Part shown: positions 1 through 64,000 of the stretch, piece after piece | Numbering within the stretch: the first letter of the stretch is position 1 | Layout: each line of letters begins with the position of its first letter | Source of the DNA: Acidimicrobiaceae bacterium | GTDB taxonomy: Bacteria > Actinomycetota > Acidimicrobiia > Acidimicrobiales > Aldehydirespiratoraceae | Length of the DNA: 64,000 nt | Reading direction: 5' to 3' | Assembly: GCA_026706815.1 (NCBI GenBank) | Contig: JAPOYA010000059.1 | Location: 62,001 to 126,000 of the forward strand | Translations under genes and position numbers: made by a program | The notes under the pieces: model-generated | Databases searched by the model: none | Told to the model about the DNA's origin: nothing | Seen by the model: the letters and a program-made list of their open reading frames with translations, nothing else

Positions 1-10
1 CCCTCTGAGA

Positions 11-319
11 TCAACCGGGTTGCGGCTCTGGGTCGCTGGGGTCGTCGGCGGGCGGAAAGCCGATGCCCAGGTGTCCCTCGATTCGGGCGAGCCGCTGGCC
101 GTTCTGGGCGACGGCGTCGCGGAGCGCGTTGTGGTCCTCTCGCAGCGATTTGAACTCTTCGCGGAGTTCGCGGTTCGCTGTGTTGAAGTCTTCGCGGAGT
201 TGGCGGTTGTCTTCGCGGAACTCCGCCCGGAGTTGAGTGATGCCGCGTTGTTGATGCCAGACGATTCCCATGGCTGCCACCACGACGGTGACGAGTTGCA
301 CGATGGCGTCCGCTTCCAT
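11..319 (-). CDS. Small membrane-anchored coiled-coil protein
   Basis: I do not recognise a named family. The 102-residue product starts with a hydrophobic stretch (about residues 5-20, IVQLVTVVVAAMGIVW) that looks like a single N-terminal membrane anchor. A charged region follows (about 25-75) with repeated LREDF/LREEF/LREDH heptad-like units, a probable coiled coil. The tail is Pro/Asp-rich. The matching DNA shows the same repeat as recurring cgcggagtt-type words. It is transcribed away from the HerA gene, with about 80 bases between the two starts. Function unknown; the opposite-strand reading frame of similar length looks like its shadow. Confidence 0.6.
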   Translation of the reverse strand: MEADAIVQLVTVVVAAMGIVWHQQRGITQLRAEFREDNRQLREDFNTANRELREEFKSLREDHNALRDAVAQNGQRLARIEGHLGIGFPPADDPSDPEPQPG

Positions 320-397
320 GTCTGAAGACTCTAGTCCAGTTCAAGATCAACGTGCAATGGAAAATAATGAAAGTTCGTTCCGGCACGCTGAGTCCGC

Positions 398-2185
398 ATG
401 AATTCACACTGCACCCGGACGTCTGACAAGGCACTCGGATACGCGTGCGCGCCGCTTGGTTGTAGAGTCGTGGCCGTGAACGGTGTGGGACGGGTGCTCG
501 GCACCGAGGATGCTACGCCGCTGGAGTTCTGGGTAGCGCTCGACCCCGGACACCACCTGCAGCTCGACGATGTCGTCTCCATAGACCGTCAGCTCCCGAA
601 AGGCGACAAGATCAAGCTGTACGGAATCGTCAGCCAGGTCCGGGCACGCCACGAAGGCGCCCGCTTCGACAGCGACGTGTTCCTGATCGCAGACGGGATC
701 CTGCCGGCAGAGGTGACGGAGGCAGCTCTGGTACAGGTGACCCGAGTCGTGCCCGAGACCTTCGTACCGCCGCTGCCGGGGACAGAGGTGCGTCGGGCGG
801 TCGACTCGGAGCGGGACGCCGCGCTCGACTTCGATGACGTCGAACGCCGCCTGCCCGCCGGACTGAGCCGCGATGAGGATCCGATCTATCTCGATCTCGA
901 CTTCATCGACGGCACCAAGGGCGCGCATATCAATATCAGCGGGATCTCCGGCGTCGCCACCAAAACCAGCTACGCGACGTTCCTGTTGTATTCGTTGTTC
1001 AACTCGGGGGTGCTCGGCGCCGCTGCCGCCCATGCCAAAGGCCTGATCTTCAACGTCAAAGGCGAGGACCTGCTGTTTTTGGATCACCTCAACACCAGGC
1101 TGGATGAAACTCAGCGAGTTCGCTACGGAGCCCTCGGCATGCAGGCTGCGCCTTTCAGGTCGGTCGGAGTCCTGGCCCCGCCCCGACCGGGCGACCCCAA
1201 CGCCACACCCGCCACCGGAGCTCGAACTACCGGGGTGCGCCCATATTTCTGGACCATTGCCGACTTCTGCAGCCAGCGTCTGCTGCCGTTCCTGTTCGCC
1301 GACGCCGAAGACGAACGACAGCATTACACCATCGTCGTGCAATCGGTCACCGAACAGTTGGCGCAGTGCGCCCGCGACTCCGACACTTCCGCCGGAACGG
1401 TGCAGATCCAGAGAAGCACGATCCGATCATTCAGACAACTGATTGACAAGATCGAGTCGATACTCATCCCCGACGACCCAGATCAGCCCGTGGACCCGCG
1501 CTGGTCGGGCCGTGCCATCGGCAGCGGCACCATCAATGCCTTCGTCCGACGCCTGAACGCCGCTGTCCGCCATGTCGAGCATCTCATCCGCGCTGATCTC
1601 GACAACGCACCCGCGCATGCAATCGACCTCGACTCCCAGCAGTTGACGGTCATCGACATCCACCTGCTGCACGACCGCGCCAAACGCTTCGTCGTCGGGG
1701 TGGTGCTGCGTCAGGCCTTCGAAGACAAGGAACGCAGCGGTACGTCCGACCCGCTGCAGTTCATCGTCTTAGACGAGCTCAACAAGTACGCCCCGCGGGA
1801 CAACAGCAGTCCCATCAAAGAGATTCTGCTGGACGTGGCCGAGCGGGGCCGCAGCCTGGGGATCATCCTGATCGGAGCGCAACAGACCGCCAGTGAGGTC
1901 GAACGCCGGGTCGTGGCCAACAGCGCTGTGCGTGTGGTCGGTCGGCTCGACAGCGGCGAGGCCGGGCGCGAACAGTACGGGTTTCTCCCCGCAGTACAGC
2001 GTCAACGGGCCACGATCCTCAAACCCGGATCCATGTTCGTGGCCCAACCACGGCTCCCGGTTCCATTGCTCGTGGAGTTCCCATTTCCAGCGTGGGCCAC
2101 CCGTTCCGCCGAAGCAGACCTGTCGCACACACCCCCTGGGCGGCAATCGACCCAACCAGCCGACCCGTTCGAAGGGCTTTCGTGA
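398..2185 (+). CDS. herA: HerA-type DNA-translocating ATPase
   Basis: Probable HerA/FtsK-superfamily hexameric translocase that works with NurA nuclease in resecting DNA ends. Residues 25-130 resemble the N-terminal HAS-barrel (GRVLGTEDATPLEFWVAL). A P-loop-like segment GISGVATKTSYATFLL lies near 187-202 and is degenerate (GVATKTS). The C-terminal half has a clear Walker B (FIVLDELNKYAP) and the sensor region GIILIGAQQTASEVERRVVANSAVRVVGR typical of HerA/DUF87 proteins. The start is uncertain: residues 1-24 look unlike protein, and GTG at 470 or 476 fits better. A TAGAGT -10-like box at 463-468 would make 476 leaderless. Forty bases separate it from sbcD, suggesting co-transcription with sbcDC. 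The partner nurA lies 6.6 kb downstream. Confidence 0.83.
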   Translation: MNSHCTRTSDKALGYACAPLGCRVVAVNGVGRVLGTEDATPLEFWVALDPGHHLQLDDVVSIDRQLPKGDKIKLYGIVSQVRARHEGARFDSDVFLIADGILPAEVTEAALVQVTRVVPETFVPPLPGTEVRRAVDSERDAALDFDDVERRLPAGLSRDEDPIYLDLDFIDGTKGAHINISGISGVATKTSYATFLLYSLFNSGVLGAAAAHAKGLIFNVKGEDLLFLDHLNTRLDETQRVRYGALGMQAAPFRSVGVLAPPRPGDPNATPATGARTTGVRPYFWTIADFCSQRLLPFLFADAEDERQHYTIVVQSVTEQLAQCARDSDTSAGTVQIQRSTIRSFRQLIDKIESILIPDDPDQPVDPRWSGRAIGSGTINAFVRRLNAAVRHVEHLIRADLDNAPAHAIDLDSQQLTVIDIHLLHDRAKRFVVGVVLRQAFEDKERSGTSDPLQFIVLDELNKYAPRDNSSPIKEILLDVAERGRSLGIILIGAQQTASEVERRVVANSAVRVVGRLDSGEAGREQYGFLPAVQRQRATILKPGSMFVAQPRLPVPLLVEFPFPAWATRSAEADLSHTPPGRQSTQPADPFEGLS

Positions 2186-2225
2186 TCGCTGAACGAGGCA
2201 AGCGGAGGCAGGAGGGGCAGGGGGA

Positions 2226-3401
2226 ATGAAGCTGCTTCACACCAGCGACTGGCATGTGGGAAAGACCATCCGCGGCCATAGCCGAGCGCCTGAACATTCA
2301 GCGGTGCTCGACGAAATCGGGTCGCTCGTCGGCGAACACTCGGTCGACTTGGTCATCGTGGCGGGCGACTTGTTCGAGACGGCCAGTCCCTCCGCGGAAG
2401 CCGAATCGCTCGTGTATCGCACTCTGCTGCGACTGCTCGATACTGGCGCCCAGGTGGCGGTGATCTCCGGCAACCATGACAACGCTCGCCGATTGCGCGC
2501 AGTCGCCCCGGTGTTCGAGGCGCTCGGGCGGATACATCTCGTGACCGAGCCCACCCGTCTCGAAGACGGCGGCTTGATCAGCCTCTCAATACCGGGAGGC
2601 GAGGAAGTGCGGTTGGCGATGCTGCCGTTCGTCTCTCAACGCGGAGTGGTCCGGGCCAAGGACCTGATGGAGGCCGCCGCATACGAGAACACCCAGGCCT
2701 ACGCAGAACGAATGCGTCTGCTGATCGAGGCGCTCACAGCCGGTTTCGGCACCGACACAGTCAACATCCTGGCAGCGCACGCGTTCGTCTACGGCGGCCG
2801 GCTAGGCGGTGGTGAACGAGACGCTCATTTCATTGACGACTATGCGATCAGCGCGCAGTCGTTCCCGGTGGAGGCCGGCTATGTGGCTCTGGGCCATGTG
2901 CATCGCGCTCAGAAGATCCCAGGAGCAGCGCCGATCCACTATTGCGGATCACCTTTGCAGCTCGATTTTGGAGAAGAAGACCAAGTCAAACAGGTGAACC
3001 TGGTCGAGATTGAACCCGGGATCCCCCCCAGAGTCACACCCGTGATTCTGAACGCGGGCCGAGCGCTGCGGACCCTGCGGGGCAGTATGGTCGAACTGGC
3101 CGCTCAACTCGAAGACGGAACGGTCGACGACGACGCCTGGCTGCGGGTGCTGGTGGACGAACCTCGCCGCGCAGGTTTGGCCGACGACGTGCGGGAACTT
3201 CTCGGCGAACGGGTGGTGGACGTCCGCATGGACGCCCCCGCGCCGAAGCGGAAGACGAGGGGGGCCCGCAGAGGACGTGCACCGACGGAGTTGTTCGCAG
3301 AGTTCCTCGCCGAGAGGAATATCGAAGACCCCCTCGTCAGCGCCATGTTCGCGGAGTTGCTCGACGCTCAACTGGAATCAGCGCAGGAGTCGGCGTCGTG
3401 A
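2226..3401 (+). CDS. sbcD: Exonuclease SbcCD subunit D (Mre11-like)
   Basis: Metallophosphoesterase nuclease subunit that, with SbcC, opens and trims hairpins and blocked double-strand DNA ends. All phosphodiesterase motifs are visible: DWHVG at residues 8-12, VAGDLFE near 51, GNHDN near 83, AAHAFVYGG and GHVHRAQK. The acidic/basic C-terminal part would be the SbcC-binding region. The 391-residue length fits the family. The start has a purine-rich ribosome site (aggaggggcaggggga) directly upstream. It overlaps sbcC by a GTGA stop/start, so translation is very probably coupled. It lies in the HerA block. Confidence 0.95.
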   Translation: MKLLHTSDWHVGKTIRGHSRAPEHSAVLDEIGSLVGEHSVDLVIVAGDLFETASPSAEAESLVYRTLLRLLDTGAQVAVISGNHDNARRLRAVAPVFEALGRIHLVTEPTRLEDGGLISLSIPGGEEVRLAMLPFVSQRGVVRAKDLMEAAAYENTQAYAERMRLLIEALTAGFGTDTVNILAAHAFVYGGRLGGGERDAHFIDDYAISAQSFPVEAGYVALGHVHRAQKIPGAAPIHYCGSPLQLDFGEEDQVKQVNLVEIEPGIPPRVTPVILNAGRALRTLRGSMVELAAQLEDGTVDDDAWLRVLVDEPRRAGLADDVRELLGERVVDVRMDAPAPKRKTRGARRGRAPTELFAEFLAERNIEDPLVSAMFAELLDAQLESAQESAS

Positions 3402-6241
3402 GGCCGTTGCGCTTGGAGATGAAAGGCTTCGGAGCGTTTCGCGAAGAGACGGTGGTGGACTTCGACGACGTGGAACTGGCGGCTTTCGTTGGAGCCACGG
3501 GTTCTGGCAAGTCCACGATCATCGACGGCATCACGTTCGCCCTGTTCGGGGTGGTCACCCGCTACGACGATCGCCGTGCCGTAGCGCCCGTCATCAACCA
3601 GATGGAACATGAGGCCCGGGTGTCACTCGAGTTCGAGGTGGACTCCGAGCGGTACACCGCGGTAAGGGTCGCACGACGCACCAACAACGGCGCCACGACC
3701 AAAGATGCACGCTTGGAGCGCGGCGACCAGATCCTTGCGGGCAGAGCCGGCGAAATGGAACAAGCCGTAGAGCAGGTACTGGGACTCGACTTCGACCGTT
3801 TCACCAAGACCGTGGTTCTGCCACAAGGCCGCTTCGCCGCTTTCCTGCACGACAAGCCCAAGGACCGCCAGGAACTCTTGCGCCAGCTGCTCGACTTGGG
3901 CATATACGAACGAATGGGCGTGCAAGCCCGGCAACGAGCTAAAACCGCCGGCGACCAACTGGAGGCGCTTGAGCCAATGCTCGCAGCCGATGTCCCCAGC
4001 GAGGAACAGATCGTGTCGTTGGCTGAAACGCTCGCGACAGTGACCGAGGCCAAGGCTGCTTTGGAAGGTCTTCTGACCGAACTCGAACACAGCTCTGAAG
4101 CTGTCGCTGATGCCCGTGATCACGCGGAGGGATTGGGGATGCTGCTGCTCGCCGCGACCGGTGTGACTGTGCCCGAACCGGTGGAGAAGTTGGGCAACGA
4201 CATGAGACAGGCGCAGGACGAAGCTTCAGCCTCGGCGTCGACCCATGCTGAGGCCGCGCAAAATGCCCGCGAGGCAGAACAAGCAGAAAGAGAAGGCCCC
4301 AATATCGAGGCCTGTCTCTTGTTGCGCAAGCAGCATGGGGAATTGGCGAGCTTGACGCAGAAACTCGCGAACCTCGACGAAGAATGCGATACCGCTGAGA
4401 AGTGCTATAGCGAGGCCGCCGAACGGGCTGCCGAAATCAGGTGTCGGCTGGAACTCGCAAAAGCGGCTGTCACTGAAGCAGACACCGCCGCGGACGCTGC
4501 ACAGAAAGCCGCGGCAGAGGGTCCCGACTCAGCGAAACTCGGCCGCTGGCGTGACCAACGTGCCGAGTTGACCCGTCTTAACGGCCGGTTGGAAGGGGCA
4601 AAAGAAAACCTGACTGTTGAGCAAGAGCACGAGGCCAAGGCCCGAGCTGCCTGCGAACAGGCTCGGGACGACCTTCGCGAAACCCGTGAACGTCTCGACC
4701 AAGCCCGGGCGGTCAAGCAGGCCGAAGGGTTGGTCTCTCAGTTGGTCGAAGGCGAGCCGTGCCCAGTGTGCCGTCAACTCGTGCACGAACTGCCCGAACA
4801 CGATCTGGATGCTGAAATGGCCGAGCTCCAGCGCGTGCATGCCGAAGCAGAGACTCTCAAGCGCGAGCGCGAAGAGGATCTTGACGAAACCCGCACGGCG
4901 CTCGCTACTGCCGAAGCAGCGGTTGAATCTGTGGAGCAGCGGTGTAGCGAACTATCCGAAGAACTCGCCGCTGCTCCCGACGAAATGGAACTCAACCGCC
5001 TCACAGCGCTGGTCGATGGACTGGCAGAAGCAGTGACTGAGACCCGAGCGAACCTGGATGCTGCCCGACAAGCCGAAACCGACCTGCGTGACGGGGATGA
5101 AACGAAGGAGACTCTCAGAGCCGAGCAAGAAACTCATGAACACCTGACGCGCTCGACCGCTGAGCGCGACACCATTCGTTCCCAACGCGCTCAACTGGCT
5201 GAGGAACTGACAGACAAACCCGATGAGGAGACTCTCCAAGCCGATATTGCGCGGGCTGAACAACTTGCCGAAACCCGCAGCAAGGCCAGAAAAGATGAGA
5301 CCGAGGCGCGCGAAGCGGAGCAGGCGACAGGGGAGGTCCTCGAACGGCTCGCCGAGGCGGAGCTACAGGCGCGCAAAGAGTTCGCCCGAACCCGCGATGA
5401 TTTTGCCGCTTTGGACCCACCGTCACCCGAAGCGTCGCTGGTGGAGGATTGGCAGGCATTGACAGGTTGGGCAACGGAACTCGCGGGCGACCTCGCCTCT
5501 GAACTCGACAAAGCAAACGATCATGTCACCAAGGTTGAGGCTCAATGGGGCCAACAGGCTGAAGCGGCCCGCGCGGTGTGCATACCCCACTTCGACCCCG
5601 ACGATGATCCGAAGCAATGGCCCGTCGAAATGGCGACGGCGTTGGAACGGGCAAAGGGCGACCATCAGCGGGCCTGCGGCCAGCGCCAGAAAATGGCAGA
5701 GCTGCAAGAACGAGTCGAAGGTTTGCGCACAGAACAACGCGTGGCGAGCGAACTTGGGCGTCTGCTGCGCACCGACAGATTCGAGAAATGGCTGCTGGAG
5801 GATGCAATCGGCGATCTGATGGCCCGTGCCGGCGAGCGGCTGCTCGAGTTGTCCAACGGCCAGTATTCGTTCGACGCGGACGGCACCGAGTTCGATGTCT
5901 GCGATCACCACAACGCTGATCAGATACGAGCAGCAAGATCACTTTCGGGGGGAGAGACGTTTCTGGCCAGCCTGGCTCTGGCCCTGGCGCTGAGCGATTC
6001 TCATGCGGAGTTGGCCCCCGAGGGCGCTCCGGGCCTCGATTCGCTGTTCCTCGACGAGGGATTCGGCACACTCGACCCCGAGACTCTGGATGTGACTGCG
6101 GCTGCCATCGAAGAGCTCGGCGCCTCTGGCCGCATGGTCGCCATCGTCACCCACATCCGCGAGCTCGCCGAGCGCATGCCCATCCGCTTCGAGGTCGCCA
6201 AATCCCCCACCACCTCCACCGTCACCCGCGTGACGGTGTGA
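3398..6241 (+). CDS. sbcC: Exonuclease SbcCD subunit C (Rad50-like ATPase)
   Basis: SMC-like ATPase that gates the SbcD nuclease. Walker A GATGSGKST occupies residues 31-39. Long heptad-rich coiled coils run either side of a zinc hook CPVC at about 455-458. The ABC signature LSGGE is near 849 and Walker B SLFLDEGFGTLD near 882. It ends with the D-loop/H-loop segment IVTHIRELAER. The 947-residue length is usual for the family. The GTG start overlaps the sbcD stop by four bases. The codon for the zinc hook lies midway between the two coils, as expected for an intact protein. Confidence 0.96.
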   Translation: MRPLRLEMKGFGAFREETVVDFDDVELAAFVGATGSGKSTIIDGITFALFGVVTRYDDRRAVAPVINQMEHEARVSLEFEVDSERYTAVRVARRTNNGATTKDARLERGDQILAGRAGEMEQAVEQVLGLDFDRFTKTVVLPQGRFAAFLHDKPKDRQELLRQLLDLGIYERMGVQARQRAKTAGDQLEALEPMLAADVPSEEQIVSLAETLATVTEAKAALEGLLTELEHSSEAVADARDHAEGLGMLLLAATGVTVPEPVEKLGNDMRQAQDEASASASTHAEAAQNAREAEQAEREGPNIEACLLLRKQHGELASLTQKLANLDEECDTAEKCYSEAAERAAEIRCRLELAKAAVTEADTAADAAQKAAAEGPDSAKLGRWRDQRAELTRLNGRLEGAKENLTVEQEHEAKARAACEQARDDLRETRERLDQARAVKQAEGLVSQLVEGEPCPVCRQLVHELPEHDLDAEMAELQRVHAEAETLKREREEDLDETRTALATAEAAVESVEQRCSELSEELAAAPDEMELNRLTALVDGLAEAVTETRANLDAARQAETDLRDGDETKETLRAEQETHEHLTRSTAERDTIRSQRAQLAEELTDKPDEETLQADIARAEQLAETRSKARKDETEAREAEQATGEVLERLAEAELQARKEFARTRDDFAALDPPSPEASLVEDWQALTGWATELAGDLASELDKANDHVTKVEAQWGQQAEAARAVCIPHFDPDDDPKQWPVEMATALERAKGDHQRACGQRQKMAELQERVEGLRTEQRVASELGRLLRTDRFEKWLLEDAIGDLMARAGERLLELSNGQYSFDADGTEFDVCDHHNADQIRAARSLSGGETFLASLALALALSDSHAELAPEGAPGLDSLFLDEGFGTLDPETLDVTAAAIEELGASGRMVAIVTHIRELAERMPIRFEVAKSPTTSTVTRVTV

Positions 6242-6336
6242 AACCGGCAATCTCACAGCCGTCCCCCGCCTGCTCCCATGGTCGCCGTTGCGAGCCGTTG
6301 GAGGGGACGCACAGGTTGTCCTAGTGTTGTGCATCT

Positions 6337-6618
6337 ATGGACGAACCCGAAACTCAAGAGTTCGAGATCGAGGGCTCTTTCGAGTTGGCGGGCGGCGTCT
6401 GGGCCAACTTCGCCGCCGTCTCGCACTCTCCCCATGAATTCACCATCGATTTCATCCGCCTCGACTATCAGACACAGAACCCGACACGGGGCGTGGTGGT
6501 GCAACGCGTCAACATGTCGCCACTGCTCGTACAGCAGCTCATCGTCGCATTGACCGAGAACATGCAGAAGTACGCTGAGAGCATCCCGGACGGCCTGACC
6601 CTGGAAGGCGACGACTAG
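6337..6618 (+). CDS. DUF3467 family protein
   Basis: A 93-residue protein with the layout of DUF3467: an N-terminal strand-rich part (YVNF-like region replaced here by VWANFAAVSHSPHEFTIDFIRL) and a C-terminal amphipathic helix (SPLLVQQLIVALTENMQKYAES). The family has no settled biochemical role. It lies 95 bases after sbcC and 47 bases before the HSDR_N-type nuclease gene, both on the same strand, so it may belong to the same transcription unit. No catalytic motif is visible. Confidence 0.75.
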   Translation: MDEPETQEFEIEGSFELAGGVWANFAAVSHSPHEFTIDFIRLDYQTQNPTRGVVVQRVNMSPLLVQQLIVALTENMQKYAESIPDGLTLEGDD

Positions 6619-6665
6619 ACGACAGCGATTGCGCGCCTCCAATTTCAATGGTCTAGTGTCTCTTC

Positions 6666-7745
6666 ATGTCTCTGGAAGAGCACTTGGAGAGAATCAGGTC
6701 CAGAACAGTCCCTCCGAACGAGGAATCAGCCAAATTTCAGATAATCGCCCCGATATTGGAGAGCCTGGGCTGGTCGCCGAGTGACGGCTCGGAGTTTCTG
6801 CTGGAGTATCCGGTCGGTGGCAAGCGGGGCGGACGGGTCGATATCGCGCTGCGCTCCATTGCCCGCGGCCAAAGTCGATTGCTCGCGTTGATCGAAGCCA
6901 AAGCGCCAGGGTCCGACTTGTCCCAGCATGTCGGTCAGGTGCTCGGCTATGCATTCCACGAAGGCGTGGACGTCTGCGTGTTGACGACCGGGTTGGAGTG
7001 GCAGCTGTTTCTGCCACGCGAATCCGGCGAGCCGATGCAGCGCCGGTTTGCGGTGCTGGACCTGCTGAACGACCCGGCAGAGCAGGTTGCAGAGGACCTC
7101 CGTGCCTTTCTGACGAAGGAAGCGCTGACAAAGGGCCGGGCGGAGAAGAAGGCCAAGTCGGTCTTGAAGGCGCGCTTGGACGCAGATCGTCTGCAGAGTG
7201 AGATACCGAAGATCTGGGACCGGATGTTGCGCGGTCCGGACGAAGAACTAGTCGAGCTCGTTGGTTCACGCGTCTACGAAAAACTCAACCTCAGACCCCA
7301 CAGAGACCAGGTGATCGCTGCGCTCGGTGGGGGACCTGTTCCCATGGCTTTGGAGACTCCTGCACAACAGACTCCCGAAGTCAGCGGCCCCAAGCCCTCC
7401 AACGAAGGGAGACCATCACGCCGATCTAAGGTGCCGCCGACAAGCATCGTGCTTTGGGGTGTCCCATACCAAGTCGCCAGACACAAAGACGTCCTGTGCC
7501 AGGTTGTCGATTGCCTCTACGAAAGGCACGCAAACGACAATTTCGACCGGATCCTCGAACTCAGAGGACGACAGAAACCCTATGCGGCGCTGACTCCAGA
7601 CGGCATGCATGCACATCATCGGGTCAAGTCCTCGCGTTACTTCTTGGACGCACACGGCAGTGCCGCAGATCTTCGACGACGCGCTGAGCTGTTCCTTGCC
7701 ACATTCGGCTACGACAAGTCCGATCTTGAGGTGCTGTTCGAGTAG
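6666..7745 (+). CDS. Type I restriction HSDR_N-like PD-(D/E)xK nuclease
   Basis: The first 120 residues match the HsdR N-terminal nuclease fold: GGRVDIAL (Asp59), then LIEAK (Glu77, Lys79) and a conserved helix with QVLGYAFHEGVDVCVLTTGLEW. There is no helicase module, so this is a free-standing nuclease-type protein of 359 residues and not a full HsdR. After a linker with Pro/Ser-rich sequence (about 235-260), the C-terminal 100 residues (LWGVPYQVARHKDVLCQVVDCLYERH... through FLATFGYDKSDLEVLFE) resemble a domain that often follows HSDR_N in unclassified proteins. It is convergent with the DNA methyltransferase, with 6 bases between the stops. Substrate unknown; a defence or DNA repair role is inferred. 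Confidence 0.78.
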   Translation: MSLEEHLERIRSRTVPPNEESAKFQIIAPILESLGWSPSDGSEFLLEYPVGGKRGGRVDIALRSIARGQSRLLALIEAKAPGSDLSQHVGQVLGYAFHEGVDVCVLTTGLEWQLFLPRESGEPMQRRFAVLDLLNDPAEQVAEDLRAFLTKEALTKGRAEKKAKSVLKARLDADRLQSEIPKIWDRMLRGPDEELVELVGSRVYEKLNLRPHRDQVIAALGGGPVPMALETPAQQTPEVSGPKPSNEGRPSRRSKVPPTSIVLWGVPYQVARHKDVLCQVVDCLYERHANDNFDRILELRGRQKPYAALTPDGMHAHHRVKSSRYFLDAHGSAADLRRRAELFLATFGYDKSDLEVLFE

Positions 7746-7751
7746 TGTTGT

Positions 7752-8690
7752 TCACGGCCTGATGTCCGTGCGCTGGGGGACGTCGGTGCGTGTGGTGATG
7801 CAATCGTGATGAAACGAGCCTCCAATTTCAGCGTGCAGTCGTTCGTTGACGAGTTCCGCTGACTCGGAGGACAGGTCGATTCCGACCCATTGCCGGTTCA
7901 GTTTCTCTGCGGCGACGCAAGTAGTGGCACAGCCCGCGAACGGGTCCAGCACGACGTCGTTCTCGTTGCTGCTCGCGGTGATGATCCGCTCCAACAGCTT
8001 CAGCGGTTTCTGCGTCGGATAGCCGCAGCGCTCAGACCCGGTGGTTGAGATGATGCCGATATCGGTCCACCAGTCCTGGAGCATTTTGCCTTCGGGGTGA
8101 AAACCGGGTCTCCCTTCAACGTCGGGGGTGGCATAGGGCACACGAATCACGTTGTGGACGCAGTCGCGTTCCCGTCCATAGAGCAGCAGCACGTCGTGTT
8201 TGCGCGAAAAGTGTCTCTTGCTTGCACCACCCGACGAATAGCACCAGACGATCTCGTTTCGGAACTGCTCCCATCCGAACACGGCGTCCATCAGCTGCTT
8301 CAGATAGTGGCTCGCGGTGGGGTCGCAATGCAGATAAATGCTGCCGGTGAGTTTCAAAATGCGCTGCATTTCCAACAACCGCACCGCCATCATCGTCAAA
8401 TACGATTGCATCCCCGGAGAGTGGGCCGTCCCCGACCCAGAGAGCAGACAGGCGATGGCTGGATGTTCGTCGGCAATGTAACCGACCGACATGGCGTCGA
8501 GGTCGGCCGTTGTCCAAGTGTCTTTGAAGGCCGCTCCGGCAGCTTTGCTGTCGACCGGCGCGGAGTAGTTCCGATTCGAGTTGAACGGAGGGTCCAAGTA
8601 GATCAGATCAGCTGTCTCACTGTTGAGTCCGCGCAATATGTCGAGATTGTCGCCTGTCCAGATCGTTCGATTGGCGAAATTAGGTTCCAT
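7752..8690 (-). CDS. Site-specific DNA methyltransferase, beta class (N4-C or N6-A)
   Basis: SAM-dependent DNA amino-methyltransferase. The catalytic motif IV, DPPF within LIYLDPPFNSNRNY, precedes the SAM-binding motif I, LDPFAGCATT, near the C-terminus. This order defines the beta class used by many type II and III N4-cytosine or N6-adenine enzymes. I placed the start at the ATG giving MEPNFANRTIWTGDNLD, because the frame continues open far upstream but that extension is antisense to nurA and not methyltransferase-like. The product is 312 residues. It is divergent from nurA (87 bases between starts) and convergent with the HSDR_N nuclease. No dedicated type II restriction enzyme or specificity subunit is next to it. 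Whether it methylates N4-C or N6-A cannot be read from sequence. Confidence 0.88.
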   Translation of the reverse strand: MEPNFANRTIWTGDNLDILRGLNSETADLIYLDPPFNSNRNYSAPVDSKAAGAAFKDTWTTADLDAMSVGYIADEHPAIACLLSGSGTAHSPGMQSYLTMMAVRLLEMQRILKLTGSIYLHCDPTASHYLKQLMDAVFGWEQFRNEIVWCYSSGGASKRHFSRKHDVLLLYGRERDCVHNVIRVPYATPDVEGRPGFHPEGKMLQDWWTDIGIISTTGSERCGYPTQKPLKLLERIITASSNENDVVLDPFAGCATTCVAAEKLNRQWVGIDLSSESAELVNERLHAEIGGSFHHDCITTRTDVPQRTDIRP

Positions 8691-8777
8691 AGCGGTGATC
8701 ACGCGTTCAATCAGTATTTTGGACCACGCCAACCATAGTTTCAGAAGCGTTGGCGCCGCATCCAAGGAGCGCTCGTT

Positions 8778-9695
8778 GTGAAGTTCAGTGTGGAGACTTG
8801 GGCGCCTGAGTACGGGATCGGCTTTGATGCTCAGCAATTGGAGGAATCGACTGACACAGTCGATGTCGGCGTGGAGGTTGAGGCTGACGATTGGTCTCCT
8901 GTGACGCCCGCGGCGGTTGATCCGCCTGCTTGTGTTCTGTTCATCGACGGTGTCCGGCGAATCGACGTGCGGGTCTGGATCAGCGACGGCGAACTGGCCC
9001 GCGCGGGCGTGTGCGCGTCGGTGGCGGCGGGTGCGGTTCGGTGTACTCGAAGCGAAGCCCATGTGGTTGATGCTGCGGTGATGAGAGGGGTCTATGCGGC
9101 GCCGTCCGAGGCCGCGGGGCCGATCGTCACGGATCACGGAACATACGAGTTCGTTCCTTGCGCGAGCGATGCTCCCGACAGCGTCTACAACGGGATTCAT
9201 GAACAGATGACCCGCCTGGAGACCAGGTTCGGCAACGACGACGATGCCGACATGGTTGTCTTCGACGGTCCTTTGCGCGGCCGCATCAACCCCAAAGGCG
9301 TCGGCTACATCAAGACGCAGCATGTCCAGTATTTGCCGGAATCTGAGCAGCGGGTCTTGCAGTTGCTCGATGCAGGCCAGCGGACCCCGCTGTTCTTGAT
9401 CGGCGGAGCGGGGTTCACCCGCTGGTCGTGGTATCTGCGGTTGCCCGGTCCCGACACTCATCCACTGGCGGGCATTGTTCGCTGCGAGCTCCCCGGAGTC
9501 GGCAGCGCTGCTGAAGCCATTCGGCGGGCCGACCAAACCACCGCAACGCTGCCTCGTTTCGCCAGCGAACCCCACAAAGACTCTCGGGCGCCGCAAAACC
9601 TGTACCCGATAGCCGGGCTGGAAAACAAACTGCGGCACCGCCTCGGAGATCAGTCGAAGCTCGAACGTGCTCTGCGAATTGCCGCTGATGGCTGA
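8778..9695 (+). CDS. nurA: NurA-like 5'-3' nuclease
   Basis: Probable NurA nuclease, the partner of HerA in end resection. It shows an early catalytic-type Asp in VLFIDGVRR (Asp57) and a second acidic segment MVVFDGPLRGR (Asp163). A basic stretch follows, GVGYIKTQHVQYL (Lys180), which is followed in the family by a strand like TPLFLIGGAGFTRWSWYLRL. The C-terminal NLYPIAGLENKLRHRLGD also fits. The 305-residue length is normal. The start is GTG with AAGGAG nine bases upstream. It is separated from herA by sbcDC, a small gene and the nuclease/methyltransferase pair. A hairpin follows its end. The assignment rests on motif pattern, so moderate-high confidence. Confidence 0.75.
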   Translation: MKFSVETWAPEYGIGFDAQQLEESTDTVDVGVEVEADDWSPVTPAAVDPPACVLFIDGVRRIDVRVWISDGELARAGVCASVAAGAVRCTRSEAHVVDAAVMRGVYAAPSEAAGPIVTDHGTYEFVPCASDAPDSVYNGIHEQMTRLETRFGNDDDADMVVFDGPLRGRINPKGVGYIKTQHVQYLPESEQRVLQLLDAGQRTPLFLIGGAGFTRWSWYLRLPGPDTHPLAGIVRCELPGVGSAAEAIRRADQTTATLPRFASEPHKDSRAPQNLYPIAGLENKLRHRLGDQSKLERALRIAADG

Positions 9696-9729
9696 TCCCC
9701 GACCCCGCTTTTTGAAATCGTGAGTGGCT

Positions 9730-9747
9730 GTCGCCAAGAATGGCGAC
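9730..9747. terminator. Perfect hairpin after nurA
   Basis: A 7-bp perfect inverted repeat (GTCGCCA, loop AGAA, TGGCGAC) stands in the 150-base gap between nurA and the glycolate oxidase operon. There is no T-run after it on the plus strand, so it may be a weak terminator or an RNA processing/stability element and not a classical intrinsic terminator. Confidence 0.4.
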
Positions 9748-9846
9748 TGCTGGGATCAGATGACGGAGGCTCTGGCCGCGGTCTGAGTTTGTCCCGTTCC
9801 CGGCACTCTCAACGCCCAGCACGAACCCTGCTCGGCTACGGTGTGA

Positions 9847-11349
9847 GTGTGGTGTTCAGGCAAAGATCCTCGAATGAAGCTGCGTAGGAGAACTCGGGCC
9901 GACGGGGCCGGTCAACGTCACGATCCGTGTGTCGCTGAGCTGATCCGTGCGCTCGGCGCCGATCGGGTCCGTGCTGACAACGCGGCGCGACATCTCGCCA
10001 GCGCCGACGCTTCGATGTTCATCGACGGCGCCGCGGGGCCGGTGTGCTTCCCGGACTCCACCGAGCACGTGCAGGCGATCATGGGTGTCGCCGCCAGACA
10101 CGACCGGGCGGTTCTTCCCCGAGGCGCCGGGACCGGACTGAGCGGCGGGGCCGCCCCGCTCGGCGATCCCATCGTCGTCTCCACAACGCGCATGAACCGG
10201 GTTCTCGAGGTCGATGTCGAGGATCGCGTCGCCTGGGTGCAGCCAGGCGTGGTCAACCTTGACCTGACCAAGCAGGTGGCGTCTTCGGGTCTGCACTTCG
10301 CGCCGGACCCCTCATCGCAACAGGTGTGCACGATCGGCGGCAACGTCGCCAATAATTCCGGTGGACCCCACTGTCTTGCCTACGGCGTCACCAGTGCACA
10401 TGTACTGGCTGTGGAGGTCGTGTTGTCGAGCGGCGAAGCGGTCGTGCTCGGAGGGCTCGAAGCCGAGCCTTCGGGATACGACCTGCGGGGTGCCTTCGTC
10501 GGCTCGGAGGGAATGTTCGGCGTCACCACAAAGATCGCGGTGCGTTTGACTCCAGACCCTGAGAGCGTAAAAACGCTGTTGCTGGCGTTCGACGCCGTGT
10601 CTGATGCGGCCGCCACCGTGGGTGCGGTGATCGCCTCAGGGTCGGTGCCCGCGGCGATCGAGATGATGGACAAGCGCTGTGTCGCCGCTGTCGAGGATTT
10701 CGCGCATGCCGGTTACCCCCGCGATGCCGCAGCGGTGCTGTTGATCGAGGTTGACGGTCCGCGACGGGGCGTCGAGGCGGAGACCGACAAGGTCGCCGAG
10801 ATCGGCCGCGCGCATGGTGGGACCGTGCGGGTGGCGGCTGACGAACAAGAGCGGGCACTGCTCTGGAAGGGACGAAAGAGTGCGTTCGGGGCAGTCGCGC
10901 GGGTTGCGCCCGACTACTACCTCCACGACACCGTGGTACCTCGTTCCAAGCTCGTCGAAGTGCTGGAGGCTGTTTATGAGATCGTCGATCGTTACGATCT
11001 CACCGCGGTCAACGTCTTCCACGCGGGAGACGGCAACCTGCATCCGCTGATGGCCTATGACTCACGCGAACCGGGCGTCAACGAGCGTGTCGCCGCAGCG
11101 GGGCGAGAAATCCTCGAAGTCTCGTTGGCGGTGGGCGGTGTCCTGTCCGGCGAGCATGGCATCGGCGTCGAAAAGCGAGATTTCATGGAGTACCAGTTCA
11201 CCAGCGCGGACCTTGAGCAACAGGCGCTCCTGCGGCGTTCGTTCGATCCGCACTGCCGCTTGAACCCGGGCAAGGTTCTTCCGTCGGCCCACAGCTGCGC
11301 AGACATCGCGTCGTTGTCGGCATTCAAAGCCGACGGAGTGTGGGGATGA
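9847..11349 (+). CDS. glcD: Glycolate oxidase FAD-binding subunit GlcD
   Basis: FAD-linked dehydrogenase oxidising glycolate or a related 2-hydroxyacid to the keto acid. The PCMH-type FAD domain has AVLPRGAGTGLSGGA near residues 90-105 and GGNVANNSGGPHCLAYG near 160-176. The C-terminal substrate/FAD domain contains FHAGDGNLHP and LSGEHGIGVEK. The first possible start is GTG at the given position; an ATG nine codons later (9874) is equally good. The stop overlaps glcE by ATGA, so it is the first gene of a glcDEF operon. Lactate or another hydroxyacid is a possible alternative substrate. Confidence 0.9.
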   Translation: MWCSGKDPRMKLRRRTRADGAGQRHDPCVAELIRALGADRVRADNAARHLASADASMFIDGAAGPVCFPDSTEHVQAIMGVAARHDRAVLPRGAGTGLSGGAAPLGDPIVVSTTRMNRVLEVDVEDRVAWVQPGVVNLDLTKQVASSGLHFAPDPSSQQVCTIGGNVANNSGGPHCLAYGVTSAHVLAVEVVLSSGEAVVLGGLEAEPSGYDLRGAFVGSEGMFGVTTKIAVRLTPDPESVKTLLLAFDAVSDAAATVGAVIASGSVPAAIEMMDKRCVAAVEDFAHAGYPRDAAAVLLIEVDGPRRGVEAETDKVAEIGRAHGGTVRVAADEQERALLWKGRKSAFGAVARVAPDYYLHDTVVPRSKLVEVLEAVYEIVDRYDLTAVNVFHAGDGNLHPLMAYDSREPGVNERVAAAGREILEVSLAVGGVLSGEHGIGVEKRDFMEYQFTSADLEQQALLRRSFDPHCRLNPGKVLPSAHSCADIASLSAFKADGVWG

Positions 11350-12284
11350 TCGCCCCGCCGGTGATTGAAGACGCCGAACTGCTGGCTTTCGCTGCTGAGG
11401 TCGGGCCCAGCGGTCCAGTCGCGGTCCGTGGTGGAGGCACCCAGTGGCATGTGGGCGGAGCCCCCGACCACGGCGTGCGGGAAGTGCGGGCACCGTCTGG
11501 CATCGTGGAGTACCGGCCCGATGAGATGACCGTCTGCGTGCGCGCGGGCACCACAGTCGCCGAACTCCACGCTGTCCTCGCCGAACACGGTCAGCGCACC
11601 GCTCTGCCCGATGGATCTGGGCCGTTCGGTTCGCGTTCTTCGACAGTCGGCGGAGCGATCGCGGTCGGACGGTCGCCGGTCACAAGGCTGGGGAACGGCC
11701 ACATCCGCGACGCGGTCCTGCAGTTGCGCTACGCGGCCGCCGACGGTCGACTCGTGACCGCGGGCGGGCCCACAGTCAAGAACGTGACCGGTTTCGACAT
11801 GTGCCGCGTTCTGGTCGGTTCGTTGGGCACGTTGGGGTGCATCGGCGATGCGATCCTGCGCACCCGCCCCAAGCCCGAACACGAGCAATGGGTGCAACTC
11901 GAAGACGCCGAACCGCAGACCGTTCTCAGAACCGCGAGAACGGCAACAGCCATCTTGTGGGACGGATCGGTGGTGTGGGCCCGACTCTGCGGACACCATG
12001 TCGATGTTGAAGACGATCTCGCCCGACTGCCCGCATCGTCGGCGGCTCAACCGCCGGATTTGCCGCCGTACCGCTGGTCTCGCCGCCCCAAGGATCTGTA
12101 CTGCCTCCCGGAAGAGACAGGACGTTTCATCGCCGAGGTCGGCGTTGGCGTCGTCCATTGCGAACGCCCCGACCCCGACCCGCCACCGGTCGCACCCGGT
12201 GTGGCGGCCCTCAATCGTCGAGTGCGCGAACTGTTCGACCCCGATCGTCGTTTCAACCCCGGTCGATCCGTGGAGCGGCTATGA
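11346..12284 (+). CDS. glcE: Glycolate oxidase subunit GlcE (FAD-binding)
   Basis: Second, smaller FAD-binding subunit of the glycolate oxidase complex. It has the typical half-length PCMH fold: AVRGGGTQWHVGG near the N-terminus, VCVRAGTTVAELHAVLAEHGQ, STVGGAIAVGRS and the GPTVKNVTGFDMCRVLVGSLGTLG segment that is characteristic of GlcE. The ATG start overlaps the glcD stop (ATGA), and its own stop overlaps the glcF start the same way. Translational coupling of all three subunits follows from these overlaps. About 312 residues. Confidence 0.88.
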   Translation: MIAPPVIEDAELLAFAAEVGPSGPVAVRGGGTQWHVGGAPDHGVREVRAPSGIVEYRPDEMTVCVRAGTTVAELHAVLAEHGQRTALPDGSGPFGSRSSTVGGAIAVGRSPVTRLGNGHIRDAVLQLRYAAADGRLVTAGGPTVKNVTGFDMCRVLVGSLGTLGCIGDAILRTRPKPEHEQWVQLEDAEPQTVLRTARTATAILWDGSVVWARLCGHHVDVEDDLARLPASSAAQPPDLPPYRWSRRPKDLYCLPEETGRFIAEVGVGVVHCERPDPDPPPVAPGVAALNRRVRELFDPDRRFNPGRSVERL

Positions 12285-13459
12285 GCGAATCTCTTGGACT
12301 TCTGGGGCTTGAGCAGGCTGAACGCGATAGTTGCGTGGCGTGCGGACTCTGCCTTCCCCATTGCCCGACATATCGGGTGACCGGTGCCGACACCCACTCG
12401 CCGCGGGGGCGCATAGCCCTCATGCAGGTTGTGGATGAAGGCATCGCTCCGCTGACAGAGGAGATCGTCGAAGCTTTCGACTCGTGTATTCAATGCCGAG
12501 CCTGTGAGACCGCCTGTCCCGGTGATGTGCCTTTCGGACACCTGATGGAGTCCACCAAAGAGGTCGTCGAGTCGACCCGCGGCAGGGCTCCGTGGTGGCT
12601 GAAGCTGGGTTTGCGGGCTCTGACCCGTCCAACTTTGCTGCGAATTGGTTCAAGTTGCCTCGCGGTTGCACAACGTCTGCGGCTCGTTCCGTCGCGGCGC
12701 CTCGGCCTCCCGGACCGACTGCCGCTACGCCGCCGGGCGTTGCGAGCAACGGGTGACGACGTGTGGCTGTTCACTGGGTGCGTCATGGACGCTTGGCAAC
12801 GCGACATTCACCTAGCGACCCAAGAGGTGGTCGAGGCGACCGGCACGACAGTGCGTCCGACCGGTGACGCGGCGCCTTGCTGTGGGGCGCTGCACACCCA
12901 CGCCGGACTCGGCGACGGCGCCCGCAAGCTGGCCGCCCGAGTGATGTCAGCGCTTGACGGCGACAACGCTGTTCTCGTGAACTCCGCCGGTTGCGGAGCT
13001 GCTTTGAAGGACTACGGCCGGCTGCTCGGCAGCGACGAAGCCCGGGCCTTCTCAGCACGGGTGTTCGACATTCACGAATGGCTGGCCGACCATATTGATG
13101 AGATGGACGCGAATCCTCTGGAGCCGGCGATCGCTGTGCGGGTGGCAATCCAGGATCCCTGTCATCTCCGCCATGTACAGGGGTCGCACATGGCTGTTCG
13201 CGAGGTCCTCGAACCGTTCGTCTCAGAGATTGTGGAACTCGATGATGAGGGGATGTGCTGCGGTGCCGGTGGAGCGTTTTCGCTGGTCAACCCACAGTTG
13301 GCGCTTGATGTTCGCGACCGCAAGACCGAAGCGATCAGCCGATCGCGTGCTGACGTTGTGGTGAGCGCCAATCCCGGATGTTCAATGCACCTTGCCGCCG
13401 CAGGCGTGACAGTCCGCCACCCGATGGAGTTGATCGCCGAGGCACTGCGGGCACGCTAG
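12281..13459 (+). CDS. glcF: Glycolate oxidase iron-sulfur subunit GlcF
   Basis: Electron-transfer subunit of glycolate oxidase. Two 4Fe-4S ferredoxin motifs are visible, CVACGLCLPHCPTY and CIQCRACETACPGD. Two CCG (cysteine-rich) domains follow, with APCCGALHTHAG and GMCCGAGGAFSL, as in heterodisulfide-reductase-like subunits. I chose the ATG that overlaps the glcE stop (392 residues); the longer open frame upstream would read through glcE. It is last in the operon and convergent with the MFS gene 50 bases on. Confidence 0.9.
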   Translation: MSESLGLLGLEQAERDSCVACGLCLPHCPTYRVTGADTHSPRGRIALMQVVDEGIAPLTEEIVEAFDSCIQCRACETACPGDVPFGHLMESTKEVVESTRGRAPWWLKLGLRALTRPTLLRIGSSCLAVAQRLRLVPSRRLGLPDRLPLRRRALRATGDDVWLFTGCVMDAWQRDIHLATQEVVEATGTTVRPTGDAAPCCGALHTHAGLGDGARKLAARVMSALDGDNAVLVNSAGCGAALKDYGRLLGSDEARAFSARVFDIHEWLADHIDEMDANPLEPAIAVRVAIQDPCHLRHVQGSHMAVREVLEPFVSEIVELDDEGMCCGAGGAFSLVNPQLALDVRDRKTEAISRSRADVVVSANPGCSMHLAAAGVTVRHPMELIAEALRAR

Positions 13460-13508
13460 GTGTTGCGCGAGGCGTGGCTTCGGCTTTGTTCGCTTTGCCC
13501 ACGCGCCG

Positions 13509-14759
13509 CTAGGCATCGGGATCGACGATTGCTCGGGAGCCGCCGCGGGCCCACAACACCAAGCCGATCGCGATCGCGGTGTAGGCGGTGTAGCCGACAG
13601 CCATTGGCGTGACCGAGCCGTCGATTCGGCGATCGATCAAGCTGGCCAGAATCGAACCCCCGCCGATAGTGATGACCCCGTACAACCCCGACGCGGCTCC
13701 TGCGATCCGCTGCATCGGTTCCATAGCGATCGCGCTCGCGTTCGGGGTGAACACGGTGGTGAAAGCGCCGAGCAGAGCGGTTGCCGCGAACCACACCCAA
13801 AACGACGGCACACCCTCGGCTCCCAGCGCCAAAACCATGAACACCGCCGAGATCACCAGCATCGTCCCCAGGGCGGTCATCGACACGCGATCGGCGCCAT
13901 GCAGCCGGGTGAACCGTTCGCTAGTCCAAACTGCAACCGCCAGAAACAGTGCCGAAGCACCGAAAATGAGTGCGAAATACTGGTCGAGACCGTAGATCTC
14001 ATCAATAATCGGGGCGCTGCTGCCCAGATAGACGAAAAATGCGCCGAACGTGAACATCGAGGCCAGCACGTAACCGATCGTGACCCGGGTCCGGCACACC
14101 GCGTACACGCCGCGGCCTGTGGCCCGCAGGTCGATCTGGCGCCTGTCGGACCGAGGCAGCGTTTCGCCGAACCGCATGGTCCGCCAAACTGCGACGGCCG
14201 TCAACGGAGCGGCGGAGAAGCAGACCAGCCGCCAATCGCCGACCAACAGGATCCCTTCACCAACGGCGGGAGCGACTGCGGGGCCCAACAGGAACACCGC
14301 CATAACGAACGAGATCACCCGGGCCATCTGATCGCCGGAATAAAGGTCACGGGCTATCGCCAGCCGGGTGGCGCTGGGAGACGCTGCGCCGAGCCCCCAG
14401 ACGAACCTCATCGCTAGCAATCCGTTCATACTCTGGGCGAAACCGGATCCGAGCGCGCCCGCCCCGTACAGCGCCAGACCCGCTATCAGAATTGCGCGGC
14501 GCCCGTAGCGGTCTGACAGCAACCCCCAGATCATCTGCCCCGCCGCCATCCCCAGCAGATACCAGGTGATCACCAGAGAGACTTCACCCGAGCCGGATCT
14601 CAAGTCGAACTGTTCGCTGATTCTGTCGAAGGCGGGCAGCATCGCATCGACGCCGAAAGCCAGAATGATGCTGAGGAACGCCAGAAAGACGATGACTTGG
14701 CGTTCGCTGCGGGCAGCGACATGCCCCGACACTTCGGGGTCAGGCAAGGTGCGTGCCAC
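13509..14759 (-). CDS. MFS drug exporter, Bcr/CflA type
   Basis: Integral membrane protein of 416 residues with about 12 hydrophobic segments. The loop between segments 2 and 3 carries GLLSDRYGRRAILIAG, the major-facilitator signature. The sequence flavour (LPAFDRISEQF near the N-terminus, LAIARDLYSG) fits the Bcr/CflA multidrug subfamily. The GTG start lies 3 bases after the stop of the TetR gene, so the regulator and pump are one transcription unit. Substrate unknown. Confidence 0.85.
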   Translation of the reverse strand: MARTLPDPEVSGHVAARSERQVIVFLAFLSIILAFGVDAMLPAFDRISEQFDLRSGSGEVSLVITWYLLGMAAGQMIWGLLSDRYGRRAILIAGLALYGAGALGSGFAQSMNGLLAMRFVWGLGAASPSATRLAIARDLYSGDQMARVISFVMAVFLLGPAVAPAVGEGILLVGDWRLVCFSAAPLTAVAVWRTMRFGETLPRSDRRQIDLRATGRGVYAVCRTRVTIGYVLASMFTFGAFFVYLGSSAPIIDEIYGLDQYFALIFGASALFLAVAVWTSERFTRLHGADRVSMTALGTMLVISAVFMVLALGAEGVPSFWVWFAATALLGAFTTVFTPNASAIAMEPMQRIAGAASGLYGVITIGGGSILASLIDRRIDGSVTPMAVGYTAYTAIAIGLVLWARGGSRAIVDPDA

Positions 14760-14762
14760 CGA

Positions 14763-15308
14763 CTAGTCCGCCTTGAGCCGCATCGACAGCTCAGCGACAC
14801 GTGCACGAAGCGCATGGAGTTCACCGCCGAACTCTTCGAGCGCGGCAACGATCTCATCTTCGAAAGCACCCCAGCCGAATTGCAGAGCCGTGGCGATGGC
14901 GACCTCGGCCAGCAGCTCCTCGTCGTTCTTGGAGCGTCCGCTGGCCTGAGCTTGACCGGCGACGATACGTGCAACGAGGTCGGAGATTGGAGAGCGGGAG
15001 TCGCCGACTTCGAGTTTGGCGAAAGTGCGATAGCCGGCGGCCTCTTCGCTGGTATTGACGGGCAGGATGCCGCCTTCGTCCCAGCGTTCGGCCATTGTTT
15101 CGGTCGCTTCGAGCACCGCTTGGGCGAAGACGCTGTCCTTGGTCCCGAAATAGTAGTGAATCAGCCCGTAGTTCACGCCCGCGTGCCGTGCCAGTTCACG
15201 CCCCGAGACTCGGCGCGGCGAACTAACGCTCGACAGTGCCTTGGCCGCGTCGATGAGACTGCGACGGACCGCATCGGGCCCACGGACGGTCGGTGACGGT
15301 TCAGTCAT
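14763..15308 (-). CDS. TetR family transcriptional regulator
   Basis: An N-terminal helix-turn-helix of TetR type is visible at residues 15-60 (LIDAAKALSSVS... SGRELARHAGVNYGLIHYYFGTKDSVF). It is followed by a divergent ligand-binding helical domain, 181 residues in all. Being directly upstream of the MFS exporter with 3 bases between them, it most likely represses its own operon in response to an exported compound. ilvD ends 21 bases upstream on the same strand, so read-through from ilvD is possible. Confidence 0.88.
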   Translation of the reverse strand: MTEPSPTVRGPDAVRRSLIDAAKALSSVSSPRRVSGRELARHAGVNYGLIHYYFGTKDSVFAQAVLEATETMAERWDEGGILPVNTSEEAAGYRTFAKLEVGDSRSPISDLVARIVAGQAQASGRSKNDEELLAEVAIATALQFGWGAFEDEIVAALEEFGGELHALRARVAELSMRLKAD

Positions 15309-15329
15309 CTGTGAGAAGCTTGATGCTCG

Positions 15330-17183
15330 TCAACCAGAGATTTGGCTGACGTCGCGCACGGCGCCCCGGTCAGCCGACGTGGTCATCGCCGCGTAGGCCA
15401 GAAGGGCCGCAGAGACCGTGCGTCGACGTTTTGACGGTCGCCATGCATCGGCGCCCCTGGCCTCCATGGCGCGGCGCCTCTCGGCCAGTTCGGCATCGTT
15501 GATTCGGAGGTTCACGGTGCGGTTGGGGATGTCGATGTCGATCATGTCGCCGGTTTCGACGAGGGCGATTGCGCCACCCTCGGCGCCTTCGGGGGACGCG
15601 TGCCCGATTGACAGACCCGACGTCCCGCCCGAGAACCGGCCGTCGGTAACCAACGCGCACTCCTTGCCCAGGCCGCGGCTCTTTATGTAGGAGGTGGGGT
15701 AGAGCATCTCCTGCATCCCGGGCCCGCCCTTGGGGCCTTCATATCTGACGATGACGACATCGCCGGCCTTGATCACCGACTCATCGAGGATCCCTTCGCA
15801 TGCGGAGTCCTGGCTCTCGAAAACCACTGCCGGACCGCTGAACTCGAAGATCGACTCGTCGACCCCTGCGGTCTTCACAATGCAGCCGCGTTCGGCGATG
15901 TTGCCGAACAGCACAGCGAGCCCGCCTTCACGGCTGTAGGGCTCGGCTACAGTGCGAATGCAGCCGTTGATGCGGTCGAGGTCGAGGGTCGGCCAGCGTT
16001 CGGCTTGGCTGAACGCCACCTGCGTGGGTATTCCTGCCGGCCCGGCACGGTAGAACTCGATCACCTCGGCCGACGGGCTGCGCATCACGTCCCACACCTC
16101 GAGTGCCGCTCCCAGGGTCTCGCTGTGGATCGTCGGCAGGCTTGTATCGATCAACCCGCCGCGGTCCAGTTCGCCGAGAATCCCCATAATTCCACCGGCC
16201 CGATGCACATCTTCGACATGGTATTCGTCGGTGCTTGGAGCGACTTTGCAGATGTTGGGGGATTTGCGGCTGAGCCTGTCGATATCGGCCATCGTGAAAT
16301 CGACGCCGCCTTCCTGAGCCGCCGCGAGGATATGCAGCACGGTGTTGGTCGACCCACCCATCGCAATGTCGAGGGTCATGGCGTTCTCGAAGGCCGTTTT
16401 CGAACAGATCGAGCGGGGCAGAACCGACTCGTCGTCCTTGTCGTAGCGGCGCTTGGCCATGTCGACGATTCGGCGGCCTGCCTCCAAGAAGAGTTGTTCA
16501 CGGTCGGCGTGGGTGGCCAACACCGTGCCGTTTCCGGGCAGAGCGAGCCCCAAGGCCTCGGTCAGGCAGTTCATTGAGTTGGCGGTGAACATCCCAGAGC
16601 ACGAACCGCAGGTGGGGCAGGCGGAGCGCTCCATCTCGAGCAGGTCCTCGTCTGAGACCGACGTATCCCCGGCCTTGATCATCGGGTCGATCAGGTCGAG
16701 TTTGACGCTTACCCCGGCGAGCTTGGTTTTTCCGGCCTCCATCGGTCCGCCGCTCACGAAGACGGTCGGAATGTTGAGCCTCATGGCGGCGTTCAGCATC
16801 CCGGGGGTGATCTTGTCGCAGTTGCTGATGCAAACGAGGGCATCGGCACAGTGTGCGTTGACCATGTACTCGATCGAGTCTGCGATCAGGTCCCGGCTCG
16901 GGAGGCTGTAGAGCATGCCGTCGTGGCCCATCGCAATGCCGTCGTCGACGGCGATCGTGTTGAATTCTTTGGCGACGCCGCCGGCTTCTTCGATCTCGCG
17001 TGCGACGAGTTGCCCCAGGTCCTTCAGGTGGACGTGACCGGGGACGAACTGGGTGAAGGAGTTGGCGATGGCTATGATCGGCTTGTCGAAGTCATCGTCT
17101 TTCATTCCGGTGGCACGCCACAGGGCTCGAGCCCCGGCCATGTTGCGTCCCTGAGTGGAGGTGCGTGAGCGGTAATCGACCAT
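15330..17183 (-). CDS. ilvD: Dihydroxy-acid dehydratase
   Basis: Dehydrates 2,3-dihydroxyisovalerate and 2,3-dihydroxy-3-methylvalerate in valine/isoleucine synthesis. Cluster-binding cysteines are seen in [15 protein letters not shown] and [21 protein letters not shown]. The C-terminal [23 protein letters not shown] motif is also present. 617 residues is the normal long form. The ATG start is unambiguous. It is separated from the leu/ilv genes by over 20 kb. The 158-base gap to the divergent membrane-protein gene must hold its promoter. Confidence 0.96.
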
Positions 17184-17341
17184 GGCACGAGTCTACAAGG
17201 ATCGGATTAGCCAAGCGGCCCAAAGATCGAGCAGAATATGAGCCCCGAGGCCCCGGCTGCGCCCGGCACGAGCACCCTGCTGTCATCTGGGTATTTTTCT
17301 GGTCCGCTGATCTCGGGGAACGGTTGGCTACAGTTCTCTCC

Positions 17342-17794
17342 ATGATTATCGCTCAAGTCGGCAGCACTGGATACAACATTCTGCTGTTCCTTCACATCGT
17401 GGCGATCGTCGTCGCGTTGTCGCCCACATTCGTCCACCCGTTCCTGGCTCGCGACACGAACGGGGAGTACTCGGTGCGCAGAACACTGTACGCGGGGATC
17501 GCCAAGCGTTCGATGCGGATCTACGGCAGTTCGCTGATTGTCGGCGGTCTGCTCGGCTTCGGTGTAGCGGGATTGTCCGACAAGGTGTATCAGCTGAGCG
17601 ACGGGTGGTTGACAGTCTCCGTCATCGCCTGGCTGGCGATGAACGGCGTCCTGCACGCCATGGTGATTCCCGCCGAGAAGGCGATAGCCGACGGCGATGA
17701 GCCCAACACCAAGAAGGCGGAGACCGGCAGCTTGATCATTTCTTTGTTGTTCCTGTTCTCGCTCTATCTGATGATCTTCGAACCGGGCGCCTAG
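17342..17794 (+). CDS. DUF2269-like four-helix membrane protein
   Basis: A 150-residue protein with about four membrane segments: YNILLFLHIVAIVVALSPTFV, SSLIVGGLLGFGVAGL, WLTVSVIAWLAMNGVLHAMVI and LIISLLFLFSLYLMIF. The His in the first segment and the overall layout resemble DUF2269/CopD-like small membrane proteins. Function is not known. I chose the ATG at the beginning of the hydrophobic protein; an upstream start would overlap ilvD. It lies 12 bases before the LigD-like polymerase gene. Confidence 0.7.
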   Translation: MIIAQVGSTGYNILLFLHIVAIVVALSPTFVHPFLARDTNGEYSVRRTLYAGIAKRSMRIYGSSLIVGGLLGFGVAGLSDKVYQLSDGWLTVSVIAWLAMNGVLHAMVIPAEKAIADGDEPNTKKAETGSLIISLLFLFSLYLMIFEPGA

Positions 17795-17806
17795 CTGCGA
17801 AGAGCG

Positions 17807-18817
17807 ATGGCCGGCGCCGCGAGTGTCCTCGACATCGACGGTGTCGAGGTCCGCGTGACCAGCGCTGACAAGGTGTTCTTTCCCAAGCGAGGCGAGACGA
17901 AACTAGACCTTGTCGAGTACTACCTGGCGCTCAAAGAGCCTGTCATGCGGGCGATTGGAGGGCGTCCGCTGATGATGGAGCGTTACCCGAACGGCGCGCG
18001 CGGCAAGTCGTTCTTCCAGAAACGCGTGCCCGCCGGCGCACCCGACTGGTTGCAGACAACAGTGGTGAGCACACCCAACGGCACCACCTCCAATGCTCTG
18101 GTTGCCGTGGATCCTGCACACATCGTGTGGGGAGTCAACATGGGTTGTCTGGGTTTCCATGTTTGGCCCAGCCGGGTCGACCAACCGGCATACGCCGATG
18201 AGATGCGAATCGATCTCGACCCCTCGCCGGGCACTGGCTTCGACGAGGTTCGAGCGGCCGCGCTCGAAGTGAAGTCCGTGCTCGACGATCTGGGCATCAT
18301 CGCCTTTCCCAAGACGTCCGGCAGCAAGGGCCTCCACATCTGGATTCGCCTGCAACCCCGTTGGGACGGCTACGGAGTGCGCTACGCGGCGGTCGCCTTG
18401 GCCAGAGAGATGCAAAGGCGATGCCCCAAGCTGATCACCTGCGAGTGGTGGAAGGAGCAGAGGGGAAAACGAGTCTTCTTCGACTTCAACCAGAATGCTC
18501 CCCACAAGACGGTCTTCGGGGCCTACCAGGCTCGGCCCCGCGTCGGCGCGCAGGTGTCGACGCCGATCACCTGGGACGAGGTGTCCACCATTGACCCGGA
18601 AGGCTTGACCATCGCCACAGTCCCTGCTCTTGTCGAGCAGCGAGGTGATCCATGGGCGACCATCGACGATCAGCTTCAGTCGTTGACCGCGTTGCTGGAG
18701 TGGCACAAGAGGGATTGGGACTCAGGGCTGATGGACGCTCCCTGGCCGCCCGTCTACCCCAAACAACCCAACGAAGGGCCACGCGTCTCCCCGAGCCGCG
18801 CCAAACAGACCGACTAG
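17807..18817 (+). CDS. LigD-like DNA polymerase/primase domain protein
   Basis: Stand-alone archaeo-eukaryotic primase-type polymerase domain as found in bacterial NHEJ ligase D. Visible motifs are RIDLDPSPG (metal-binding acidic pair, about residues 133-141), KTSGSKGLHIWI (about 166-177) and RVFFDFNQNAPHKT, where Asp in FFDFN is the third metal ligand. No ligase, nuclease or Ku gene is adjacent. At 336 residues it is the usual length of free PolDom proteins of actinobacteria. Possible roles are gap filling or primer synthesis in end joining or excision repair. Confidence 0.9.
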   Translation: MAGAASVLDIDGVEVRVTSADKVFFPKRGETKLDLVEYYLALKEPVMRAIGGRPLMMERYPNGARGKSFFQKRVPAGAPDWLQTTVVSTPNGTTSNALVAVDPAHIVWGVNMGCLGFHVWPSRVDQPAYADEMRIDLDPSPGTGFDEVRAAALEVKSVLDDLGIIAFPKTSGSKGLHIWIRLQPRWDGYGVRYAAVALAREMQRRCPKLITCEWWKEQRGKRVFFDFNQNAPHKTVFGAYQARPRVGAQVSTPITWDEVSTIDPEGLTIATVPALVEQRGDPWATIDDQLQSLTALLEWHKRDWDSGLMDAPWPPVYPKQPNEGPRVSPSRAKQTD

Positions 18818-18837
18818 CTCGGCTGGCCGCTCGTCTC

Positions 18838-19368
18838 TTATGCGTCGAGGACGCGGTGACGAGCGTCTTCGGGGCTCACCACAGGCTTCTCGGTCGACCA
18901 AGGGAAGTTGATCCACTGGTCGGTGCGCTTCCAGACGTAGTCGCATTTGACCAGCGAGTGCGACTTTTCATACAGCACTGCGGCCCGCACTTCAGCGACT
19001 CGTTCTTGGCAGTAGTCGTATACGAGCTTCAGGGTGTGGCCGGTATCGGCTACATCGTCTGCGATGAGAACCTTGACCTCTTCCATGTCGACGAGGTCGA
19101 CGTAGGGAGGAAGCACCACCGGAACCGGCAGGCGTTCGTCGACCCCTGTGTAGTACTCGCAGTTCATGACATAGATGTTCTTGATGGAAAGGGCGTAACC
19201 GAGCGAACTGGCCACGAACAGGCCGCCCCGGGCGATCGCCAGAATCATCTCCGGACGGTAACCGTCGTCAGCGACTTTGACCGCCAGTTCCCGCGCTCCG
19301 CGCCCGTAGTCGGCCCAATCGAGAACTTCGACCTGCGGTTTCGCCTGTTCGACAGATTCGTTGATCAT
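18838..19368 (-). CDS. Phosphoribosyltransferase
   Basis: Type I PRTase fold: the PRPP-binding loop is VLIADDVADTGHTLKLV (about residues 97-113), with MILAIARGGLFVASSL ahead of it. The 176-residue size and the hood region (WADYGRGARELAVKV) fit xanthine/hypoxanthine-type PRTases of actinobacteria; the exact base cannot be read. It is convergent with the LigD-like gene and follows the sulfite-oxidase-like gene on the same strand. Confidence 0.82.
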   Translation of the reverse strand: MINESVEQAKPQVEVLDWADYGRGARELAVKVADDGYRPEMILAIARGGLFVASSLGYALSIKNIYVMNCEYYTGVDERLPVPVVLPPYVDLVDMEEVKVLIADDVADTGHTLKLVYDYCQERVAEVRAAVLYEKSHSLVKCDYVWKRTDQWINFPWSTEKPVVSPEDARHRVLDA

Positions 19369-19419
19369 CGAGAGTCCCCCGTAATTCGCCCCGGTTGCAG
19401 GTACGCCTGCGCCCGCACA

Positions 19420-21123
19420 CTATATGACCGAGACGGTCACCTGATGCCAACCCTCGGCGCCGTCCGGGGCGACGGACTTCGGCCCTCTCGGCTGGACTGC
19501 GTCCGCGCCGTCCACCGCTCGAACTTTGATCCTGTGCCGTCCCGGGGTTGCGTTCCAGACAGTTCGCCATTGAGCCCAGGTCTCGTCGTTGCCCGGCACG
19601 GCGAGGTCGCACTGCCACCAAGGGCCGTCATCGACAGAAACCTCGACTGCGTGGATGCCGCGAGGCGGTGACCATGCCACCCCCGCCAAGATTGCTTCGC
19701 CCTCCGGAACCGAGGAGCCATCGCGGGGAACGTCGATTCGGGACATCGTCTTCATCGGACCGAGCTTCGCCCAACCCTTGTCGATCCAATAGCCGTCGAA
19801 ATCATCCCAACGAGTCAGTTCAATCTCGGTGACCCACTTGACCGCTGAAACGTAGCCGTAGATGCCCGCAACGATGAGTCTGGCGGGAAAACCGTGCGAG
19901 ATCGGCAGCGGCTCCCCGTTCATTCCCACAGCCAGTAGAGCGGTACGGCCGTCATAGAGGCGGTCGGTCGGGAATCCGGCGGTCCAATCGTCGATCGATT
20001 TGCCGACGAACTGATCGGCGCCGGGTTGCACTTGAGCCCGCTCCAACAGCGTTGTGAGGGGAACGCCCAGCCATTCGGCGTTGCCGACAAGCGGTCCGCC
20101 CACCGGGTTGGACACACACGAAAGGGTCAGTTCGTGCTCCTCCAAGGGCATGGCGAGCAATTCTTCCCAGGTGAGGGTATAGGGGTTGTCGACCATGCCC
20201 TTGATTCTCAGCGACCAGTCTTCGGGGGCGAGATGAGGAGGCGAGAGGGCCGTGTCGATTATGTAGAACGAGTCGTTGGGGGTGATATAGGAGGAGATCC
20301 CGTCGATGTCTGTGATCGCCTCGGTTGTGGCGGTTGCCCCTTCAGGGGCAGCGACGGTGGTGGTCGGGGGAGTGGTGCTACTCGTCGTGGTTGTGACATC
20401 GCTGAACGTGATGTTCTCGCGCGCGGTTTCTGCGGCTGATTTGGGGGTTATAGCTCGCGAGAGCGCGAATCCGCCGACCGCGACCGCACCCGCACCGGCG
20501 GACCAGCCCAGGAATGCCCGCCGACTCGTGGGGGGATCGAGGGGATCCGCCAGAGGCCCCGCAGTTCTCAGTCCTTCGTGGGGGTCTCTGATCCTGTTCA
20601 GCAGGAACAGGAGGGTGGCGATGCCCAGACCGGCAGCCACGAGAGACCAGAGCCAACTCTGCAGAGCGGGCGAGCTGGGATTGCGCGCCGTCGTGAAGCC
20701 TCCCAGGATTCCGAAGGCAGCGAAACCCATGACTCCGATCTTGCGGGAGATCCGAAGTGAGGCGTTTCCCAGAGCGGCAGCGGCCAGTAGGGCGACGATG
20801 GTGATACCGGGCAACAGAGATGCTTTTCCAGTGGACCCGAGGTTCTCGATACTCTCCTCGGCTGCCCACCCGGGCGTGATGTCGAGTATCCACTCGCCCA
20901 TGCCCAGAACAAGCCCCGGGATGGTCTCACTCAGTGCTTCTACGAACTGCCCGAACATCAACGCGACCCCACCGGCGGCGGCGCCTGCCAGTGCTCCCTG
21001 CCACCAGAGCCGACTTGACCCGGGGCGGTGCGGGGCTTCCGCTTCGGAACTGCTGTCGTTTGCCGGATTGTCCGCGGTCGAATCGTCGTCGGGCTTGTCG
21101 TTGTCGTGCTGTGAGGTGTTCAC
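19420..21123 (-). CDS. Membrane-anchored sulfite-oxidase-like molybdopterin enzyme
   Basis: The N-terminal 200 residues hold four or five membrane helices (GALAGAAAGGVALMFGQFVEAL, ITIVALLAAAALG, IGVMGFAAFGILGGF, WLWSLVAAGLGIATLLFLL, GAGAVAVGGFAL). A Thr/Ser/Pro-rich linker follows, then an oxidoreductase molybdopterin-binding domain with the likely Mo-ligand Cys in LTLSCVSNPVGGPLVGNAEW. A C-terminal Ig-like Mo-co dimerisation domain ends the protein (SRIDVPRDGSSVPEGEAILAGVAW onwards). 567 residues, GTG start. The catalytic domain should face outside the cell. Substrate unknown (sulfite or another oxyanion/sulfoxide). Confidence 0.88.
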   Translation of the reverse strand: MNTSQHDNDKPDDDSTADNPANDSSSEAEAPHRPGSSRLWWQGALAGAAAGGVALMFGQFVEALSETIPGLVLGMGEWILDITPGWAAEESIENLGSTGKASLLPGITIVALLAAAALGNASLRISRKIGVMGFAAFGILGGFTTARNPSSPALQSWLWSLVAAGLGIATLLFLLNRIRDPHEGLRTAGPLADPLDPPTSRRAFLGWSAGAGAVAVGGFALSRAITPKSAAETARENITFSDVTTTTSSTTPPTTTVAAPEGATATTEAITDIDGISSYITPNDSFYIIDTALSPPHLAPEDWSLRIKGMVDNPYTLTWEELLAMPLEEHELTLSCVSNPVGGPLVGNAEWLGVPLTTLLERAQVQPGADQFVGKSIDDWTAGFPTDRLYDGRTALLAVGMNGEPLPISHGFPARLIVAGIYGYVSAVKWVTEIELTRWDDFDGYWIDKGWAKLGPMKTMSRIDVPRDGSSVPEGEAILAGVAWSPPRGIHAVEVSVDDGPWWQCDLAVPGNDETWAQWRTVWNATPGRHRIKVRAVDGADAVQPRGPKSVAPDGAEGWHQVTVSVI

Positions 21124-21231
21124 AGGAGTCCTCCGTCGGAGTTCATGCCTCAGTTCTAACTCCCGAACTCGTCGAATAGTCCCCGAACCGGGCTATATAT
21201 TCTTACCGCGGCCGAAGAGTTTCGAGTTGTT

Positions 21232-22269
21232 GTGGATGTTGGCACTCGCCGCGGCGAGAATATCTGGACTTTGACGAACGAACTCGGCCCTTGGGGGCTC
21301 TGTGCGCGGGCGCCCGCAGGCGCCGGCAGCGGCACGGCAGCCTTGGGACGCGTGGTCCGTGTCGATCGCGGTGAGTGTGATGTGGTGACCGAGGCCGGAA
21401 TCGTGCGGGTGCTGTCGGATTCGATTCGCGCTCAAGACGAAACCGCGCCCGTGACCGGCGATTGGGTAGAGATCGAAGAACAGGAAGGACTCGGTACGGT
21501 TGTCAGCGCGATCCTCGAACGTTCGACGAGCGTGAGCCGGCGGGATCCGGCGCAACGTGACCTTGAACAGATCCTGGCGACCAACGTTGAGTCGGCGGGT
21601 GTGGTTCATGGACTGGATCGCCCGCTTCCGCCTGGTCGTCTCGAACGACTGCTGGTCGTTGCCATGAACGGCGGCGCAGCGCCTCTGGTGATTCTGACCA
21701 AGGCTGACACAGCTGCTGCTGGTGACGAGTGTGAGGCGATTGTCCGTTCCGTGTGCCGCGATATTCCAGTTGTGACAACCAGCATCGTCGACGGGACAGG
21801 ATTGGACGAACTGCTCGGCCACGTGGGCGCGGGTCGCACGCTGGCGTTGATCGGAGCCAGCGGGGTTGGAAAGTCGGCGCTGGTGAATGCCCTGGCCGGA
21901 GAGGAGCGCCTTGAGGTGGGTTCCGTGCGCAACGTCGACGCCAAGGGCCGGCATACCACGACCGCACGGGAACTTGTGCTGCTGCCCGATGATGCCGGTC
22001 TTGTGCTCGACACGCCTGGTATCCGTTCTGTGGGTCTTTGGGAGGCCGAGCACGCCCTGGATCTAGTTTTCGGCGATCTTGAAGAGCTGTCCGCCGGCTG
22101 TCGGTTCCATGATTGTGTACACGTGGCCGAGCCTGGTTGTGCCATTACCGCCGCCGTTGCCGACGGCACGCTCGACGCCAAGCGGGTTGAGCGTTATGTC
22201 GCTCTGGTTGCCGAGTTGGCGGCCCAGCGCGAACGAGAACACGAACGCTCCTTTCGCCCGCGCCGATAG
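21232..22269 (+). CDS. rsgA: Ribosome small subunit-dependent GTPase A
   Basis: Circularly permuted GTPase that assists late 30S maturation. An N-terminal OB-fold (GRVVRVDRGECDVVTEAG) comes before the G domain, with G4-like LTKADT, G1 GASGVGKSALVNALAG, G2/G3 KGRHTTT and LDTPGIRS in permuted order. The C-terminal zinc site is CRFHDCVHVAEPGC. G4 reads TKAD in place of the usual NKxD. The GTG start is the best available, giving 345 residues, but a start a few codons later cannot be excluded. It is convergent with the first acyl-CoA ligase gene. Confidence 0.92.
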   Translation: MDVGTRRGENIWTLTNELGPWGLCARAPAGAGSGTAALGRVVRVDRGECDVVTEAGIVRVLSDSIRAQDETAPVTGDWVEIEEQEGLGTVVSAILERSTSVSRRDPAQRDLEQILATNVESAGVVHGLDRPLPPGRLERLLVVAMNGGAAPLVILTKADTAAAGDECEAIVRSVCRDIPVVTTSIVDGTGLDELLGHVGAGRTLALIGASGVGKSALVNALAGEERLEVGSVRNVDAKGRHTTTARELVLLPDDAGLVLDTPGIRSVGLWEAEHALDLVFGDLEELSAGCRFHDCVHVAEPGCAITAAVADGTLDAKRVERYVALVAELAAQREREHERSFRPRR

Positions 22270-22328
22270 CCCCTGGCACTTCTGGGGCCGGTTTGTTCGC
22301 ATCAAGCGCCGAGGCCGCGGTTCCCTCG

Positions 22329-23816
22329 CTAGAGTTCGGCCAGGGCTCGGCGGTCGATTTTGTCGCCTGCGTTCCGGGGCAGGCGGGCGACGATCCGGAT
22401 GTCTTCGGGAAGCTTGTAAGGGGCGAGGCCAGCCGTTCCGAAGTCGCGCAAGTCCTCGAGGGTGGGAGGCTCATGGCCCTCGGACACAACGATCACAGCC
22501 ACACCGACCTCGCCCATGATCTCATCGGGTCTGCTGACGACCGCGATCTCGGCAATTGCAGGGTGGTTGCCGAGAACTGACTCGACTTCCATCGGATAGA
22601 CGTTGTAACCGCCGCGAATGAACATCTCCTTGACGCGCCCAGCGAGCCGGTAACAACCAGAGGAGTCCGAACGGGCAAGATCCCCGGTCCGAAGCCAGCC
22701 ATCGACCAGAGCCTCTGAGGTCGCTTCCGGGTCGTTCCAGTAGCCCGCCATGATGCAGTCTGAGCGCAGCCACAGTTCGCCGATCTCTCCTTGTGCGACA
22801 GGTTCTCCGGCTTCGGCCCGTATCGCCGCTTCGACCCCGGGCCGGGGTCTTCCGATGGTGTTGAGCGCCTCTTCGTCGTCGGCGCCCAAATCCGTTCCGA
22901 GGCCTATCCCGCCGCTTTCGGTCGACGAGTAGCGGATCGAATAGGGCGCGTCGAATCGTTCTCGGGCTTCGCGCACCAGTGCCGGCGGAGATGCGGCGCC
23001 GCCTGCAACGATCGCTTGCACGGCGGAGAAATCCAGTTCGTCGATCTGCGGGTGCGCCAGCATGAGCGCTATCTGCGGTGCTACACCGGTCACTGTCGGC
23101 ATTCGGTGTTGCGCGATCAGTTCCAGTACGGGTCCGGCCGACCAGCGTTTCAATAGATGGGTGGTCCTGCCGCTGGCCAACAGCCATGGCAGCTTGGTCA
23201 TGAAACCGACATGGGCGAACTGGGTGGGGCTGATGCCGTGCCCGCCACCGCCCCAAGCTCCTCCAGTGTCGAGCTCGAGGATTCGCTCCAGTTGGCGGTT
23301 GCCGTACCAGGCGCCCTTCGGCAGACCAGTGGAACCGCTGGTGAAGCACACGCACACGGGTCGGTCCGGATCTTCGGCTAGAGGCGCAGGTGGGCGGGCA
23401 TCGGCGATTCTGAACTCTCCTGCCACGGTTTCGGCGCTGGTGCCCGGAACGAGGGTTTCGCCGGCGAAGCGGTCGACGTCGACCCTGCCTAACAGCTGGT
23501 CGCCGACAATGGCCAGTTTCGGGTCGAGGACTTCCAGGCAGGCATTGATCTCCCGGGCGGTGAGCCTCGGGTTGACGCCCGAGGTGACTGCGCCGAGCCG
23601 GGCGAGGGCCAGGAACAGAACCACGTAGTCGATGGTCGATTCGAGTACTAGGGCGACTGCGTCCTGCTCACCGATATCACGGGCCGCGAGCCCGGCTGCG
23701 GCCTCATCGGCGGCCTGATCGAGCTCCGCATAGGTGATCCCCCAACCCTGATGCGTGAGGTATGCCATGGCGTCGGCGAAGTCCTCAGCCACTCGACGCG
23801 CAATCCTGGTAAGCAC
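22329..23816 (-). CDS. AMP-dependent acyl-CoA ligase (first)
   Basis: Adenylate-forming synthetase of the ANL superfamily. The P-loop FTSGSTGLPKGAWYG, the A5-like YSSTESGGIG, the A7/A8 region WLRTGDLARSD...GRVKEMFIRGGYNVYPMEVE and the catalytic lysine in NAGDKIDRR are all present. The frame stays open upstream, but I place the start at GTG giving VLTRIARRVAEDFADAM; an ATG 16 codons further in is also possible. It is divergent from the hydrolase fragment, 59 bases away. The likely substrate is a fatty or aromatic acid; which one is not readable. Confidence 0.88.
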   Translation of the reverse strand: MLTRIARRVAEDFADAMAYLTHQGWGITYAELDQAADEAAAGLAARDIGEQDAVALVLESTIDYVVLFLALARLGAVTSGVNPRLTAREINACLEVLDPKLAIVGDQLLGRVDVDRFAGETLVPGTSAETVAGEFRIADARPPAPLAEDPDRPVCVCFTSGSTGLPKGAWYGNRQLERILELDTGGAWGGGGHGISPTQFAHVGFMTKLPWLLASGRTTHLLKRWSAGPVLELIAQHRMPTVTGVAPQIALMLAHPQIDELDFSAVQAIVAGGAASPPALVREARERFDAPYSIRYSSTESGGIGLGTDLGADDEEALNTIGRPRPGVEAAIRAEAGEPVAQGEIGELWLRSDCIMAGYWNDPEATSEALVDGWLRTGDLARSDSSGCYRLAGRVKEMFIRGGYNVYPMEVESVLGNHPAIAEIAVVSRPDEIMGEVGVAVIVVSEGHEPPTLEDLRDFGTAGLAPYKLPEDIRIVARLPRNAGDKIDRRALAEL

Positions 23817-23875
23817 CCCAGAATCGTAGACCCGTGGACACACAGCAGCCGCAGCGACTGTAATGTGCGTGACCG

Positions 23876-24112
23876 ATGCCGGTGATTGATGTGGACTGTG
23901 TGCCGGTCGCTTGGCGCGAAGCGGGCCAAGGAGAGGTCTTGCTGTTCCTCCACGGACTCGGCCTGACCCGTACCAGTTGGGATTCACAGCTTGGAGATCT
24001 GTCGGATCGCTGGCGTTGCGTCGCCTGGGACATGCCTGGCTATGGGAAGTCGTCACCGGTCGAGCAGTTGTTGACCGTCGGCGCGCACAACGCGGTCATC
24101 GCTTTGTGGTGA
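23876..24112 (+). pseudogene. Truncated alpha/beta hydrolase (N-terminal fragment)
   Basis: The 78 residues match the start of an alpha/beta hydrolase: strand pair, oxyanion segment LLFLHGLGLTRTSWD and DRWRCVAWDMPGYGKSSP. The frame then stops. The nucleophile elbow (GxSxG), the acid and the His are all missing, and the next gene begins 33 bases later. A deletion is the simple explanation. A short functional peptide is unlikely but possible. Confidence 0.65.
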
Positions 24113-24145
24113 GCAGGACGCGAGTTCGGGAGAAGGAGCAAACCG

Positions 24146-25387
24146 ATGGGTACGCTGCGGATCATGGACGCTTGGAACGATCCTGCGCTCGACGCTTTCG
24201 CTGACGAGGTTCGCACTTGGATTGAAGAGCACTGCGTCGGCGAGTTCGCGACATGCCGAGGCCGAGGTTGGACTGGCCAAGAAGACGTCCCGGTCGAGGT
24301 TCAATGGGCCTGGGAGAAAGAGCTGGCAACGGGTGGCTGGCTGGGGATCGATTTCCCTGCATGGATCGGCGGACGCGGCTGTTCGCTCGCTGAGCAGGTG
24401 GTTTTTCACCGGACTTATGTTGAGTCGCGGGCGCCGGGGCGTTTGCCCAACATGGGTGTGACTCTGTTGGGCCCGACGTTGATGATGTTCGGCAGCGAGT
24501 CTCAGCAGCGCCGTTTCGTTCCCCGCATTCTCGCTGCGGAGGATTACTGGTGCCAGGGATATTCCGAACCCGACGCGGGTTCTGACTTGGCCAACGTCAA
24601 GACCCGGGCCGAATTGGCCGACGGCCTTTGGATCATCAACGGTCAGAAAGTCTGGACTTCGCTGGCGCAGTACGCCCAATGGATTTTTCTGGTGGCTCGC
24701 ACAGAGTCTGGTTCGCAACGCCATACGGGGCTGAGTTGCCTGCTGGTGCCGATGGACCAGCCCGGGATCGAGATTCGGCCGATCGTGCAGATCACCGGCG
24801 GTTCTGAGTTCAACGAAACATTCTTCTCTGACGCCCGCACCGAGGAGTCCTTGGTTGTGGGCGGTGCGGGCAACGGCTGGAAAGTAGCGATGGGGACTCT
24901 CGGTTTTGAGAGAGGGGCTTCCACGCTGGGGCAACAGGTCAGCTACCGCCAAGAGTTCGATGATCTTGTTGCTTTGGCAAAGGACAATGGACGGTTGGCT
25001 GATCCAGTTGTGCGCCACGAACTGACCCGCAGTTTCGTCGAGTTGGAGATTCTGCGCTTCAACCAGTTGCGCATGCTCACCGCTATGACGAGCGGCGGAG
25101 TGCCGGGCCCCGAAATGTCGATCGGCAAGCTCTACTGGGCGTCGTGGCACCGGCGCATGGGCGAGTTGGCGATGCTGGTTCGCGGTGCGAGTGCCATGGT
25201 CGGGTCGTCCGCTGCTCACAACGGCCATCGGAGTTTCGGTGGATATGAGCTTCCCGATTATGAGATCGACCGTGAGCAGCGCACGTTCTTGTACAGCCGC
25301 GCTCACACTGTTTACGGCGGTTCGAATCAGATCCAGCGCAACGTGATCGGCGAAAGGGTTCTCGGCCTGCCCCGTGAGCCCCGCTGA
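24146..25387 (+). CDS. Acyl-CoA dehydrogenase
   Basis: Flavoenzyme oxidising an acyl-CoA to the 2-enoyl-CoA. The FAD/substrate signature WCQGYSEPDAGSDLANVKT lies near residues 135-153 and the C-terminal YGGSNQIQRNVIGERVLGLPRE is typical. 413 residues is the normal length. A ribosome site (gaaggagc) stands properly before the ATG; an ATG seven codons later also exists. The gene follows the broken hydrolase. It sits among CoA ligases, so it probably acts in degradation of an organic acid; substrate unknown. Confidence 0.93.
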   Translation: MGTLRIMDAWNDPALDAFADEVRTWIEEHCVGEFATCRGRGWTGQEDVPVEVQWAWEKELATGGWLGIDFPAWIGGRGCSLAEQVVFHRTYVESRAPGRLPNMGVTLLGPTLMMFGSESQQRRFVPRILAAEDYWCQGYSEPDAGSDLANVKTRAELADGLWIINGQKVWTSLAQYAQWIFLVARTESGSQRHTGLSCLLVPMDQPGIEIRPIVQITGGSEFNETFFSDARTEESLVVGGAGNGWKVAMGTLGFERGASTLGQQVSYRQEFDDLVALAKDNGRLADPVVRHELTRSFVELEILRFNQLRMLTAMTSGGVPGPEMSIGKLYWASWHRRMGELAMLVRGASAMVGSSAAHNGHRSFGGYELPDYEIDREQRTFLYSRAHTVYGGSNQIQRNVIGERVLGLPREPR

Positions 25388-25474
25388 GCTGCAAAGCAGG
25401 GTTCAGTGTCAGTCGGCGCGGCTATGCTTGGCGTTGGCTTGACGGACCGGAACAGACCGAGACAAGGAGCAGCC

Positions 25475-26305
25475 ATGGGCAGGATTCGAAACACGTTTGA
25501 ACTCGCAAAACTCTCTTGGGGGGTGCTCAAGAGTGACCGTGAGTTGCTGACGCTTCCGGTCCTGTCGTTTCTTGTTTCGGCGGCGTTGTTGATTCCTCTG
25601 GTGTTCGTCGCTTTAGCGACGGCCAGCACCGGATCAGGTGGCAGCGAAGAAACGACTGCGAGTCCCGCCATGGCGATCGTGGCGATCGTTGCCGCCTTGG
25701 GTCTGAGCGTGATCAGCGTCTTCTTCAACGGTGCATTGGTCGCGGGAGCGCACGAGCGGCTCACCGGCGGTGATCCGACCGTTGGTTCCGCGATCCGCAA
25801 AGCCTTCAGCCGGATCGCGGGTTTGGTGCCCTGGGCGATCCTCACTGCCACCGTTGGCCTGATTCTGCGTGCCCTGCGCGATAGAGCGGGTTGGGCCGGT
25901 CAATTCGTGATCAACATGATCGGAATTGCTTGGGAATTGGCCACCTTCCTTGTTGTTCCAGCGATAATCATCGACGACAAAGGGGCCTGGGACGGTGTGA
26001 AGGCCTCGGGTTCGCTGCTCAAGTCCACCTGGGGCGAGAACCTCGCGGCCCGTGTAGGGTTCGGACTCTTGGGTTTCGTGGCAATTCTGCCGGTGATCCT
26101 CGTAGTAGCCGTCCTGGGTTCATTGGGCGGCGCCGGCCTCATCCTCGGCATCGTGGTCGGGGTTGCCTGGGTCGGACTCGTGGTAGTGGTGATGACCGCG
26201 CTCAACGCGGTGTTCCAGACAGCGCTCTATCTCTATGCAACCTCGGGGATGGCCCCGAGTGGTTTCGAGGGTTCCAGCATCGGCGAGAGCTTCAGCCGCC
26301 GCTAG
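25475..26305 (+). CDS. DUF6159-like multi-pass membrane protein
   Basis: A 276-residue membrane protein with about five or six hydrophobic segments (LTLPVLSFLVSAALLIPLVFVAL, AIVAIVAALGLSVISVFFNGALVAG, GLVPWAILTATVGLILRAL, WELATFLVVPAII, VGFGLLGFVAILPVILVVAVLG, LVVVVMTALNAVFQTALYLYAT). The N-terminus (RIRNTFELAKLSWGVLKSD) and the layout resemble the DUF6159 family; the function is unknown. I chose the ATG preceded by aaggagc six bases upstream. It shares a CTAG stop palindrome with the convergent crotonase gene. Confidence 0.7.
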   Translation: MGRIRNTFELAKLSWGVLKSDRELLTLPVLSFLVSAALLIPLVFVALATASTGSGGSEETTASPAMAIVAIVAALGLSVISVFFNGALVAGAHERLTGGDPTVGSAIRKAFSRIAGLVPWAILTATVGLILRALRDRAGWAGQFVINMIGIAWELATFLVVPAIIIDDKGAWDGVKASGSLLKSTWGENLAARVGFGLLGFVAILPVILVVAVLGSLGGAGLILGIVVGVAWVGLVVVVMTALNAVFQTALYLYATSGMAPSGFEGSSIGESFSRR

Positions 26306-27300
26306 ACGACGCGCTGGACGTCAGACGAGTCGTTCTCGGGTCTCTGGATCGAGTCGATCAGCCCCCAGTCCAACGCGGTATCGGCATCGATAGTGCTGTC
26401 TTGAAGCAACCAGGCGAGAGTGCGATGCCGCCCGATTCGCGCCGGGATACTCACGGTTCCGCCCACACCGGGCAGCAGACCCATTCTGGTTTCCGGCAGG
26501 CGGAACCGGGTGTCGGGATGCGCTTGGACCCGACCGCAGAAAGCCATGATCTCGACGCCGGCACCGATACAGGGTCCGTGTACTTGAGCCGTGACGCGGT
26601 CGGCGACTCGATGCAGACAGACCGCGATGTTGGCCGTGGAACGCAGCATGTGCGCGGTCGCCGGGTCGGCGACCGCGCCGAACTCGGCTGGGTCGCCACC
26701 CGCGCAGAACGCGGCCCCCCCCCCGCTCAGGCGGATCGGACGGGTCGGTCCGTGGGCGAGCGCGCCGAACGCGTCGATCAGCTCATCGCGCATTCGCGCA
26801 TCGATGAGGTTGCGCAGCCGGGGCCGGTCGAGGATCACATCAACCCGGTCGGCGTGTTCACTCATCCGCACGCGGGGATGGTCGTCGTTTCGCACACGGC
26901 GTCCTTGGCTTGCCGACCAGGACGCGAACTCGGCCCCTGACTGCAAGGTTGCATAGGCGAGCGACTCGACCAGCAGCGCGTCGTCGAAGCTTCGTCTGTC
27001 GCCGCCTCGCAACACCTGGGCGGCGGCGACTGCGGCTATGGGGTTGGCCAGCGCTCCCGCGATGATCGGATCTGGGTCGTCGCATCGGATGTCCCACGCG
27101 TAATCCGCATAGCTGCCCACGCCGACTGACACGACAGGCAGTCGCGATAGACGGCCGGCGATTTCGGCGCCGTCGTGGTCGCCGAGCTCGACTGCCACCA
27201 CCGGACTGCCGACGGCGACGCCGACCATCCTGTCGATGTCCGGCGACGCCACGGTGGCCCGGGCTCGCTCCCATGACCACAAGATGGCGTCCACGACCAA
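26302..27300 (-). CDS. Enoyl-CoA hydratase/isomerase family protein
   Basis: A C-terminal crotonase domain starts near residue 145: VILDRPRLRNLIDARM, the oxyanion hole GGGAAFCAGGDPAEFG and HGPCIGAGVEIMAFCGRV. The preceding 140 residues (SPVVAVELGDHDG... ANPIAAVAAAQVLRGG) look like a second, divergent crotonase-related or regulatory half. The start is TTG or the GTG two codons on. It is downstream of, and on the same strand as, the second acyl-CoA ligase with only a few bases between them. Hydratase or hydrolase activity cannot be decided by eye. Confidence 0.78.
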   Translation of the reverse strand: MVVDAILWSWERARATVASPDIDRMVGVAVGSPVVAVELGDHDGAEIAGRLSRLPVVSVGVGSYADYAWDIRCDDPDPIIAGALANPIAAVAAAQVLRGGDRRSFDDALLVESLAYATLQSGAEFASWSASQGRRVRNDDHPRVRMSEHADRVDVILDRPRLRNLIDARMRDELIDAFGALAHGPTRPIRLSGGGAAFCAGGDPAEFGAVADPATAHMLRSTANIAVCLHRVADRVTAQVHGPCIGAGVEIMAFCGRVQAHPDTRFRLPETRMGLLPGVGGTVSIPARIGRHRTLAWLLQDSTIDADTALDWGLIDSIQRPENDSSDVQRVV

Positions 27301-27303
27301 ACC

Positions 27304-28836
27304 TCAGCAGTCCGAGTCGCCTAGATGTCCGTGCTGCTCGCGCAGTTCCCTGCGAAGCAGCTTTCCGGTGTCGCTGTAGGGAAGCTCGTCGACGAGCACC
27401 ACATGGGCAGGGACGCGACTCGACCGCAGCCTTTGGCGCACCAGTTCTTGGATCTCGCTTTGGACAACGCCGTCGGGAGGCTGCGTTGTCTGGCCGGAGA
27501 GCACGATGACGGCGACCACTTTCTCACCCCATTGTCGGTCGGGAACACCTATAGCGGCCGCGTCGGAGACACCGGGGTGGGTCAGCAGCACATCCTCGAT
27601 CTCCCCTGGCGACATATTCTCTGCGCCGCGGATGATGACGTCGTCGTTGCGCCCCTGGACGAACAGGTAGCCGGCTTCGTCTGTGAAGCCTCCGTCGCGG
27701 GTTGGGAACCAGCCGTCTACGAGCAGCGAGCCGGCTTCGAGGTATTCGCCCGACACTTGTTCGCCGCGCACGAAGATCTCACCGGGTTCGCCGGCCCCCA
27801 GCTCCGTGCCGGCGTCATCGCGGATTGAGAGTTCCACGCCGGGAAGTGCGCGTCCGACCGAGCCGAGGCGTCGTTGCTCTGAGGGATCATCGCTGTACTG
27901 GGCCAACCGGTGGTCGTCGGGACCCAGCAGAGCGATGGTGGAACTAGTCTCAGTGAGGCCGTAGGCGTTGACGAATGAGGTGATTGGAAACAGCTCCAGC
28001 GCCCGGGCAATGACCGGTAGCGGCATTCTGCCTCCACCATAAGACAGGGTTCGGACTCCTAGCAGGGGTTCGCCTCCACGGGCGTCGAGGGCTTCGACAA
28101 TTCGGGCCAGCATGGTGGGCACGACCATGGCGTGGGTGACGTCCTCTCGCTCCACGGCGTCGATCCAATCGTCGGGATCGAACTTCGGGAACAGCACGAT
28201 CCGGCGCCCGGCGTACACCGCCGAGAGCATGGCGGAAACCCCCGCCACATGGTAGGGAGGCACGCTGACGATAGTTGCTTCATCAGCACCTGCGCCCATG
28301 AACTCAACCGAGCCCAAGATGTAGGAGACCAGGTGTTTATGACGCAACACAGCGGATTTCGGAGCACCTGTTGTGCCGCTCGTGAACAGAAGCACTGCAA
28401 TGTCGTCAGGGTCCATCGACCAGTCAGGTGCGGTACACGGCGATGCTCCGTTGGCAGGGTCTTCGAGAAACTGCTGACGAGTCAGAGTTTGGAGACGTTC
28501 CACGCCCGACAGTCGCACAGCCCCGGCGGCATCTGTGATTGCCACCCCGGGCGTGTTGCGCTGAGCCAAAGATGAGAGGTCATCGTCCGGCAGCCGGTAG
28601 TTGAGAGGTGCGTAGGGCATGCCTGCCCATGCCGCGCCGAACAGAGAAATCGGTACTGCCGGACTCGATTCGTCGCACAACACAACCGTGTCGCCGTCGG
28701 TTTCGCGGAATTGCGCTGCCGCCATCCCCGCCTGCTCATAAAGCTGCCGGTAGGTCATCCCGTTTTCCAGCGGGCCGACTGCGACCCGGTCACCGAGTCC
28801 TTCCGCCGCCATCTCCAGCAGCATCATCAGGTTCAT
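27304..28836 (-). CDS. AMP-dependent acyl-CoA ligase (second)
   Basis: ANL-superfamily CoA ligase of about 510 residues. It shows the P-loop LLFTSGTTGAPKSAVLRH, NAYGLTETSS, GRNDDVIIRGAENMSPGEIEDVL and the catalytic lysine in SDTGKLLRRE. The usual TGD of motif A7 reads TRDGGF here, a mild deviation. I used the ATG giving MNLMMLLEMAAEGLGDRVA, because a longer frame would overlap the small conserved gene upstream. It forms a minus-strand unit with that gene and with the crotonase. Confidence 0.88.
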   Translation of the reverse strand: MNLMMLLEMAAEGLGDRVAVGPLENGMTYRQLYEQAGMAAAQFRETDGDTVVLCDESSPAVPISLFGAAWAGMPYAPLNYRLPDDDLSSLAQRNTPGVAITDAAGAVRLSGVERLQTLTRQQFLEDPANGASPCTAPDWSMDPDDIAVLLFTSGTTGAPKSAVLRHKHLVSYILGSVEFMGAGADEATIVSVPPYHVAGVSAMLSAVYAGRRIVLFPKFDPDDWIDAVEREDVTHAMVVPTMLARIVEALDARGGEPLLGVRTLSYGGGRMPLPVIARALELFPITSFVNAYGLTETSSTIALLGPDDHRLAQYSDDPSEQRRLGSVGRALPGVELSIRDDAGTELGAGEPGEIFVRGEQVSGEYLEAGSLLVDGWFPTRDGGFTDEAGYLFVQGRNDDVIIRGAENMSPGEIEDVLLTHPGVSDAAAIGVPDRQWGEKVVAVIVLSGQTTQPPDGVVQSEIQELVRQRLRSSRVPAHVVLVDELPYSDTGKLLRRELREQHGHLGDSDC

Positions 28837-28852
28837 GGCGGGTCCGGTCGGC

Positions 28853-29158
28853 TCAGTCTGAGGCGGGCAGGGTCTTTGCCTCAGCGACGCCCAAAGCAGC
28901 CCCGTCAATGGCGATGGAACCAGATCCACCTTTGGTGGCCAGCAATTCAACGGTGTCTTCGGGGTTTCTGTAGCGCTTGCCTAGCAGGGTGCCCTCTGCT
29001 GCATCGGGTGCAGGCTCACCGGTGATTTCGCCGGTTCCCGCGGCAACCATGGCGGTGCCACCACAGGTCAACTCGGCCTCGCCATCGCCTTTCACCACGA
29101 TCACTTGTGTCGTGCAAACCGTGCTCTGGAAGCGGGCACCGGGCTTCAGTTCGACCAT
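28853..29158 (-). CDS. Small conserved protein of CoA-ligase operons
   Basis: 101 residues, no membrane segment. The opening MVELKPGARFQSTVCTTQVI, a single Cys in ELTCGGTAMV, then GTLLGKRYRNPEDTVELLATKGG and a basic/Ser tail match a family I recall as often encoded next to acyl-CoA ligases in actinobacteria, with no assigned function. It lies 16 bases before the second ligase on the same strand, so the two are probably co-translated. Its role could be a binding or scaffold protein; this is speculation. Confidence 0.7.
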   Translation of the reverse strand: MVELKPGARFQSTVCTTQVIVVKGDGEAELTCGGTAMVAAGTGEITGEPAPDAAEGTLLGKRYRNPEDTVELLATKGGSGSIAIDGAALGVAEAKTLPASD

Positions 29159-29278
29159 CGTCTGTTACTCCTGGGGCGTTGGTTGGTGCTCCATTGTGCC
29201 GCGAAGCCCCGATGAGACCAAAGCCGCCCTTGCGTTTGCCAAGGAATTCACCAACCAGAATGGCTATCGTCGGGCGTC

Positions 29279-30565
29279 ATGAAGCGACGGGAGTGCGATC
29301 TCGTGGCGTGGGCGTCAAGTGGCGCCATGTGGTTGACGGGCCGGCGGGACGGTCCGCCGTCGGCCGCTCCGGCTTCGGTGGTCAGAGCGCTGATTGCCGC
29401 AGCTGACGATCTGGCGCAGCAGACCGCCCGTTGGGGCCGAACGGTAACTGTCGACGGACCCGCGCTGTTGGGCGAACGTGCGGCACTCACCGGTATGGGC
29501 CGCAACGGCGACACCTCGGTGGGAGGGTCGGCTAGTTTCGTGCAAGCGTCCGACGGCTGGATCGTGGTGAACCTCGCCAGGCCCGAGGACGTGCAGTCTC
29601 TCCCGGCGCTTGTGGGCCAGTCTTTGAGCGCGGATGACTGGCCCGCGATTGCCGCGGGCATTGCTCGGCTTCGGAGCGCTGAGCTTGTCGACACGGCAAC
29701 GCTGCTCGGGATCCCGACAGCGGTTCCGTCGAGTCACCCGCAGCCTGTCGAATCACCTGGTCGGGAACTTCATCGTGGTGGCTCGCGCCGGGTGTTCCGC
29801 CGGCCTTTGGTTGTGGACCTCACATCTTTGTGGGCCGGCCCTTTGGCCGGCGGGCTGCTCGCCGAGGCCGGCGCCCGGGTTGTGAAGGTGGAGGGCGCCG
29901 GCCGTCCCGACGGAGCTCGCAGAGGGACGCCGGAGTTCTTCGATCTGCTCAATCACGCCAAAGAATGCGTCGAAATCGACTTCGCGAACGCGGACGACCA
30001 AGCATTTCTGCGCCGCATGCTGGCCGCTGCCGATCTCGTTCTGGAGGGTTCGCGGCCTCGGGTGATGGACCGGTTGGGGATCGATCCCTGCGCACTGGCT
30101 GACACGGGTGTTTCCTGGTTGTCGATCACTGCCCATGGCCGTACCGGCACTGCCGGTATGAGAATTGGCTTCGGTGACGACACCGCAGTCGCCGGCGGCC
30201 TCTGGCTGCCCGGCGACCCTCCCGGCTTTGTTGCTGACGCGGTGGCTGATCCGATCGCGGGTTTGGCCTCGGCCGCTTTGGGGGCACGGTTGTTGGCTTC
30301 ACCGCAGGCAGCGGTCGTGGAGGTTCCGCTTGCCCGAGCCGCAGCATGGGCCGGGTCCTGCGCGGCCTCGGACCCCGCCGAAGCGCGCATGCATAACGAC
30401 GGTGATCGGTGGTTCGTGGAACTCGGAGCCGAACGCGTGGCCGTTCAGGCTCCGAGACATCGACCGCTGCCCGGAGCGGCTGAGCCTGCGGGCAGCCACA
30501 ATACGCTGCTCAGAGAGGAGTTCGCAGCACACCCGGGTACGGCATCAGCTGCGGGTTCTTTGTGA
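29279..30565 (+). CDS. CaiB/BaiF family CoA transferase with reordered halves
   Basis: Type III CoA transferase. The canonical N-terminal CaiB motif, VVDLTSLWAGPLAGGLLAEAGARVVKVE, does not appear until about residue 178 and is followed by RPDGARRGTPEFFDLLNHAKECVEIDF and LVLEGSRPRVMDRLGI. The first 165 residues (DLVAWASSGAMWLTG, LLGERAALTGMGRNGDTSVGG, SFVQASDGWIVVNLARPED) look like the part normally C-terminal. Domain order is therefore swapped, as in some mycobacterial relatives. 428 residues; it ends 28 bases before the carboxyltransferase gene. Acyl donor unknown. Confidence 0.8.
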   Translation: MKRRECDLVAWASSGAMWLTGRRDGPPSAAPASVVRALIAAADDLAQQTARWGRTVTVDGPALLGERAALTGMGRNGDTSVGGSASFVQASDGWIVVNLARPEDVQSLPALVGQSLSADDWPAIAAGIARLRSAELVDTATLLGIPTAVPSSHPQPVESPGRELHRGGSRRVFRRPLVVDLTSLWAGPLAGGLLAEAGARVVKVEGAGRPDGARRGTPEFFDLLNHAKECVEIDFANADDQAFLRRMLAAADLVLEGSRPRVMDRLGIDPCALADTGVSWLSITAHGRTGTAGMRIGFGDDTAVAGGLWLPGDPPGFVADAVADPIAGLASAALGARLLASPQAAVVEVPLARAAAWAGSCAASDPAEARMHNDGDRWFVELGAERVAVQAPRHRPLPGAAEPAGSHNTLLREEFAAHPGTASAAGSL

Positions 30566-30593
30566 GATAACGGAGTTGCTAGGGTCACTTTCG

Positions 30594-32093
30594 ATGGGCG
30601 ACAGCCACGATTGGGGTGAGACCCTCGACGATCTGGAGGCACGGCGGGCCGCAGCATTCGCTATGGGAGGCGCAGACAAGTTGGCTGCCCGTGCTGCGTC
30701 GGGACGCCTCGATGCCCGCAGCCGCATCGCGGCGCTGCTTGACGACGGGTCGTTCTCTGAGATCGGCGCCTTGGCCGGTGGCTCCTTCCCCGCTGATGCC
30801 CTAGTCGCCGGCGTGGGGAGGATCGATGGTCGCCCCGTGGCGGTCGGCGCCGAGGATTTCACGACTATGGGCGGTTCGATCGGTGCGGCTGCTTCACGCA
30901 AACGCTGGCGCATCGCCGATATCGCGGGACGTGAGCGCGTGCCGCTGGTGATGCTGCTGGAGGGCGCGGGCCATCGGCCGCCGAAACCAGGGGACCCCTC
31001 CGCGGGTGGCCCGGGAGATCTTCAAGCTCAGGGTCGGCTGTCTGGACATGTGCCCATGGTGTGCGCGGTTATGGGTTCATCGGCCGGCCACGGAGCGATC
31101 ACCGCGCCGTTGTGCGACTGGTCGGCGATGACCGCGGACGCCGCTATTTTCACCGCCGGACCTCCGGTGGTGAAGGCGTCGCTGGGTGAAGACGTCACCA
31201 AGGGAGAACTGGGCGGCCCGGCCGTGGCCATCGCCAGCGGAGTCGTGCACAATCTCGCTGCCGACGATGCTTCGCTGCTCGCTGATGTGCGCAGTTATCT
31301 GGGGTTTTTCGGTTCATCGGCGTGGGAGCAGCCCCCATGGTGCGATACCGGCGATCTCGGACGCAGACGCCTAGAGGACATGCTTGAGATAGTCCCCCGT
31401 GACGGTTCTGCGGGTTACGACATGCGTCTGGCGGTGAGCCGCGTGGTCGACGGCGGTGCGTTCTTTCAGATCCAACCCGATTTCGGCCCGTCGATAGTGT
31501 GCGCGCTGGCTCGGGTCGGGGGCAGCGCAGTGGGTGTGGTTGCCAACCAGCCCTCAGTCATCGCCGGTGCTATCGATGTCGACGCTGCCGACAAAGCAGC
31601 TCATTTCATAGAGGTTTGCGACAGCTTCCATCTGCCGTTGATTTTCCTGACCGACAATCCAGGAGTGCTGGCGGGCACCGCCTCTGAACGCGCCGGGATT
31701 CTCAGAGCGGGCGCGCGCATGTTCACTGCTCAGACTCGCGCCACGACAGTCAAGATTCAGGTGACGATGCGCAAGGCGTACGGGTTCGGCTCGTGCGTGA
31801 TGGCAATGAACTCCTTCGACAACCAGACAGTGTCGTATGCCTTCCCGGGCGCCACCATGGGCGCCATGGGCTCGGCCGGTGCCAGTGACGCGGTGGGCGC
31901 CGATGAGCGCACCCGCCAAGAACTCCGGCAGGCAGAGTTGGAGTCGAGCTACCGCTCCGCGTCGGGCCTCGGGTTCGACGAGTTGATCGACCCCCGCGAC
32001 CTGCGCAACGCGATCCTCACAGGGCTTGAGTTGAGCGCGCGCCGTCGTATGGACTCGCCTCAGCCCAAAGCACGGGTCGGGATCACTCCCTGA
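30594..32093 (+). CDS. Acyl-CoA carboxylase beta-subunit-like carboxyltransferase
   Basis: Carboxyltransferase of the propionyl/acetyl/methylcrotonyl-CoA carboxylase family. The opening LEARRAAAFAMGGADKLAARAASGRLDARSRIAALLDDGSFSEIGAL, the first oxyanion region (SSAGHGAITAPLCDWSAMT, GPPVVKASLGEDVTKGELGG) and the second half (FLTDNPGVLAGTASERAGILR, KAYGFGSCVMAM, FPGATMGAMGSAGA) are all typical. The ATG start gives 499 residues. No biotin carboxylase or biotin carrier gene is near, so it may borrow an alpha subunit or act on its own as a decarboxylase. Substrate unknown. Confidence 0.88.
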   Translation: MGDSHDWGETLDDLEARRAAAFAMGGADKLAARAASGRLDARSRIAALLDDGSFSEIGALAGGSFPADALVAGVGRIDGRPVAVGAEDFTTMGGSIGAAASRKRWRIADIAGRERVPLVMLLEGAGHRPPKPGDPSAGGPGDLQAQGRLSGHVPMVCAVMGSSAGHGAITAPLCDWSAMTADAAIFTAGPPVVKASLGEDVTKGELGGPAVAIASGVVHNLAADDASLLADVRSYLGFFGSSAWEQPPWCDTGDLGRRRLEDMLEIVPRDGSAGYDMRLAVSRVVDGGAFFQIQPDFGPSIVCALARVGGSAVGVVANQPSVIAGAIDVDAADKAAHFIEVCDSFHLPLIFLTDNPGVLAGTASERAGILRAGARMFTAQTRATTVKIQVTMRKAYGFGSCVMAMNSFDNQTVSYAFPGATMGAMGSAGASDAVGADERTRQELRQAELESSYRSASGLGFDELIDPRDLRNAILTGLELSARRRMDSPQPKARVGITP

Positions 32094-32247
32094 GCCGTCA
32101 GATATGCAACGCTTGGAATGCCGACCGGCTCATAGCGGCCACGGTGCTTGACGAGCGCCTCGGCGTCCAGGCATCTGAACAAGTGCGCTGAACACAGGCT
32201 GCGTGGTTCCAGATTCGGGTTTTCCTGCTGATAGGGTCCGCGTCCGT

Positions 32248-33222
32248 ATGCAACAGGTTGAACTCGATGGATTGAACAAACCTGTCAGCCGGTTGGTACA
32301 CGGTTCGACCGGTTTGATGGGTGTTGAGGACTCGGTGGCGTTTCCCGTGCTCGACGCGGCCGTCGAAACGGGCGTCAACGCGTTCGACACGGCGACGGTC
32401 TACGCCTTCGACGGCTACAGCATGGATGCGATGCTCGGCAGGTGGATCCGAGAACGCGACGCGCGCGACGAGGTGGTGGTGATCGCCAAGGGCGCTCATC
32501 CCAAGGTTCCCGAATCGACAGCTCCGAGGGTGACCCCGACCGCGGTAGCAGAGGACATCGACTTGACACGCGAGCGGATGGGCGTGGACCACCTCGACCT
32601 CTGGTTGTTCCATCGTGATGACCCGGCGGTTGACGTCGGGTCGCTCGTCGAAGCCGTCGATTCGGCGATCGCCCAGGGCTCGATCCGCGCCTGGGGCGTG
32701 TCGAACTGGTCGGTGGCACGGGTCAGAGCCGCGATCGACTACGCGGCCAACAATGACCGGCGCCCACCGGTCGTCAACAGCGCCCACTACAGCGTTGCGG
32801 ATCAGCTCGACGAACCCTGGGACGACGTGGTCACGCTAACCGGAGATGACCACGCGGCTGATCGCTCCTGGCACGTTGATGGTGATGTGAAAGTCCTTGC
32901 TTGGTCGCCGCTCGCAGGCGGCTTCTTGAGCGAGCGGGTCAGCCGAGATGACCTGGAGAACGAACCCGCGCCACCTTTGGCAGACACCGCGCGTTGCTAT
33001 CTGAACGAACAGAACTGGCAGCGCCGAGAGCGGGCCGCACAGGTGGGTCGGCGCATGGATCTGAGCTTGAGCCAGACAGCCCTGGCCTGGGTTTTCGCCG
33101 CTGATTTCCGACCTATGGCCATTGCCGGCAGCGTCACTCCAAACGAAGTCCGCGAGAACGTCGCTGCTGCGGGCGCACAGTTGACCGCCGCAGACGTCAG
33201 CTACATCAACGACGGAGTCTAG
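32248..33222 (+). CDS. Aldo/keto reductase
   Basis: NAD(P)H-dependent reductase with an (alpha/beta)8 barrel. Catalytic features are Asp and Tyr in NAFDTATVYAFDGYSMDAMLG, Lys in VVIAKGAH and His in LWLFHRDDP. The C-terminal NADP-binding segment is AIAGSVTPNEVRENVAA. The chosen ATG gives MQQVELDGLNKPVSRLVHG, with 15 residues of an unlikely extension dropped; 324 residues. It converges on serC, and the two stops share the same CTAG. Substrate unknown. Confidence 0.86.
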   Translation: MQQVELDGLNKPVSRLVHGSTGLMGVEDSVAFPVLDAAVETGVNAFDTATVYAFDGYSMDAMLGRWIRERDARDEVVVIAKGAHPKVPESTAPRVTPTAVAEDIDLTRERMGVDHLDLWLFHRDDPAVDVGSLVEAVDSAIAQGSIRAWGVSNWSVARVRAAIDYAANNDRRPPVVNSAHYSVADQLDEPWDDVVTLTGDDHAADRSWHVDGDVKVLAWSPLAGGFLSERVSRDDLENEPAPPLADTARCYLNEQNWQRRERAAQVGRRMDLSLSQTALAWVFAADFRPMAIAGSVTPNEVRENVAAAGAQLTAADVSYINDGV

Positions 33223-34349
33223 GACAGCGCTGAAACGACGTGGTCGAGGCAGGCGGTGAGGGCTTCGACGTCGCTCGGGTCGATGGCGGGGAACAAACCG
33301 ATTCGGAGTTGGTTGCGCCCCAGACTGCGGTATCCGAAAGTATCGACGATTCCGTTCGCCAGCAGCACGTCGTAGATCACTTCCGCGCTCACCGTGTCAT
33401 CGAAGTCGATGGTCGCAACGACTTTGCTGCGCTGCTGGGAGTCCTGGACGAACGGGCTGGCGAAATCGCGGCTTTCAGCCCACGTGTACATGATCTCCGC
33501 CGATTGAGCACAACGGCCGGCGGACCAGGTCAGGCCTCCGTTCTCGTTGAACCAGTTGACGGTGTGCGCGGTCAGGAACACGGTCGCCAAAGAGGGCGTG
33601 TTGTAGGTCTGATCCTTGCGGGAGTTGTCGATAGCTGTTTTGAGGTCGAGCGTGGGGGGGATCCATCGGTCGCTTGCGGCGATGCGCTCGGCGCGTTCGA
33701 TCGCGGCCGGTGACATCATGGCGATCCACAGGCCGCCGTCACCGGCCATGGCTTTCTGCGGCGCGAAGTAGTAGGCGTCAGTCGCGCCACCGTCGAACAT
33801 CAAACCCCCCGCCGCAGAGGTTGCGTCGACCAGCATCAGCGCGCCCTCGTCGTCGACCCGAACAGGGTCGAGCATCACGCCGGTTGATGTTTCATTGTGC
33901 GGATAGCAGTAGGCGTCGACGCCTTCGACCGCAGCCAGCGGGGGATGAGTTCCGAAATCCGAGGTCACCACGGACGGGGCGCTCAGATGCGAAGCGCCCT
34001 CGACGCCCCGAGCGAACTTGCCGCTGAACTCGCCGAAGCAGAGATGATGACTGCGCTCGTCGATCAAGCTGAACGTGGCGCAGTCCCAATATGTTGTTGC
34101 GCCGCCGTTGCCCAACACGACTTCGTAACCGTCTGGGGCACGAAGAAGTTCCGCAATACCGTTTCTGAGTTCGGCCACCGCCAACCTCACCGGCATCCGG
34201 CGGTGCGAGGTGCCCATGTAGTCGGTTGCTCGAGCGCTCAGAGCTTTGAGAGCCTCGGGGCGGACTTTGGTCGGCCCGCTCCCGAACCGGCCGTCAACGG
34301 GGAGCAGGTCGGCAGGGATGATGATGTCTGGAATTGTCACGTCGCTCAT
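33219..34349 (-). CDS. serC: Phosphoserine aminotransferase
   Basis: PLP enzyme of serine synthesis converting 3-phosphohydroxypyruvate with glutamate to phosphoserine. The actinobacterial type opening IPADLLPVDGRFGSGPTKVRPEAL, LGNGGATTYWDCATFSLI and the PLP-lysine region YYFAPQKAMAGDGGLWIAMMS are visible, with ending RIGLFPAIDPSDVEALTACL. The ATG start gives 376 residues. It is divergent from the aspartate aminotransferase gene and in the neighbourhood of serA, but not in the same operon. Confidence 0.94.
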   Translation of the reverse strand: MSDVTIPDIIIPADLLPVDGRFGSGPTKVRPEALKALSARATDYMGTSHRRMPVRLAVAELRNGIAELLRAPDGYEVVLGNGGATTYWDCATFSLIDERSHHLCFGEFSGKFARGVEGASHLSAPSVVTSDFGTHPPLAAVEGVDAYCYPHNETSTGVMLDPVRVDDEGALMLVDATSAAGGLMFDGGATDAYYFAPQKAMAGDGGLWIAMMSPAAIERAERIAASDRWIPPTLDLKTAIDNSRKDQTYNTPSLATVFLTAHTVNWFNENGGLTWSAGRCAQSAEIMYTWAESRDFASPFVQDSQQRSKVVATIDFDDTVSAEVIYDVLLANGIVDTFGYRSLGRNQLRIGLFPAIDPSDVEALTACLDHVVSALS

Positions 34350-34444
34350 ACTGTCAAATAATCTGAGGTTTCGGCGCGTATTTCTGCGGATCTTCAAACA
34401 GAATTTTCGCACGCTGCCGAACCCATGTCGCTAGCCTCCGCGGT

Positions 34445-35644
34445 ATGTCTACCGACCGCATCTCAACCCGGGTGGGCGCCATTGCTCCCTCGGCCACCCT
34501 CGCCGTTTCCAACAAGGCCAAAGCACTGCGCGAAGCCGGCGAGCCGGTCATCGGTTTCGGCGCGGGAGAACCGGACTTTGCCACTCCCGAACACATCGTG
34601 GAAGCGGCCATAGCAGCTTGCCGCAACCCGAAAATGCACAAGTACTCGCCCGTAGGCGGTCTGCCTGAACTGAAGGAGGCCATCGCCGCCAAGACCCTGC
34701 GCGACAGCGGCCTGCAGTGTTCGCCCGCCGATGTGCTGGTGACCAACGGCGGCAAGCACGCGGTGTACAACGCCTTTGAGGCTTTGTTGAACCCCGGCGA
34801 CGAAGTTCTGTTGCCGACACCGTACTGGACCACCTATCCCGAGCCGATCGCATTGGCCGGCGGCACAACGGTTCCCGTCCTGACCGAAGCGGTCAATGGA
34901 TTCAGGGCGTCGCTGGACCGACTTGAAGCCGCCCGAACCGAAAGAACCAAAGCGCTCGTGTTCGTGTCGCCGTCGAATCCGACAGGGGCCGTGTACCCCT
35001 GCGAAGAAATCGAGGCGATCGGACGCTGGGCTGTCGAACACGGTCTCTGGGTCATCACCGACGAGATCTATGAGCACCTGGTTTACGGCGACAACGAACA
35101 CCATTCGATACCAGTGCTCGTGCCTGAGCTTCGCGACAAGTGCATTGTGCTCAACGGCGTGGCCAAGACCTACGCGATGACCGGATGGCGGGTCGGTTGG
35201 ATGATCGCACGGCCAGATGTGATCAAAGCCGCCCAAAACCTGCAATCGCACTGCACCAGCAACGTCGCCAATGTCTCTCAGGCAGCGGCACTTGCCGCGG
35301 TTTCAGGCCCGCTCGATGCCGTGCAAGAGATGCGCACAGCCTTCGATCGTCGCCGCAAAGCCATGTACGGACTGCTGAGTGGTATTGATGGCGTCTTTTG
35401 CCCCGAACCCGAGGGCGCCTTCTACGCCTATCCCGACTTAACGGGAGTGCTCGGGCGCGACTATGGCGGCGTGACGCCGACGACATCGATCGAGTTGGCC
35501 GAGTTGATGCTCGAGCAGATCAAAGTAGCGATCGTGCCGGGCGAGGCTTTCGGAGTGGGCGGGGGAGCGCGTCTGTCATTCGCGCTCGGCGACGATGATC
35601 TGGGCGAGGGCGTGGGCCGCATCGTCGACTTTCTGAGCGGCTGA
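34445..35644 (+). CDS. Aspartate aminotransferase, class I
   Basis: PLP-dependent aminotransferase (fold type I, subgroup Ib). Visible: [48 protein letters not shown] and the PLP lysine in [20 protein letters not shown]. 399 residues matches the AspC/aspartate-prephenate aminotransferase type. It is followed after 4 bases by the peptidase gene. Aspartate is the most likely amino donor, but prephenate activity is also possible in this subgroup. Confidence 0.93.
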
Positions 35645-35648
35645 TCCG

Positions 35649-37655
35649 GTGCCGACTCATCCGGACCAGTCAACTGAGCGCCGCGCCACCCCCTATGGAG
35701 CTTGGCCGTCATCGATCACCGCTGCTGACCTGGTGGGAGGAGCTGTTCGGATATCGGAGGTTCGGGCCGATCCTGTCGATCCCGACTTGATCTGGTGGTC
35801 GGAGAACCGGCCCGAAGAAGGCGGGCGAACCGCGGTGATGCGCTATTCGATTCGCGAGCAGTCAGCCATCGAACACACGCCGGCCGATGCCAACGTGCGC
35901 ACGTTGGTCCACGAATACGGCGGCGGAGCATGGTGGCCCCATGACGGTGAACTGTTCTACGTCGACTTCGCCGACCAGCGACTTCGTCTGATCAACCGGC
36001 ACCGCAGGGTCCGGTTCTTGACTGACGAACCGCCACATCCCCGCGCGGACCGGTTCGCTGACGGCAGGGTCACCCCCGACGGCCGCTGGTGCGTGGCCGT
36101 GCGAGAGCAGCACCGCGTGGATGCGGAGCCGGCCAACGAGGTCGTGGCTGTGGCGACCGACGGGAGCGCTGAGATCAACGTCCTGTATTCCGACGCCGAT
36201 TTCGTGATGTCGCCGCGTCTTTCGCCTGTCGGGGACCTGTTGGCCTGGATCTCTTGGGATCACCCCAACATGGGCTGGGATTCGACCCGATTGCACGTCG
36301 CCCCGTTTGCCGACGGGCAGATCAGCGGGGAAATACTGACCGTGGGCCGGTTCGATGAGGCGAGCTACTGCGAACCCGACTTCGGCGGCGCTGGGCTGCG
36401 GGTCTGTTCCGATCACGAGGGCTGGTGGAACCTCTACGACGTGGATCTGAGCAGCGGGGCGCTGTCTCGGATCGTCGGCGGACCTTTTGAGATCGCCACG
36501 CCTCCGTGGGTGTTCGGCATGCAGCGTTGGACTGCACGGCCGACAAGTTCTGGTGAAGAACAGGTTTTCGCTGTTGCCGGTATGCCGACGGGTGATGAAT
36601 TGATTGTCGACGGCAGCACCGTCTCGCTGATCGACAGTTCGATCAACTCGTTGTCGGCCGGTCCCGGCGCGGTGGCAGCGGTCGGGTCGGGTTACGGCCA
36701 CGAGACTGAGGTGATCAGCCTCAGCGTCGATGCCAGCGGGGTGCGCCGCGAAGTGGTCCGGACTGCAAGGCCTCTTCCGTTCGAGCAGGGTTATCTGGTT
36801 GAGCCCGAATGGATCACGTTCCCGACGGGTCCCGGTGCCGGCGATGGCCACGGCGATGGTCACGGCGAAGGAGATGCCGCCGGCACAGTGGCTCATGGAT
36901 TGTTCTATCCCCCGACCAATCCCGAACATGTCGGGCCCGACGATGAACGCCCGCCTCTGATGGTGCTGGCCCACGGCGGCCCCACAGCACAGGCTCGCCG
37001 CGAACTTCAACCGGGCATTCTCTATTGGACCTCCCGGGGTATCGCGGTGGTCGATGTGGACTATCGCGGCTCCACAGGTTACGGCACGGCCTTTCGGAAA
37101 TCACTCGACGGGCAGTGGGGTGTCGCCGATGTGGCCGACTGTGTCGCTGCCGCTCAATATCTGGCCGAGCGGGGTGATGTCGATCCGGAACGCCTGATGA
37201 TCAGGGGTGGCAGTGCGGGTGGGTTCACTGTCCTGGCCGCGTTGGCGTTCCACGACGTGTTCTCGGCGGGGGCCAGCCGTTATGGCATCGCTGATCTGGA
37301 GGCACTGGCCACTGATACCCACAAGTTCGAGTCGCGTTACCTCGACACGCTGGTCGGTCCCTACCCCGAACAGAGGGCCGCCTATATCGAGCGTTCGCCG
37401 ATCAATCATGTGGACGGCATCGACGTGCCGCTGATCGTGTTGCAAGGCGCCGAGGATGTGATCGTGCCGCCCTCACAGTCGGAGATGATCGTCTCAGCCG
37501 TTGAATCGAAAGGGGTCAAGGTTGCGTACTTGTTGTTCCCCGACGAACAGCACGGTTTCCGCCAAGCCGACAACATTGTGCGCGCCTTGGAAGCGGAGTT
37601 GGCATTTTTCGGAGACGTTCTCGGTTTCGACCCTCCCGGTCTCGCACATGAATAG
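35649..37655 (+). CDS. S9 (prolyl oligopeptidase family) peptidase with Gly-His-rich insert
   Basis: Serine peptidase with an N-terminal beta-propeller (about residues 20-370) and a C-terminal hydrolase domain. The nucleophile is Ser in RGGSAGGFTVLAAL, the acid is in LQGAEDVIVPPSQSE and His is in PDEQHGFRQADN. Between propeller and catalytic domain lies a low-complexity, metal-binding-like run GDGHGDGHGEGD (about 398-409) that I do not know from the family. GTG start 4 bases after the aminotransferase stop; 668 residues. It has no signal peptide, so it is probably cytoplasmic. Confidence 0.9.
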   Translation: MPTHPDQSTERRATPYGAWPSSITAADLVGGAVRISEVRADPVDPDLIWWSENRPEEGGRTAVMRYSIREQSAIEHTPADANVRTLVHEYGGGAWWPHDGELFYVDFADQRLRLINRHRRVRFLTDEPPHPRADRFADGRVTPDGRWCVAVREQHRVDAEPANEVVAVATDGSAEINVLYSDADFVMSPRLSPVGDLLAWISWDHPNMGWDSTRLHVAPFADGQISGEILTVGRFDEASYCEPDFGGAGLRVCSDHEGWWNLYDVDLSSGALSRIVGGPFEIATPPWVFGMQRWTARPTSSGEEQVFAVAGMPTGDELIVDGSTVSLIDSSINSLSAGPGAVAAVGSGYGHETEVISLSVDASGVRREVVRTARPLPFEQGYLVEPEWITFPTGPGAGDGHGDGHGEGDAAGTVAHGLFYPPTNPEHVGPDDERPPLMVLAHGGPTAQARRELQPGILYWTSRGIAVVDVDYRGSTGYGTAFRKSLDGQWGVADVADCVAAAQYLAERGDVDPERLMIRGGSAGGFTVLAALAFHDVFSAGASRYGIADLEALATDTHKFESRYLDTLVGPYPEQRAAYIERSPINHVDGIDVPLIVLQGAEDVIVPPSQSEMIVSAVESKGVKVAYLLFPDEQHGFRQADNIVRALEAELAFFGDVLGFDPPGLAHE

Positions 37656-37718
37656 AATCACCCGGTCGGCCGCGAATCCACGGCCTGACCTGTGACACAC
37701 AAGACGAAGGTGGATCCG

Positions 37719-38657
37719 ATGAAGCGTGTTCTCGTCTCTGAAACGATTGCCGAAGCTGGTCTGGACCTGCTCCGTTCGGCTGGCCACGACGTGGACCTGC
37801 GGCTCGGGCTGTCGCCGGAGGAGCTGTGTGAAGCGGTGGCGGGTGCGTCTGCTCTGATTGTCCGTTCGGCGACCCAGGTCGACGCTGCTGTGCTGGCAGC
37901 GGGAACTGATTTGGTTGTGGTGGGCCGCGCTGGGGTGGGCGTCGACAATGTGGATGTGGCCGAAGCGACAAAACGCGGTGTGACAGTGGTCAATGCGCCG
38001 CTGTCGAACGTCACCTCGGCCGCGGAGCACTCAATGGCTTTATTGCTGGCGCAGGCGCGCAACGTGCCCCAAGCTCATGCGGCTCTGCAGGCCGGTCGTT
38101 GGGAGCGTTCGCAGTGGCAGGGTGTGGAACTGGCCGGCAAGACGCTCGGTGTCGTCGGTCTGGGCCGCATCGGTCTGCTGGTGGCCCAACGTGCTCTGGC
38201 TTTCGGCATGACAATCGTGGCGCACGACCCGTACATCACCCAGGAGACTGCCGACAAGGTCAACGCTGAGCTGATCGGGCTCGACGAGTTGATGGCCCGT
38301 TCCGACTTTGTGACCATGCACCTGCTGAAGACGCCTGAGACGATCGGCCTCGTCAACGCTGAGATGCTGGCCAAGGCCAAACCCTCTATGCGGATTGTGA
38401 ATGTCTCCCGCGGTGGCGTCATCGATGAGGAGGCCCTTGCGTCCGCAGTGCGCTCCGGCACGATCGCCGGCGCGGCGATCGACGTGTTCGACGTCGAGCC
38501 GGCGCTCGATTCACCTCTGTTGGGCGTGGACGGGATCGTGGTGACCCCGCACCTCGGTGCCAGCACAGCCGAAGCCCAGCATGCTGCCGGGATCACCATT
38601 GCCGAGCAGGTGCAGTCGGCTCTCGCCGGTGAGCCCGTGCCGTTCGCGGTGAACTGA
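37719..38657 (+). CDS. serA: D-3-phosphoglycerate dehydrogenase, short form
   Basis: NAD-dependent 2-hydroxyacid dehydrogenase. The nucleotide-binding GVVGLGRIGLLVAQRALAFG, the catalytic Arg/Glu/His regions (NVSRGGVIDEEAL, ID...VFDVEPA, TPHLGASTAEAQ) and RAGVGVDNVDVAEATKRGV match SerA. It ends right after the catalytic domain at about 312 residues, without the ASB and ACT regulatory domains seen in actinobacterial SerA of about 525 residues. It may therefore not be feedback-inhibited by serine. GTG at 37692 is an alternative start nine codons earlier. Confidence 0.85.
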   Translation: MKRVLVSETIAEAGLDLLRSAGHDVDLRLGLSPEELCEAVAGASALIVRSATQVDAAVLAAGTDLVVVGRAGVGVDNVDVAEATKRGVTVVNAPLSNVTSAAEHSMALLLAQARNVPQAHAALQAGRWERSQWQGVELAGKTLGVVGLGRIGLLVAQRALAFGMTIVAHDPYITQETADKVNAELIGLDELMARSDFVTMHLLKTPETIGLVNAEMLAKAKPSMRIVNVSRGGVIDEEALASAVRSGTIAGAAIDVFDVEPALDSPLLGVDGIVVTPHLGASTAEAQHAAGITIAEQVQSALAGEPVPFAVN

Positions 38658-38676
38658 CTCGCGGCTAGCTCGCGTG

Positions 38677-39039
38677 TCAGCGGCGGGCTTTGCGGTAGCC
38701 GTCTGCTTCAGCGTCGCTCTCGTTGGCGTAGCAGCGGTCGGGAACCGTCCGTTCGTATGAACCTCCGCCCGGCACATGGTAGATCTTCGATGAAGACTTG
38801 GCTTTGATCGGATAGCCGGGCGGGCAGGCCCCGTCATCTGGTTCGACACCGCCCGGGGCGAATTGAACAGGGCTCGTTCTGGAGGCGGGCGCCGGGGCGT
38901 CGACAAGGGGCTGCCAGGTCGCGCTGCCGGTCACTTCGGGTGCCCGACGGCGCCGGAGAGCGCGCAGAATGCCGACCGCGAAACCGACAACGGCGCCGAT
39001 TTTGAACAAGCGAGCCATGCGACCCAGTGCGGCGAGCAT
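38677..39039 (-). CDS. Membrane-anchored protein with C-terminal sunset-like domain
   Basis: 120 residues: a short hydrophobic N-terminus (LFKIGAVVGFAVGILRAL) that may anchor it in the membrane, a Pro/Ala linker, and a C-terminal module of about 50 residues (CPPGYPIKAKSSSKIYHVPGGGSYERTVPDRCY...) with two cysteines. The module resembles what is annotated in actinobacteria as a sunset domain; function unknown. It is downstream of leuD on the same strand, about 100 bases on. Confidence 0.65.
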   Translation of the reverse strand: MLAALGRMARLFKIGAVVGFAVGILRALRRRRAPEVTGSATWQPLVDAPAPASRTSPVQFAPGGVEPDDGACPPGYPIKAKSSSKIYHVPGGGSYERTVPDRCYANESDAEADGYRKARR

Positions 39040-39143
39040 AGCTCAGACACTAGCCGATCAGCCAGAGCATGCTCAGCAACGCTCCTCTCGACCACCGAAA
39101 CAAGCGGACCCAAGCGATGATTCAGGCCTTTCAGCAACTGTGG

Positions 39144-39734
39144 TCAGCTTGTCGGTATCCAAGCTGGGCGTTTGGTCTCGTACGCCTCTATTGCGTCGAG
39201 GTGGCGCATCGTCAATCCGATGTCGTCAAGCCCTTCCAAGAACCGCTGTTGGGTGCCTGAAGCAAGGGGGAAAGACGTTTCAAGGCCGATCGACGGGACC
39301 TCGACGGTGAGCCGCTCAACGTCAATCGTGATCTCCAACGTTGGATCCCCAAGCACCTCTTGCATCAATGCAGCGTTGAACTCGGCACTCACGGTGACAG
39401 GCACCAATCCGTTCTTGGTGCAGTTGTTGCGGAAAATGTCGGCGAATCGGGGCGAGACGACCGCTTCGAAACCGTATTGCTGGATGGCCCAGACTGCGTG
39501 TTCGCGTGACGACCCCGTACCGAAGTTGACGCCCGCCACAAGGATGTTGGCTGCCGCGTACTGTTCTTGATTGAGCACAAAATCCCGGTCGTCCCGCCAT
39601 TCCGAGAACAAGCCCTTCTCGAAACCGGTCCGTTCGACGCGCTTGAGCCAGTCGCTGGGAATGATCTGGTCGGTGTCGACGTCGGCGCGGTCCAGAGGCA
39701 ATGCGGTGCCGGTGACGATGCTTACTGCTTTCAT
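39144..39734 (-). CDS. leuD: 3-isopropylmalate dehydratase small subunit
   Basis: Small subunit of isopropylmalate isomerase (also citramalate hydro-lyase). Features are TGTALPLDRADVDTDQIIPSDWLKR at the N-terminus, GVNFGTGSSREHAVWAIQQYG and FRNNCTKNGLVPV. 196 residues is normal. RBS ggagc sits before the ATG. Forty bases after leuC; a leuCD operon. Works with LeuC in leucine synthesis and, with cimA present in this window, in isoleucine synthesis from citramalate. Confidence 0.96.
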   Translation of the reverse strand: MKAVSIVTGTALPLDRADVDTDQIIPSDWLKRVERTGFEKGLFSEWRDDRDFVLNQEQYAAANILVAGVNFGTGSSREHAVWAIQQYGFEAVVSPRFADIFRNNCTKNGLVPVTVSAEFNAALMQEVLGDPTLEITIDVERLTVEVPSIGLETSFPLASGTQQRFLEGLDDIGLTMRHLDAIEAYETKRPAWIPTS

Positions 39735-39774
39735 ATTCGATCCTGCTCCTTGTGGCGAGTCCCGATGCGTCCGA

Positions 39775-41184
39775 CTATTCGAGGTCGGCCGGCGAGGCGA
39801 ACGTTCCGGCTATTGCCGTCGCGGCGGCGACTGCGGGGGACACGAGATGGGTGCGTCCGCCGCGGCCTTGGCGGCCTTCGAAGTTGCGGTTGGAGGTGCT
39901 GGCTGCTCGTTCGGCCGGCTGAAGCTTGTCAGGGTTCATCGCCAGACACATCGAGCAGCCCGGTTCACGCCAATCGAAACCTGCTGCGGTGAAAATCTTG
40001 TCCAGCCCTTCGCTTTCGGCTTGTTCTTTGACCTGACCCGAACCGGGCACAACCAGAGTGCGCACCCCGGAGGCGACTTTGCGTCCCGCTGCGACGTTGG
40101 CGGCGTCTCGCAGGTCTTCGATGCGGCTGTTGGTGCATGAACCGATGAAGACCGTGTCGACTGGCACTTCACGCATCGGAGTCCCTCCCGCCAGTCCCAT
40201 GTACTGCAGCGCCCGAGCCGCGGAGTCGCGGGCGGCGGGGTCGTCGAACGAATCGGGTGTGGGGATGGCGCCATGCAGCGGCATGACCTGGGCGGGGTTG
40301 GTGCCCCACGACACCTGCGCGGCGATTTCGCTGCCATCAAGTGTCACGTATTCGTCGAAGGCCGCCTCGGCATCGCTCGGGAGTCGTCGCCATTCGTCCA
40401 GAGCGGCTTCCCATGCCGCGCCAACGGGTGATTTCTCTCGTCCTTCGAGGTAGTTGAAGGTGGTGTCGTCGGGTGCGATCAACCCGGCTTTGGCCCCGCC
40501 CTCGATCGACATGTTGCACACCGTCATGCGGCCTTCCATCGTGAGTGAGCGGATGACTTCACCGCGGTATTCGATGATCTTGCCGATCCCGCCACCGGTG
40601 CCGATCCGTCCGATAATCGCCAGAATCACGTCCTTGGCCGTGACTCCGTCGGCCAGTTCGCCGTCGACGGTGATCGCCATCGTGCCGGGCCGTGCCTGTA
40701 GCAATGTCTGGGTTGCCAATACGTGTTCAACTTCGCTGGTTCCGATCCCGAAGGCGATCGCGCCGAAAGCGCCGTGGGTGGCCGTGTGGGAGTCACCGCA
40801 GACGATCGTCATACCCGGCTGCGTGAGTCCCTGCTCTGGGCCGATCACATGCACGATTCCTTGTTTGGCGTGCCCCATCGGATAGTTGACCACGCCGAAC
40901 TCGCTGGTATTGCGGCGCAGAGTCTCAACCTGAACACGGCTGATCTCATCGGCTATCGGCTTGTCGATGTCGGCGGTGGGCACGTTGTGATCTTCGGTGG
41001 CGACGGTCAGGTCGGGTCGCCTGACTTTGCGTCCGCTGATCCGCAAACCGTCGAAGGCTTGCGGCGAGGTGACCTCGTGCACGAGATGCAGGTCCACATA
41101 CAGCAGGTCTGGTTCGCCGTCCGTTCCCGCGCTGACAACGTGGCGATCCCAGATCTTCTCGCTCAATGTCTTGGGTTCGCTCAT
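39775..41184 (-). CDS. leuC: 3-isopropylmalate dehydratase large subunit
   Basis: Aconitase-family large subunit. The 4Fe-4S ligands appear as [14 protein letters not shown] (first Cys) and SMCLAMNPD with its partner Cys in EPGCSMC. The N-terminal [10 protein letters not shown] and [29 protein letters not shown] are characteristic. 469 residues, ATG start. The acyl-CoA ligase gene upstream on the same strand ends 66 bases before it, so they may be separately controlled. Confidence 0.96.
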
Positions 41185-41250
41185 GGCCAGATCTCGTTTC
41201 GTTGAACTACTCGGTTGCCTTGTCTCAGGATACGGTGCGCGAAGCCCGCC

Positions 41251-42936
41251 TCAGTCGTCTGGGATGGTGAACTCTCGCTGGCCGCTGAGAGCGTCTTTCA
41301 CCACTTTTCCTGCAGCGTTGCGAGGCAGCCTTTCGCTGCGGATGTCCCAGGACGTCGGGACTTTGTAAGGGGCCAGAGACTTGGCAGCCCAGGTTCGCAA
41401 CCCGTCCGCGGACAAGACAGCTCCAGGCGTCGGCACCACCGAGGCCGCCACGATCTGGCCGGTCACGGGGTCGTCGAGCCCGTAGACGGCGATCTCGGAC
41501 ACATCGGGATGGTCTTCGATGCGATACTCGACTTCGATCGGGTACACGTTCTCGCCGTTGTGGAGGATCATGTCACGGGCTCGGCTGTCGATGGTCAGAA
41601 TCCCGTCCTCGAGCCGTCCGATGTCGCCGGTGTCGAGCCAGAAGTCCTCGTCGATGGCCTCGGCAGTGGCTTTGTCGTCGTTCCAGTAGCCGAGCATCGT
41701 GTAGGCGCTCTTGACCCAGATGTGTCCGTTCTCGCCGTCAGGCAGCACCGTGCCCTCATCGTCTCGGATCTGCGCCTGCATTGTCGGCAGGACCCACCCG
41801 GCGGCTTCAGGTCGGGCGATCATGTCGGCGCCGCCGTGGGAGGCGACCACACCAACGGTCTCGCTCGAGCCGTAACCGATGCCGACGTTGGCTGCCGTGG
41901 TCGGCAGAACGTCGCGAACCCTTTGAGCCAGATCGGGGCTGACGGGTGCGCCGCCGAAGCCGACGTTGGTCAGACTGGAGGTGTCGGTCAGTCCCTTCGC
42001 TGCTTCGTCGAGCACACGGGGCCCCATCGAGCCGATCAGACTCCACACGGTGATGCGTTCTTTTTCGACGAGTCGCAGACCCGCTGCGGGATCGAAGCGG
42101 CCGGTGCGGAAGATCAAGGTCCCGCCGGCGACCATGTTGATGAGGGTCGAACCCGACAGCCCCGAAACGTGGAACAGCGGCGAGGTCATCATCACTATGG
42201 GCGGGCCGCCCGACGGTGGGGGTGGTGGTTGTCCGGCAGCTTCGGCTTCTGCTGCGGCCTGCATCAACCTGACCGCGCCGTTGAGCATCTGGATCTCAAC
42301 AAAACCGACCAGGCCCCGATGGCTGGCCGTTGCCCCTTTGGCGCGGCCGGTCGTGCCGCTGGTGAAAAAGATCGAGACGGGATCGTCCTCAGCCAGTTCC
42401 ACGGTCGGGAGTTCGTGCGCTCCGACTTCACGTTGGAGCCGCCGGCGTTCGGAGTCCATGTCGATGAGCGGGGCCGATACCGAACTCGGTACGCGGTCGA
42501 GCCGTTCTCTGTCACCGAGGATCAGCTTCGGGGTTGTCAATTCGGCGGCATGGACGATCTCATCGGGCGTCCACCAACCGTTGTAGAGGGCGACGATCGC
42601 CCCGGAACTCACCAGAGCGAAATAGGCGACAACCCAATCGGGCGAATTGGCGGCGAGGATACCGACACGGTCGCCTTTGGAGATGCCGTGATCGGTGCTC
42701 AGAACAGCAGCTTCGGCGGCTACCAGATCGACGAACTGCTCGTGGGTGATGCGCCTGTCGTCGAGCACCAAGAACTCGCGGTCACCGTGGGCTCGACAAC
42801 CTTCGACGAAGTCTCGAAGTGATTTCCGTCGATTCGCCAGAACGGGCACGTCGAAGCCCAAGACCTTTTCGACCTGTACCGGGAAATAGCCGTCGCGGCC
42901 CGTCAACCCCTGTAGTACATCGTCTCGAAGCGACAT
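41251..42936 (-). CDS. AMP-dependent acyl-CoA ligase (third)
   Basis: ANL CoA ligase, 561 residues. P-loop FFTSGTTGRAKGATASH, GYGSSETVGVVASHG, DTGDIGRLEDG...RDMILHNGENVYPIEVEYRIEDHP and catalytic Lys in LPRNAAGKVVKDAL. A Pro/Gly-rich loop (PPPPPSGGPP) lies in the middle. It sits alone between greA and leuC on the minus strand; its role in those neighbours is unclear and the acid substrate is unknown. Confidence 0.9.
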   Translation of the reverse strand: MSLRDDVLQGLTGRDGYFPVQVEKVLGFDVPVLANRRKSLRDFVEGCRAHGDREFLVLDDRRITHEQFVDLVAAEAAVLSTDHGISKGDRVGILAANSPDWVVAYFALVSSGAIVALYNGWWTPDEIVHAAELTTPKLILGDRERLDRVPSSVSAPLIDMDSERRRLQREVGAHELPTVELAEDDPVSIFFTSGTTGRAKGATASHRGLVGFVEIQMLNGAVRLMQAAAEAEAAGQPPPPPSGGPPIVMMTSPLFHVSGLSGSTLINMVAGGTLIFRTGRFDPAAGLRLVEKERITVWSLIGSMGPRVLDEAAKGLTDTSSLTNVGFGGAPVSPDLAQRVRDVLPTTAANVGIGYGSSETVGVVASHGGADMIARPEAAGWVLPTMQAQIRDDEGTVLPDGENGHIWVKSAYTMLGYWNDDKATAEAIDEDFWLDTGDIGRLEDGILTIDSRARDMILHNGENVYPIEVEYRIEDHPDVSEIAVYGLDDPVTGQIVAASVVPTPGAVLSADGLRTWAAKSLAPYKVPTSWDIRSERLPRNAAGKVVKDALSGQREFTIPDD

Positions 42937-42978
42937 TCCTGGGACCGTAGCGGACCCAAGATCAACGGCAACAACTGG

Positions 42979-43449
42979 TCACTCGATCCCGACGACCGAG
43001 ACCTTGAGCGACATCCCGGTGGGCGCTTCGTATTCGACAACATCGCCGATCGAGGATCCAAGAAGCGCCGTGCCCATTGGAGAAGCCGGCGACACCACCA
43101 TCAGATCTTCGGGTTTTTCCTCGATCGACCCGACCAGGTATTTCTCAGGTTGATCGTCGCCTTCGAACACCACCGAAACGATCGATCCGGCGCCCACCGT
43201 GCTGCCGTTGTTGTTCGCCTCGACGATCACCGCGTTCTCAATGACATGGGCGAGGTGCATGATCCGCCCTTCCATTTTCCCTTTTTCTTCTTTGGCCGCG
43301 TGATAGTCGCCGTTTTCGGAGAGATCGCCGAGCGCGCGGGCTGCCTCGATTTTTTGGGAGAGCTCGATGCGCCCTCGGGTGGTCAAGTCATCGTGTTCGG
43401 CTTTGAGGCGATCAAAAGCCGTCTGTGAAAGCTGCTGCACGTTCGCCAT
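42979..43449 (-). CDS. greA: Transcription elongation factor GreA
   Basis: Cleavage factor rescuing backtracked RNA polymerase. The N-terminal coiled coil (AFDRLKAEHDDLTTRGRIELSQKIEAARALGDLSENGDYHAAKEEKGKMEGRI) contains the acidic tip DLSENGDY. The C-terminal FKBP-like domain follows: GSIVSVVFEGDD, ISPASPMGTALLGSSIGDVVEYEAP-type ending. 156 residues is full length. ATG start, monocistronic. Confidence 0.96.
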   Translation of the reverse strand: MANVQQLSQTAFDRLKAEHDDLTTRGRIELSQKIEAARALGDLSENGDYHAAKEEKGKMEGRIMHLAHVIENAVIVEANNNGSTVGAGSIVSVVFEGDDQPEKYLVGSIEEKPEDLMVVSPASPMGTALLGSSIGDVVEYEAPTGMSLKVSVVGIE

Positions 43450-43488
43450 ACGGAGAAATCTAGCGCCACCCCCACCGTTCGCGGGCCT

Positions 43489-43821
43489 TCAGACATGCAG
43501 CCCGGAACCAGGCTTGGTCACGTCCAAGACAATCACGGAGACCTTGTGCGCTTCGCTGGCGCTCAAGCACGCGGAGTTGCACTCTTTGCCTGTTCGGATT
43601 TCCGAGACGGTGCATCGGAAGAGGGTTTCGAGCACGTCGATGTCGTCATTTTGCGAGGGAGGCTTGTCTTGTTCGATCGCGGCGAGGAATTGAGTGAGGC
43701 TGTCGTGTCCGCGTGTGCAGTCGTGTATGGCTTCGAGCGTCAACGGTAGATTCCACGACGGTTTGAGCTGTTGCAGATGACGACGGGTGATGCAGGGGGT
43801 ACACTTGGCCCATGGGATCAC
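43489..43821 (-). CDS. Hypothetical short protein
   Basis: I do not recognise it. The convincing part is the last 85 residues (LEAIHDCTRGHDSLTQFLAAIEQDKPPSQNDDIDVLETLFRCTVSEIRTGKECNSACLSASEAHKVSVIVLD), with four Cys and an amphipathic look. The first 25 residues are probably not translated: the GTG at the far end overlaps the leu leader peptide in antisense, and a TTG near 43742 is a possible true start. If it is real, it fills most of the 360-base gap between greA and leuB; otherwise that gap holds only the attenuator. Confidence 0.35.
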   Translation of the reverse strand: MIPWAKCTPCITRRHLQQLKPSWNLPLTLEAIHDCTRGHDSLTQFLAAIEQDKPPSQNDDIDVLETLFRCTVSEIRTGKECNSACLSASEAHKVSVIVLDVTKPGSGLHV

Positions 43822-43850
43822 GCAGCCCGTTGATCGTAGCTATTGCCTAG
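43812..43850 (+). CDS. leuL: Leucine/branched-chain leader peptide (MGSRSPLIVAIA)
   Basis: A 12-codon frame whose second half reads Leu-Ile-Val-Ala-Ile-Ala before TAG. The last base of the stop is the first base of a 9-bp perfect hairpin, which is followed by a terminator hairpin and then leuB. Four branched-chain codons in a row in a leader are the classic arrangement for transcription attenuation by ribosome stalling. No strong ribosome site is visible (tacacttggccc ahead), which fits a weakly or leaderlessly translated frame. Confidence 0.75.
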   Translation: MGSRSPLIVAIA

Positions 43851-43905
43851 CGCACGCCCGTTGTGGCGTGCGCCGACCGTCCACTTCGGTGGGCGGTTTT
43901 CTTTT
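43850..43905 (+). promoter_or_regulatory. leuB attenuator: pause hairpin plus terminator
   Basis: Two stem-loops stand between the leader peptide and leuB. Hairpin 1: GCGCACGCC (43850-43858) pairs perfectly with GGCGTGCGC (43865-43873). Hairpin 2: ACCGTCCAC (43876-43884), loop TTCG, GTGGGCGGT (43889-43897), one G-U pair, followed by TTTTCTTTT. Hairpin 2 is a good intrinsic terminator. A mutually exclusive anti-terminator pairing is not obvious by eye, although the GGGCGG arm could pair with CGCCCG in hairpin 1's left arm and loop. Confidence 0.75.
43876..43905 (+). terminator. Rho-independent terminator of the leu attenuator
   Basis: 9-bp stem with a UUCG-type tetraloop, then a T-rich run, 30 bases before the leuB start. 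It would stop transcription when the leader is fully translated. Confidence 0.75.
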
Positions 43906-43936
43906 GTCCCAGACAGCCAGAGATTGAGAAAAAAAC

Positions 43937-44947
43937 ATGACCCATCGAGTGGGAATAGTGGGCGGAGACGGAATCGGCCCCGAAGTCATAGCCGAGGGCT
44001 TGAAGGTCATCGCCGCGGCCGGAGTGGAGATCGACGCGGTCCACTACGACCTCGGCGGCAGCCGGTATCTCAAAGACGAAGTCGTGCTGACCGACGAGAT
44101 CGTCGATGAGTGGCGCACGCTCGACGCGATATATCTCGGCGCGGTCGGAACCCCCGACGTGCCGCCTGGAGTCATCGAGCGGGGACTCCTGCTCAAGATG
44201 CGCTTCGACCTCGACCTGTACATCAACTACAGGCCCTTCAGTTGTGGACCCGAGAGTGCCAACACCAGCCCCATGTCGGGGGCTGAGGAAACGGGGTTCG
44301 ACTTTGTCGTCATCCGCGAGAACACGGAGGGCGCCTACGCCGGCGAGGGCGGTTTCCTGCGCAAGAACACTCCCCATGAGATCGCCACTCAGGGATCGGT
44401 CAACACCCGTGTCGGCGTTGAGCGTTGTGTGCGGTACGCCTTCGAGTTGGCGTCGAGGAGGCGCAAACACCTGACTCTGGTCCACAAGACCAACGTGTTG
44501 ACCTTCTCAGGCGACCTTTGGGAGCGGACCTTCAACGAAGTGGCTGACGAGTACCCCGAAGTGGAGACGGCCTACAACCATGTCGATGCGGCCTGTATTT
44601 ACTTCGTGGATGATCCGCAGCGTTACGACGTCATAGTCACCGACAACCTTTTCGGCGACATCCTGACCGACCTCGGCGGCGCTGTCAGCGGCGGGATCGG
44701 TTTCGCGGCGTCCGCCAACTTGCATCCGGGGCGGGTCTCGATGTTCGAGCCCGTTCATGGATCGGCTCCCGATATTGCCGGCACCGGCAAGGCCAACCCG
44801 ACAGCAGCCGTATTGTCCGGTGCGCTGATGCTCGACCATCTCGGAGAGGACCAGGCTGCTGAGAGGATTCGCAAGGCCTGCAAAGACCCCGATTCTCTGA
44901 GCGGATCAACCACAGAAATAGGCGATGTCATCGCCGCTCGCTTGTAG
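43937..44947 (+). CDS. leuB: 3-isopropylmalate dehydrogenase
   Basis: NAD-dependent oxidative decarboxylation of 3-isopropylmalate, third step of leucine synthesis. Shows IVGGDGIGPEVIAEGLKV, GLLLKMRFDLDLYINYRPF, FVVIRENTEGAYAGEGG and DNLFGDILTDLGGAVSGGIGFAASANLHPG. 336 residues fits the short actinobacterial LeuB. It is controlled by the leader-peptide attenuator and starts a leuB-ilvE-cimA operon, with 8 bases to ilvE. Beta-methylmalate activity in the citramalate route to isoleucine is plausible given cimA downstream. Confidence 0.95.
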   Translation: MTHRVGIVGGDGIGPEVIAEGLKVIAAAGVEIDAVHYDLGGSRYLKDEVVLTDEIVDEWRTLDAIYLGAVGTPDVPPGVIERGLLLKMRFDLDLYINYRPFSCGPESANTSPMSGAEETGFDFVVIRENTEGAYAGEGGFLRKNTPHEIATQGSVNTRVGVERCVRYAFELASRRRKHLTLVHKTNVLTFSGDLWERTFNEVADEYPEVETAYNHVDAACIYFVDDPQRYDVIVTDNLFGDILTDLGGAVSGGIGFAASANLHPGRVSMFEPVHGSAPDIAGTGKANPTAAVLSGALMLDHLGEDQAAERIRKACKDPDSLSGSTTEIGDVIAARL

Positions 44948-44955
44948 GAGGCACA

Positions 44956-45873
44956 ATGCCCATCACCCCCACCCCCAACATCTGGATGAACGGCGAGATG
45001 GTCCCGTGGGACCAGGCGCAGATTCACGTGCTCTCCCACACCCTGCATTACGGGACAGGCGTATTCGAAGGTATTCGTGCCTACGAGACAGCTGACGGGC
45101 CGGCCATTTTTCGGCTCAGGGAGCACATCGAGCGCCTCTTCAACTCGGCGCGAATCCTGAATATGCCGATGCCGTACTCGATTCCCGAAGTCATCCAAGC
45201 ATGCAAAGACGTCGTGGCCGACACAGGGTTGAGCAGTTGTTATCTCCGCCCGATCGCGTATTTCGGCTATGGCGAGATGGGTCTGTCGATCGAACATTGC
45301 AAGACCGATGTCGCCATCGCTGCCTGGCCCTGGGGAGCGTATCTCGGTGATGACGCCGCAACCAAGGGCGTGCGCATGAAGATCTCGTCGTGGAAGCGCC
45401 ACGACCACAACATCATGCCGCCCGCGTCCAAAACCACGGGCAATTACGCCAATTCGACCTTGGCGAAAATGGAAGCTCTCGCCGCGGGTTACGACGAGGC
45501 GATCATGCTCAACAGCGCTGGCCTGGTTTCCGAGTGCAGCGGTGAGAACATCTTCGCGGGTCTCGGTGATGTGGTCTACACTCCGCCGACCTCGGCGGGT
45601 GCTCTGAAAGGAATCACCCAGGACACCGTGGCCGCACTCGCCGACGACCTTGGAATCAACATTGCGGTGGGCGAGATGACCCGCAGCGACCTTTATATCG
45701 CTGACGAGATTTTCGTTGTCGGTACAGCCGCGGAAGTCAGTGCGGTGAACTCGGTTGATGATCGCGCCATCCCCTGTCCGGGTCCGGCCACCAAAGCAAT
45801 CGCGGAAGCGTATGCCGAGGTTGTCCGGGGCAAGAACCCGAAATACCGATCGTGGAACGAGCTCGCGTCGTGA
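44956..45873 (+). CDS. ilvE: Branched-chain amino acid aminotransferase
   Basis: Fold-type IV PLP aminotransferase performing the last step for Leu, Ile and Val. Key regions are NGEMVPWDQAQIHVLSHTLHYGTGVFEGIRAYET, the PLP region ASKTTGNYANSTLAKMEALAAGYDEAIMLNS and VSECSGENIFAG. 305 residues, ATG with ggaggcaca ribosome site. Its stop overlaps the cimA start by GTGA. Confidence 0.95.
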   Translation: MPITPTPNIWMNGEMVPWDQAQIHVLSHTLHYGTGVFEGIRAYETADGPAIFRLREHIERLFNSARILNMPMPYSIPEVIQACKDVVADTGLSSCYLRPIAYFGYGEMGLSIEHCKTDVAIAAWPWGAYLGDDAATKGVRMKISSWKRHDHNIMPPASKTTGNYANSTLAKMEALAAGYDEAIMLNSAGLVSECSGENIFAGLGDVVYTPPTSAGALKGITQDTVAALADDLGINIAVGEMTRSDLYIADEIFVVGTAAEVSAVNSVDDRAIPCPGPATKAIAEAYAEVVRGKNPKYRSWNELAS

Positions 45874-47561
45874 GCGGTTCTGCCGCTGTTTCGGGCGGCG
45901 CTGCGGATTCCGGCGTGAGCGGCGCCGAGGCATCGATCGAACGCGCAGGTGTTCGGGACCCGGCTTGGCCCGAACAAGTCGAGATCTACGACACGACGCT
46001 GCGCGACGGCTCTCAACTGGAGGGGATTTCGCTCACGGTCGACGACAAATTGCGGATAGCGGAGCAACTAGACCTGCTCGGCGTCGGATATATCGAGGGC
46101 GGCTACCCGGGGGCAAACCCCAAAGACGACGAGTTCTTCGAGCGTGCCAAAACCGAACTGCGGTTGACGACCAGCAAGTTTGTGGCTTTCGGCTCAACCC
46201 GGCGCCCACGCGGAAAAGTCGACTCCGACAACTCGCTGGCCAATCTGGTGGTCGCCGGGACCGAGGTTGTGTGCATCGTCGGCAAGTGTTGGGACTACCA
46301 CGTCACCGAAGCGCTCGGCACGACCCTTGACGAAGGCGTGGCCATGGCGGCCGACTCCATCGCCTACCTGGCAGCCAATGGCAAACGGGTTTTCTTCGAC
46401 GCGGAGCACTTCTTCGACGGCTACAAACGCAATCCCGAGTTCAGCCTGCGCGTTCTTGAACAGGCTGCGATCGCTGGAGTTGAAGCTGTGGTGCTGTGTG
46501 ACACCAACGGCGGTTCCCTGCCTCCCGAAATCGAACGGGCTGTGTCGGATGTGATCGCTCACGTCGACTGTGGCGTCGGCATCCACCTGCACAACGACAC
46601 TGGTTGCGGGGTGGCCAATGCCCTGGCAGCGGTGCGCGCCGGAGCCACTCAAGTCCAGGGCACGATCAATGGTTACGGCGAGCGGGTCGGGAACTGTGAT
46701 CTGGTTCCGATCATGGCCAACCTCGAATTGAAGATGGGCATTCCGTGTCTTCCCGAGGGCCGCATTGCTCGGTTGACTTCGGTGTCCCATCACATAGCCG
46801 AGCTGGTCAATTTAACCCCCGACCCGCAACAGCCCTATGTGGGCGCCTCGGCGTTCGCCCACAAAGCCGGCCTTCACACCAGCGCTTTGAATCGGCGACC
46901 TGATGCGTACGAACACGTTGCGCCGGAGTCGGTGGGCAACGGCACGCGCATTGTGGTCTCGGAGATGGCTGGGCGTTCGACTCTGGCGATGAAAGCCAAG
47001 AACCTGGGTCTCGAGATCGACGGGAAGGTTCTCGGTCATGTCGTCGAGACCCTCAAGGAACTCGAGCATTCGGGCTATCACTTCGAAGTCGCCGACGCTT
47101 CTTTGGAGCTGCTGATGCGCGGCGCGGCCGGTTGGGAACAGCCGTATTTCACTCTCGAGTCGTTCTCGGTCGACATGGCCCATCGTTCCGGTACGGGTGC
47201 GCGCCTGTGGAACGATGTGGCAGTCGACGTGGAGACTGAGGCCACGGTCAAGATTTGGGTAGACGGCGAACGGCGAATCGCGGTGGGGGAGGGCAACGGT
47301 CCTGTCAACGCGCTCGACGCGGCCGTGCGCTCGGCTTTGAACGGGCGTTATCCCGAGATCGATCGGGTGTCGCTCACGGACTTCAAGGTTCGCGTGCTCA
47401 ACACTGAGAAGGGAACGGGCGCGGTGACACGTGTGCTGCTCGACAGCACCAACGGCGAGCGCTCGTGGTCGACCATCGGTGTGTCTGAGAACATCATTGA
47501 GGCGTCATGGCAGGCCCTCATTGATTCCCTCGTCTACGGCCTGCTCCTAGCCGACGAATAA
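45870..47561 (+). CDS. cimA: Citramalate synthase
   Basis: Condenses pyruvate and acetyl-CoA to citramalate, giving a threonine-independent route to isoleucine. The DRE-TIM segment EIYDTTLRDGSQLEGISLTVDDKLRIAEQLDLLGVGYIEGGYPGANPKDDEFF and GIHLHNDTGCGVANALAAVRAGATQVQGTINGYGERVGNCDL match CimA (as opposed to LeuA). A C-terminal LeuA-dimer regulatory domain follows (YFTLESFSVDMAHRSGTG onward). I chose the GTG that overlaps the ilvE stop. The GTG-to-residue-30 segment is Ser/Ala/Gly-rich, so a slightly later start is possible. Confidence 0.92.
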   Translation: MSGSAAVSGGAADSGVSGAEASIERAGVRDPAWPEQVEIYDTTLRDGSQLEGISLTVDDKLRIAEQLDLLGVGYIEGGYPGANPKDDEFFERAKTELRLTTSKFVAFGSTRRPRGKVDSDNSLANLVVAGTEVVCIVGKCWDYHVTEALGTTLDEGVAMAADSIAYLAANGKRVFFDAEHFFDGYKRNPEFSLRVLEQAAIAGVEAVVLCDTNGGSLPPEIERAVSDVIAHVDCGVGIHLHNDTGCGVANALAAVRAGATQVQGTINGYGERVGNCDLVPIMANLELKMGIPCLPEGRIARLTSVSHHIAELVNLTPDPQQPYVGASAFAHKAGLHTSALNRRPDAYEHVAPESVGNGTRIVVSEMAGRSTLAMKAKNLGLEIDGKVLGHVVETLKELEHSGYHFEVADASLELLMRGAAGWEQPYFTLESFSVDMAHRSGTGARLWNDVAVDVETEATVKIWVDGERRIAVGEGNGPVNALDAAVRSALNGRYPEIDRVSLTDFKVRVLNTEKGTGAVTRVLLDSTNGERSWSTIGVSENIIEASWQALIDSLVYGLLLADE

Positions 47562-47668
47562 TCCAGCGTACGCTCGGTCTTCCGGCTACGGCTGCGGGGG
47601 GTATGAGCCCGCTTCGGTGTCCGCCGCTCCGGCTACGCCCGGCAACCGGCAACGCGCCCGGCGACGAG

Positions 47669-47752
47669 CTAGTAGAAGACCCCTGCCGCTTCGAGGCGGT
47701 CGAGTTCGTCGTCATCGAGGCCGAGCACTTCGCGCAGCACCTCGTGGGTCTG
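47669..47752 (-). pseudogene. C-terminal remnant of a CaiB/BaiF CoA transferase
   Basis: The minus strand reads QTHEVLREVLGLDDDELDRL followed by EAAGVFY and a stop. This is the characteristic last 27 residues of type III CoA transferases (GQHTxEVLREVLG...AAGV). The upstream frame does not continue in the same reading frame, and no catalytic part is present. It fills the 300-base gap between cimA and the next gene, along with sequence I cannot assign. Confidence 0.5.
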
Positions 47753-47862
47753 TGACCTCAAGCACGGTGAACTCGGAGAGGGGGTTTTCGATCACCGTTG
47801 GAGTCTCGCGAAGAGCGGTCGCGGCTACAACGTCGCGCGCATCGTGGCTACGCTTACCTGCC

Positions 47863-48384
47863 ATGTCTGTGCCGAGGCATTTTCCGGGCAAGATCGATGA
47901 ACCCAAGGCGTATGTGTCTGCGCCGCGCCGTGGGGGCAGTTGGTTGGCGAACCGGCCCGGCGAGGTGGTCGGAACTGCGCAACCGTCGGGACCCGCGGTG
48001 GGCAACCAAGGCCCCGATCAGGGTTATGTCCACAAGCTCTTCAGGCGTTTCGAGGCTGATCTTGTGCTGGCCCCGGGAGAGCACGCGGGCGATGTGTTGG
48101 AGGGAGCGTGTGCGGTCGCTCTGCGCCGTGCATCGTTGTACGGGCGAGCGCCGGTCGCTGACGATCTCCGTGTAGCGCTGACCGTGTTCGGTTTTCTCGG
48201 CTCCGCTGCCGACGAGCTTGTGGAGTTCCGCAAACCGCTGTTCGAAGAATTGCGTCACGTGGCGTTCCATTATTTCACGGCGCGCGAGATCGCCGACCTT
48301 GTTCCTGAGGCGACATTGCGGATGGAGCCCACCGAAGTGGCGGTCGCGTGTGCCGACGATTGGAGAGCTCCGCTAGGGCTCTGA
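47863..48384 (+). CDS. Conserved hypothetical protein
   Basis: 173 residues, not recognised. It has a basic N-terminus (SVPRHFPGKIDEPKAYVSAPRRGGSWLANRPGEVVG), then a helical region (HKLFRRFEADLVLAPGEHAGDVLEGACAVALRRASLYGRAPVADDL) and a C-terminal helical part (EEFRKPLFEELRHVAFHYFTAREIADLVPEATLR). No membrane segment. I chose ATG at 47863; the open frame extends further upstream but that part is low-quality Arg-rich sequence antisense to the CoA-transferase remnant. gltX follows on the same strand about 80 bases on. Confidence 0.6.
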   Translation: MSVPRHFPGKIDEPKAYVSAPRRGGSWLANRPGEVVGTAQPSGPAVGNQGPDQGYVHKLFRRFEADLVLAPGEHAGDVLEGACAVALRRASLYGRAPVADDLRVALTVFGFLGSAADELVEFRKPLFEELRHVAFHYFTAREIADLVPEATLRMEPTEVAVACADDWRAPLGL

Positions 48385-48465
48385 GCGAGGGGACTCGTTG
48401 ATGCACAGTACGGAGAGCTGCGGCAGTGTCATCGGGTGAAGACAAGCGACGATTAGCCTGAGGCC

Positions 48466-49866
48466 ATGCAAGCTCCTCGGGTTCGCTTCGCGCCGGCGCC
48501 GACTGGCTATCTCCATGTGGGGAGCGCCCGTTCTGCGCTGTTCAACTGGCTTTTTGCCCGCCATCACGGCGGAAAGTTCATATTGCGGGTTGAAGACACC
48601 GACGAGTCCAGGAAATCCCAGGAGTTCATCGACGCTGTCTGCGACCCGTTGCGCTGGCTCGGACTCGATTGGGATGAGGGGCCGTATTTCCAGTCTCAAC
48701 GCAAACCGGACCATACCGCTGCCATTGAGCAGCTCATCGATGACGGCAAGGCGTACTTCTGCGATCTGAGCCTCGCCGATTCGCAGCGACTGTCCGCTGA
48801 AGCAGGTCTTCGGGAGGGCTATCACGGCTGGTCACGTGATCGGAACGTGGCCGACGGCGACGGGGTCGTGGTCCGGTTCCGTGTGCCCGACGAGGGTTCG
48901 ACGGTCGTCGATGATCTGATTCGCGGTCGGGTCGAGGTCGCCCACGACACGATCGATGATTTCGTGATCCGGCGGGGCGACGGCTCACCGGTGTTCTTCA
49001 TCGCCAACGCGGTCGACGATCACGACATGGGCATCACCCATGTCATAAGGGGCGAGGACCTCCTCAACACCACGCCCAGAGTGATGCTGTTGTGGGAAGC
49101 GCTCGGCTACGGTCCCGTGCCGCGCTACGCCCATCTTCCGCTGCTCGTCAACGAGCAGCGCAAGAAGCTCTCCAAGCGCCGTGACAGCGTGGCGCTCTCT
49201 GCATTCGTGGCTGAGGGCTACCTGCCCGAAGCGATGCTGAATGCGTTGGCTCTGCTGGGCTGGGGTCCACCCGACGAGATCGAGATCCGGCCGACAACCG
49301 AAATCGTGTCTCTGTTCTCGCTTGAAGCTGTCAACAAGGGTTCTGCCTATTTCGACCTGGTCAAGCTGAAGCACATCAACAACGCGTACATAAAGGCGCT
49401 GACCCCGGCAGAGTTTGTGCAAGCCGCGGCGCCCTGGCTTCCGGGCCACTACGACCTTGAGGTTGTCGAGGTGCTCGCGCCGGAGGTTCAGCAGCGCATC
49501 TCCACTCTTTCGGAGGCACCGGGTTGGCTCGACTGGCTCTTCGTCGATGAAATCAGCGAATACGACGAGAAGGCTTGGGCGAAGGCCATGACCGGGGGCC
49601 GCGCGGCAGACCGGGTCCTCGCGGAGCTCATCGAGGTTCTTGATGTCGATCCTTTCAACGATCCTGGGCTCCTGGAAACCACCGTGTTGGAGGTCGGCAA
49701 CCGGCTCAGCGAGGAAATCGGCGCGCGGGTGATGTCGCAGGCTCCCTTGCGGGTTGCTCTCACGGGCAGCGGCGCGGGGATCCCGTTGTGGGAAGCGATG
49801 ACTCACCTCGGAAAGGAAAGGACCCTGTCTCGCATTGCCGCGGCCCAAAGACGCTTGGGAGTCTGA
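48466..49866 (+). CDS. gltX: Glutamyl-tRNA synthetase
   Basis: Class I synthetase charging tRNA-Glu; in organisms without GlnRS it also misacylates tRNA-Gln. The HIGH motif is HVGS in RFAPAPTGYLHVGSARSALFNWLFARH, and KLSKR appears in KKLSKRRDSVALSAF. 466 residues, ATG start. Genes for tRNA-Gln(CTG) and tRNA-Glu(CTC) follow within 1 kb on the same strand, consistent with a non-discriminating enzyme. The next gene starts 4 bases after the stop. Confidence 0.96.
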   Translation: MQAPRVRFAPAPTGYLHVGSARSALFNWLFARHHGGKFILRVEDTDESRKSQEFIDAVCDPLRWLGLDWDEGPYFQSQRKPDHTAAIEQLIDDGKAYFCDLSLADSQRLSAEAGLREGYHGWSRDRNVADGDGVVVRFRVPDEGSTVVDDLIRGRVEVAHDTIDDFVIRRGDGSPVFFIANAVDDHDMGITHVIRGEDLLNTTPRVMLLWEALGYGPVPRYAHLPLLVNEQRKKLSKRRDSVALSAFVAEGYLPEAMLNALALLGWGPPDEIEIRPTTEIVSLFSLEAVNKGSAYFDLVKLKHINNAYIKALTPAEFVQAAAPWLPGHYDLEVVEVLAPEVQQRISTLSEAPGWLDWLFVDEISEYDEKAWAKAMTGGRAADRVLAELIEVLDVDPFNDPGLLETTVLEVGNRLSEEIGARVMSQAPLRVALTGSGAGIPLWEAMTHLGKERTLSRIAAAQRRLGV

Positions 49867-49870
49867 GAAG

Positions 49871-50500
49871 ATGTGGAGCGGACGGCTTGGTCGGCTGTCT
49901 GCGAGGCGCGTCATGTGGGCGGTGGCGGTTGTCGGGACTCTGGTGATCGGTTACGCGGGGATCAACTTCGTTCAGGTGCGAATGAATCTGGACGTCGACG
50001 ATCGAGGGCCGGGCGACGCGATCGTTGTGCTCGGAGCGGCGCAGTACGACGGCAGGCCCTCACCCGTGCTGGCTGGACGGTTGGACCATGCGCTGGAACT
50101 CTGGAACGAGGGCGCGGCGCCTCTGATCGTCACAACCGGCTCCAAACAAGAAGGCGATCGGTTCACTGAGGGCTTTACCGGATTCGAGTATCTCCTTGAG
50201 GCCGGTGTGCCCGAGTCTGCGCTGCTGTTGGTGACCGACGGCGCGTCTACCTGGGAGCAGATGGCAGCCACAGCGAGAGTGCTTCGCAACCGTGGTCTGT
50301 CTTCGGCAGTGGTCGTTTCCGACCCGTATCACTCGTTGCGCCTTGCCCAGATCTCGGTTGAGGCGGGACTGACCGCGTACATCTCGCCGACCGACGGCGA
50401 GGCTTCGATACGGCAGCTGGCGCGTGAGACCGCTGCGGTGTCGCTTGGGCGGATCCTCGGTTATCGACGTGTGGACAACTGGTTCGGCAATGCCAACTGA
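49871..50500 (+). CDS. YdcF/DUF218 family membrane-anchored protein
   Basis: 209 residues from the chosen ATG. A single N-terminal transmembrane helix (VMWAVAVVGTLVIGYAGINF) is followed by a DUF218 fold: DAIVVLGAAQYDGRPSPVLAGRLDHALEL, IVTTGSKQEGDRFTEG, YLLEAGVPESALL and VVVSDPYHSLRLAQISVEAGL. The family is linked to envelope metabolism (YdcF/SanA) and binds a nucleotide-like ligand. A longer frame would overlap gltX by over 30 bases, so I preferred this start. Confidence 0.85.
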   Translation: MWSGRLGRLSARRVMWAVAVVGTLVIGYAGINFVQVRMNLDVDDRGPGDAIVVLGAAQYDGRPSPVLAGRLDHALELWNEGAAPLIVTTGSKQEGDRFTEGFTGFEYLLEAGVPESALLLVTDGASTWEQMAATARVLRNRGLSSAVVVSDPYHSLRLAQISVEAGLTAYISPTDGEASIRQLARETAAVSLGRILGYRRVDNWFGNAN

Positions 50501-50595
50501 GCTGTGAGGGCTTCGAGCGCACCGGCCCCGAGCGCACCGGCCTGTGAGAATTTCGTGTGAGACCGCATCGGAGCCAGGTACGATGCGGTCGCTGA

Positions 50596-50667
50596 TCGGG
50601 GATGGTGTAATTGGCAACACATCTGGTTCTGGTCCAGACATTGGGGGTTCAAGTCCTCCTCCCCGAG
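50596..50667 (+). tRNA. tRNA-Gln (CTG)
   Basis: Acceptor arms TCGGGGA/TCCCCGA pair fully, anticodon stem TCTGG/CCAGA encloses loop TTCTGGT. Discriminator G; no encoded CCA. Follows gltX. Confidence 0.93.
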
Positions 50668-50742
50668 CTTTGGTTTTGTCGCGCTGAGTGCTTTGGCCAG
50701 CGGTTACACTCATGCGGTCGCGGATCGCCCAGCGACGAACCT

Positions 50743-50815
50743 GCCCCGTTCGTCTAGCGGCCTAGGACGCCACCCTCTCAAGGTGGTAGCACGGGTTCAA
50801 ATCCCGTACGGGGTA
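50743..50815 (+). tRNA. tRNA-Glu (CTC)
   Basis: Acceptor GCCCCGT/ACGGGGT (one G-U), anticodon stem CCACC/GGTGG with loop CTCTCAA, T arm CGGGTTCAAATCCCG. No encoded CCA. A housekeeping copy, near gltX and tRNA-Gln. Confidence 0.94.
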
Positions 50816-50862
50816 CTACGGCCAGATCAAGAAACAAGCTTCTGAATCAGAAAGAGGTTGAT

Positions 50863-51777
50863 ATGAGCGACGAGAAGTGGACTGCTGAACACATCGGTGA
50901 TCAAACGGGGCGGGTGGCGATTGTGACTGGCGCCAACTCCGGGCTCGGGCTTGAAACGGCACGCGCGCTGGCCGGTCGGGGCGCGTCGGTAGTGCTCGCA
51001 GTCCGAAACCTCGACAAGGGCAAGCAGGCAGTCGACGACATCCGATCCGATCATGGGGGCGCCCAGCTCGAATTGCAGCAGCTCGATCTGGCTTCGCTGG
51101 ACTCCGTTCGCGGCGCTTCTGAGGAAATCCTCAGCCGCTTCGAGCGCATTGATCTGCTGATCAACAACGCCGGGGTCATGTACACCCCGCGGCAACGAAC
51201 TGCGGACGGGTTCGAGATGCAGTTCGGCACCAACCACTTGGGTCACTTCGCCTTGACCGGCAGGTTGTTGGAGCGGCTCCTGGCTGTGGAGGGGTCGCGG
51301 GTTGTCACGGTCAGCAGCGTTGGCCACCGGCTCCTCTCCCGGATCGACTTCGGTGATCTCCGGGCCGAACGGCGCTATCGCCGCATAGCCGCATACGGAC
51401 GCTCAAAACTGGCGAACTTGATGTTCACCTATGAGCTCCAACGCCGGCTCGAAGCAGCAGGGGCCAAAACAGCAGCGCTGGCGGCTCATCCAGGCGGGTC
51501 GAGCACCGAGCTCGGCCGCCATGTCCCCGGAGCCCGGACCGCCGAACGGCTTTTCGGAGCGATGGTGCAGAGTGCGGCCATGGGCGCCCTTCCAACGCTG
51601 AGGGCTGCCACGGATCCGGCGGCCGAAGGAGGCCAGTACTACGGTCCCGACGGGTTCATGCAGACTCGAGGCCACCCGGTGCTGGTCTCCTCCAGCGACC
51701 GGTCGCACGACACTGGGGCACAGCAACAGCTCTGGGCCGCTTCAGAAGAGCTCACCGCAGTCCGCTTCCCCGTCTGA
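50863..51777 (+). CDS. Short-chain dehydrogenase/reductase
   Basis: Classical Rossmann SDR. The NAD(P) motif is VTGANSGLGLETARAL, then NNAG (LLINNAGVMYTPR). The catalytic Ser-Tyr-Lys appears as VSSVGHR...YGRSKLAN. The 304-residue length, LALAAHPGG-like loop and specific NHLGHFALTGRLLERLL resemble the retinol-dehydrogenase-like group that reduces a broad range of carbonyls. The ATG has gaaagaggttgat ahead. Substrate unknown. Confidence 0.9.
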   Translation: MSDEKWTAEHIGDQTGRVAIVTGANSGLGLETARALAGRGASVVLAVRNLDKGKQAVDDIRSDHGGAQLELQQLDLASLDSVRGASEEILSRFERIDLLINNAGVMYTPRQRTADGFEMQFGTNHLGHFALTGRLLERLLAVEGSRVVTVSSVGHRLLSRIDFGDLRAERRYRRIAAYGRSKLANLMFTYELQRRLEAAGAKTAALAAHPGGSSTELGRHVPGARTAERLFGAMVQSAAMGALPTLRAATDPAAEGGQYYGPDGFMQTRGHPVLVSSSDRSHDTGAQQQLWAASEELTAVRFPV

Positions 51778-51804
51778 GCGACAGCTACCAGTCCGCTGTC
51801 GCTG

Positions 51805-52173
51805 CTACCAGTCGAGGCCGGTCTGGTGCATACTCCACGACTCGGCGATGAGTCCTGCGGCGATCCGGTACTGCGCGAGCCAGGTGATCTTGATGGTACT
51901 GCCGACCGCCACGTTGATCCCCTCTAGGGCAAGGCGCGCGAAAACGCAATCGTCGACCGAGGAGATCTGATCGAAATGGAGTCTGGTCGGCCGGATCGTC
52001 GAGGCCGATGAACTGACATGGCGAGCGTAACGCCGCGGTGTTGTGTGCTCGGTGCCGTCACGGGTATGGCGGACAAAAGGATCAGCCAAAACCTCTCCGA
52101 GCCGGTCCAAGGATTGGTCGATCCAGATGTGGTTCCACAGAGTCTCGACCAAGGCTTCGTTCTCGCAGCTCAT
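51805..52173 (-). CDS. NTF2-like (SnoaL-type) protein
   Basis: A compact single-domain protein of about 122 residues with the NTF2-like layout: N-terminal helix (LVETLWNHIWIDQSLDRLGEVLADPFVRH), then strands ending HFDQISSVDDCVFARLALEGIN and KITWLAQYRIAAGLIAESWSMHQ. Such proteins are isomerases, hydrolases or ligand binders. The ATG has GGAGG six bases upstream, which decides the start over the earlier TTG. It lies just downstream of the MFS gene on the same strand. Confidence 0.75.
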   Translation of the reverse strand: MSCENEALVETLWNHIWIDQSLDRLGEVLADPFVRHTRDGTEHTTPRRYARHVSSSASTIRPTRLHFDQISSVDDCVFARLALEGINVAVGSTIKITWLAQYRIAAGLIAESWSMHQTGLDW

Positions 52174-52201
52174 CGGTTCCTCCAATCCGAGCGTAGGGCA
52201 A

Positions 52202-53455
52202 TCACAGCGAAGGTGGAGTTGTTGGGGCGATGCGTTGTCGCCAGAGCACGCCGACGCCCATCGAGACGAGCACCAGAACGCCCATCAACGACATCATCGG
52301 GCGGATGCCGTAGATGTCTGCCAGCTTGCCGAAGGGGAACGAGGCGAGTCCGAAGCCGGTGAAGCTCAGCATGATGAGGCTCTGGACCCGTCCGTGGTAT
52401 TCGACGTCCGCGATGGAGAGCGCCAGAGAGTTGTTGAGCGCCTGGAACGCCGCGGAACCGCCACCTACGACGAGCATCACAACCACCGCAGCCCAATACT
52501 GGGGTACGGCCGCAAAGGCAATGAGAGAGACGCCGAACGCGACCGCTGCCTGGATCTGCAGGGATGGAAGCCGCGACTGTTCAGCGTTGGCCAATGCGAC
52601 GCTGGCGATGACAGCGCCGACAGCCCCTGACGCCGTGAGCAGGCCAAATGCCCAAGCGTCGAGTTCATATGTGTCCTCCACCAACCCGGGCAGGAACGTT
52701 ATGTGAGGAAAACCCAACATCACGATCAGCAACGACACGACCAAGAGCCTTGTCAACTCGCGATGTTGGCGGACATAGGAGAGTCCGTCAGCGAGGTCGT
52801 CAAAGGCCGAACGGCTAGACCTGTATCTCGGTGCTCCATGGGGAAGCTTCGCCGTGATGACGACAGACAGAGCCGAGAGCACGGCACCCGCGTAATAGAC
52901 GCCGCCCACGCCGATCACCGCGATGGCGATCAGTATTCCGCCCAACGCGGGGCCGAAGACCCGGGTCATCTGAATGCTGGCGTTGCTCAAGAAGATGGCG
53001 TTGGTGAGCGATTCGCGTTCCACAAGGTCCGCGGTCATCGCCAGTCGGGACGGTCCCAGCAGCGACATGCCCAAGCCTTGAACTGCGCCCCCGGCTACGA
53101 GCATCCAATACTGGATGGCGCCGGTGGAAATGGCGACCGCGATCCCGAACGCAGCGGCGGTCATCGTTGATTGGGCGAACATGAGGATTGAGCGTTTGCC
53201 GATGCGATCGGCGAGCACGCCACCGGCCGGGATTGCGACCAAGCTGGTGATGCCGAAAGCGAAAACCACCCCGCCCAGAGCAGCGTTGCTGTGGGTCAGG
53301 TCGTAAGCGAGCCAACCCCGAGCGACCTGCTGGGTTTGAGAGGCGAGGAAGATGAACATTCCACCCCACCACAACAACCGGTATTCAGGGATCTGAAGAG
53401 ATGCGAACCGGGATGCGCTCGGCTTGCTGTCGGGGCCCCCGGTTTCAGACATCAT
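52202..53455 (-). CDS. MFS transporter, MFS_3/EntS type
   Basis: About 417 residues and 10-12 membrane segments. The loop GVLADRIGKRSILMFAQ carries the MFS motif, and the N-terminal PEYRLLWWGGMFIFLASQTQQVARGWLAYDLTHSNAALG is typical of the EntS/macrolide-exporter subgroup. I placed the start at the first of two ATGs (MMSETGGPD), dropping an implausible extension. Substrate unknown. Confidence 0.87.
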   Translation of the reverse strand: MMSETGGPDSKPSASRFASLQIPEYRLLWWGGMFIFLASQTQQVARGWLAYDLTHSNAALGGVVFAFGITSLVAIPAGGVLADRIGKRSILMFAQSTMTAAAFGIAVAISTGAIQYWMLVAGGAVQGLGMSLLGPSRLAMTADLVERESLTNAIFLSNASIQMTRVFGPALGGILIAIAVIGVGGVYYAGAVLSALSVVITAKLPHGAPRYRSSRSAFDDLADGLSYVRQHRELTRLLVVSLLIVMLGFPHITFLPGLVEDTYELDAWAFGLLTASGAVGAVIASVALANAEQSRLPSLQIQAAVAFGVSLIAFAAVPQYWAAVVVMLVVGGGSAAFQALNNSLALSIADVEYHGRVQSLIMLSFTGFGLASFPFGKLADIYGIRPMMSLMGVLVLVSMGVGVLWRQRIAPTTPPSL

Positions 53456-53641
53456 GGCGACCGTATCGCTTCGACGGGCCGCTCTACACATCACCCAAGC
53501 GCTGCCCCGAGCGCTGTCCGAGCCGCTGCAAGCCAGCCGCGAGCGCCTTGTTGCCAAGGAGCACTGTTAGCGTTGAGCTTTGACTCTGGACCGCGCGTTC
53601 GGCCTGAGCGCGGTTGGGAGAGAGACTGGGAGAGAGGCGAC

Positions 53642-54256
53642 ATGCGAGTGATTGTTTTCGGGGCGACCGGGAAGACGGGGGAGCATGTATGGCGCAAGGC
53701 GCTTGAGCAGGGGCATGAGGTTACGGCTTTCGGGCGGTCGGTGGAACGGCTCGCTGTGGTCGAGCCCTCTCTGGGCACCTTCAAAGGAGACGTGTTCGAC
53801 GCCGCTGCGGTGGCCGAAGCCGTAGTGGGTCACGATGCCGCCATCGTCTGCATCGGCAGTGTCAGCCTGCGAGACAAGACGACACTGTCCTCGGGTACCA
53901 AGAACATCGTCGATGCGCTGGTCCGCCAACAGGTCCAGCGCTTGGTCGTGGTCTCCGCCGCAGGCGTCGGTGAGAGTTGGAAGCAGGCTTCGCTGACTGC
54001 TCGTCTGCTGTTCAAGACAATGCTCCGCAACGTGTTCGCCGATCATCAGGCTCAAGAGGCGGTCGTGCGCAGGAGTTCTCTGGACTGGACGATCGTTCGC
54101 GCCGCGGTGCTCAACGACCGTCCAGCGACTGGTTTCGCAGCTAGCAACAGCACTCCGGCGAAGCGAATCAGCCGTGAGGATCTCGCCGACTTCCTTGTCG
54201 AACAGTTGGCCGACCCCTCCAACAGCCGACGAGCGATCTCGGTGGCAAGCCGCTGA
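53642..54256 (+). CDS. NAD(P)-binding atypical SDR (BLVRB/NmrA-like)
   Basis: 204 residues with an N-terminal GATGKTGEHV glycine-rich motif, then AFGRSVERL, GHDAAIVCIGS, NIVDALVRQQVQRLVVVSAAGVG and SSLDWTIVRAAVLNDRPATG. The lack of a YxxxK triad and the shape match biliverdin-reductase-B-like/NmrA proteins that sense or reduce with NAD(P). The ATG is preceded by gagagaggcgac. Its role is unknown. Confidence 0.83.
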   Translation: MRVIVFGATGKTGEHVWRKALEQGHEVTAFGRSVERLAVVEPSLGTFKGDVFDAAAVAEAVVGHDAAIVCIGSVSLRDKTTLSSGTKNIVDALVRQQVQRLVVVSAAGVGESWKQASLTARLLFKTMLRNVFADHQAQEAVVRRSSLDWTIVRAAVLNDRPATGFAASNSTPAKRISREDLADFLVEQLADPSNSRRAISVASR

Positions 54257-54304
54257 CGCAGAGAACACCACCGTCCACGGCTTCCGAGAGTCGCTTACCG
54301 TCTC

Positions 54305-54643
54305 GTGAGCACAGAGGGCGATTTTGACGCGAAACGTCTCGTAGAGCTGTTCGGCGAACTGGACGAAGAATTCAGGTCTGATCCAGATACGAGCGGACCG
54401 CAGCACATCGCTATCGCTGGTGGAGCGGCAGTGTCATTAACCATCTCTGGTCATCGAAGGACGGCCGATGTTGATGTGGTCTCCGAGGGCATGTCAGCTT
54501 CGCTCCGTCGTGCGGTAGCGCTCGTAGCTGAACGCCGCAATCTCCGTTCAGACTGGATCAACGATGGAGCAAAGTTGAAGATCGTTGCTGTTGAGCCGGA
54601 ACTCGAACGGGTGTTCAGCGGGTCATTCCTTCCATTGCCCTAG
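54305..54643 (+). pseudogene. Truncated nucleotidyltransferase (DUF6036-like)
   Basis: 112 residues with the core start of a minimal nucleotidyltransferase: HIAIAGGAAVSLTISGHRRTADVDVVSEG, where Asp-Val-Asp would bind metal. The family normally goes on for another 60-80 residues; here the frame ends after VFSGSFLPLP. GTG start. The AGG-x-A-V start and the TADVDVV motif are intact, so it may be a decaying toxin gene. Together with the AbiEii-like remnant further on, it marks the accessory region. Confidence 0.55.
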
Positions 54644-54657
54644 GCGACGCCTTTGAC

Positions 54658-54912
54658 ATGTGGTTCGCTCCACGCGAGACCGAAGCGGCGCTGAGCCTGC
54701 TCAGGCTCGAACCCAACGACTCACGACGACAGTTCCTAAGCGACGCCGGGCCGGTTCACGACCCAGCAAACCCCGCAGCCAGCAGCGGCGCGTACGGGCT
54801 GCTTCGCGACCTCGACGACCGAGTGTCCGCCGTGCATGTCGGCCCCATACCAGAGGAAGACCGACGCAGGTTCTCGACGAACATCGAGGACCGCCGCGGC
54901 CGAGAAGCCTAG
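54658..54912 (+). CDS. Hypothetical short reading frame
   Basis: 84 residues (MWFAPRETEAALSLLRLEPNDSRRQFLSDAG...). Not recognised, and it could be the remnant downstream half of the nucleotidyltransferase region, out of frame by one base. Composition is charged and Arg-rich, with no motif. Kept only because the stretch otherwise has no gene. Confidence 0.2.
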   Translation: MWFAPRETEAALSLLRLEPNDSRRQFLSDAGPVHDPANPAASSGAYGLLRDLDDRVSAVHVGPIPEEDRRRFSTNIEDRRGREA

Positions 54913-54940
54913 ACAGCCGCTCCAGTTTGCGTGCCAAAGG

Positions 54941-55276
54941 TTAGCGTATTTGACGCGCTAGTCGGATTAGCGTGTCAAATATGCTGGTCGTGCCACCCAT
55001 CACGCTCCTGGGGCATCTATCAATCGGATGAGCTTCATCGTTTGTCGCGTTCTTTCGGGACCGCGACCCAAAGACCTGGCTCCGATCCACGACGACCTCG
55101 CCCTCGGGCGGCTCGAAGGGTTCATGGCTCCAACCCATCAAGTCGTCGGTGCTCAACCACGGGTTCTCCAGCACGACAGACGCAGCGGCGCGTATGCGCT
55201 CCTTTAACTTGTCGATTTGCGTGGCCAGAGCAGCTTGCCGCTCAATCCGGTCGTTCAGGGATTTCCGTAGGCTCAT
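54941..55276 (-). CDS. Hypothetical protein with N-terminal coiled coil
   Basis: 111 residues from the internal ATG (MSLRKSLNDRIERQAALATQIDKLKERIRAAASVVLEN...). The N-terminal 35 residues look helical/coiled-coil. The C-terminal part is acidic and ends inside a strong inverted repeat (54944-54984). No function recognised. The longer frame upstream gives an Arg-rich extension that I left out. Confidence 0.4.
   Translation of the reverse strand: MSLRKSLNDRIERQAALATQIDKLKERIRAAASVVLENPWLSTDDLMGWSHEPFEPPEGEVVVDRSQVFGSRSRKNATNDEAHPIDRCPRSVMGGTTSIFDTLIRLARQIR
54944..54984. repeat. 17-bp inverted repeat, 7-base loop
   Basis: GCGTATTTGACGCGCTA faces TAGCGTGTCAAATATGC; the only two non-Watson-Crick positions are G-T. 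It covers the end of the hypothetical coiled-coil gene. It could be a bidirectional terminator without T-run, an end of a lost mobile element or a protein-binding palindrome. Confidence 0.7.
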
Positions 55277-55372
55277 TTTGCGCCGACCTCTCCGGCATCG
55301 TGTGACCATCGCGCCGCGCAAGCCCATCGTTTCACGAATAGCCAGCGTTCAGAACCGTGCCAGGTACGACTC

Positions 55373-55846
55373 TCAGACCGGGTTGTGGGCCGTTTGGCTA
55401 GCGAGAACCAGTTGATGCTGACGTGGCGCGCGCGGGACTGTCTTGAGCTGCCACCCGAGCTCGTCGAGGAGCCGATCCGCTTTCTTCAGGTTGTGGTCTG
55501 CGCACATCAACACCACGTTCGTCCACGAGTGGTCCCCGCTACGCGAACGCGGCACGACGTGATCTATGGTCGTTCCGCGTTCGCGGCACGACACCACTTG
55601 GCACTCGCCGTTGTCTCGAACCTTCAGGGTCTTTCGGTTCAGCGGAACACGCGCCGCGAACGGAATCCGGACCATGTACCGCAGACGCAGAACTACCGGA
55701 ACCGGAAACGTGTGCGACGGTGACCGCATCTCGGTCGACCCGGCTTCGAGAAGGTCGGCTTTGCCGGCAAGGATCAGTCCCAGGGCGCGGCGCGTTGAGA
55801 TGATGTGTAGCGGCTCATACGAAGCGTTGAGCAGCAATACCGACAT
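55373..55846 (-). CDS. HNH endonuclease
   Basis: 157 residues of the small actinobacterial HNH type. The zinc-associated CQVVSCRERGTTIDHVVPRSRSGDHSWTNVVLMCADHNLKKADR contains CxxxxC, DHVVPRSRSG and the NxxxxxxDHNxxK core. The N-terminal MSVLLLNASYEPLHIISTRRALGLILAGKADLLEAG is the typical opening, which decides the start over the earlier ATG in the tRNA. Such genes are common, chromosomal and of unclear target. Confidence 0.88.
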   Translation of the reverse strand: MSVLLLNASYEPLHIISTRRALGLILAGKADLLEAGSTEMRSPSHTFPVPVVLRLRYMVRIPFAARVPLNRKTLKVRDNGECQVVSCRERGTTIDHVVPRSRSGDHSWTNVVLMCADHNLKKADRLLDELGWQLKTVPRAPRQHQLVLASQTAHNPV

Positions 55847-55888
55847 CGCGGTTGTCTCCTGTCTGGTTGTTGGCGAATCGAAAGTTAG

Positions 55889-55962
55889 TGAGTCGGGAGG
55901 GACTCTAACCCTCAACAAACGGATTAAAAGTCCGCTGCTCTACCATGTTGAGCTACCGACTC
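55889..55962 (-). tRNA. tRNA-Lys (TTT)
   Basis: Acceptor GAGTCGG/CCGACTC fully paired, anticodon loop CTTTTAA. No encoded CCA. Start of the tRNA-rich region. Confidence 0.9.
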
Positions 55963-56037
55963 GTGGAAACCACCCGAACGAACAGTGGAGCTCTGGTCGG
56001 TCAACGCGTGAACAGCGACGCGACCGTTAAGCGATAG

Positions 56038-56110
56038 CGCCCCTGGCAGGACTCGAACCTGCTGCCTCTCGGTTAGAAGCCGAGCGCTCTTCCAGATGAG
56101 CTACAAGGGC
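56038..56110 (-). tRNA. tRNA-Arg (TCT)
   Basis: Acceptor GCCCTTG/CAGGGGC (one G-U), anticodon stem CTCGG/CCGAG with loop CTTCTAA. Its 5' 42 bases (anticodon arm to the 5' end) recur perfectly at 57003-57044. The full gene stands on the low-coordinate side of the HepT/MntA pair. Confidence 0.94.
56069..56110. repeat. 42-bp direct repeat, copy 1 (5' half of tRNA-Arg)
   Basis: Identical over 42 bases to 57003-57044, in the same orientation, and it flanks the toxin-antitoxin pair. It begins in the anticodon arm and ends exactly at the tRNA 5' end, as an integration attachment site would. Confidence 0.9.
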
Positions 56111-56164
56111 AACGAGATAGAGCCTGCGTTGGATTGATCGTGTTGACCAACGCGGCGTTGCCGC

Positions 56165-56659
56165 CTATCGACGGCGTAAGTGGCCTGCAGCGCATCTCCC
56201 GCCGAACGGCGGGGCAGGATGCGAGCAACGCCTACCCGTTTTGGTTCTGGCGGCACAGATTCCTCTTGGAGCGGCAGGACCAATTACTTGAGCAGCGGAG
56301 CCCGATTCTCGTCTCGTTTCTAAGCCATGTTCTTCGGTCAGTTTGGTTACTGCTGATTGCAAGGAAGGGATGTCCTTCGTAATCGTGTTCCACACGATGC
56401 CTTGATCTGTTCGCCAGTATTCGTGAAGCAGCCTGTTGCGGAGAGACACCGCGTCGCGAATTGGCAACCCAGTGTGACTGGCGAGGAACTCATCCGACAA
56501 AGAGTTGAGCGCTTCACCGACTATCGACAGGTTGAGAATCGCGGCATCGCGCAGCACCCACTTCTTATCGTATGTGCGCCGACCTTTCGATGCGATCTCT
56601 GCGAGCTTGTGGCAGCATTCTTTGATGTCTTGGATTCGTTCGGTGTCGCTTCTGCTCAC
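56165..56659 (-). CDS. hepT: HepT-like RNase toxin (DUF86) with Cys/His tail
   Basis: Toxin of the HepT-MntA system. The RX4HXY active motif is RNRLLHEY at residues 74-81, within helices starting DIKECCHKLAEIASKGRRTYDKKWVLRDAAILNLSIVGEALNSLS. The canonical fold ends near residue 112. A tail of some 50 residues follows, with Cys135, Cys145, Cys156 and His160 (CAARTKTGRRCSHP...GGRCAAGH), a pattern like a zinc knuckle and unusual in HepT. The start overlaps the MntA stop by ATGA. AMPylation of HepT by MntA is the known silencing mechanism in this family. Confidence 0.85.
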   Translation of the reverse strand: MSRSDTERIQDIKECCHKLAEIASKGRRTYDKKWVLRDAAILNLSIVGEALNSLSDEFLASHTGLPIRDAVSLRNRLLHEYWRTDQGIVWNTITKDIPSLQSAVTKLTEEHGLETRRESGSAAQVIGPAAPRGICAARTKTGRRCSHPAPPFGGRCAAGHLRRR

Positions 56660-56949
56660 AACAGAACGGCATCGCGTGCCATGGTCGCCTTATAACTGTC
56701 CCGCACACATGTCGTCGGGATGACATCAACATCACACCCCAACATGTCTTGGAGGTCGGCTTCGAGTCGACCGATCCCGAACAAGGTGATGTCCTTCTTG
56801 AACTCGACTAGGAAATCTAGGTCGCTGTCGGCGGTATCTTCACCACGGGCAGTGGAACCCACGAGCGCTACAGAGAGCGCCTTTTCGCGTTTCGCAGCAG
56901 CGACTATCGCTTCACGGTGCTTCACCAGCACATCATTCCGTCGGCTCAT
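56656..56949 (-). CDS. mntA: MntA-like nucleotidyltransferase antitoxin
   Basis: Minimal nucleotidyltransferase with GSX10DXD: GSTARGEDTADSDLD at residues 31-45 (Gly31-Ser32, Asp43, Asp45). The rest fits the family: VALVGSTARGED, FLVEFKKDITLFGIGRLEADLQDMLGCDVDVI. About 97 residues with ATG start. It neutralises HepT by adding AMP to the Tyr of RX4HXY, as established for related pairs. It reads directly into hepT with a 4-base overlap. Both lie inside the 42-bp repeats. Confidence 0.88.
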   Translation of the reverse strand: MSRRNDVLVKHREAIVAAAKREKALSVALVGSTARGEDTADSDLDFLVEFKKDITLFGIGRLEADLQDMLGCDVDVIPTTCVRDSYKATMARDAVLL

Positions 56950-57002
56950 GGCTCTAGGATAGCGAACCTGGTTCAACGCAGCCAGAGAAGCGTGAACCGT
57001 GT

Positions 57003-57044
57003 TCGGTTAGAAGCCGAGCGCTCTTCCAGATGAGCTACAAGGGC
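57003..57044. repeat. 42-bp direct repeat, copy 2 (tRNA-Arg 5' half fragment)
   Basis: Perfect copy of the 5' half of the tRNA-Arg gene without its 3' half; no T arm or acceptor completion follows on the minus strand, so it cannot fold as a full tRNA. It marks the other end of the HepT/MntA cassette. Confidence 0.9.
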
Positions 57045-57146
57045 CTTGGTTGAACATCGCTGAGCGGTGCTTCCGTTCACCGTCCCGGCCTGATCGAGCC
57101 GAGTACCGTTGGGCATCAACGCACTCTACGTTTCGGAGAAGCCGAC

Positions 57147-57848
57147 ATGAAGACGGTCACCGTGACCGGGAAGTCCCTCATCGGGCCTCGCTCTGAGAAC
57201 CAGGACCGTGAACTCGTCCGGCTTGACTCCGGAACTGGTCTGTGGCTGGCGGCTGTCGCTGACGGCTTGGGGGGACATGTGCGCGGCGCTGAAGCTGCTC
57301 AGGCGGCGGTGGATCAGATACCTGACACCCTGCCCGCACCCGAGGACATGTCGGCTGCGTTCAACGCTGCCCACGAAGCCGTGCGTCTGTTGAGCGGAGA
57401 GCCTCCCCGTCTCCGCCCAAACTGGAGGCAGGTCCCGATGTCGACGCTGTGTATTGCTACAGGGGGTTCAGACGGCGGAGAGATCGTCGTCGGGCACTCC
57501 GGCGACACTATGGCCTACACGCTGCGGATCGTCGACGGCGAAATCAGGGGCGGGCAAGTCGGAGATACACACAACTATCCCGGCGGTGCTGTCTCTCATT
57601 GTCTCGGTTTCGATGGACAACACGCAGTCCAGCGGGTTGCCTCTAGCGAAGCCGACGCAATCGCCGTTCTGAGCGACGGGGCATGGGCACCGCTGATGCG
57701 CACGCGAACCGCCGAGTGTCATTTCGCGTTTGCCTACAGCGGCGCATGGTCAGCGGAAGCAGTGTGCGAGTCGCTTCTCGCGGCGGCGGAGCAGGTCGGC
57801 TTGGTGGACAACGCCACGGCTGCCGTCGTCTGCTGGGACCAGTCGTGA
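57147..57848 (+). CDS. PP2C-type protein phosphatase
   Basis: PPM-family metal-dependent Ser/Thr phosphatase, 233 residues. It opens with GKSLIGPRSENQDRELVRL and has the metal-binding Asp motifs in LAAVADGLGGHVRGAEAAQAA. It continues with VVGHSGDTMAYTLRI and ends with AIAVLSDGAWAP and NATAAVVCW. No membrane segment or sensor domain. The start has ggagaagccgac ahead. It overlaps the ASCH protein by GTGA, so the pair is co-translated. It sits between the tRNA-Arg island and the tRNA array. Confidence 0.87.
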   Translation: MKTVTVTGKSLIGPRSENQDRELVRLDSGTGLWLAAVADGLGGHVRGAEAAQAAVDQIPDTLPAPEDMSAAFNAAHEAVRLLSGEPPRLRPNWRQVPMSTLCIATGGSDGGEIVVGHSGDTMAYTLRIVDGEIRGGQVGDTHNYPGGAVSHCLGFDGQHAVQRVASSEADAIAVLSDGAWAPLMRTRTAECHFAFAYSGAWSAEAVCESLLAAAEQVGLVDNATAAVVCWDQS

Positions 57849-58330
57849 AGGCGATCACGCTCTGGCAGCCGTACGCGTCGCTTGTCGCGGCGCGGATCAA
57901 GGCCTCAGAGACCCGAGGTTGGCCCCCACCTGAGTCGGTGATCGGTGAGCGCATCGCTATTCACGCCGCCGCTCGACGACTCACCGCCCCTGCTCACAAC
58001 CGGCTTCCCTTCCCAGTTCGTGAAGCGGCATTCCCGCTGTGGCTCAATAGCGGCTGGCGTATGCCCTATGGGGCGGTGGTCGCCACCGCCACCGTTACTG
58101 CCGCTGGACGCGTAATTGATCGCATACGCAACGGGAGTGAGGGAACCATCCTCAGTCAGGACGAAGGCACCGTATATCACTTTGAGGACGACGGGCTGGG
58201 CGACTACAGCGTCGGTCGGTGGGTGTGGTCGCTTGAGGACGTCGAACCGTTAGCTGAACCGGTCCCGGCTCGTGGCCAGCAAGGCATCTGGAACTGGGAG
58301 CCGCAGAACCTCGCAAGTTCCGCTGATTAG
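57845..58330 (+). CDS. ASCH domain protein
   Basis: 161 residues. The start KAITLWQPYASLVAARIKASETRGWPPP matches the ASCH RNA-binding beta-barrel (WQP-type opening, then K-x-x-E-T-R). IAIHAARR-like and GAVVATATVTAAGRV follow, with the end carrying YSVGRWVWSLEDVEPLAEPVPARGQQGIWNWE. ASCH proteins bind nucleic acids or modified bases. GTG start overlapping the phosphatase stop. tRNA-Leu(GAG) lies 4 bases downstream on the other strand. Confidence 0.83.
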   Translation: MKAITLWQPYASLVAARIKASETRGWPPPESVIGERIAIHAAARRLTAPAHNRLPFPVREAAFPLWLNSGWRMPYGAVVATATVTAAGRVIDRIRNGSEGTILSQDEGTVYHFEDDGLGDYSVGRWVWSLEDVEPLAEPVPARGQQGIWNWEPQNLASSAD

Positions 58331-58334
58331 GTGG

Positions 58335-58420
58335 TGCGGGAGGGGGGAGTCGAACCCCCACGGGCCTTTCGGCCCACCAGGCCCTCAGCCTGGCGCGTCT
58401 ACCAGCTTCGCCACTCCCGC
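58335..58420 (-). tRNA. tRNA-Leu (GAG)
   Basis: Long variable arm; acceptor GCGGGAG/CTCCCGC, anticodon loop CTGAGGG. Discriminator A followed by encoded CCA. Last of the array in transcription order. Confidence 0.93.
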
Positions 58421-58469
58421 GCTGAGTGTCGGCCCTCACATCACCGCTCACGGTCACGCGACGGTTGCG

Positions 58470-58543
58470 TAGCGACACCAAGACTCGAACCTGGGGCCAA
58501 CGCGTTATGAGCGCGCCGCTCTAACCAACTGAGCTATGTCGCT
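58470..58543 (-). tRNA. tRNA-Met or Ile2 (CAT)
   Basis: Acceptor AGCGACA/TGTCGCT, anticodon loop CTCATAA. No CCA. Elongator Met is likely, but a lysidine-modified Ile2 with CAT cannot be excluded. Confidence 0.88.
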
Positions 58544-58547
58544 GTGG

Positions 58548-58633
58548 TACGGGGAGTGAGAGTCGAACTCACACGGGCCTCTCGGCCCACCAGGTCCTGA
58601 ACCTGGCGCGTCTACCTGCTCCGCCACCCCCGC
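58548..58633 (-). tRNA. tRNA-Leu (CAG)
   Basis: Long variable arm; anticodon stem CCAGG/CCTGG with loop TTCAGGA. Acceptor has two G-U pairs. CCA is encoded. Confidence 0.93.
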
Positions 58634-58658
58634 TCGTTCGCCCGAAATACGAGCGCTG

Positions 58659-58731
58659 TGGCCCGAGGCGGAATCGAACCGCCGACCTCTCGCTTTTCAG
58701 ACGAGCGCTCTTCCAACTGAGCTACCGAACC
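58659..58731 (-). tRNA. tRNA-Phe (GAA)
   Basis: Acceptor GGTTCGG/TCGGGCC (three G-U pairs), anticodon loop CTGAAAA. No CCA. Confidence 0.92.
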
Positions 58732-58735
58732 GTTG

Positions 58736-58809
58736 AGCCGGAGACGGGATTTGAACCCGTGAATCACTGCTTTGCAGGCAGTCCCCTTAGTCCACTCGGG
58801 CACCCCGGC
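58736..58809 (-). tRNA. tRNA-Cys (GCA)
   Basis: Anticodon stem ACTGC/GCAGT with loop CTGCAAA; acceptor GCCGGGG/CTCCGGC. Discriminator U, the tRNA-Cys identity base. No CCA. Confidence 0.93.
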
Positions 58810-58814
58810 GTTGG

Positions 58815-58901
58815 CGGAAAGGGCGGGATTTGAACCCACGGACGCTCACACGTCGCCGCCTTAGCAGGGCGGTGCCATAAACCTGACTCGGCCACCTTTC
58901 C
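58815..58901 (-). tRNA. tRNA-Ser (GCT)
   Basis: Long variable arm; anticodon stem CCGCC/GGCGG with loop CTGCTAA, acceptor GGAAAGG/CCTTTCC. CCA is encoded. Confidence 0.93.
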
Positions 58902-58904
58902 ATG

Positions 58905-58978
58905 TAGGCACGAGTGGAGTTGAACCACCGGCCTCTCCCTTATCAGGGGAGCGCTCTGACCAACTGAGCTACGTGCCT
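58905..58978 (-). tRNA. tRNA-Ile (GAT)
   Basis: Acceptor AGGCACG/CGTGCCT, anticodon stem CTCCC/GGGAG with loop CTGATAA. No CCA. Confidence 0.93.
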
Positions 58979-58986
58979 TCGTGTTG

Positions 58987-59062
58987 CGCCCCCAACCGGA
59001 TTTGAACCGGCGACCTCCGCCTTGACAGGGCGGCGCTCTGGACCTGGCTGAGCTATGAGGGC
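58987..59062 (-). tRNA. tRNA-Asp (GTC)
   Basis: Anticodon loop CTGTCAA on stem CCGCC/GGCGG; acceptor GCCCTCA/TGGGGGC (one G-U). A slightly long D loop. No CCA. Confidence 0.92.
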
Positions 59063-59076
59063 AGGCTTGTTCTTGG

Positions 59077-59149
59077 TACCCCCAACGGGATTCAAACCCG
59101 TGTTTCCGGCGTGAAAGGCCAGCGTCTTTGTTCGCTAAACGATGGGGGT
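59077..59149 (-). tRNA. tRNA-Glu (TTC)
   Basis: Acceptor ACCCCCA/TGGGGGT; anticodon loop CTTTCAC. CCA is encoded. Confidence 0.9.
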
Positions 59150-59230
59150 GAGGATCGTGTGGCTTCGGCTGTGATCCCATGAAGCCTTCTGGAAGCTCAA
59201 CATTCCGTCCCACAACTAGACGGACGATGG

Positions 59231-59315
59231 AGGAAACGGCGGGATTTGAACCAGCGGACCCGTGAAGGTCTCCTGGTTTCGAGACAGGTGCATTAGTCCG
59301 CTCCGCCGCGTTTCC
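59231..59315 (-). tRNA. tRNA-Ser (CGA)
   Basis: Long variable arm; acceptor GGAAACG/CGTTTCC; anticodon loop CTCGAAA with a T-C mismatch closing the anticodon stem. Discriminator T, then CCA. Both deviations are unusual for Ser. Confidence 0.85.
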
Positions 59316-59320
59316 ACTAG

Positions 59321-59393
59321 CACTCCAGGCGGGAGTCGAACCCGCTACCTCCTGGCTGAGAACCAGGCGTCCAACCCGGTAGACCGCTGGGGC
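59321..59393 (-). tRNA. tRNA-Glu (CTC), second copy, divergent
   Basis: Anticodon loop TTCTCAG on stem CCTGG/CCAGG. Acceptor GCCCCAG/CTGGAGT contains a C-A mismatch at position 3. It differs clearly from the housekeeping tRNA-Glu(CTC) at 50743. No CCA. Confidence 0.78.
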
Positions 59394-59398
59394 GTGCG

Positions 59399-59471
59399 TG
59401 CGTCTCCTGGGGATCGAACCCAGAGCCTTCGGATTAAGAGTCCGCTGCTCTTCCAGTTGAGCTAGAGACGC
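59399..59471 (-). tRNA. tRNA-Lys (CTT)
   Basis: Acceptor GCGTCTC/GAGACGC; anticodon loop CTCTTAA; one mismatch at the far end of the anticodon stem. No CCA. Confidence 0.88.
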
Positions 59472-59572
59472 ATGTTGAGAGCCTGCCAAGAGGCGCTGTT
59501 GCTCAGGTCGGCGATGCGGCTGAGGCTGCTGAGCGTTCAAGTTCCTTGAGGATTTTCTTGAAGAGCTTTTGG

Positions 59573-59645
59573 CAGGGAAGGCGAGGGTCGAACTCGCGGC
59601 CTCCTGGTCCAGAGCCAGGCGCTCTACCAACTGAGCTACTTCCCA
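59573..59645 (-). tRNA. tRNA-Gln (CTG), second copy
   Basis: Anticodon loop CTCTGGA on stem CCTGG/CCAGG. Acceptor TGGGAAG/CTTCCCT has a T-T mismatch at 1-72. CCA is encoded. Duplicates the isoacceptor at 50596. Confidence 0.87.
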
Positions 59646-59655
59646 TTGTTACTGG

Positions 59656-59729
59656 TCGGGGTGACTGGATTTGAACCAGCGGCCCCCTGCTCCCAAAGCA
59701 GGTGCTCTTCCAAGCTGAGCTACACCCCG
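59656..59729 (-). tRNA. tRNA-Pro (TGG), array copy
   Basis: Acceptor CGGGGTG/CACCCCG; anticodon loop TTTGGGA. CCA is encoded. Its 3' half is nearly identical to the tRNA-Pro at 62415-62488. Confidence 0.93.
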
Positions 59730-59738
59730 CGGTGATGG

Positions 59739-59812
59739 CTGGGAAGGTGGGCCTCGAACCCACGGCCTCTCGGTTAACAGCCGAGCGCTCTGCCGAACTG
59801 AGCTACTTCCCA
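59739..59812 (-). tRNA. tRNA-Asn (GTT)
   Basis: Acceptor TGGGAAG/CTTCCCA; anticodon stem CTCGG/CCGAG with loop CTGTTAA. CCA is encoded. Confidence 0.93.
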
Positions 59813-59816
59813 TTGG

Positions 59817-59890
59817 TCGGGCTGGGCGGACTTGAACCGTCGACCTCCTCGTCCCGAACGAGGCGCGCTGCCAAACTGCGCCACAACCCG
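59817..59890 (-). tRNA. tRNA-Pro (CGG)
   Basis: Acceptor CGGGTTG/CAGCCCG (one G-U); anticodon stem CCTCG/CGAGG with loop TTCGGGA. CCA is encoded. Confidence 0.93.
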
Positions 59891-59895
59891 TAGCA

Positions 59896-60022
59896 CGGAG
59901 CACCCGCAAAAGACCGAGGACTTCAACCTCGCTCGACTTAGCTTCGTGCGGGAACCCCACGGAGCGCCGGCGAGAACATCGACGACGCTTGAATCCTGAG
60001 ATCCAGTCTCTGTGGTGCTCCG
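59896..60022 (-). ncRNA. Possible structured RNA inside the tRNA array
   Basis: Where a further tRNA would be expected there is instead a region closed by a 9-bp stem (59896-59904 with 60014-60022). It contains a 5-bp stem with a 7-base loop TTGAAGT (anticodon-arm-like, CGAGG/CCTCG) and flanking arms CCGCA/TGCGG, but no T arm. A second GCTCCGTG copy could compete for the outer strand. It may be a degenerate tRNA, a tRNA-like RNA, or chance. Confidence 0.3.
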
Positions 60023-60096
60023 CGTCTGCCGCTGATCGTGCGATCAGGACTAGTCGCGGCGGATCGTGACCGAAGCGCCGGCTTCGGGTATTGGCG

Positions 60097-60169
60097 TGCC
60101 CAAGAGAGGCATCGAACCCCTAACCTCCTGTTTACAAGACAGGCGCTCTGCCTGTTGAGCTACTCGGGC
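60097..60169 (-). tRNA. tRNA-Thr (TGT)
   Basis: Acceptor GCCCGAG/CTTGGGC (one G-U); anticodon stem CCTGT/ACAGG with loop CTTGTAA. No CCA. Confidence 0.93.
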
Positions 60170-60178
60170 GAGTGCGTG

Positions 60179-60251
60179 TGCCGGTGAGAGGAATCGAACC
60201 CCTGGCCCTCTCGTTACGAATGAGACGCTCTGCCAACTGAGCTACACCGGC
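60179..60251 (-). tRNA. tRNA-Thr (CGT)
   Basis: Acceptor GCCGGTG/CACCGGC; anticodon loop TTCGTAA with an A-C mismatch next to it. No CCA. First of the array in transcription order; the 220 bases upstream hold no gene and should contain the promoter. Confidence 0.9.
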
Positions 60252-60474
60252 TGAATGTCGAGCGAAGAAAGTCTCGCCAAGAGTTGACAGGCCCACCCGA
60301 ATCGCTCCTTCGTCGCGCTCCAATGCGGTTCGCCTCAGCACTGCTCGTAAAGCCGCTCCGGTTCGGCGGCGGGGTCTGCCCATGATCCCATGCCCCAGTG
60401 CCAGCCCGCCGCGGTCACTGCCTGTGCTAGAGCGATCGTTGACCGGGGGGCGGGGTGCTCCCAGGGCTAGGCGC

Positions 60475-61749
60475 TCATAGCCGCGATCTGTGTCCGCCTT
60501 TGTGTCCGCGGCTGAGGACGCACTTAGCTTTGGCTCTCGGCATGAACTGCCCGCAACGCGCGCCTAGGGCTTGCGGAGTGGGAGCGGCGGCATCGGGGAG
60601 TGCGTAGTCCAACACTCTTTGGGTCTCTTTATTCGCGACTTCAGCGGGAACAAGACCGGAGAGAAGCACCCTGTTGCCCACCCTCTCGACGTACTGGGAA
60701 AGCTCCAAGCGCCGCTCGCTTTCAGCAAGCCGACGAGCTCGCAAGTTGGTTCGACGAGCGATCTCGGCGGCTTCCGCCGAACCGCCGAGAGCGGCAACCG
60801 TTCCGAGATAAACTTGGTCTTGTTCGCTCAACGAATACCACGCGGGTAGGTGAATGTTGTCGATCATCAGCCGATCCGCTTCGTTGATGGCTTCTTCAAC
60901 CATCCATGTCTCAATGGTGCGCCGCGTGCCTGCGATGTTCCAACATGCGTGTCCCGTGGCTTGAAGTCGATACGGAGACTCGCCCACAGATTCGGCTGCG
61001 AGCCGCAAAGCTCCACGGTCGATGTCGCCGCCGAACTCCGAGATGGGTCGCTCTAAGCCGCTTAGGGCATCCGTGACGGTCAACGGCGGTACGCGGAGGC
61101 GGTGACAGCGCTGAAGGAACGTGATCTTCTTGTCCTCAAGCAAGGTGTACTGAAGCTCGGGTAAACCGGCCCCCACGAACCCCAGCGGCAGATGGTCCAA
61201 CTTCACGATGTCCTGAAGGTCACGGGCCAGTTCTCTGGCCTGTTCTCGGTCCACGCCTTGAAGCTCATCAACGGTCAACAACACGGACGTGCCGTTCCGC
61301 TGAGCGCTATCTGCCAACTCCCGCAACTGGCGGCCAACAGATTTCGCAGGCTGGTCTCCGCGAGTCCAACTCAGGCCAACCCCGGCGAATCGAAACGCCG
61401 TAATACGTGAGTCTTGTTCTGCTGCTTCCTCAATCGACTCGTACTTTGCTTTCGCCGCTTCAATAGACTCAACGATCTGGTCTCCGAGATTGCCGCTGCT
61501 TCCACTGACCGAAAGGGCTATCCACCCATCTTTCTCTGCGGCATCTCGGACATGCTTCAACAGCACCGTCTTCCCTGATCCGCGGACGCCCAGCAACAAT
61601 GTTGTGAACTCGCGGTTGCCTGGACCGGATGCCAACCCCTGAAACAGAGCAGAAAGCAGCGTTTCGCGGCCCACCAACGCGGGCGGCGACTCCCCGAAGT
61701 CCGGCGAGAACGGGTTGCGCTCAACGATGTCCGTTAGTCCCACTCCCAC
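60475..61749 (-). CDS. AAA+ ATPase with C-terminal Cys/His tail
   Basis: 424 residues. The N-terminus NPFSPDFGESPPALVGRETLL precedes Walker A GVRGSGKT (about residues 54-61). Walker B is VLLTVDELQGV and sensor-1 LGFVGAGLP. A helical lid and probable winged-helix part follow (RLAAESVGESPYRLQATGHACWNI; YSLSEQDQVYLGTVAALGG; LSQYVERVGNRVLLSGLVP). The last 25 residues carry RCGQFMPRAKAKCVLSRGHKGGH, a C-C-H-H pattern. It belongs to the widespread actinobacterial Orc/STAND-like ATPases of unknown job. It is preceded by 20-bp tandem repeats, suggesting self-regulation or a replication-type role. GTG/ATG start at the NPF-proximal Met. Confidence 0.82.
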   Translation of the reverse strand: MGVGLTDIVERNPFSPDFGESPPALVGRETLLSALFQGLASGPGNREFTTLLLGVRGSGKTVLLKHVRDAAEKDGWIALSVSGSSGNLGDQIVESIEAAKAKYESIEEAAEQDSRITAFRFAGVGLSWTRGDQPAKSVGRQLRELADSAQRNGTSVLLTVDELQGVDREQARELARDLQDIVKLDHLPLGFVGAGLPELQYTLLEDKKITFLQRCHRLRVPPLTVTDALSGLERPISEFGGDIDRGALRLAAESVGESPYRLQATGHACWNIAGTRRTIETWMVEEAINEADRLMIDNIHLPAWYSLSEQDQVYLGTVAALGGSAEAAEIARRTNLRARRLAESERRLELSQYVERVGNRVLLSGLVPAEVANKETQRVLDYALPDAAAPTPQALGARCGQFMPRAKAKCVLSRGHKGGHRSRL

Positions 61750-61757
61750 ATATTAGC

Positions 61758-61813
61758 GCATAACACTGCCGCATTACGCATAACACTGCCGCATTACGCA
61801 TAACACCGCCGCA
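61758..61813. repeat. Three tandem 20-bp repeats upstream of the ATPase
   Basis: Unit gcataacactgccgcattac repeated exactly twice and then 16 bases of a third copy with one change. The 20-base period is about two helix turns. It lies within 70 bases upstream of the ATPase start and looks like an operator or iteron array. Confidence 0.8.
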
Positions 61814-61887
61814 CAGGTAGCACCCAGCGCCGATCCGCTACCGTTGAACCGCACGGAACGGAGCCTGGCCGCAGTGGCCCCGATCAG

Positions 61888-62223
61888 ATGCGCGCCCGAG
61901 TCAACGGGGTCGCGGTCCAGGTGTTCCGGGCTCCGTTTCGGGGAGCCAACCCAGGCCACGTCAAGACGCTCAAGCGGCCGCTCAAAGTCGACGATCTGCC
62001 GGTCGCGTCCCTCCCTGATCTGCTCGCCTCGAAACTCGATGTCCTAGAACAACGCCTCCATCAGATGCGTCGCTCTCACGACGACGAAACCGGCCCCGAG
62101 CCACCCGACAGGACAAGACAGTTCGGGCTCACCACAACCTTCGATGAGTTGGTCACGGCACACAACCGTTCCTTAGGCGCTCCCGCCAAGCGGAACAAGC
62201 CGGCGCCGGCACATCGGCAGTAA
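61888..62223 (+). pseudogene. Remnant of an AbiEii-like nucleotidyltransferase toxin
   Basis: 111 residues. The segment VDDLPVASLPDLLASKLDVLEQR is the sequence that follows the nucleotidyltransferase core in AbiEii/AbiGii toxins. The core with its metal ligands is missing upstream, and the C-terminal part degenerates into a basic tail. It lies next to the ATPase repeats. Confidence is limited because only one motif supports it. Confidence 0.5.
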
Positions 62224-62414
62224 TGCCGCCGATTTCGTGCAGGTGGCCGACGTAGGCCAAATAGAGCGGATATGCCTGCACGCGTTCCCGACCGTCAACG
62301 ACCCGATGCTTGACCTGCCCGCAAAGCACTGCGTCGATTTCTGACCGGCACGGGCGCTCACTGCGGTCACGCTGGTTGCCGCGGGCGGGTGCCCGCAGCG
62401 TGATGGCGGAGTTG

Positions 62415-62488
62415 TCGGGACGACTGGATTTGAACCAGCGACCCCCTGCTCCCAAAGCAGGTGCGCTACCGAGCTGCGCCACGTCCCG
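62415..62488 (-). tRNA. tRNA-Pro (TGG), second copy
   Basis: Acceptor CGGGACG/CGTCCCG; anticodon loop TTTGGGA. No CCA, unlike the array copy. Probably the resident gene. Confidence 0.93.
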
Positions 62489-62543
62489 TGCTGCGCAATC
62501 TACCCCATGCCGATCCGCTTCGCTCTCAAATCGGATCGCCTAG

Positions 62544-62577
62544 CCGTCTCAAACAATCTGCCGTCTCAAATAATCTG
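62544..62577. repeat. Two tandem 17-bp repeats
   Basis: ccgtctcaaacaatctg is followed directly by ccgtctcaaataatctg, one difference. It stands in the 180-base gap between tRNA-Pro and msrB; function unknown. Nothing else is seen in that gap. Confidence 0.75.
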
Positions 62578-62666
62578 CGCGATGAACGACACTCCTTGTA
62601 GTCGGTAGTCGAACGCGCGGATTTCGGATCGGAGCGTCATGGCCTTGCGCTGGGAATGGAGGCACG

Positions 62667-63065
62667 TTAACCTTCGTCGCGATCAAGGCGGAGGGAGGCG
62701 GAATTCATGCAGTAGCGGTGGCCGTGCGGGCCTGGGCCGTCATTGAAACGATGGCCGAGGTGGGCGCCGCAGTTGGCGCACACCGCTTCTTCGCGGACCA
62801 TTCCGTGGCTGGTATCAGTCTGGATGCGAACGACGTCTTCGCCCGCGGTCTCGAAGAAGGATGGCCAACCGGTGCCCGAGTCGTATTTGGTGTCGCTGGA
62901 GAAGAGGACAGCGTCACAGACGATGCAGCGGTAGGCGCCGTCATCGTGGCAATCCCAGTATTCGCCGGTGAAGGGTCGCTCGGTGCCGGCTTGTTGGGTC
63001 ACCGTGTACTGCTCCGGGGTCAAGCGGCTACGCAGCTCAGCGTCGTTGTAGATGGTGTCGGTCAT
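62667..63065 (-). CDS. msrB: Peptide-methionine (R)-S-oxide reductase
   Basis: Repairs methionine-R-sulfoxide in proteins. Zinc-binding CIVCD and CANCG pairs, [15 protein letters not shown], and catalytic Cys in [13 protein letters not shown]. 132 residues, the usual single-domain MsrB. Start has a strong ribosome site (aggaggtctgtcgac) ahead of the ATG. Divergent from recA. Confidence 0.96.
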
Positions 63066-63165
63066 GTCGACAGACCTCCTCGTCTTGATCTATATGACAG
63101 CACATCTCGACCCTTGGTTGGTCCTCGGTCTGCAAGAAATTTGAAAAACCTTGCCGGTGCTTGAT

Positions 63166-63179
63166 CGAACGAATGTTCG
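63166..63179 (+). promoter_or_regulatory. LexA (SOS) box of recA
   Basis: CGAACGAATGTTCG is an exact match to the Gram-positive/actinobacterial LexA palindrome. It lies about 130 bases before the recA start, so recA is damage-inducible. Confidence 0.88.
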
Positions 63180-63309
63180 CAATTACAATCGTGTCGTTCG
63201 TCCTTGGTCGGGCTGTGTCACACCCCCTCCGTAAGTTCGAGTCCAGCAATCCCCACATCCCCCACAATTCGGCTGTGAAGGCGCAGCAAACAAAACAGGA
63301 GAAAAGACA

Positions 63310-64000
63310 GTGGAGCGAGACAAGGCACTCAGCATGGCTCTGGGCCAGATAGAGAAGCAGTACGGCAAGGGCTCGGTCATGAAGATGGGCGAGAAGAGCA
63401 CCATGGGGATCGAGTCAGTCCCGACTGGTGCGTTGGCTTTGGATTTGGCTCTCGGAATCGGCGGGCTGCCTCGTGGGCGGGTCACCGAGATCTTCGGCCC
63501 GGAATCTTCGGGCAAGACCACCCTCGCCACCCATGTGGTGGCCGAGGCTCAGCGCAATGGCGGTGTCTGCGCCTACATAGACGCTGAGCATGCAATGGAT
63601 CCGGTCTATGCCAAGGCGATCGGTGTTGATATCGACGAGTTGCTGATTTCTCAGCCCGATACGGGTGAGCAGGCACTTGAGATCACAGACATGCTGATCC
63701 GCTCGGGCGCGTTGGATGTGATCGTTGTCGACTCGGTGGCGGCGCTGACCCCTCGTGCTGAGATCGAAGGCGAGATGGGCGACACCCATGTCGGCTTGCA
63801 GGCCCGTCTCATGTCGCAGGCATTGCGCAAGTTGACGAGCAACCTCAGCAAGTCGAAGACCATCTGCATCTTCATCAACCAGTTGCGGGAGAAGATCGGT
63901 GTGATGTTCGGTTCGCCTGAGACCACCCCCGGCGGGCGTGCACTGAAGTTCTATTCGTCGTGCCGACTTGATATCCGTCGTATCGAAGCAATCAAGAACG
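63310..64000 (+). CDS. recA: Recombinase RecA (partial, runs off the window)
   Basis: Strand-exchange and LexA-coprotease ATPase. The N-terminal [27 protein letters not shown], Walker [10 protein letters not shown] (about residues 60-68), and Walker [13 protein letters not shown] are intact. The L1/L2 region and [30 protein letters not shown] also read clean. The first codon is GTG after caggagaaaagaca. The 3' end is beyond base 64000; about 230 codons are visible. It ends with [10 protein letters not shown], so the missing part is the C-terminal third. Confidence 0.96.

Follow-up and report, generated by a model that had tools for sequence, protein, structure and literature searches.

In Sulfolobus acidocaldarius, herA, mre11, rad50, and nurA form a co-transcribed cluster, and the Mre11 protein makes contact with HerA (PMC2288612). 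Bacterial HerA-NurA has been described as limited to a small number of bacteria, Deinococcus-Thermus among them (PMC9960219), and a review names Actinobacteria among its carriers (PMC8708640). As HerA translocates duplex DNA, NurA cleaves its 5' strand; residues K175, T176, D487, and E488 of the Deinococcus HerA (drHerA) have been described, with the P-loop lysine being needed for both ATPase activity and resection, and D53, K201, and R309 of the Deinococcus NurA (drNurA) have been studied by mutation (PMC9960219). The Deinococcus complex was nevertheless judged to be weak in resection (PMC9960219) and contributes little to radioresistance, its mutants showing little radiation phenotype, and a link of SbcCD to it was left open in 2015 (PMC4663267). 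A nurA-hepA-sbcD-sbcC arrangement has been mentioned in passing for one organism, Oceanithermus profundus (PMC5448004). In the open literature we did not find the actinobacterial linkage of herA, sbcDC, and nurA, its spread, the near-perfect co-occurrence of its genes, or their second order, although an earlier mention (e.g., in Iyer et al. 2004) may exist.

The actinobacterial module described here resembles the archaeal cluster in bringing the same four functions together. It differs in that its proteins are bacterial SbcD and SbcC with HerA and NurA of the Deinococcus type, in that a second, permuted gene order exists, and in that the module is absent from many lineages and lies in a genome that also encodes an AddAB-like pair. 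Its closest solved relatives are the HerA and NurA of Deinococcus radiodurans (PDB 7F6D), with which it has the P-loop, the catalytic residues, and a tryptophan (W8) in common.

Gene layout and identity of the four proteins

The window analyzed here is a 64,000-nucleotide stretch of an Acidimicrobiaceae genome, at the start of which a sequence-only reading had placed seven genes in one block. All seven are present where that reading had placed them. On the plus strand, herA (398-2185) is followed by sbcD (2226-3401), by sbcC (3398-6241), which overlaps sbcD by 4 bases, by the gene for a small DUF3467 protein (6337-6618; PF11950, E 3.8e-13), and by that for a PD-(D/E)xK nuclease of HSDR_N type, a putative restriction enzyme (6666-7745); nurA lies at 8778-9695, closely preceded by an AAGGAG ribosome-binding site. 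The gene for a beta-class N6/N4 DNA methyltransferase (PF01555, E 1.2e-42), which starts at the methionine of MEPNF, occupies 7752 to about 8690 on the minus strand. Because of this opposite orientation, the block stands as a set of positions but not as a single operon, and because the methyltransferase gene separates nurA from sbcC (2.5 kb), nurA of the window genome probably has its own promoter.

The last bases of mcrC (1-8, plus strand) form the left edge of the window. Between mcrC and herA, a small coiled-coil protein with a hydrophobic N-terminal stretch is encoded on the minus strand (11-319), and relatives of it are found at the same place in the congeners L002 and L147, some of them duplicated. 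After nurA, glcD-glcE-glcF-like genes, named from their translations, occupy 9847-13459, and these are also present in L002 and L141. The window carries 23 tRNA genes in all, including a minus-strand array of 18 within about 1.9 kb (58332-60251), with isotypes repeated, and three further genes near the array (55888-56110 and 62414-62488).

The herA product matches the hexameric dsDNA translocase of Deinococcus over residues 28-574 (7f6d_B, E 6.9e-150). Its unusual P-loop, GISGVATKT, is identical in Deinococcus HerA and nearly invariant in 82 sequences, with the core SGVATKT fully so; Walker B is also invariant in 82 relatives, as are K189, D459, and E460, which align with drHerA K175 and D487/E488. 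By analogy with the Deinococcus protein, HerA would be an ATP-hydrolyzing hexamer that binds a NurA dimer. SbcD, the Mre11-type nuclease subunit (TIGR00619, E 3e-53), keeps all of its phosphoesterase motifs (SDWH, GDLFE, GNHD, AHAF, and GHVH). SbcC, the Rad50-type ATPase, keeps Walker A, a CPVC zinc hook, the LSGGE signature, and Walker B, and its match to TIGR00618 (E 2.6e-78) falls under that model's curated cut-off. Measured against the nearest relative, dN/dS is 0.09-0.21 across herA, sbcD, sbcC, and nurA, which indicates that all four are under strong purifying selection.

The assignment of the 305-residue protein to the NurA family, on which much of the sequence-only reading depended, was borne out. 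A profile of 34 relatives matched Deinococcus NurA (7f6d_H, E 1.1e-47) and Thermotoga TM1739 (1zup, E 2.1e-13). The AlphaFold (AF2) model (pLDDT 90.5) is predicted to have the RNase H-like NurA fold; Foldseek retrieved 7f6d_G (E 4.5e-18), and the best solved matches were TM1739 (1zup, Z 23.1), Deinococcus NurA (7f6d_G, Z 22.3), and Sulfolobus 2ygk (Z 14.9). Counted along the profile alignment, with a 20-residue tag assumed in the solved chain, drNurA D53, K201, and R309 align with window residues D57, K179, and R270, which are invariant in the 34 relatives, and the pin-region tryptophan W8 of drNurA has a nearly invariant counterpart, also W8. Given the matches to solved structures and the predicted fold, we regard the NurA identity of this protein as settled, and the searches against solved structures likewise settle that of HerA. 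Pfam returned no match at all for the window HerA, a NurA score of 17.4 bits against a gathering cut-off of 21 (E 0.003), and a sub-threshold match for the HSDR_N-like protein (E 0.05); Pfam alone is a poor guide at this locus.

Linkage and co-inheritance of herA, sbcD, sbcC, and nurA

The proposal that HerA-NurA is coupled to SbcCD at the level of gene linkage holds far beyond the window genome. Among 148 genomes of Acidimicrobiia, HerA is present in 52, and 51 of these also carry NurA; in the single exception, herA lies close to the end of its contig. The wider sample of 296 Actinomycetota genomes gave 66 with HerA, 64 of them with NurA, and in neither sample did NurA occur without HerA. Fisher p-values for this co-occurrence (3e-39 in Acidimicrobiia and 3e-63 in Actinomycetota) overstate its significance since related genomes are treated as independent. 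The phylum counts leave out the distant HerA matches of family f47. In that family (G172, G197, G208, G238, G394, and others), HerA is of a distant type, scoring about 80-100 bits, and a weak NurA match lies just upstream of it in at least five genomes. Overall, between about one fifth and one third of the sampled genomes have the module, nearly always tied to sbcDC. The dependence runs one way, since 11 Acidimicrobiia genomes have SbcD but no HerA.

In most of the 80 HerA loci that were fetched, the four genes are directly consecutive, share one strand, and often overlap or nearly do so. Two permuted orders occur: herA-sbcD-sbcC-nurA, as in the window genome, and nurA-herA-sbcD-sbcC, for which sbcC was seen to follow sbcD in 11 fetched loci. 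The first is the archaeal order with mre11 and rad50 in the places of sbcD and sbcC, and the second is that of O. profundus. One genome carries two nurA-herA-sbcD blocks (G281:C33 and G281:C15), one of them with a distant HerA. The HerA, NurA, and SbcD trees agree: each separates the two gene orders (support 0.999 or higher), and the distances in the three correlate at 0.90-0.95. Genome samples, loci, and trees thus confirm both adjacency and co-inheritance, and the real unit is one of four genes rather than seven.

Proposed role in DNA end resection

We propose that HerA, SbcD, SbcC, and NurA form an optional four-protein module for DNA end resection that supplements an AddAB-like system and that acquired passenger genes in this genus, a reading to which we assign a probability of roughly 70%. 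By analogy with the archaeal cluster, the four genes may be co-transcribed, with the reservation for nurA of the window genome given above, and their products would resect ends jointly. SbcCD would bind and open blocked or hairpin ends and hand the prepared ends to HerA-NurA; the HerA hexamer would then pump duplex into the NurA dimer, which would split it and cleave chiefly its 5' strand; the 3' tail left over may feed RecA. The activity assigned to each protein is that of its studied relatives, and we infer that SbcCD and HerA-NurA are physically coupled in this lineage and that they serve in repair. The main doubt concerns the biological role, as Deinococcus mutants show so little radiation phenotype. 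The weak resection by the Deinococcus complex and the dispensability of the block in several congeners also speak against the proposal.

The same genome encodes an AddB-like and an AddA-like protein from overlapping genes, with UvrD and PDDEXK_1 domains, as well as a further RecB-like protein, and PDDEXK_1 proteins of about 1000 aa are present in many HerA-positive genomes. In this respect the window genome differs from the Deinococcus phylum, which is described as being without RecBCD/AddAB (PMC9960219). With the AddAB-like pair in the same genome, the module would add to that route, and we rejected the idea that HerA-NurA replaces AddAB/AdnAB.

A stricter version, which we consider possible but doubtful, is that actinobacterial HerA-NurA-SbcCD is one obligate machine that works beside AddAB/AdnAB on a separate class of ends, for example protein-blocked or hairpin ends or foreign ends made by restriction, and that cells can swap one version of it for another. 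Such swapping is suggested by a congener (L141/L142, one genome) in which an apparently intact nurA-herA-sbcD-sbcC block lies 0.4 Mb from a broken block of the first order.

Defense genes, decay, and passengers

The sequence-only reading also offered an anti-phage island, and for this genus that is half right. Directly upstream of herA are genes for a McrB-like AAA_5 protein (E 4.7e-21) and McrC (PF10117, E 3.8e-56), at L123:5810-10009, and McrBC is found upstream of the module in three genus members, the window genome and two congeners. The SAM-like N-terminal region of the McrB-like protein is present a second time, in the gene that precedes McrBC. The sbcC-nurA gap in the genus holds two different kinds of restriction-modification (R-M)-type genes, and the module is patchily distributed and repeatedly decayed. 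On these grounds the module could act mainly against phages and plasmids, with SbcCD opening, and HerA-NurA degrading, the ends that McrBC or R-M enzymes make on foreign DNA. We think this unlikely, because the association with defense genes was seen only in this genus and failed to recur across lineages. McrBC was not found at the other loci, and the 144 proteins flanking 15 of these gave scattered defense matches, with no PADLOC family in more than two proteins, most belonging to ordinary metabolic families. At other loci, the genes inserted between herA and sbcD, as read from the ORF translations, include unrelated ones as well as an apparent transposase of the IS256 type, so they mark no defense hotspot. 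Several families, moreover, keep the module in every sampled genome.

This constancy speaks for a repair cluster that is strictly housekeeping, found throughout the lineage and linked by history only; a housekeeping cluster had been named as the rival to an island. All sampled members of families f19, f13, f22, f25, f27, and f30 carry HerA, as do 8/9 of f20, and the purifying selection noted above would fit as well. Against it, only 52 of the 148 class genomes carry the module, and HerA is present in 0/11 of f5 and 0/9 of f21. Within the window genome's own family, NurA was found in only a few of 51 genomes, several copies are broken, and other genomes hold partial copies of the module. In congener L147 a deletion has joined the herA start to the sbcC end, and nurA is missing; the L141 locus has a broken nurA, neither herA nor sbcD, and just the end of sbcC. 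As the assemblies are drafts, an isolated stop might be an error, but this would not account for the missing genes. Strict housekeeping is very unlikely in general, and in this genus the decayed copies already contradict it, even though some other families keep the module throughout. The module is neither strictly housekeeping nor a proven island, being constant in some families, absent from others, and decayed in congeners; we take it to be an optional module of the repair type, located in this genus within a region rich in restriction genes.

The three genes between sbcC and nurA are passengers and not parts of the machine. DUF3467, the HSDR_N-like nuclease (motifs GGRVDIA..LIEAKA), and the methyltransferase occupy that gap only in this genus, and outside it the gap is nearly always empty. 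Congener L002 retains the methyltransferase (81% identity, dN/dS 0.12), only the last about 66 bp of its nuclease gene are left, and its sbcC-nurA interval is without DUF3467, the spacer giving no match when aligned to the DUF3467 region. A different R-M-type gene, for an Eco57I-type methylase, is found in the interval of L141, and an 80% identical copy of DUF3467 lies beside the sbcC remnant of another congener (L126/L147). Like Type II R-M systems, the locus has a restriction-type nuclease beside a DNA methyltransferase; it differs in that the two genes are convergent, and its R-M class is putative. The loss of the nuclease with retention of the methyltransferase in L002 would be the pattern expected of R-M genes, for a pairing that is itself putative. 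Another actinobacterium (L092) encodes a distant nuclease relative, in a gene that overlaps one for a C5 methyltransferase.

No relatives of the nuclease were found in viral contigs, and its phage origin was rejected; its plasmid homologs are few and distant. The methyltransferase has one viral relative with 47% identity, on a phage contig (L120:5004-6257), whose translation carries a C-terminal HNH-like extension. Compared with L002, dS is 0.95 for the methyltransferase and 0.91 for nurA, about twice the 0.44-0.54 of herA, sbcD, sbcC, and glcD, which suggests that segment 7752-9695 was exchanged by recombination.

A machine of seven proteins, in which DUF3467, the nuclease, and the methyltransferase work with HerA-SbcCD-NurA, is extremely unlikely and largely refuted by comparative data: although these genes sit inside the block with 6 to 95 bases between neighbors, they are absent from the interval in all other loci except that of L002, from the same genus, which itself has no DUF3467 and only the end of the nuclease gene, the methyltransferase lies on the other strand, and the nuclease relative pairs with a different methyltransferase.

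With unrelated R-M-type genes in the middle of the block, the interest of the locus lies in the four-gene machine and not in the seven-gene block. The four-gene unit is conserved in many actinobacteria and yet dispensable. It occurs also in cells with an AddAB-like pair, almost always tied to sbcDC. With this actinobacterial distribution, whether SbcCD and HerA-NurA cooperate in bacteria, the question raised for Deinococcus (PMC4663267), can be put to the test in genera that are open to cultivation, for example Actinoplanes and Catellatospora.

Follow-up and report, generated by a model that had tools for sequence, protein, structure and literature searches.

Upstream of leuB, ilvE and cimA lies a short ORF whose stop codon falls inside a perfect hairpin (H1), and this hairpin abuts an intrinsic terminator. 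The arrangement is conserved among relatives, and its leader codons match the pathway of the genes that follow and occupy positions −2 to −5 counted back from the stop. We conclude that the element is most probably a transcription attenuator of the ribosome-mediated kind, which would respond to charged isoleucine tRNA, and to some extent to valine, in its control of leuB-ilvE-cimA. Its sequence and predicted fold show two features expected of such a device, namely codons for an end product of the pathway and a putative terminator that separates the ORF from leuB. The predicted response is that readthrough rises when isoleucine is scarce.

Leader, hairpins and operon at the leuB locus

The features of the locus are collected in Table 1, with positions given in the window, by which we mean the whole 64,000-nucleotide stretch of DNA that was analysed.

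Table 1. Features of the leuB leader element and its operon, in window coordinates
Feature	Position	Strand	Basis and remarks
−10-like box TACACT	43800..43805	+	6 nt upstream of leader ATG
Leader ORF MGSRSPLIVAIA, TAG stop	43812..43850	+	Ile at −5 and −2, Val (GTA) at −4, Leu (TTG) at −6
Hairpin H1, 9 bp, perfect, GCGCACGCC/GGCGTGCGC	43850..43873	+	Fold and covariation; opens on the third base of the leader stop
Intrinsic terminator stem-loop, 10 pairs, TTCG loop	43875..43898	+	Minimum-energy fold, terminator scan, relatives
T-rich terminator tail	43897..43905	+	First two T also paired in the extended stem
leuB, 3-isopropylmalate dehydrogenase	43937..44947	+	NF002898, 485.8 bits (cut-off 393)
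ilvE, branched-chain aminotransferase	44956..45873	+	NF005146, 408.7 bits (cut-off 279)
cimA, citramalate synthase	45870..47561	+	TIGR00977, 666.4 bits (cut-off 450); start codon uncertain

The leader frame reads ATG GGA TCA CGC AGC CCG TTG ATC GTA GCT ATT GCC TAG, which confirms the frame of 12 codons with branched-chain residues reported in the initial annotation. That annotation also had a perfect 9-bp hairpin starting exactly where the frame ends. The hairpin itself stands, but its position needs refining: frame and hairpin share one base, the final G of the TAG stop. The minimum-energy fold of positions 43812–43910 consists of this 9-bp stem and the 10-bp terminator stem. Its energy is −43.6 kcal/mol, compared with −33.1 ± 3.3 kcal/mol in dinucleotide shuffles (z = −3.2; 1 of 200 shuffles was as good). 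A terminator scan returned GACCGTCCAC-TTCG-GTGGGCGGTT followed by TTCTTTTG, with leuB 38 nt downstream of the stem. Thus, fold and scan both bear out the intrinsic terminator that had been placed before the operon.

The position of the −10-like box, 6 nt before the ATG, suggests that transcript and leader ORF probably start together, so that the RNA would be leaderless. A TANNNT box lies 6–8 nt upstream of the leader start at all 46 parsed family loci, a count obtained with a parser that demanded such a box 4–8 nt before the start. A generic sigma-70 consensus promoter scan found 0 promoters at the locus. On the minus strand, opposite the promoter and the leader start, runs a 110-codon ORF (43489–43821) that has no NCBIfam match and may not be a gene. 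Among the Rfam matches in the window, only tRNAs reach their gathering scores, and the element matches no known family at that level. Most of the 23 tRNAs found by Rfam in the window belong to a dense run of tRNA genes on the minus strand at 58335–60251.

The third gene of the operon encodes citramalate synthase, an isoleucine enzyme. In the host assembly (3.04 Mb in 65 contigs, 95% complete), threonine ammonia-lyase, sought with model TIGR01127 only, has no match at the cut-off (best 48.4 of 378.75 bits). This result makes citramalate the likely route to isoleucine in the host.

Conservation and control codons

Of 51 family genomes, 49 have LeuB at E ≤ 1e-80, and the upstream regions of all 49 were read. 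The short ORF, its stop, H1 and the terminator are kept together at 46 of them, which is more than chance would give. The ORF, the terminator and the operon form a conserved, pathway-matched unit, which upholds the attenuator reading first proposed from the window as well as the expectation that relatives would keep both codons and stems. Three loci are exceptions. The element is absent from one (L048), and at the other two (L019, L044) the leader, H1 and the terminator are missing, while a −10-like box lies 6–7 nt before the leuB start. The latter two look like natural deletions, as if the element had been excised and leuB had itself turned leaderless. In the terminator 5′ arm, the segment CCGTCCAC (43877–43884) is nearly invariant, occurring at 45 of 46 family loci. 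Its U is kept opposite G or A, even though C would be the better partner for the common G.

In total, 271 loci were examined, of which 255 could be parsed. Once exact duplicates, and these only, had been collapsed, the set comprised 219 distinct elements: 135 before leuB, 74 before ilvB, 6 before cimA and 4 before leuA. All 16 unparsed loci were left out of it. They include the three true absences just described; clear elements that the parser missed (L203, L215, L216, L217, L222, L260, L261, L270, L281 and L165); elements of weaker form (L109 and L088); and a locus (L196) at which the matched gene start does not adjoin the element.

The penultimate codon (−2) is isoleucine in 46 of 46 family leaders. 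In the larger set, counts at −1 to −3 are biased, since the models used to gather most loci cover these positions, a bias that affects neither −4 and −5 nor the family set; with this proviso, leuB leaders carry isoleucine at −1 to −6 in 3, 132, 57, 74, 36 and 8 of 135 cases, and cimA leaders in 0, 6, 6, 4, 4 and 0 of 6. Under the same proviso, leucine occupies each of −2 to −5 in 4/4 leuA leaders and neither −1 nor −6 in any (0/4), and leucine, valine or isoleucine is found at −1 to −6 in 5, 64, 63, 71, 72 and 50 of the 74 ilvB leaders. Control codons sit at −2 to −5, and their edge at −1 is sharp before both leuB and ilvB. With isoleucine before leuB and cimA, leucine before leuA, and any of the three before ilvB, the codons track the downstream pathway.

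These counts change what the element is thought to sense. The initial annotation had called it a leu attenuator that responds to several amino acids at once. Leucine sensing is unsupported, because there is no run of leucine codons at the control positions. The sole leucine codon of the window's leader lies at −6, outside them, and leucine reaches at most 2/135 leuB leaders at any of −2 to −5 (15/135 at −6). What survives of the broader claim is isoleucine with some valine. Indeed, valine, often as GTA, is also present at −3 to −5 of leuB leaders. This rare codon makes up 3% of the valine codons in the window's operon, yet it accounts for 78 of the 126 valine codons at those positions.

Codon choice also differs for isoleucine: at −2 of leuB leaders it is ATT in 100 of 132 cases, and ATC prevails at −3 to −5. 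The bias at −2 may reflect codon sensitivity or a constraint on the RNA. In one genus, the two leuB leaders L109 (MSPRSISVLH) and L111 (MSPAVVSVPH) have no isoleucine at −2, and L111 has none at all. Both keep their hairpins, and perhaps these leaders have decayed or been retuned.

The same variation bears on whether the ORF matters. It might be incidental to a conserved structured 5′ UTR, to a site bound by a protein, or to a terminated small RNA. Leader translation is itself presumptive, and the locus has weak local matches to the Rfam small RNAs Hrs13 (21.2 of 52 bits) and isrB (21.1 of 35 bits), far under their gathering scores. However, leaders at family loci differ in length by whole codons (10–15 residues), while their stop keeps its place at H1. 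Moreover, isoleucine codons swap synonymously between ATC and ATT, and the encoded residues follow the downstream pathway. We regard an incidental ORF as very unlikely.

How H1 may act on the terminator

The third base of the stop codon lies in H1. Among the 207 elements that use TAG, its partner is C in 195 and U in 6, and it is unpaired in the remaining 6; among the 12 that use TGA or TAA, its partner is U in 8, and it is unpaired in 4. The helix finder slightly favours helices that begin at this base, but it does not choose the partner. Within H1 there are also compensatory changes, for example from A-U to G-C at one pair in 13 of 46 family loci. A helix that holds the last base of the stop, and whose partner base changes to match, points to a structure dependent on ribosome position, which an arriving ribosome would open. 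H1 and the terminator share no bases and are separated by 0 to 8 nt, as measured with a parser that disallowed overlap and allowed up to 12 nt.

We propose the following sequence of events. A ribosome would start on the probably leaderless ORF. When isoleucine is plentiful, it would reach the stop, H1 would be unable to fold, the terminator would form and transcription would end. When isoleucine is scarce, the ribosome would stall at one of the control codons at −2 to −5, a little before H1; the hairpin would then fold, and transcription would go on. In this scheme, H1 itself would be the antiterminating structure. The most speculative step is how it could defeat a terminator with which it shares no bases. 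Termination requires closure of the stem deep in the polymerase exit channel, and a folded H1 only 0–8 nt away may block that closure. We put this juxtaposition forward tentatively, as an idea with somewhat less than an even chance of being right.

A base-paired antiterminator would be the more familiar solution. In the textbook four-segment layout, H1 would be the protector (1:2), and upon stalling its freed 3′ arm would pair with the terminator 5′ arm (segment 3) as a 2:3 antiterminator. Some pairing of this kind is available. If segment 4 is removed and the 7 or 13 nt immediately downstream of the stop are masked, segment 3 has a mean probability of 0.40 and 0.51, respectively, of pairing upstream (46 loci), and in the window's genus a 6-bp bulged pairing, GTGGCG/CGTCCAC, can be read from the sequence and the fold. 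RNA folding for a competing antiterminator had been suggested when the element was first noticed, and we sought one among pairings of segment 3 with H1 plus spacer, of segment 3 with the ORF, and of segment 4 with both. None of those with segment 3 held above permuted controls. For segment 3 against H1, permuted arms gave averages as high in 85% of cases under the 7-nt mask and in 45% under the 13-nt mask. In a further comparison, 198 of 336 permutations were as strong for leuB and 248 of 301 for ilvB, a set in which several rows have the wrong stop. Against the full upstream stretch, 202 of 336 permutations were as strong for leuB (125 exact-core elements) and 32 of 42 for ilvB (54 elements). 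The pairing of segment 2 with segment 3 that typifies trp attenuators thus shows no excess over permuted arms in these comparisons. In addition, stalling at −5 to −3 would not mask H1, although the codons there are conserved control codons. We consider the four-segment arrangement unlikely.

One candidate did appear in this search. Segment 3 and the ORF of leuB elements gave an excess (a fraction of 0.00 among 60 permutations as strong), mostly around the start codon. It was dropped because the sequences had been permuted separately; one common permutation gives 47 of 336. For leuA, segment 4 against the ORF shows an apparent excess that comes from four related sequences only.

The direction of H1's effect deserves separate attention. 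With codon −2 in the A site, 5 nt remain before H1, a gap near that at which frameshift-stimulating hairpins sit. By this comparison, H1 should probably still be foldable when the stall occurs at −2, and should no longer be so one codon later. An edge of the control codons between −2 and −1 is what would be expected if folded H1 signals shortage. Conversely, should the base of H1 already be melted by a ribosome at −2, the model would not hold for the most conserved codon. Alternatively, the sign might be reversed, with H1 aiding the terminator and the stalled ribosome preventing H1 and so causing readthrough. By footprint reasoning, a ribosome at −2 may already cover the first bases of H1. However, the control codons reach back to −5, where the ribosome should not touch H1, and they avoid −1, where it certainly would. 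We judge the reversed sign improbable, about on a par with the four-segment arrangement.

The same spacing would also suit a mechanism that needs no alternative structures, in which a starved ribosome shifts frame or passes the stop and itself ploughs through the terminator; the distance of H1 from codon −2 fits the usual spacing of a frameshift-stimulating hairpin. The −1 frame is open to the end of the terminator in 46/46 family loci, and the readthrough frame in 43/46. Much of this openness is imposed by structure, since the sequences of H1 and the terminator lack stop triplets. Furthermore, the +1 frame is open in 26/46, the extended frames show no protein conservation, and their ends vary. 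We give this explanation hardly any weight, even less than the incidental ORF. Hindrance of the terminator by a folded H1 is the reading that we tentatively favour.

Known attenuators and the wider occurrence of the element

In actinobacteria, leader peptides are known to attenuate ilv and leu genes, and several of these peptides are leaderless (PMC1262725, PMC8079986, PMC11857589, PMC11109978, PMC13236596, as far as the available text of these sources goes). The closest counterpart in logic is M. tuberculosis ilvB1NC. Its leader ORF has four branched-chain codons (LVVI, GUA included) before a Rho-independent terminator, the antiterminator is masked once a ribosome sits at the stop, and changing LVVI to AAAA abolishes induction (PMC13236596, available text). 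Compared by description, it differs in its gene, ilvB1, and in having a mutually exclusive antiterminator and terminator, whereas here H1 and the terminator do not overlap and the codons are dominated by isoleucine. The ilvBNC leader of C. glutamicum is alike in encoding a nearly leaderless peptide, with its start one nucleotide from +1, in its isoleucine, valine and leucine codons, and in its hairpins and terminator. In contrast to the present element, it precedes ilvB, its antiterminator and terminator overlap in a boundary GCC, and its peptide, MTIIRLVVVTARRLP, ends four to five codons past the control codons (PMC11857589, PMC11109978, in the portions available). Removal of its start codon lowers expression, according to the available text of PMC11857589, which is the opposite of what our model would predict without translation; that attenuator, however, is built differently.

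Other precedents share parts of the design. The ilvB candidates of Seliverstov 2005 in Corynebacterium, Mycobacterium and Streptomyces combine short ORFs rich in isoleucine, valine and leucine codons with terminators. Their ORFs overlap the terminator, and the available text describes neither leuB or cimA leaders nor a stop-containing hairpin, and calls the mode of regulation of actinobacterial ilvB leaders unclear (PMC1262725). The LEU element of actinobacterial leuA, from the same available text, is a pseudoknot in which leucine codons and the leuA Shine-Dalgarno box form the base stem, whereas the present element lies before leuB, has a terminator and lacks a leucine codon run (PMC1262725). 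Streptomyces lividans has leaderless leader peptides before ilvBHC, leuA and leuS; as far as its available text goes, the report describes no leuB or cimA leader, and its leuA leader is without a typical terminator (PMC8079986). The enterobacterial trp, his, leu and ilv attenuators (PMC1183508, available text) likewise convert ribosome stalling on cognate codons into readthrough, but through the base-paired 2:3 antiterminator that we sought here and did not find. In the open-access literature searched, no leuB, cimA or acidimicrobial attenuator is described by title or abstract, and antitermination by an upstream hairpin has no precedent at that level.

The element is not restricted to leuB. 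In the window's own genome, but beyond the window itself, a second element with this design lies upstream of ilvB (L164, G000:C54:75145-75226); its leader is MSLRPVPDLVVAVS, with Leu-Val-Val codons. Among 198 genomes of the order (Acidimicrobiia), 126 have a match to R1, a covariance model of the element, at E ≤ 0.01, and many of these have a second copy. Most of the second copies that were fetched lie before ilvB, leuA or cimA, with the downstream gene confirmed by NCBIfam in one case each. R2, a model of the ilvB-type element, matches 38 of 40 family genomes, including the window's own. A strict pattern of the element retrieved 33 records, all titled Acidimicrobiia, Acidimicrobiales, a family or genus belonging there or, less precisely, actinobacteria.

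In the phylum, R2 matches 78 of 396 genomes at E ≤ 0.001, an upper figure because, of 20 loci fetched (19 at phylum or class level and 1 from the order), 6 look like chance matches (L205, L207, L213, L219, L220 and L221) and 2 are ambiguous (L209 and L218). By reading, 12 of the 20 precede a branched-chain gene. One of these 12, L217, has a downstream gene that we take to be leuA from a motif, and its tblastn label is cimA-like.

These matches raise the prospect of a design shared across the phylum, in which a stop-containing hairpin antiterminates by abutting the terminator, without a base-paired antiterminator, and is reused with swapped codons before leuB-ilvE-cimA (isoleucine), cimA (isoleucine), leuA (leucine) and ilvB (leucine, valine or isoleucine). 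Like the juxtaposition itself, we hold this to be a possibility that falls a little short of even. If true, it would amount to one very compact logic of branched-chain control across Acidimicrobiia and probably other Actinomycetota. It may also explain why earlier work on ilvB leaders, in its available text, saw peptides and terminators but not the mode of regulation (PMC1262725). More broadly, if juxtaposition of two hairpins suffices, alternative base pairing would not be a universal requirement of attenuation.

Finally, at two loci from one family of the phylum (L196 and L218), a leader ending in LVLIT precedes a gene for a small protein, which starts MKIEIYNGEHVGTAEW and MKFEFENGKYLGTAEW, respectively.

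Follow-up and report, generated by a model that had tools for sequence, protein, structure and literature searches.

The HepT/MntA cassette and its repeats

The window, the 64-kb stretch of DNA analysed here, is part of a 137-kb contig in a 3.04-Mb genome of 65 contigs (G000). It carries on the minus strand hepT (56165..56659), which encodes a predicted HEPN-type RNase toxin of 164 residues (PF01934, E 4.7e-20), and mntA (56656..56949), which encodes a predicted minimal nucleotidyltransferase antitoxin of 97 residues counted from its ATG (PF01909, E 8e-11). The two genes overlap by 4 bases, and the ATG at 56949 is most likely the MntA start rather than the TTG at 56976. The RX4HXY motif of HepT (RNRLLHEY) and the GSX10DXD motif of MntA (GSTARGEDTADSDLD) are both intact, and these are the signature motifs of working HEPN/MNT pairs (PMC7641770). 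As in a type VII toxin-antitoxin system, a PF01934 HEPN protein with RX4HXY thus lies next to a PF01909 MNT protein with GSX10DXD.

On the hepT side the pair borders an intact accessory tRNA-Arg(TCT) gene (56037..56110, minus strand; found by ARAGORN and scoring 67.5 bits with RF00005). The 5' half of this gene, nt 1-42 (56069..56110, minus strand), recurs on the same strand at 57003..57044, 53 bp upstream of the MntA start codon. The two copies are 42/42 identical, share the same orientation and lie 934 bp apart from start to start, so the perfect 42-bp repeats of the original prediction, reaching from the anticodon arm to the tRNA 5' end, are confirmed. One edge of the repeat is exactly the mature tRNA 5' end (nt 1) and the other falls in the 3' strand of the anticodon stem; outside the repeat the flanks of the two copies show zero similarity on either side. 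The second copy is not a chance match, since its E-value in a whole-genome search is 1.7e-15. An Rfam scan gave a 21.5-bit tRNA-like match at 56950-57044, which reflects the orphan half only, and besides tRNAs nothing notable. We take copy 1 as a putative attachment-site junction with the restored tRNA and copy 2 as the putatively displaced 5' half.

The cassette body between the repeats (56111..57002, 892 bp) has a G+C content of 0.559, compared with 0.60-0.64 in the adjoining island genes. It holds no plausible gene besides hepT and mntA, and the non-coding stretch at either end measures only some 53-54 bp. A scan for sigma-70 promoters around the cassette found none. The unit also lacks an integrase, as had been claimed, and the entire 137-kb contig is without a Phage_integrase match; six such matches exist in G000, all on other contigs and none linked to the tRNA-Arg site.

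The surrounding tRNA-array island

The tRNA-Arg gene is itself part of an island of about 8 kb (approximately 54.3-62.4 kb of the window) with about 20 tRNA genes, which lies at the 3' end of the core, genus-conserved tRNA-Pro(TGG) (62414..62488, minus strand). The original prediction had taken a different context for granted; the bracketed pair it described stands, within this larger array. The region is flanked on the left by leu genes, gltX and tRNA-Gln/Glu and on the right, on the other side of tRNA-Pro, by msrB- and recA-like genes (names read from the translations). Within the island, an accessory tRNA-Lys(TTT) gene (55888..55962, minus strand), a fragment of which occurs in G003:C30, lies downstream of tRNA-Arg, together with an HNH endonuclease gene (ORF as listed 55373..55918, minus strand, conserved part from about 55848; PF13395/PF01844). 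Beyond the cassette follow a gene for a PP2C-type phosphatase (57147..57848, plus strand; PF13672), the main array of 18 tRNA genes (58332..60251, minus strand) and a gene for an AAA ATPase (60475..61749, minus strand; PF13191), for which 93% identical DNA is present in G001:C51. A palindromic sequence at 54916-54988 (TTTGACGCGCTA...TTAGCGTGTCAAA) is also found in G003 and G027 and is apparently a dispersed repeat.

Five species of the same genus have the adjoining genes and tRNA-Pro(TGG) and lack the tRNA array, and RF00005 matches number 65 in G000 against 43-45 in these five relatives. The array is dense in accessory tRNA genes that duplicate members of the core set, as in described tRNA array units, and comparison of its DNA with plasmids and phages gave only similarity of tRNA gene to tRNA gene. 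The redundancy extends to the target: a core tRNA-Arg(TCT) is present elsewhere in the genome (G000:C20), and the gene at 56037-56110 is therefore a spare copy, survival being independent of its restoration. The claim that integration restored the tRNA, which has the geometry of an integrated element in its favour, hence carries less weight than had been assumed.

One HEPN toxin, from a cyanobacterium, trims the 3' ends of tRNAs. For HEPN toxins of the HepT class, action on tRNA or mRNA has been reported (PMC11586414). The position of a putative tRNA-cleaving toxin within a spare tRNA array is suggestive of a possible functional link.

Search for an empty site and for relatives of the cassette

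No empty tRNA-Arg site was found among 397 genomes of the order, and besides G000 only G003 has any part of the array tRNA-Arg. There, a 3' piece of the gene, from nt 15 to the end with the first 14 nt missing, lies behind der (G003:C15:26064-26161); in other members of the genus der is followed directly by the next gene, without the tRNA-Arg piece. The same genome holds the 5' part of the array tRNA-Lys beside a hipBA-like pair (G003:C30:73993-74079). Both fragments are lone pieces at unrelated loci, and G003 has neither array nor island. These fragments show a past visit of the array, or of pieces of it, to G003; they do not reveal the pre-insertion state. No relative carrying both repeat copies without the toxin-antitoxin pair was found.

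An exact match to the 42-mer (to 41 of its bases in the scan of viral contigs) was absent from the viral contigs and species genomes searched, and we found no second copy of the window cassette; other cassettes using the same 42 bp, which the original prediction had proposed to look for, thus did not turn up in these collections. Nor were relatives of HepT or of the PP2C protein confirmed in the genome contigs and viral contigs. A frame-broken HepT/MntA remnant at 980-1455 of one locus (L028, G002:C64) shares 72% DNA identity with the window mntA.

Bracketing repeats at other HepT loci

We surveyed 80 further HepT loci from 198 genomes of the order for exact direct repeats that bracket HepT, with a minimum length of 22 bp and a separation of no more than 2.2 kb. 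Such repeats were present at 8 of the 80 loci against 2.4 expected when HepT was slid through its own locus (P about 0.0004). Without two loci that resemble gene duplication or fragments the figures are 6 and 1.9 (P 0.004), and leaving out the tandem array as well gives 5 and 1.6 (P 0.01). An earlier control drawn mostly from two genomes (1/950) overstated the enrichment and was replaced by the within-locus estimate; a wider random control gave 68/3000, or about 1% once loci with copies of real cassettes were removed. The enrichment is therefore real but modest, roughly threefold, and the majority of HepT loci are without bracketing repeats. The individual loci outweigh the count as evidence. 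In several unrelated cases the units are compact (695-982 bp), and the repeats are mostly 3' ends of genes, unlike the 5' half in the window. At three loci (L117, L138 and L251) hepT ends within or right at the repeat.

G000 itself has a second HepT/MntA pair (L117, G000:C45:64500-69216, positions 3536-4350), flanked by 54-bp copies of the 3' end of sufB (53/54 identical) in a unit of 761 bp, with the hepT stop codon inside the repeat. In all five relatives (5/5) sufB ends once, without a cassette; the DNA past the second repeat is non-syntenic, so this is an imperfect empty site. Two further repeats end exactly at a stop codon, namely the 3' end of an ABC ATPase gene in G092 (45/47) and that of a methyltransferase-subunit-like gene in G120 (26/27).

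Tandem arrangements were found in two genomes. In G096 (L132, G096:C8:177000-185300, positions 2314-8291) the tRNA-Arg(ACG) locus holds three elements in tandem, each without an integrase, which are marked by three copies of the tRNA 3' half, from the anticodon loop outward. The element ends share the motif TGATGCACGNNNGGATGCA, which occurs three times in that genome, always at this locus, and is absent from G000; these motifs are possibly integrase arm sites. In G162 a 12.5-kb contig (L157, G162:C126, positions 1-12471) holds three VapBC modules, one Phd-ParE and one HepT/MntA in mixed orientation, and repeats of 119-235 bp that contain a tRNA-Gly-like 3' half, so named from its sequence, recur across several module junctions. 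The last three modules (VapBC, Phd-ParE and HepT/MntA) are separated by copies of 119-148 bp. The contig carries no intact tRNA and no integrase match.

Outside the order we checked 12 plasmid HepT loci, three of which have bracketing repeats, one very clear and two doubtful. The clear case is a plasmid of Picosynechococcus sp. PCC 8807 (L251, NZ_CP016487.1, positions 1900-3400), where VapBC and HepT/MntA cassettes lie in tandem between hsdM and hsdS. A copy of about 66 bp of the hsdM 3' end, reaching to the stop codon, follows each cassette, and the VapC and HepT stop codons fall inside these repeats; in PCC 7003 (L257) the pair lies directly between hsdM and hsdS. Of the doubtful plasmid loci, L246 has a repeat with a palindrome beside parAB that may be a partition site, and at L254 the repeat is present two times on the same side, next to a transposase gene where the record ends. 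Among the loci of the order, L147 was rejected as an att case, its repeats being tandem gene copies, and L162 is doubtful, since its repeat lies inside a coding sequence and possibly stems from gene duplication or fragments. At L176 the HepT/MntA pair is preceded by a diverged upstream copy of tRNA-Met that is truncated in the T arm (73% identity over 170 bp, upstream DNA included).

The description of the window unit as a satellite-like toxin-antitoxin cassette is thus supported in part, by its geometry, by the lack of an integrase and by similar cassettes bracketed by gene ends in the same genome and elsewhere; an empty tRNA-Arg site was not found among the genomes searched.

A model for the origin of the cassette

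We propose that a minimal cassette, consisting of the HepT/MntA pair and one copy of the tRNA-Arg 5' half and probably circular, would have recombined with the anticodon loop of an accessory tRNA-Arg in the tRNA-array island. The cassette-borne 5' half would have rebuilt the tRNA beside hepT, and the original 5' half would have been displaced to its place upstream of mntA. Since no recombinase gene is present in the cassette, the enzyme, presumably a tyrosine integrase encoded elsewhere, would have acted in trans or have since been lost. The toxin-antitoxin genes, for a predicted RNase and a nucleotidyltransferase that would modify it, may then keep the cassette from loss. We give an even chance to this reading of the unit as a minimal, integrase-less, CIME-like element inserted at the anticodon loop by a recombinase from elsewhere; helper-driven mobility of the cassette is unproven. 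The presence of an end fragment of a tRNA in the same orientation as the intact gene, with the 5' fragment upstream, argues for insertion, as do a repeat that runs from the anticodon stem to tRNA nt 1, as expected of an element-borne gene end, the G+C content of the cassette, below that of its surroundings, and the recurrence and enrichment of bracketed HepT loci. Against it stand the failure to find an empty tRNA-Arg site, a second copy of the cassette or an integrase linked to the site, and a 5'-half target where most recurrent cases have 3' ends. Moreover, some 54 bp of non-coding DNA per end leaves little room for arm-type integrase sites, unlike the situation in G096 and G162, and the placement of the hepT end in or at the repeat at three loci is no specific prediction of a recombinase.

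The main rival, and a live one, is a partial duplication, in which rearrangement of the array produced a second copy of the tRNA-Arg gene, or of a piece of the array, and the toxin-antitoxin pair entered between the copies, truncating the upstream one at nt 42, with no site-specific recombination. tRNA arrays rearrange readily, and the two lone array fragments in G003, at unrelated loci and without an island, are consistent with such events. The tRNA-Met copy at L176 likewise resembles an old tandem duplication, and the repeats of L147 and possibly L162 stem from gene duplication or fragments. However, spacer DNA is normally included in a tandem duplication, and here homology beyond the 42 bp is zero and the repeat starts exactly at tRNA nt 1; furthermore, the sufB, ABC ATPase and hsdM cases are not tRNA duplications. 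We therefore regard partial duplication as possible but doubtful.

Capture during repair would also account for repeats, if a staggered or replication-associated break took up a toxin-antitoxin fragment, fill-in or homologous exchange on one side copied 20-90 bp of the target, and the survivors were those that kept the target gene intact. The repeat lengths do range widely (27-88 bp), some repeats lie inside genes (L162), hepT stop codons fall inside the repeat at several loci, and units of down to 695 bp have no room for integrase sites. We nevertheless consider this origin unlikely, since exact gene ends in three repeats (tRNA nt 1 and two stop codons) would be rare under random duplication and the element ends of G096 and G162, with their shared sequences, speak for a recombinase. 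A still smaller probability attaches to the unit being what is left of a full-size island that entered tRNA-Arg with its own integrase, an internal deletion having spared only the toxin-antitoxin pair between the attachment sites. CIMEs have indeed been regarded as ICEs or IMEs that have decayed and retain attL and attR (PMC5704250), but the window unit is a clean two genes with about 54 bp at each end, and because several unrelated units are equally clean (695-982 bp), independent deletions would all need identical stop points.

Relation to known elements

The window unit has features in common with several known systems. It resembles the tDNA islands of the Islander survey (PMC4383910) in its intact tRNA, its displaced end fragment with the expected orientation, side and configuration, and its anticodon-centred crossover region, and differs in being 934 bp (0.93 kb) rather than 2-200 kb long, in lacking an integrase and in its 5' fragment. 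The 5'-half target is indeed unusual, as had been pointed out: 159 of the 3919 islands in that survey are of this type. Candidates that measure less than 2 kb or have no integrase are discarded by Islander (PMC4383910), and cassettes like the window unit would therefore have been removed. More generally, short integrase-free cassettes would be missed by island finders that demand an integrase and at least 2 kb (PMC4383910).

Like a CIME (PMC5704250), the unit keeps attL/attR-like repeats at both ends and is without integration and transfer genes, and the tandem arrangements in G096 and G162 are accretion-like. It combines CIME-like geometry with a far smaller size, a content of toxin-antitoxin genes only and an uncommon 5'-half target; no related autonomous element with the same site was found. 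The tRNA-dependent lysogeny of actinobacteriophages (PMC10865867) also involves recombination near the anticodon loop and tRNA genes on mobile DNA, but there the core is very short (about 10 bp) and no tRNA is reconstituted, whereas the window repeat is 42 bp and the tRNA is intact. The island itself shares a dense accessory array and an HNH endonuclease gene with the tRNA array units described from mycobacteria and from their plasmids and phages (PMC5966550, PMC12803027), and differs in being chromosomal, between tRNA-Pro/recA and core genes, with a toxin-antitoxin pair inside.

By the account of one survey, MNT-HEPN pairs are among the commonest toxin-antitoxin modules and jump as just the two genes from one close relative to another; recent insertions of the pair alone are noted there (PMC2701414). 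That account describes neither repeats nor a mechanism and gives no vehicle, in contrast to the repeats found here, and gene-end repeats flanking the pair would offer a concrete, testable route for the movement. The recurring gene-end brackets hint at how toxin-antitoxin genes move without a recombinase of their own. Tentatively, and with less confidence than for the window unit, we suggest that bare toxin-antitoxin operons of 0.7-1 kb may be widespread non-autonomous elements, each with a copy of a gene end (either half of a tRNA gene or the 3' end of a protein-coding gene), which would land there through a recombinase acting in trans and pile up in tandem. If true, such a class would account for the mobility that has long been noted for MNT-HEPN and for other modules of two genes.

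With respect to its gene products, the predicted toxin-antitoxin pair agrees with HEPN/MNT type VII systems (PMC7641770, PMC11586414) in Pfam families, gene order and both motifs. It differs in that its HepT has an extra Cys/His-rich C-terminal tail (e.g. CAARTKTGRRCSHPAPPFGGRCAAGH), encoded by the 3' part of hepT (56165-56340). Tails of similar style are seen in the AAA ATPase of the island (60475-60600) and in a HipA of G003 (L026, 12330-12422).
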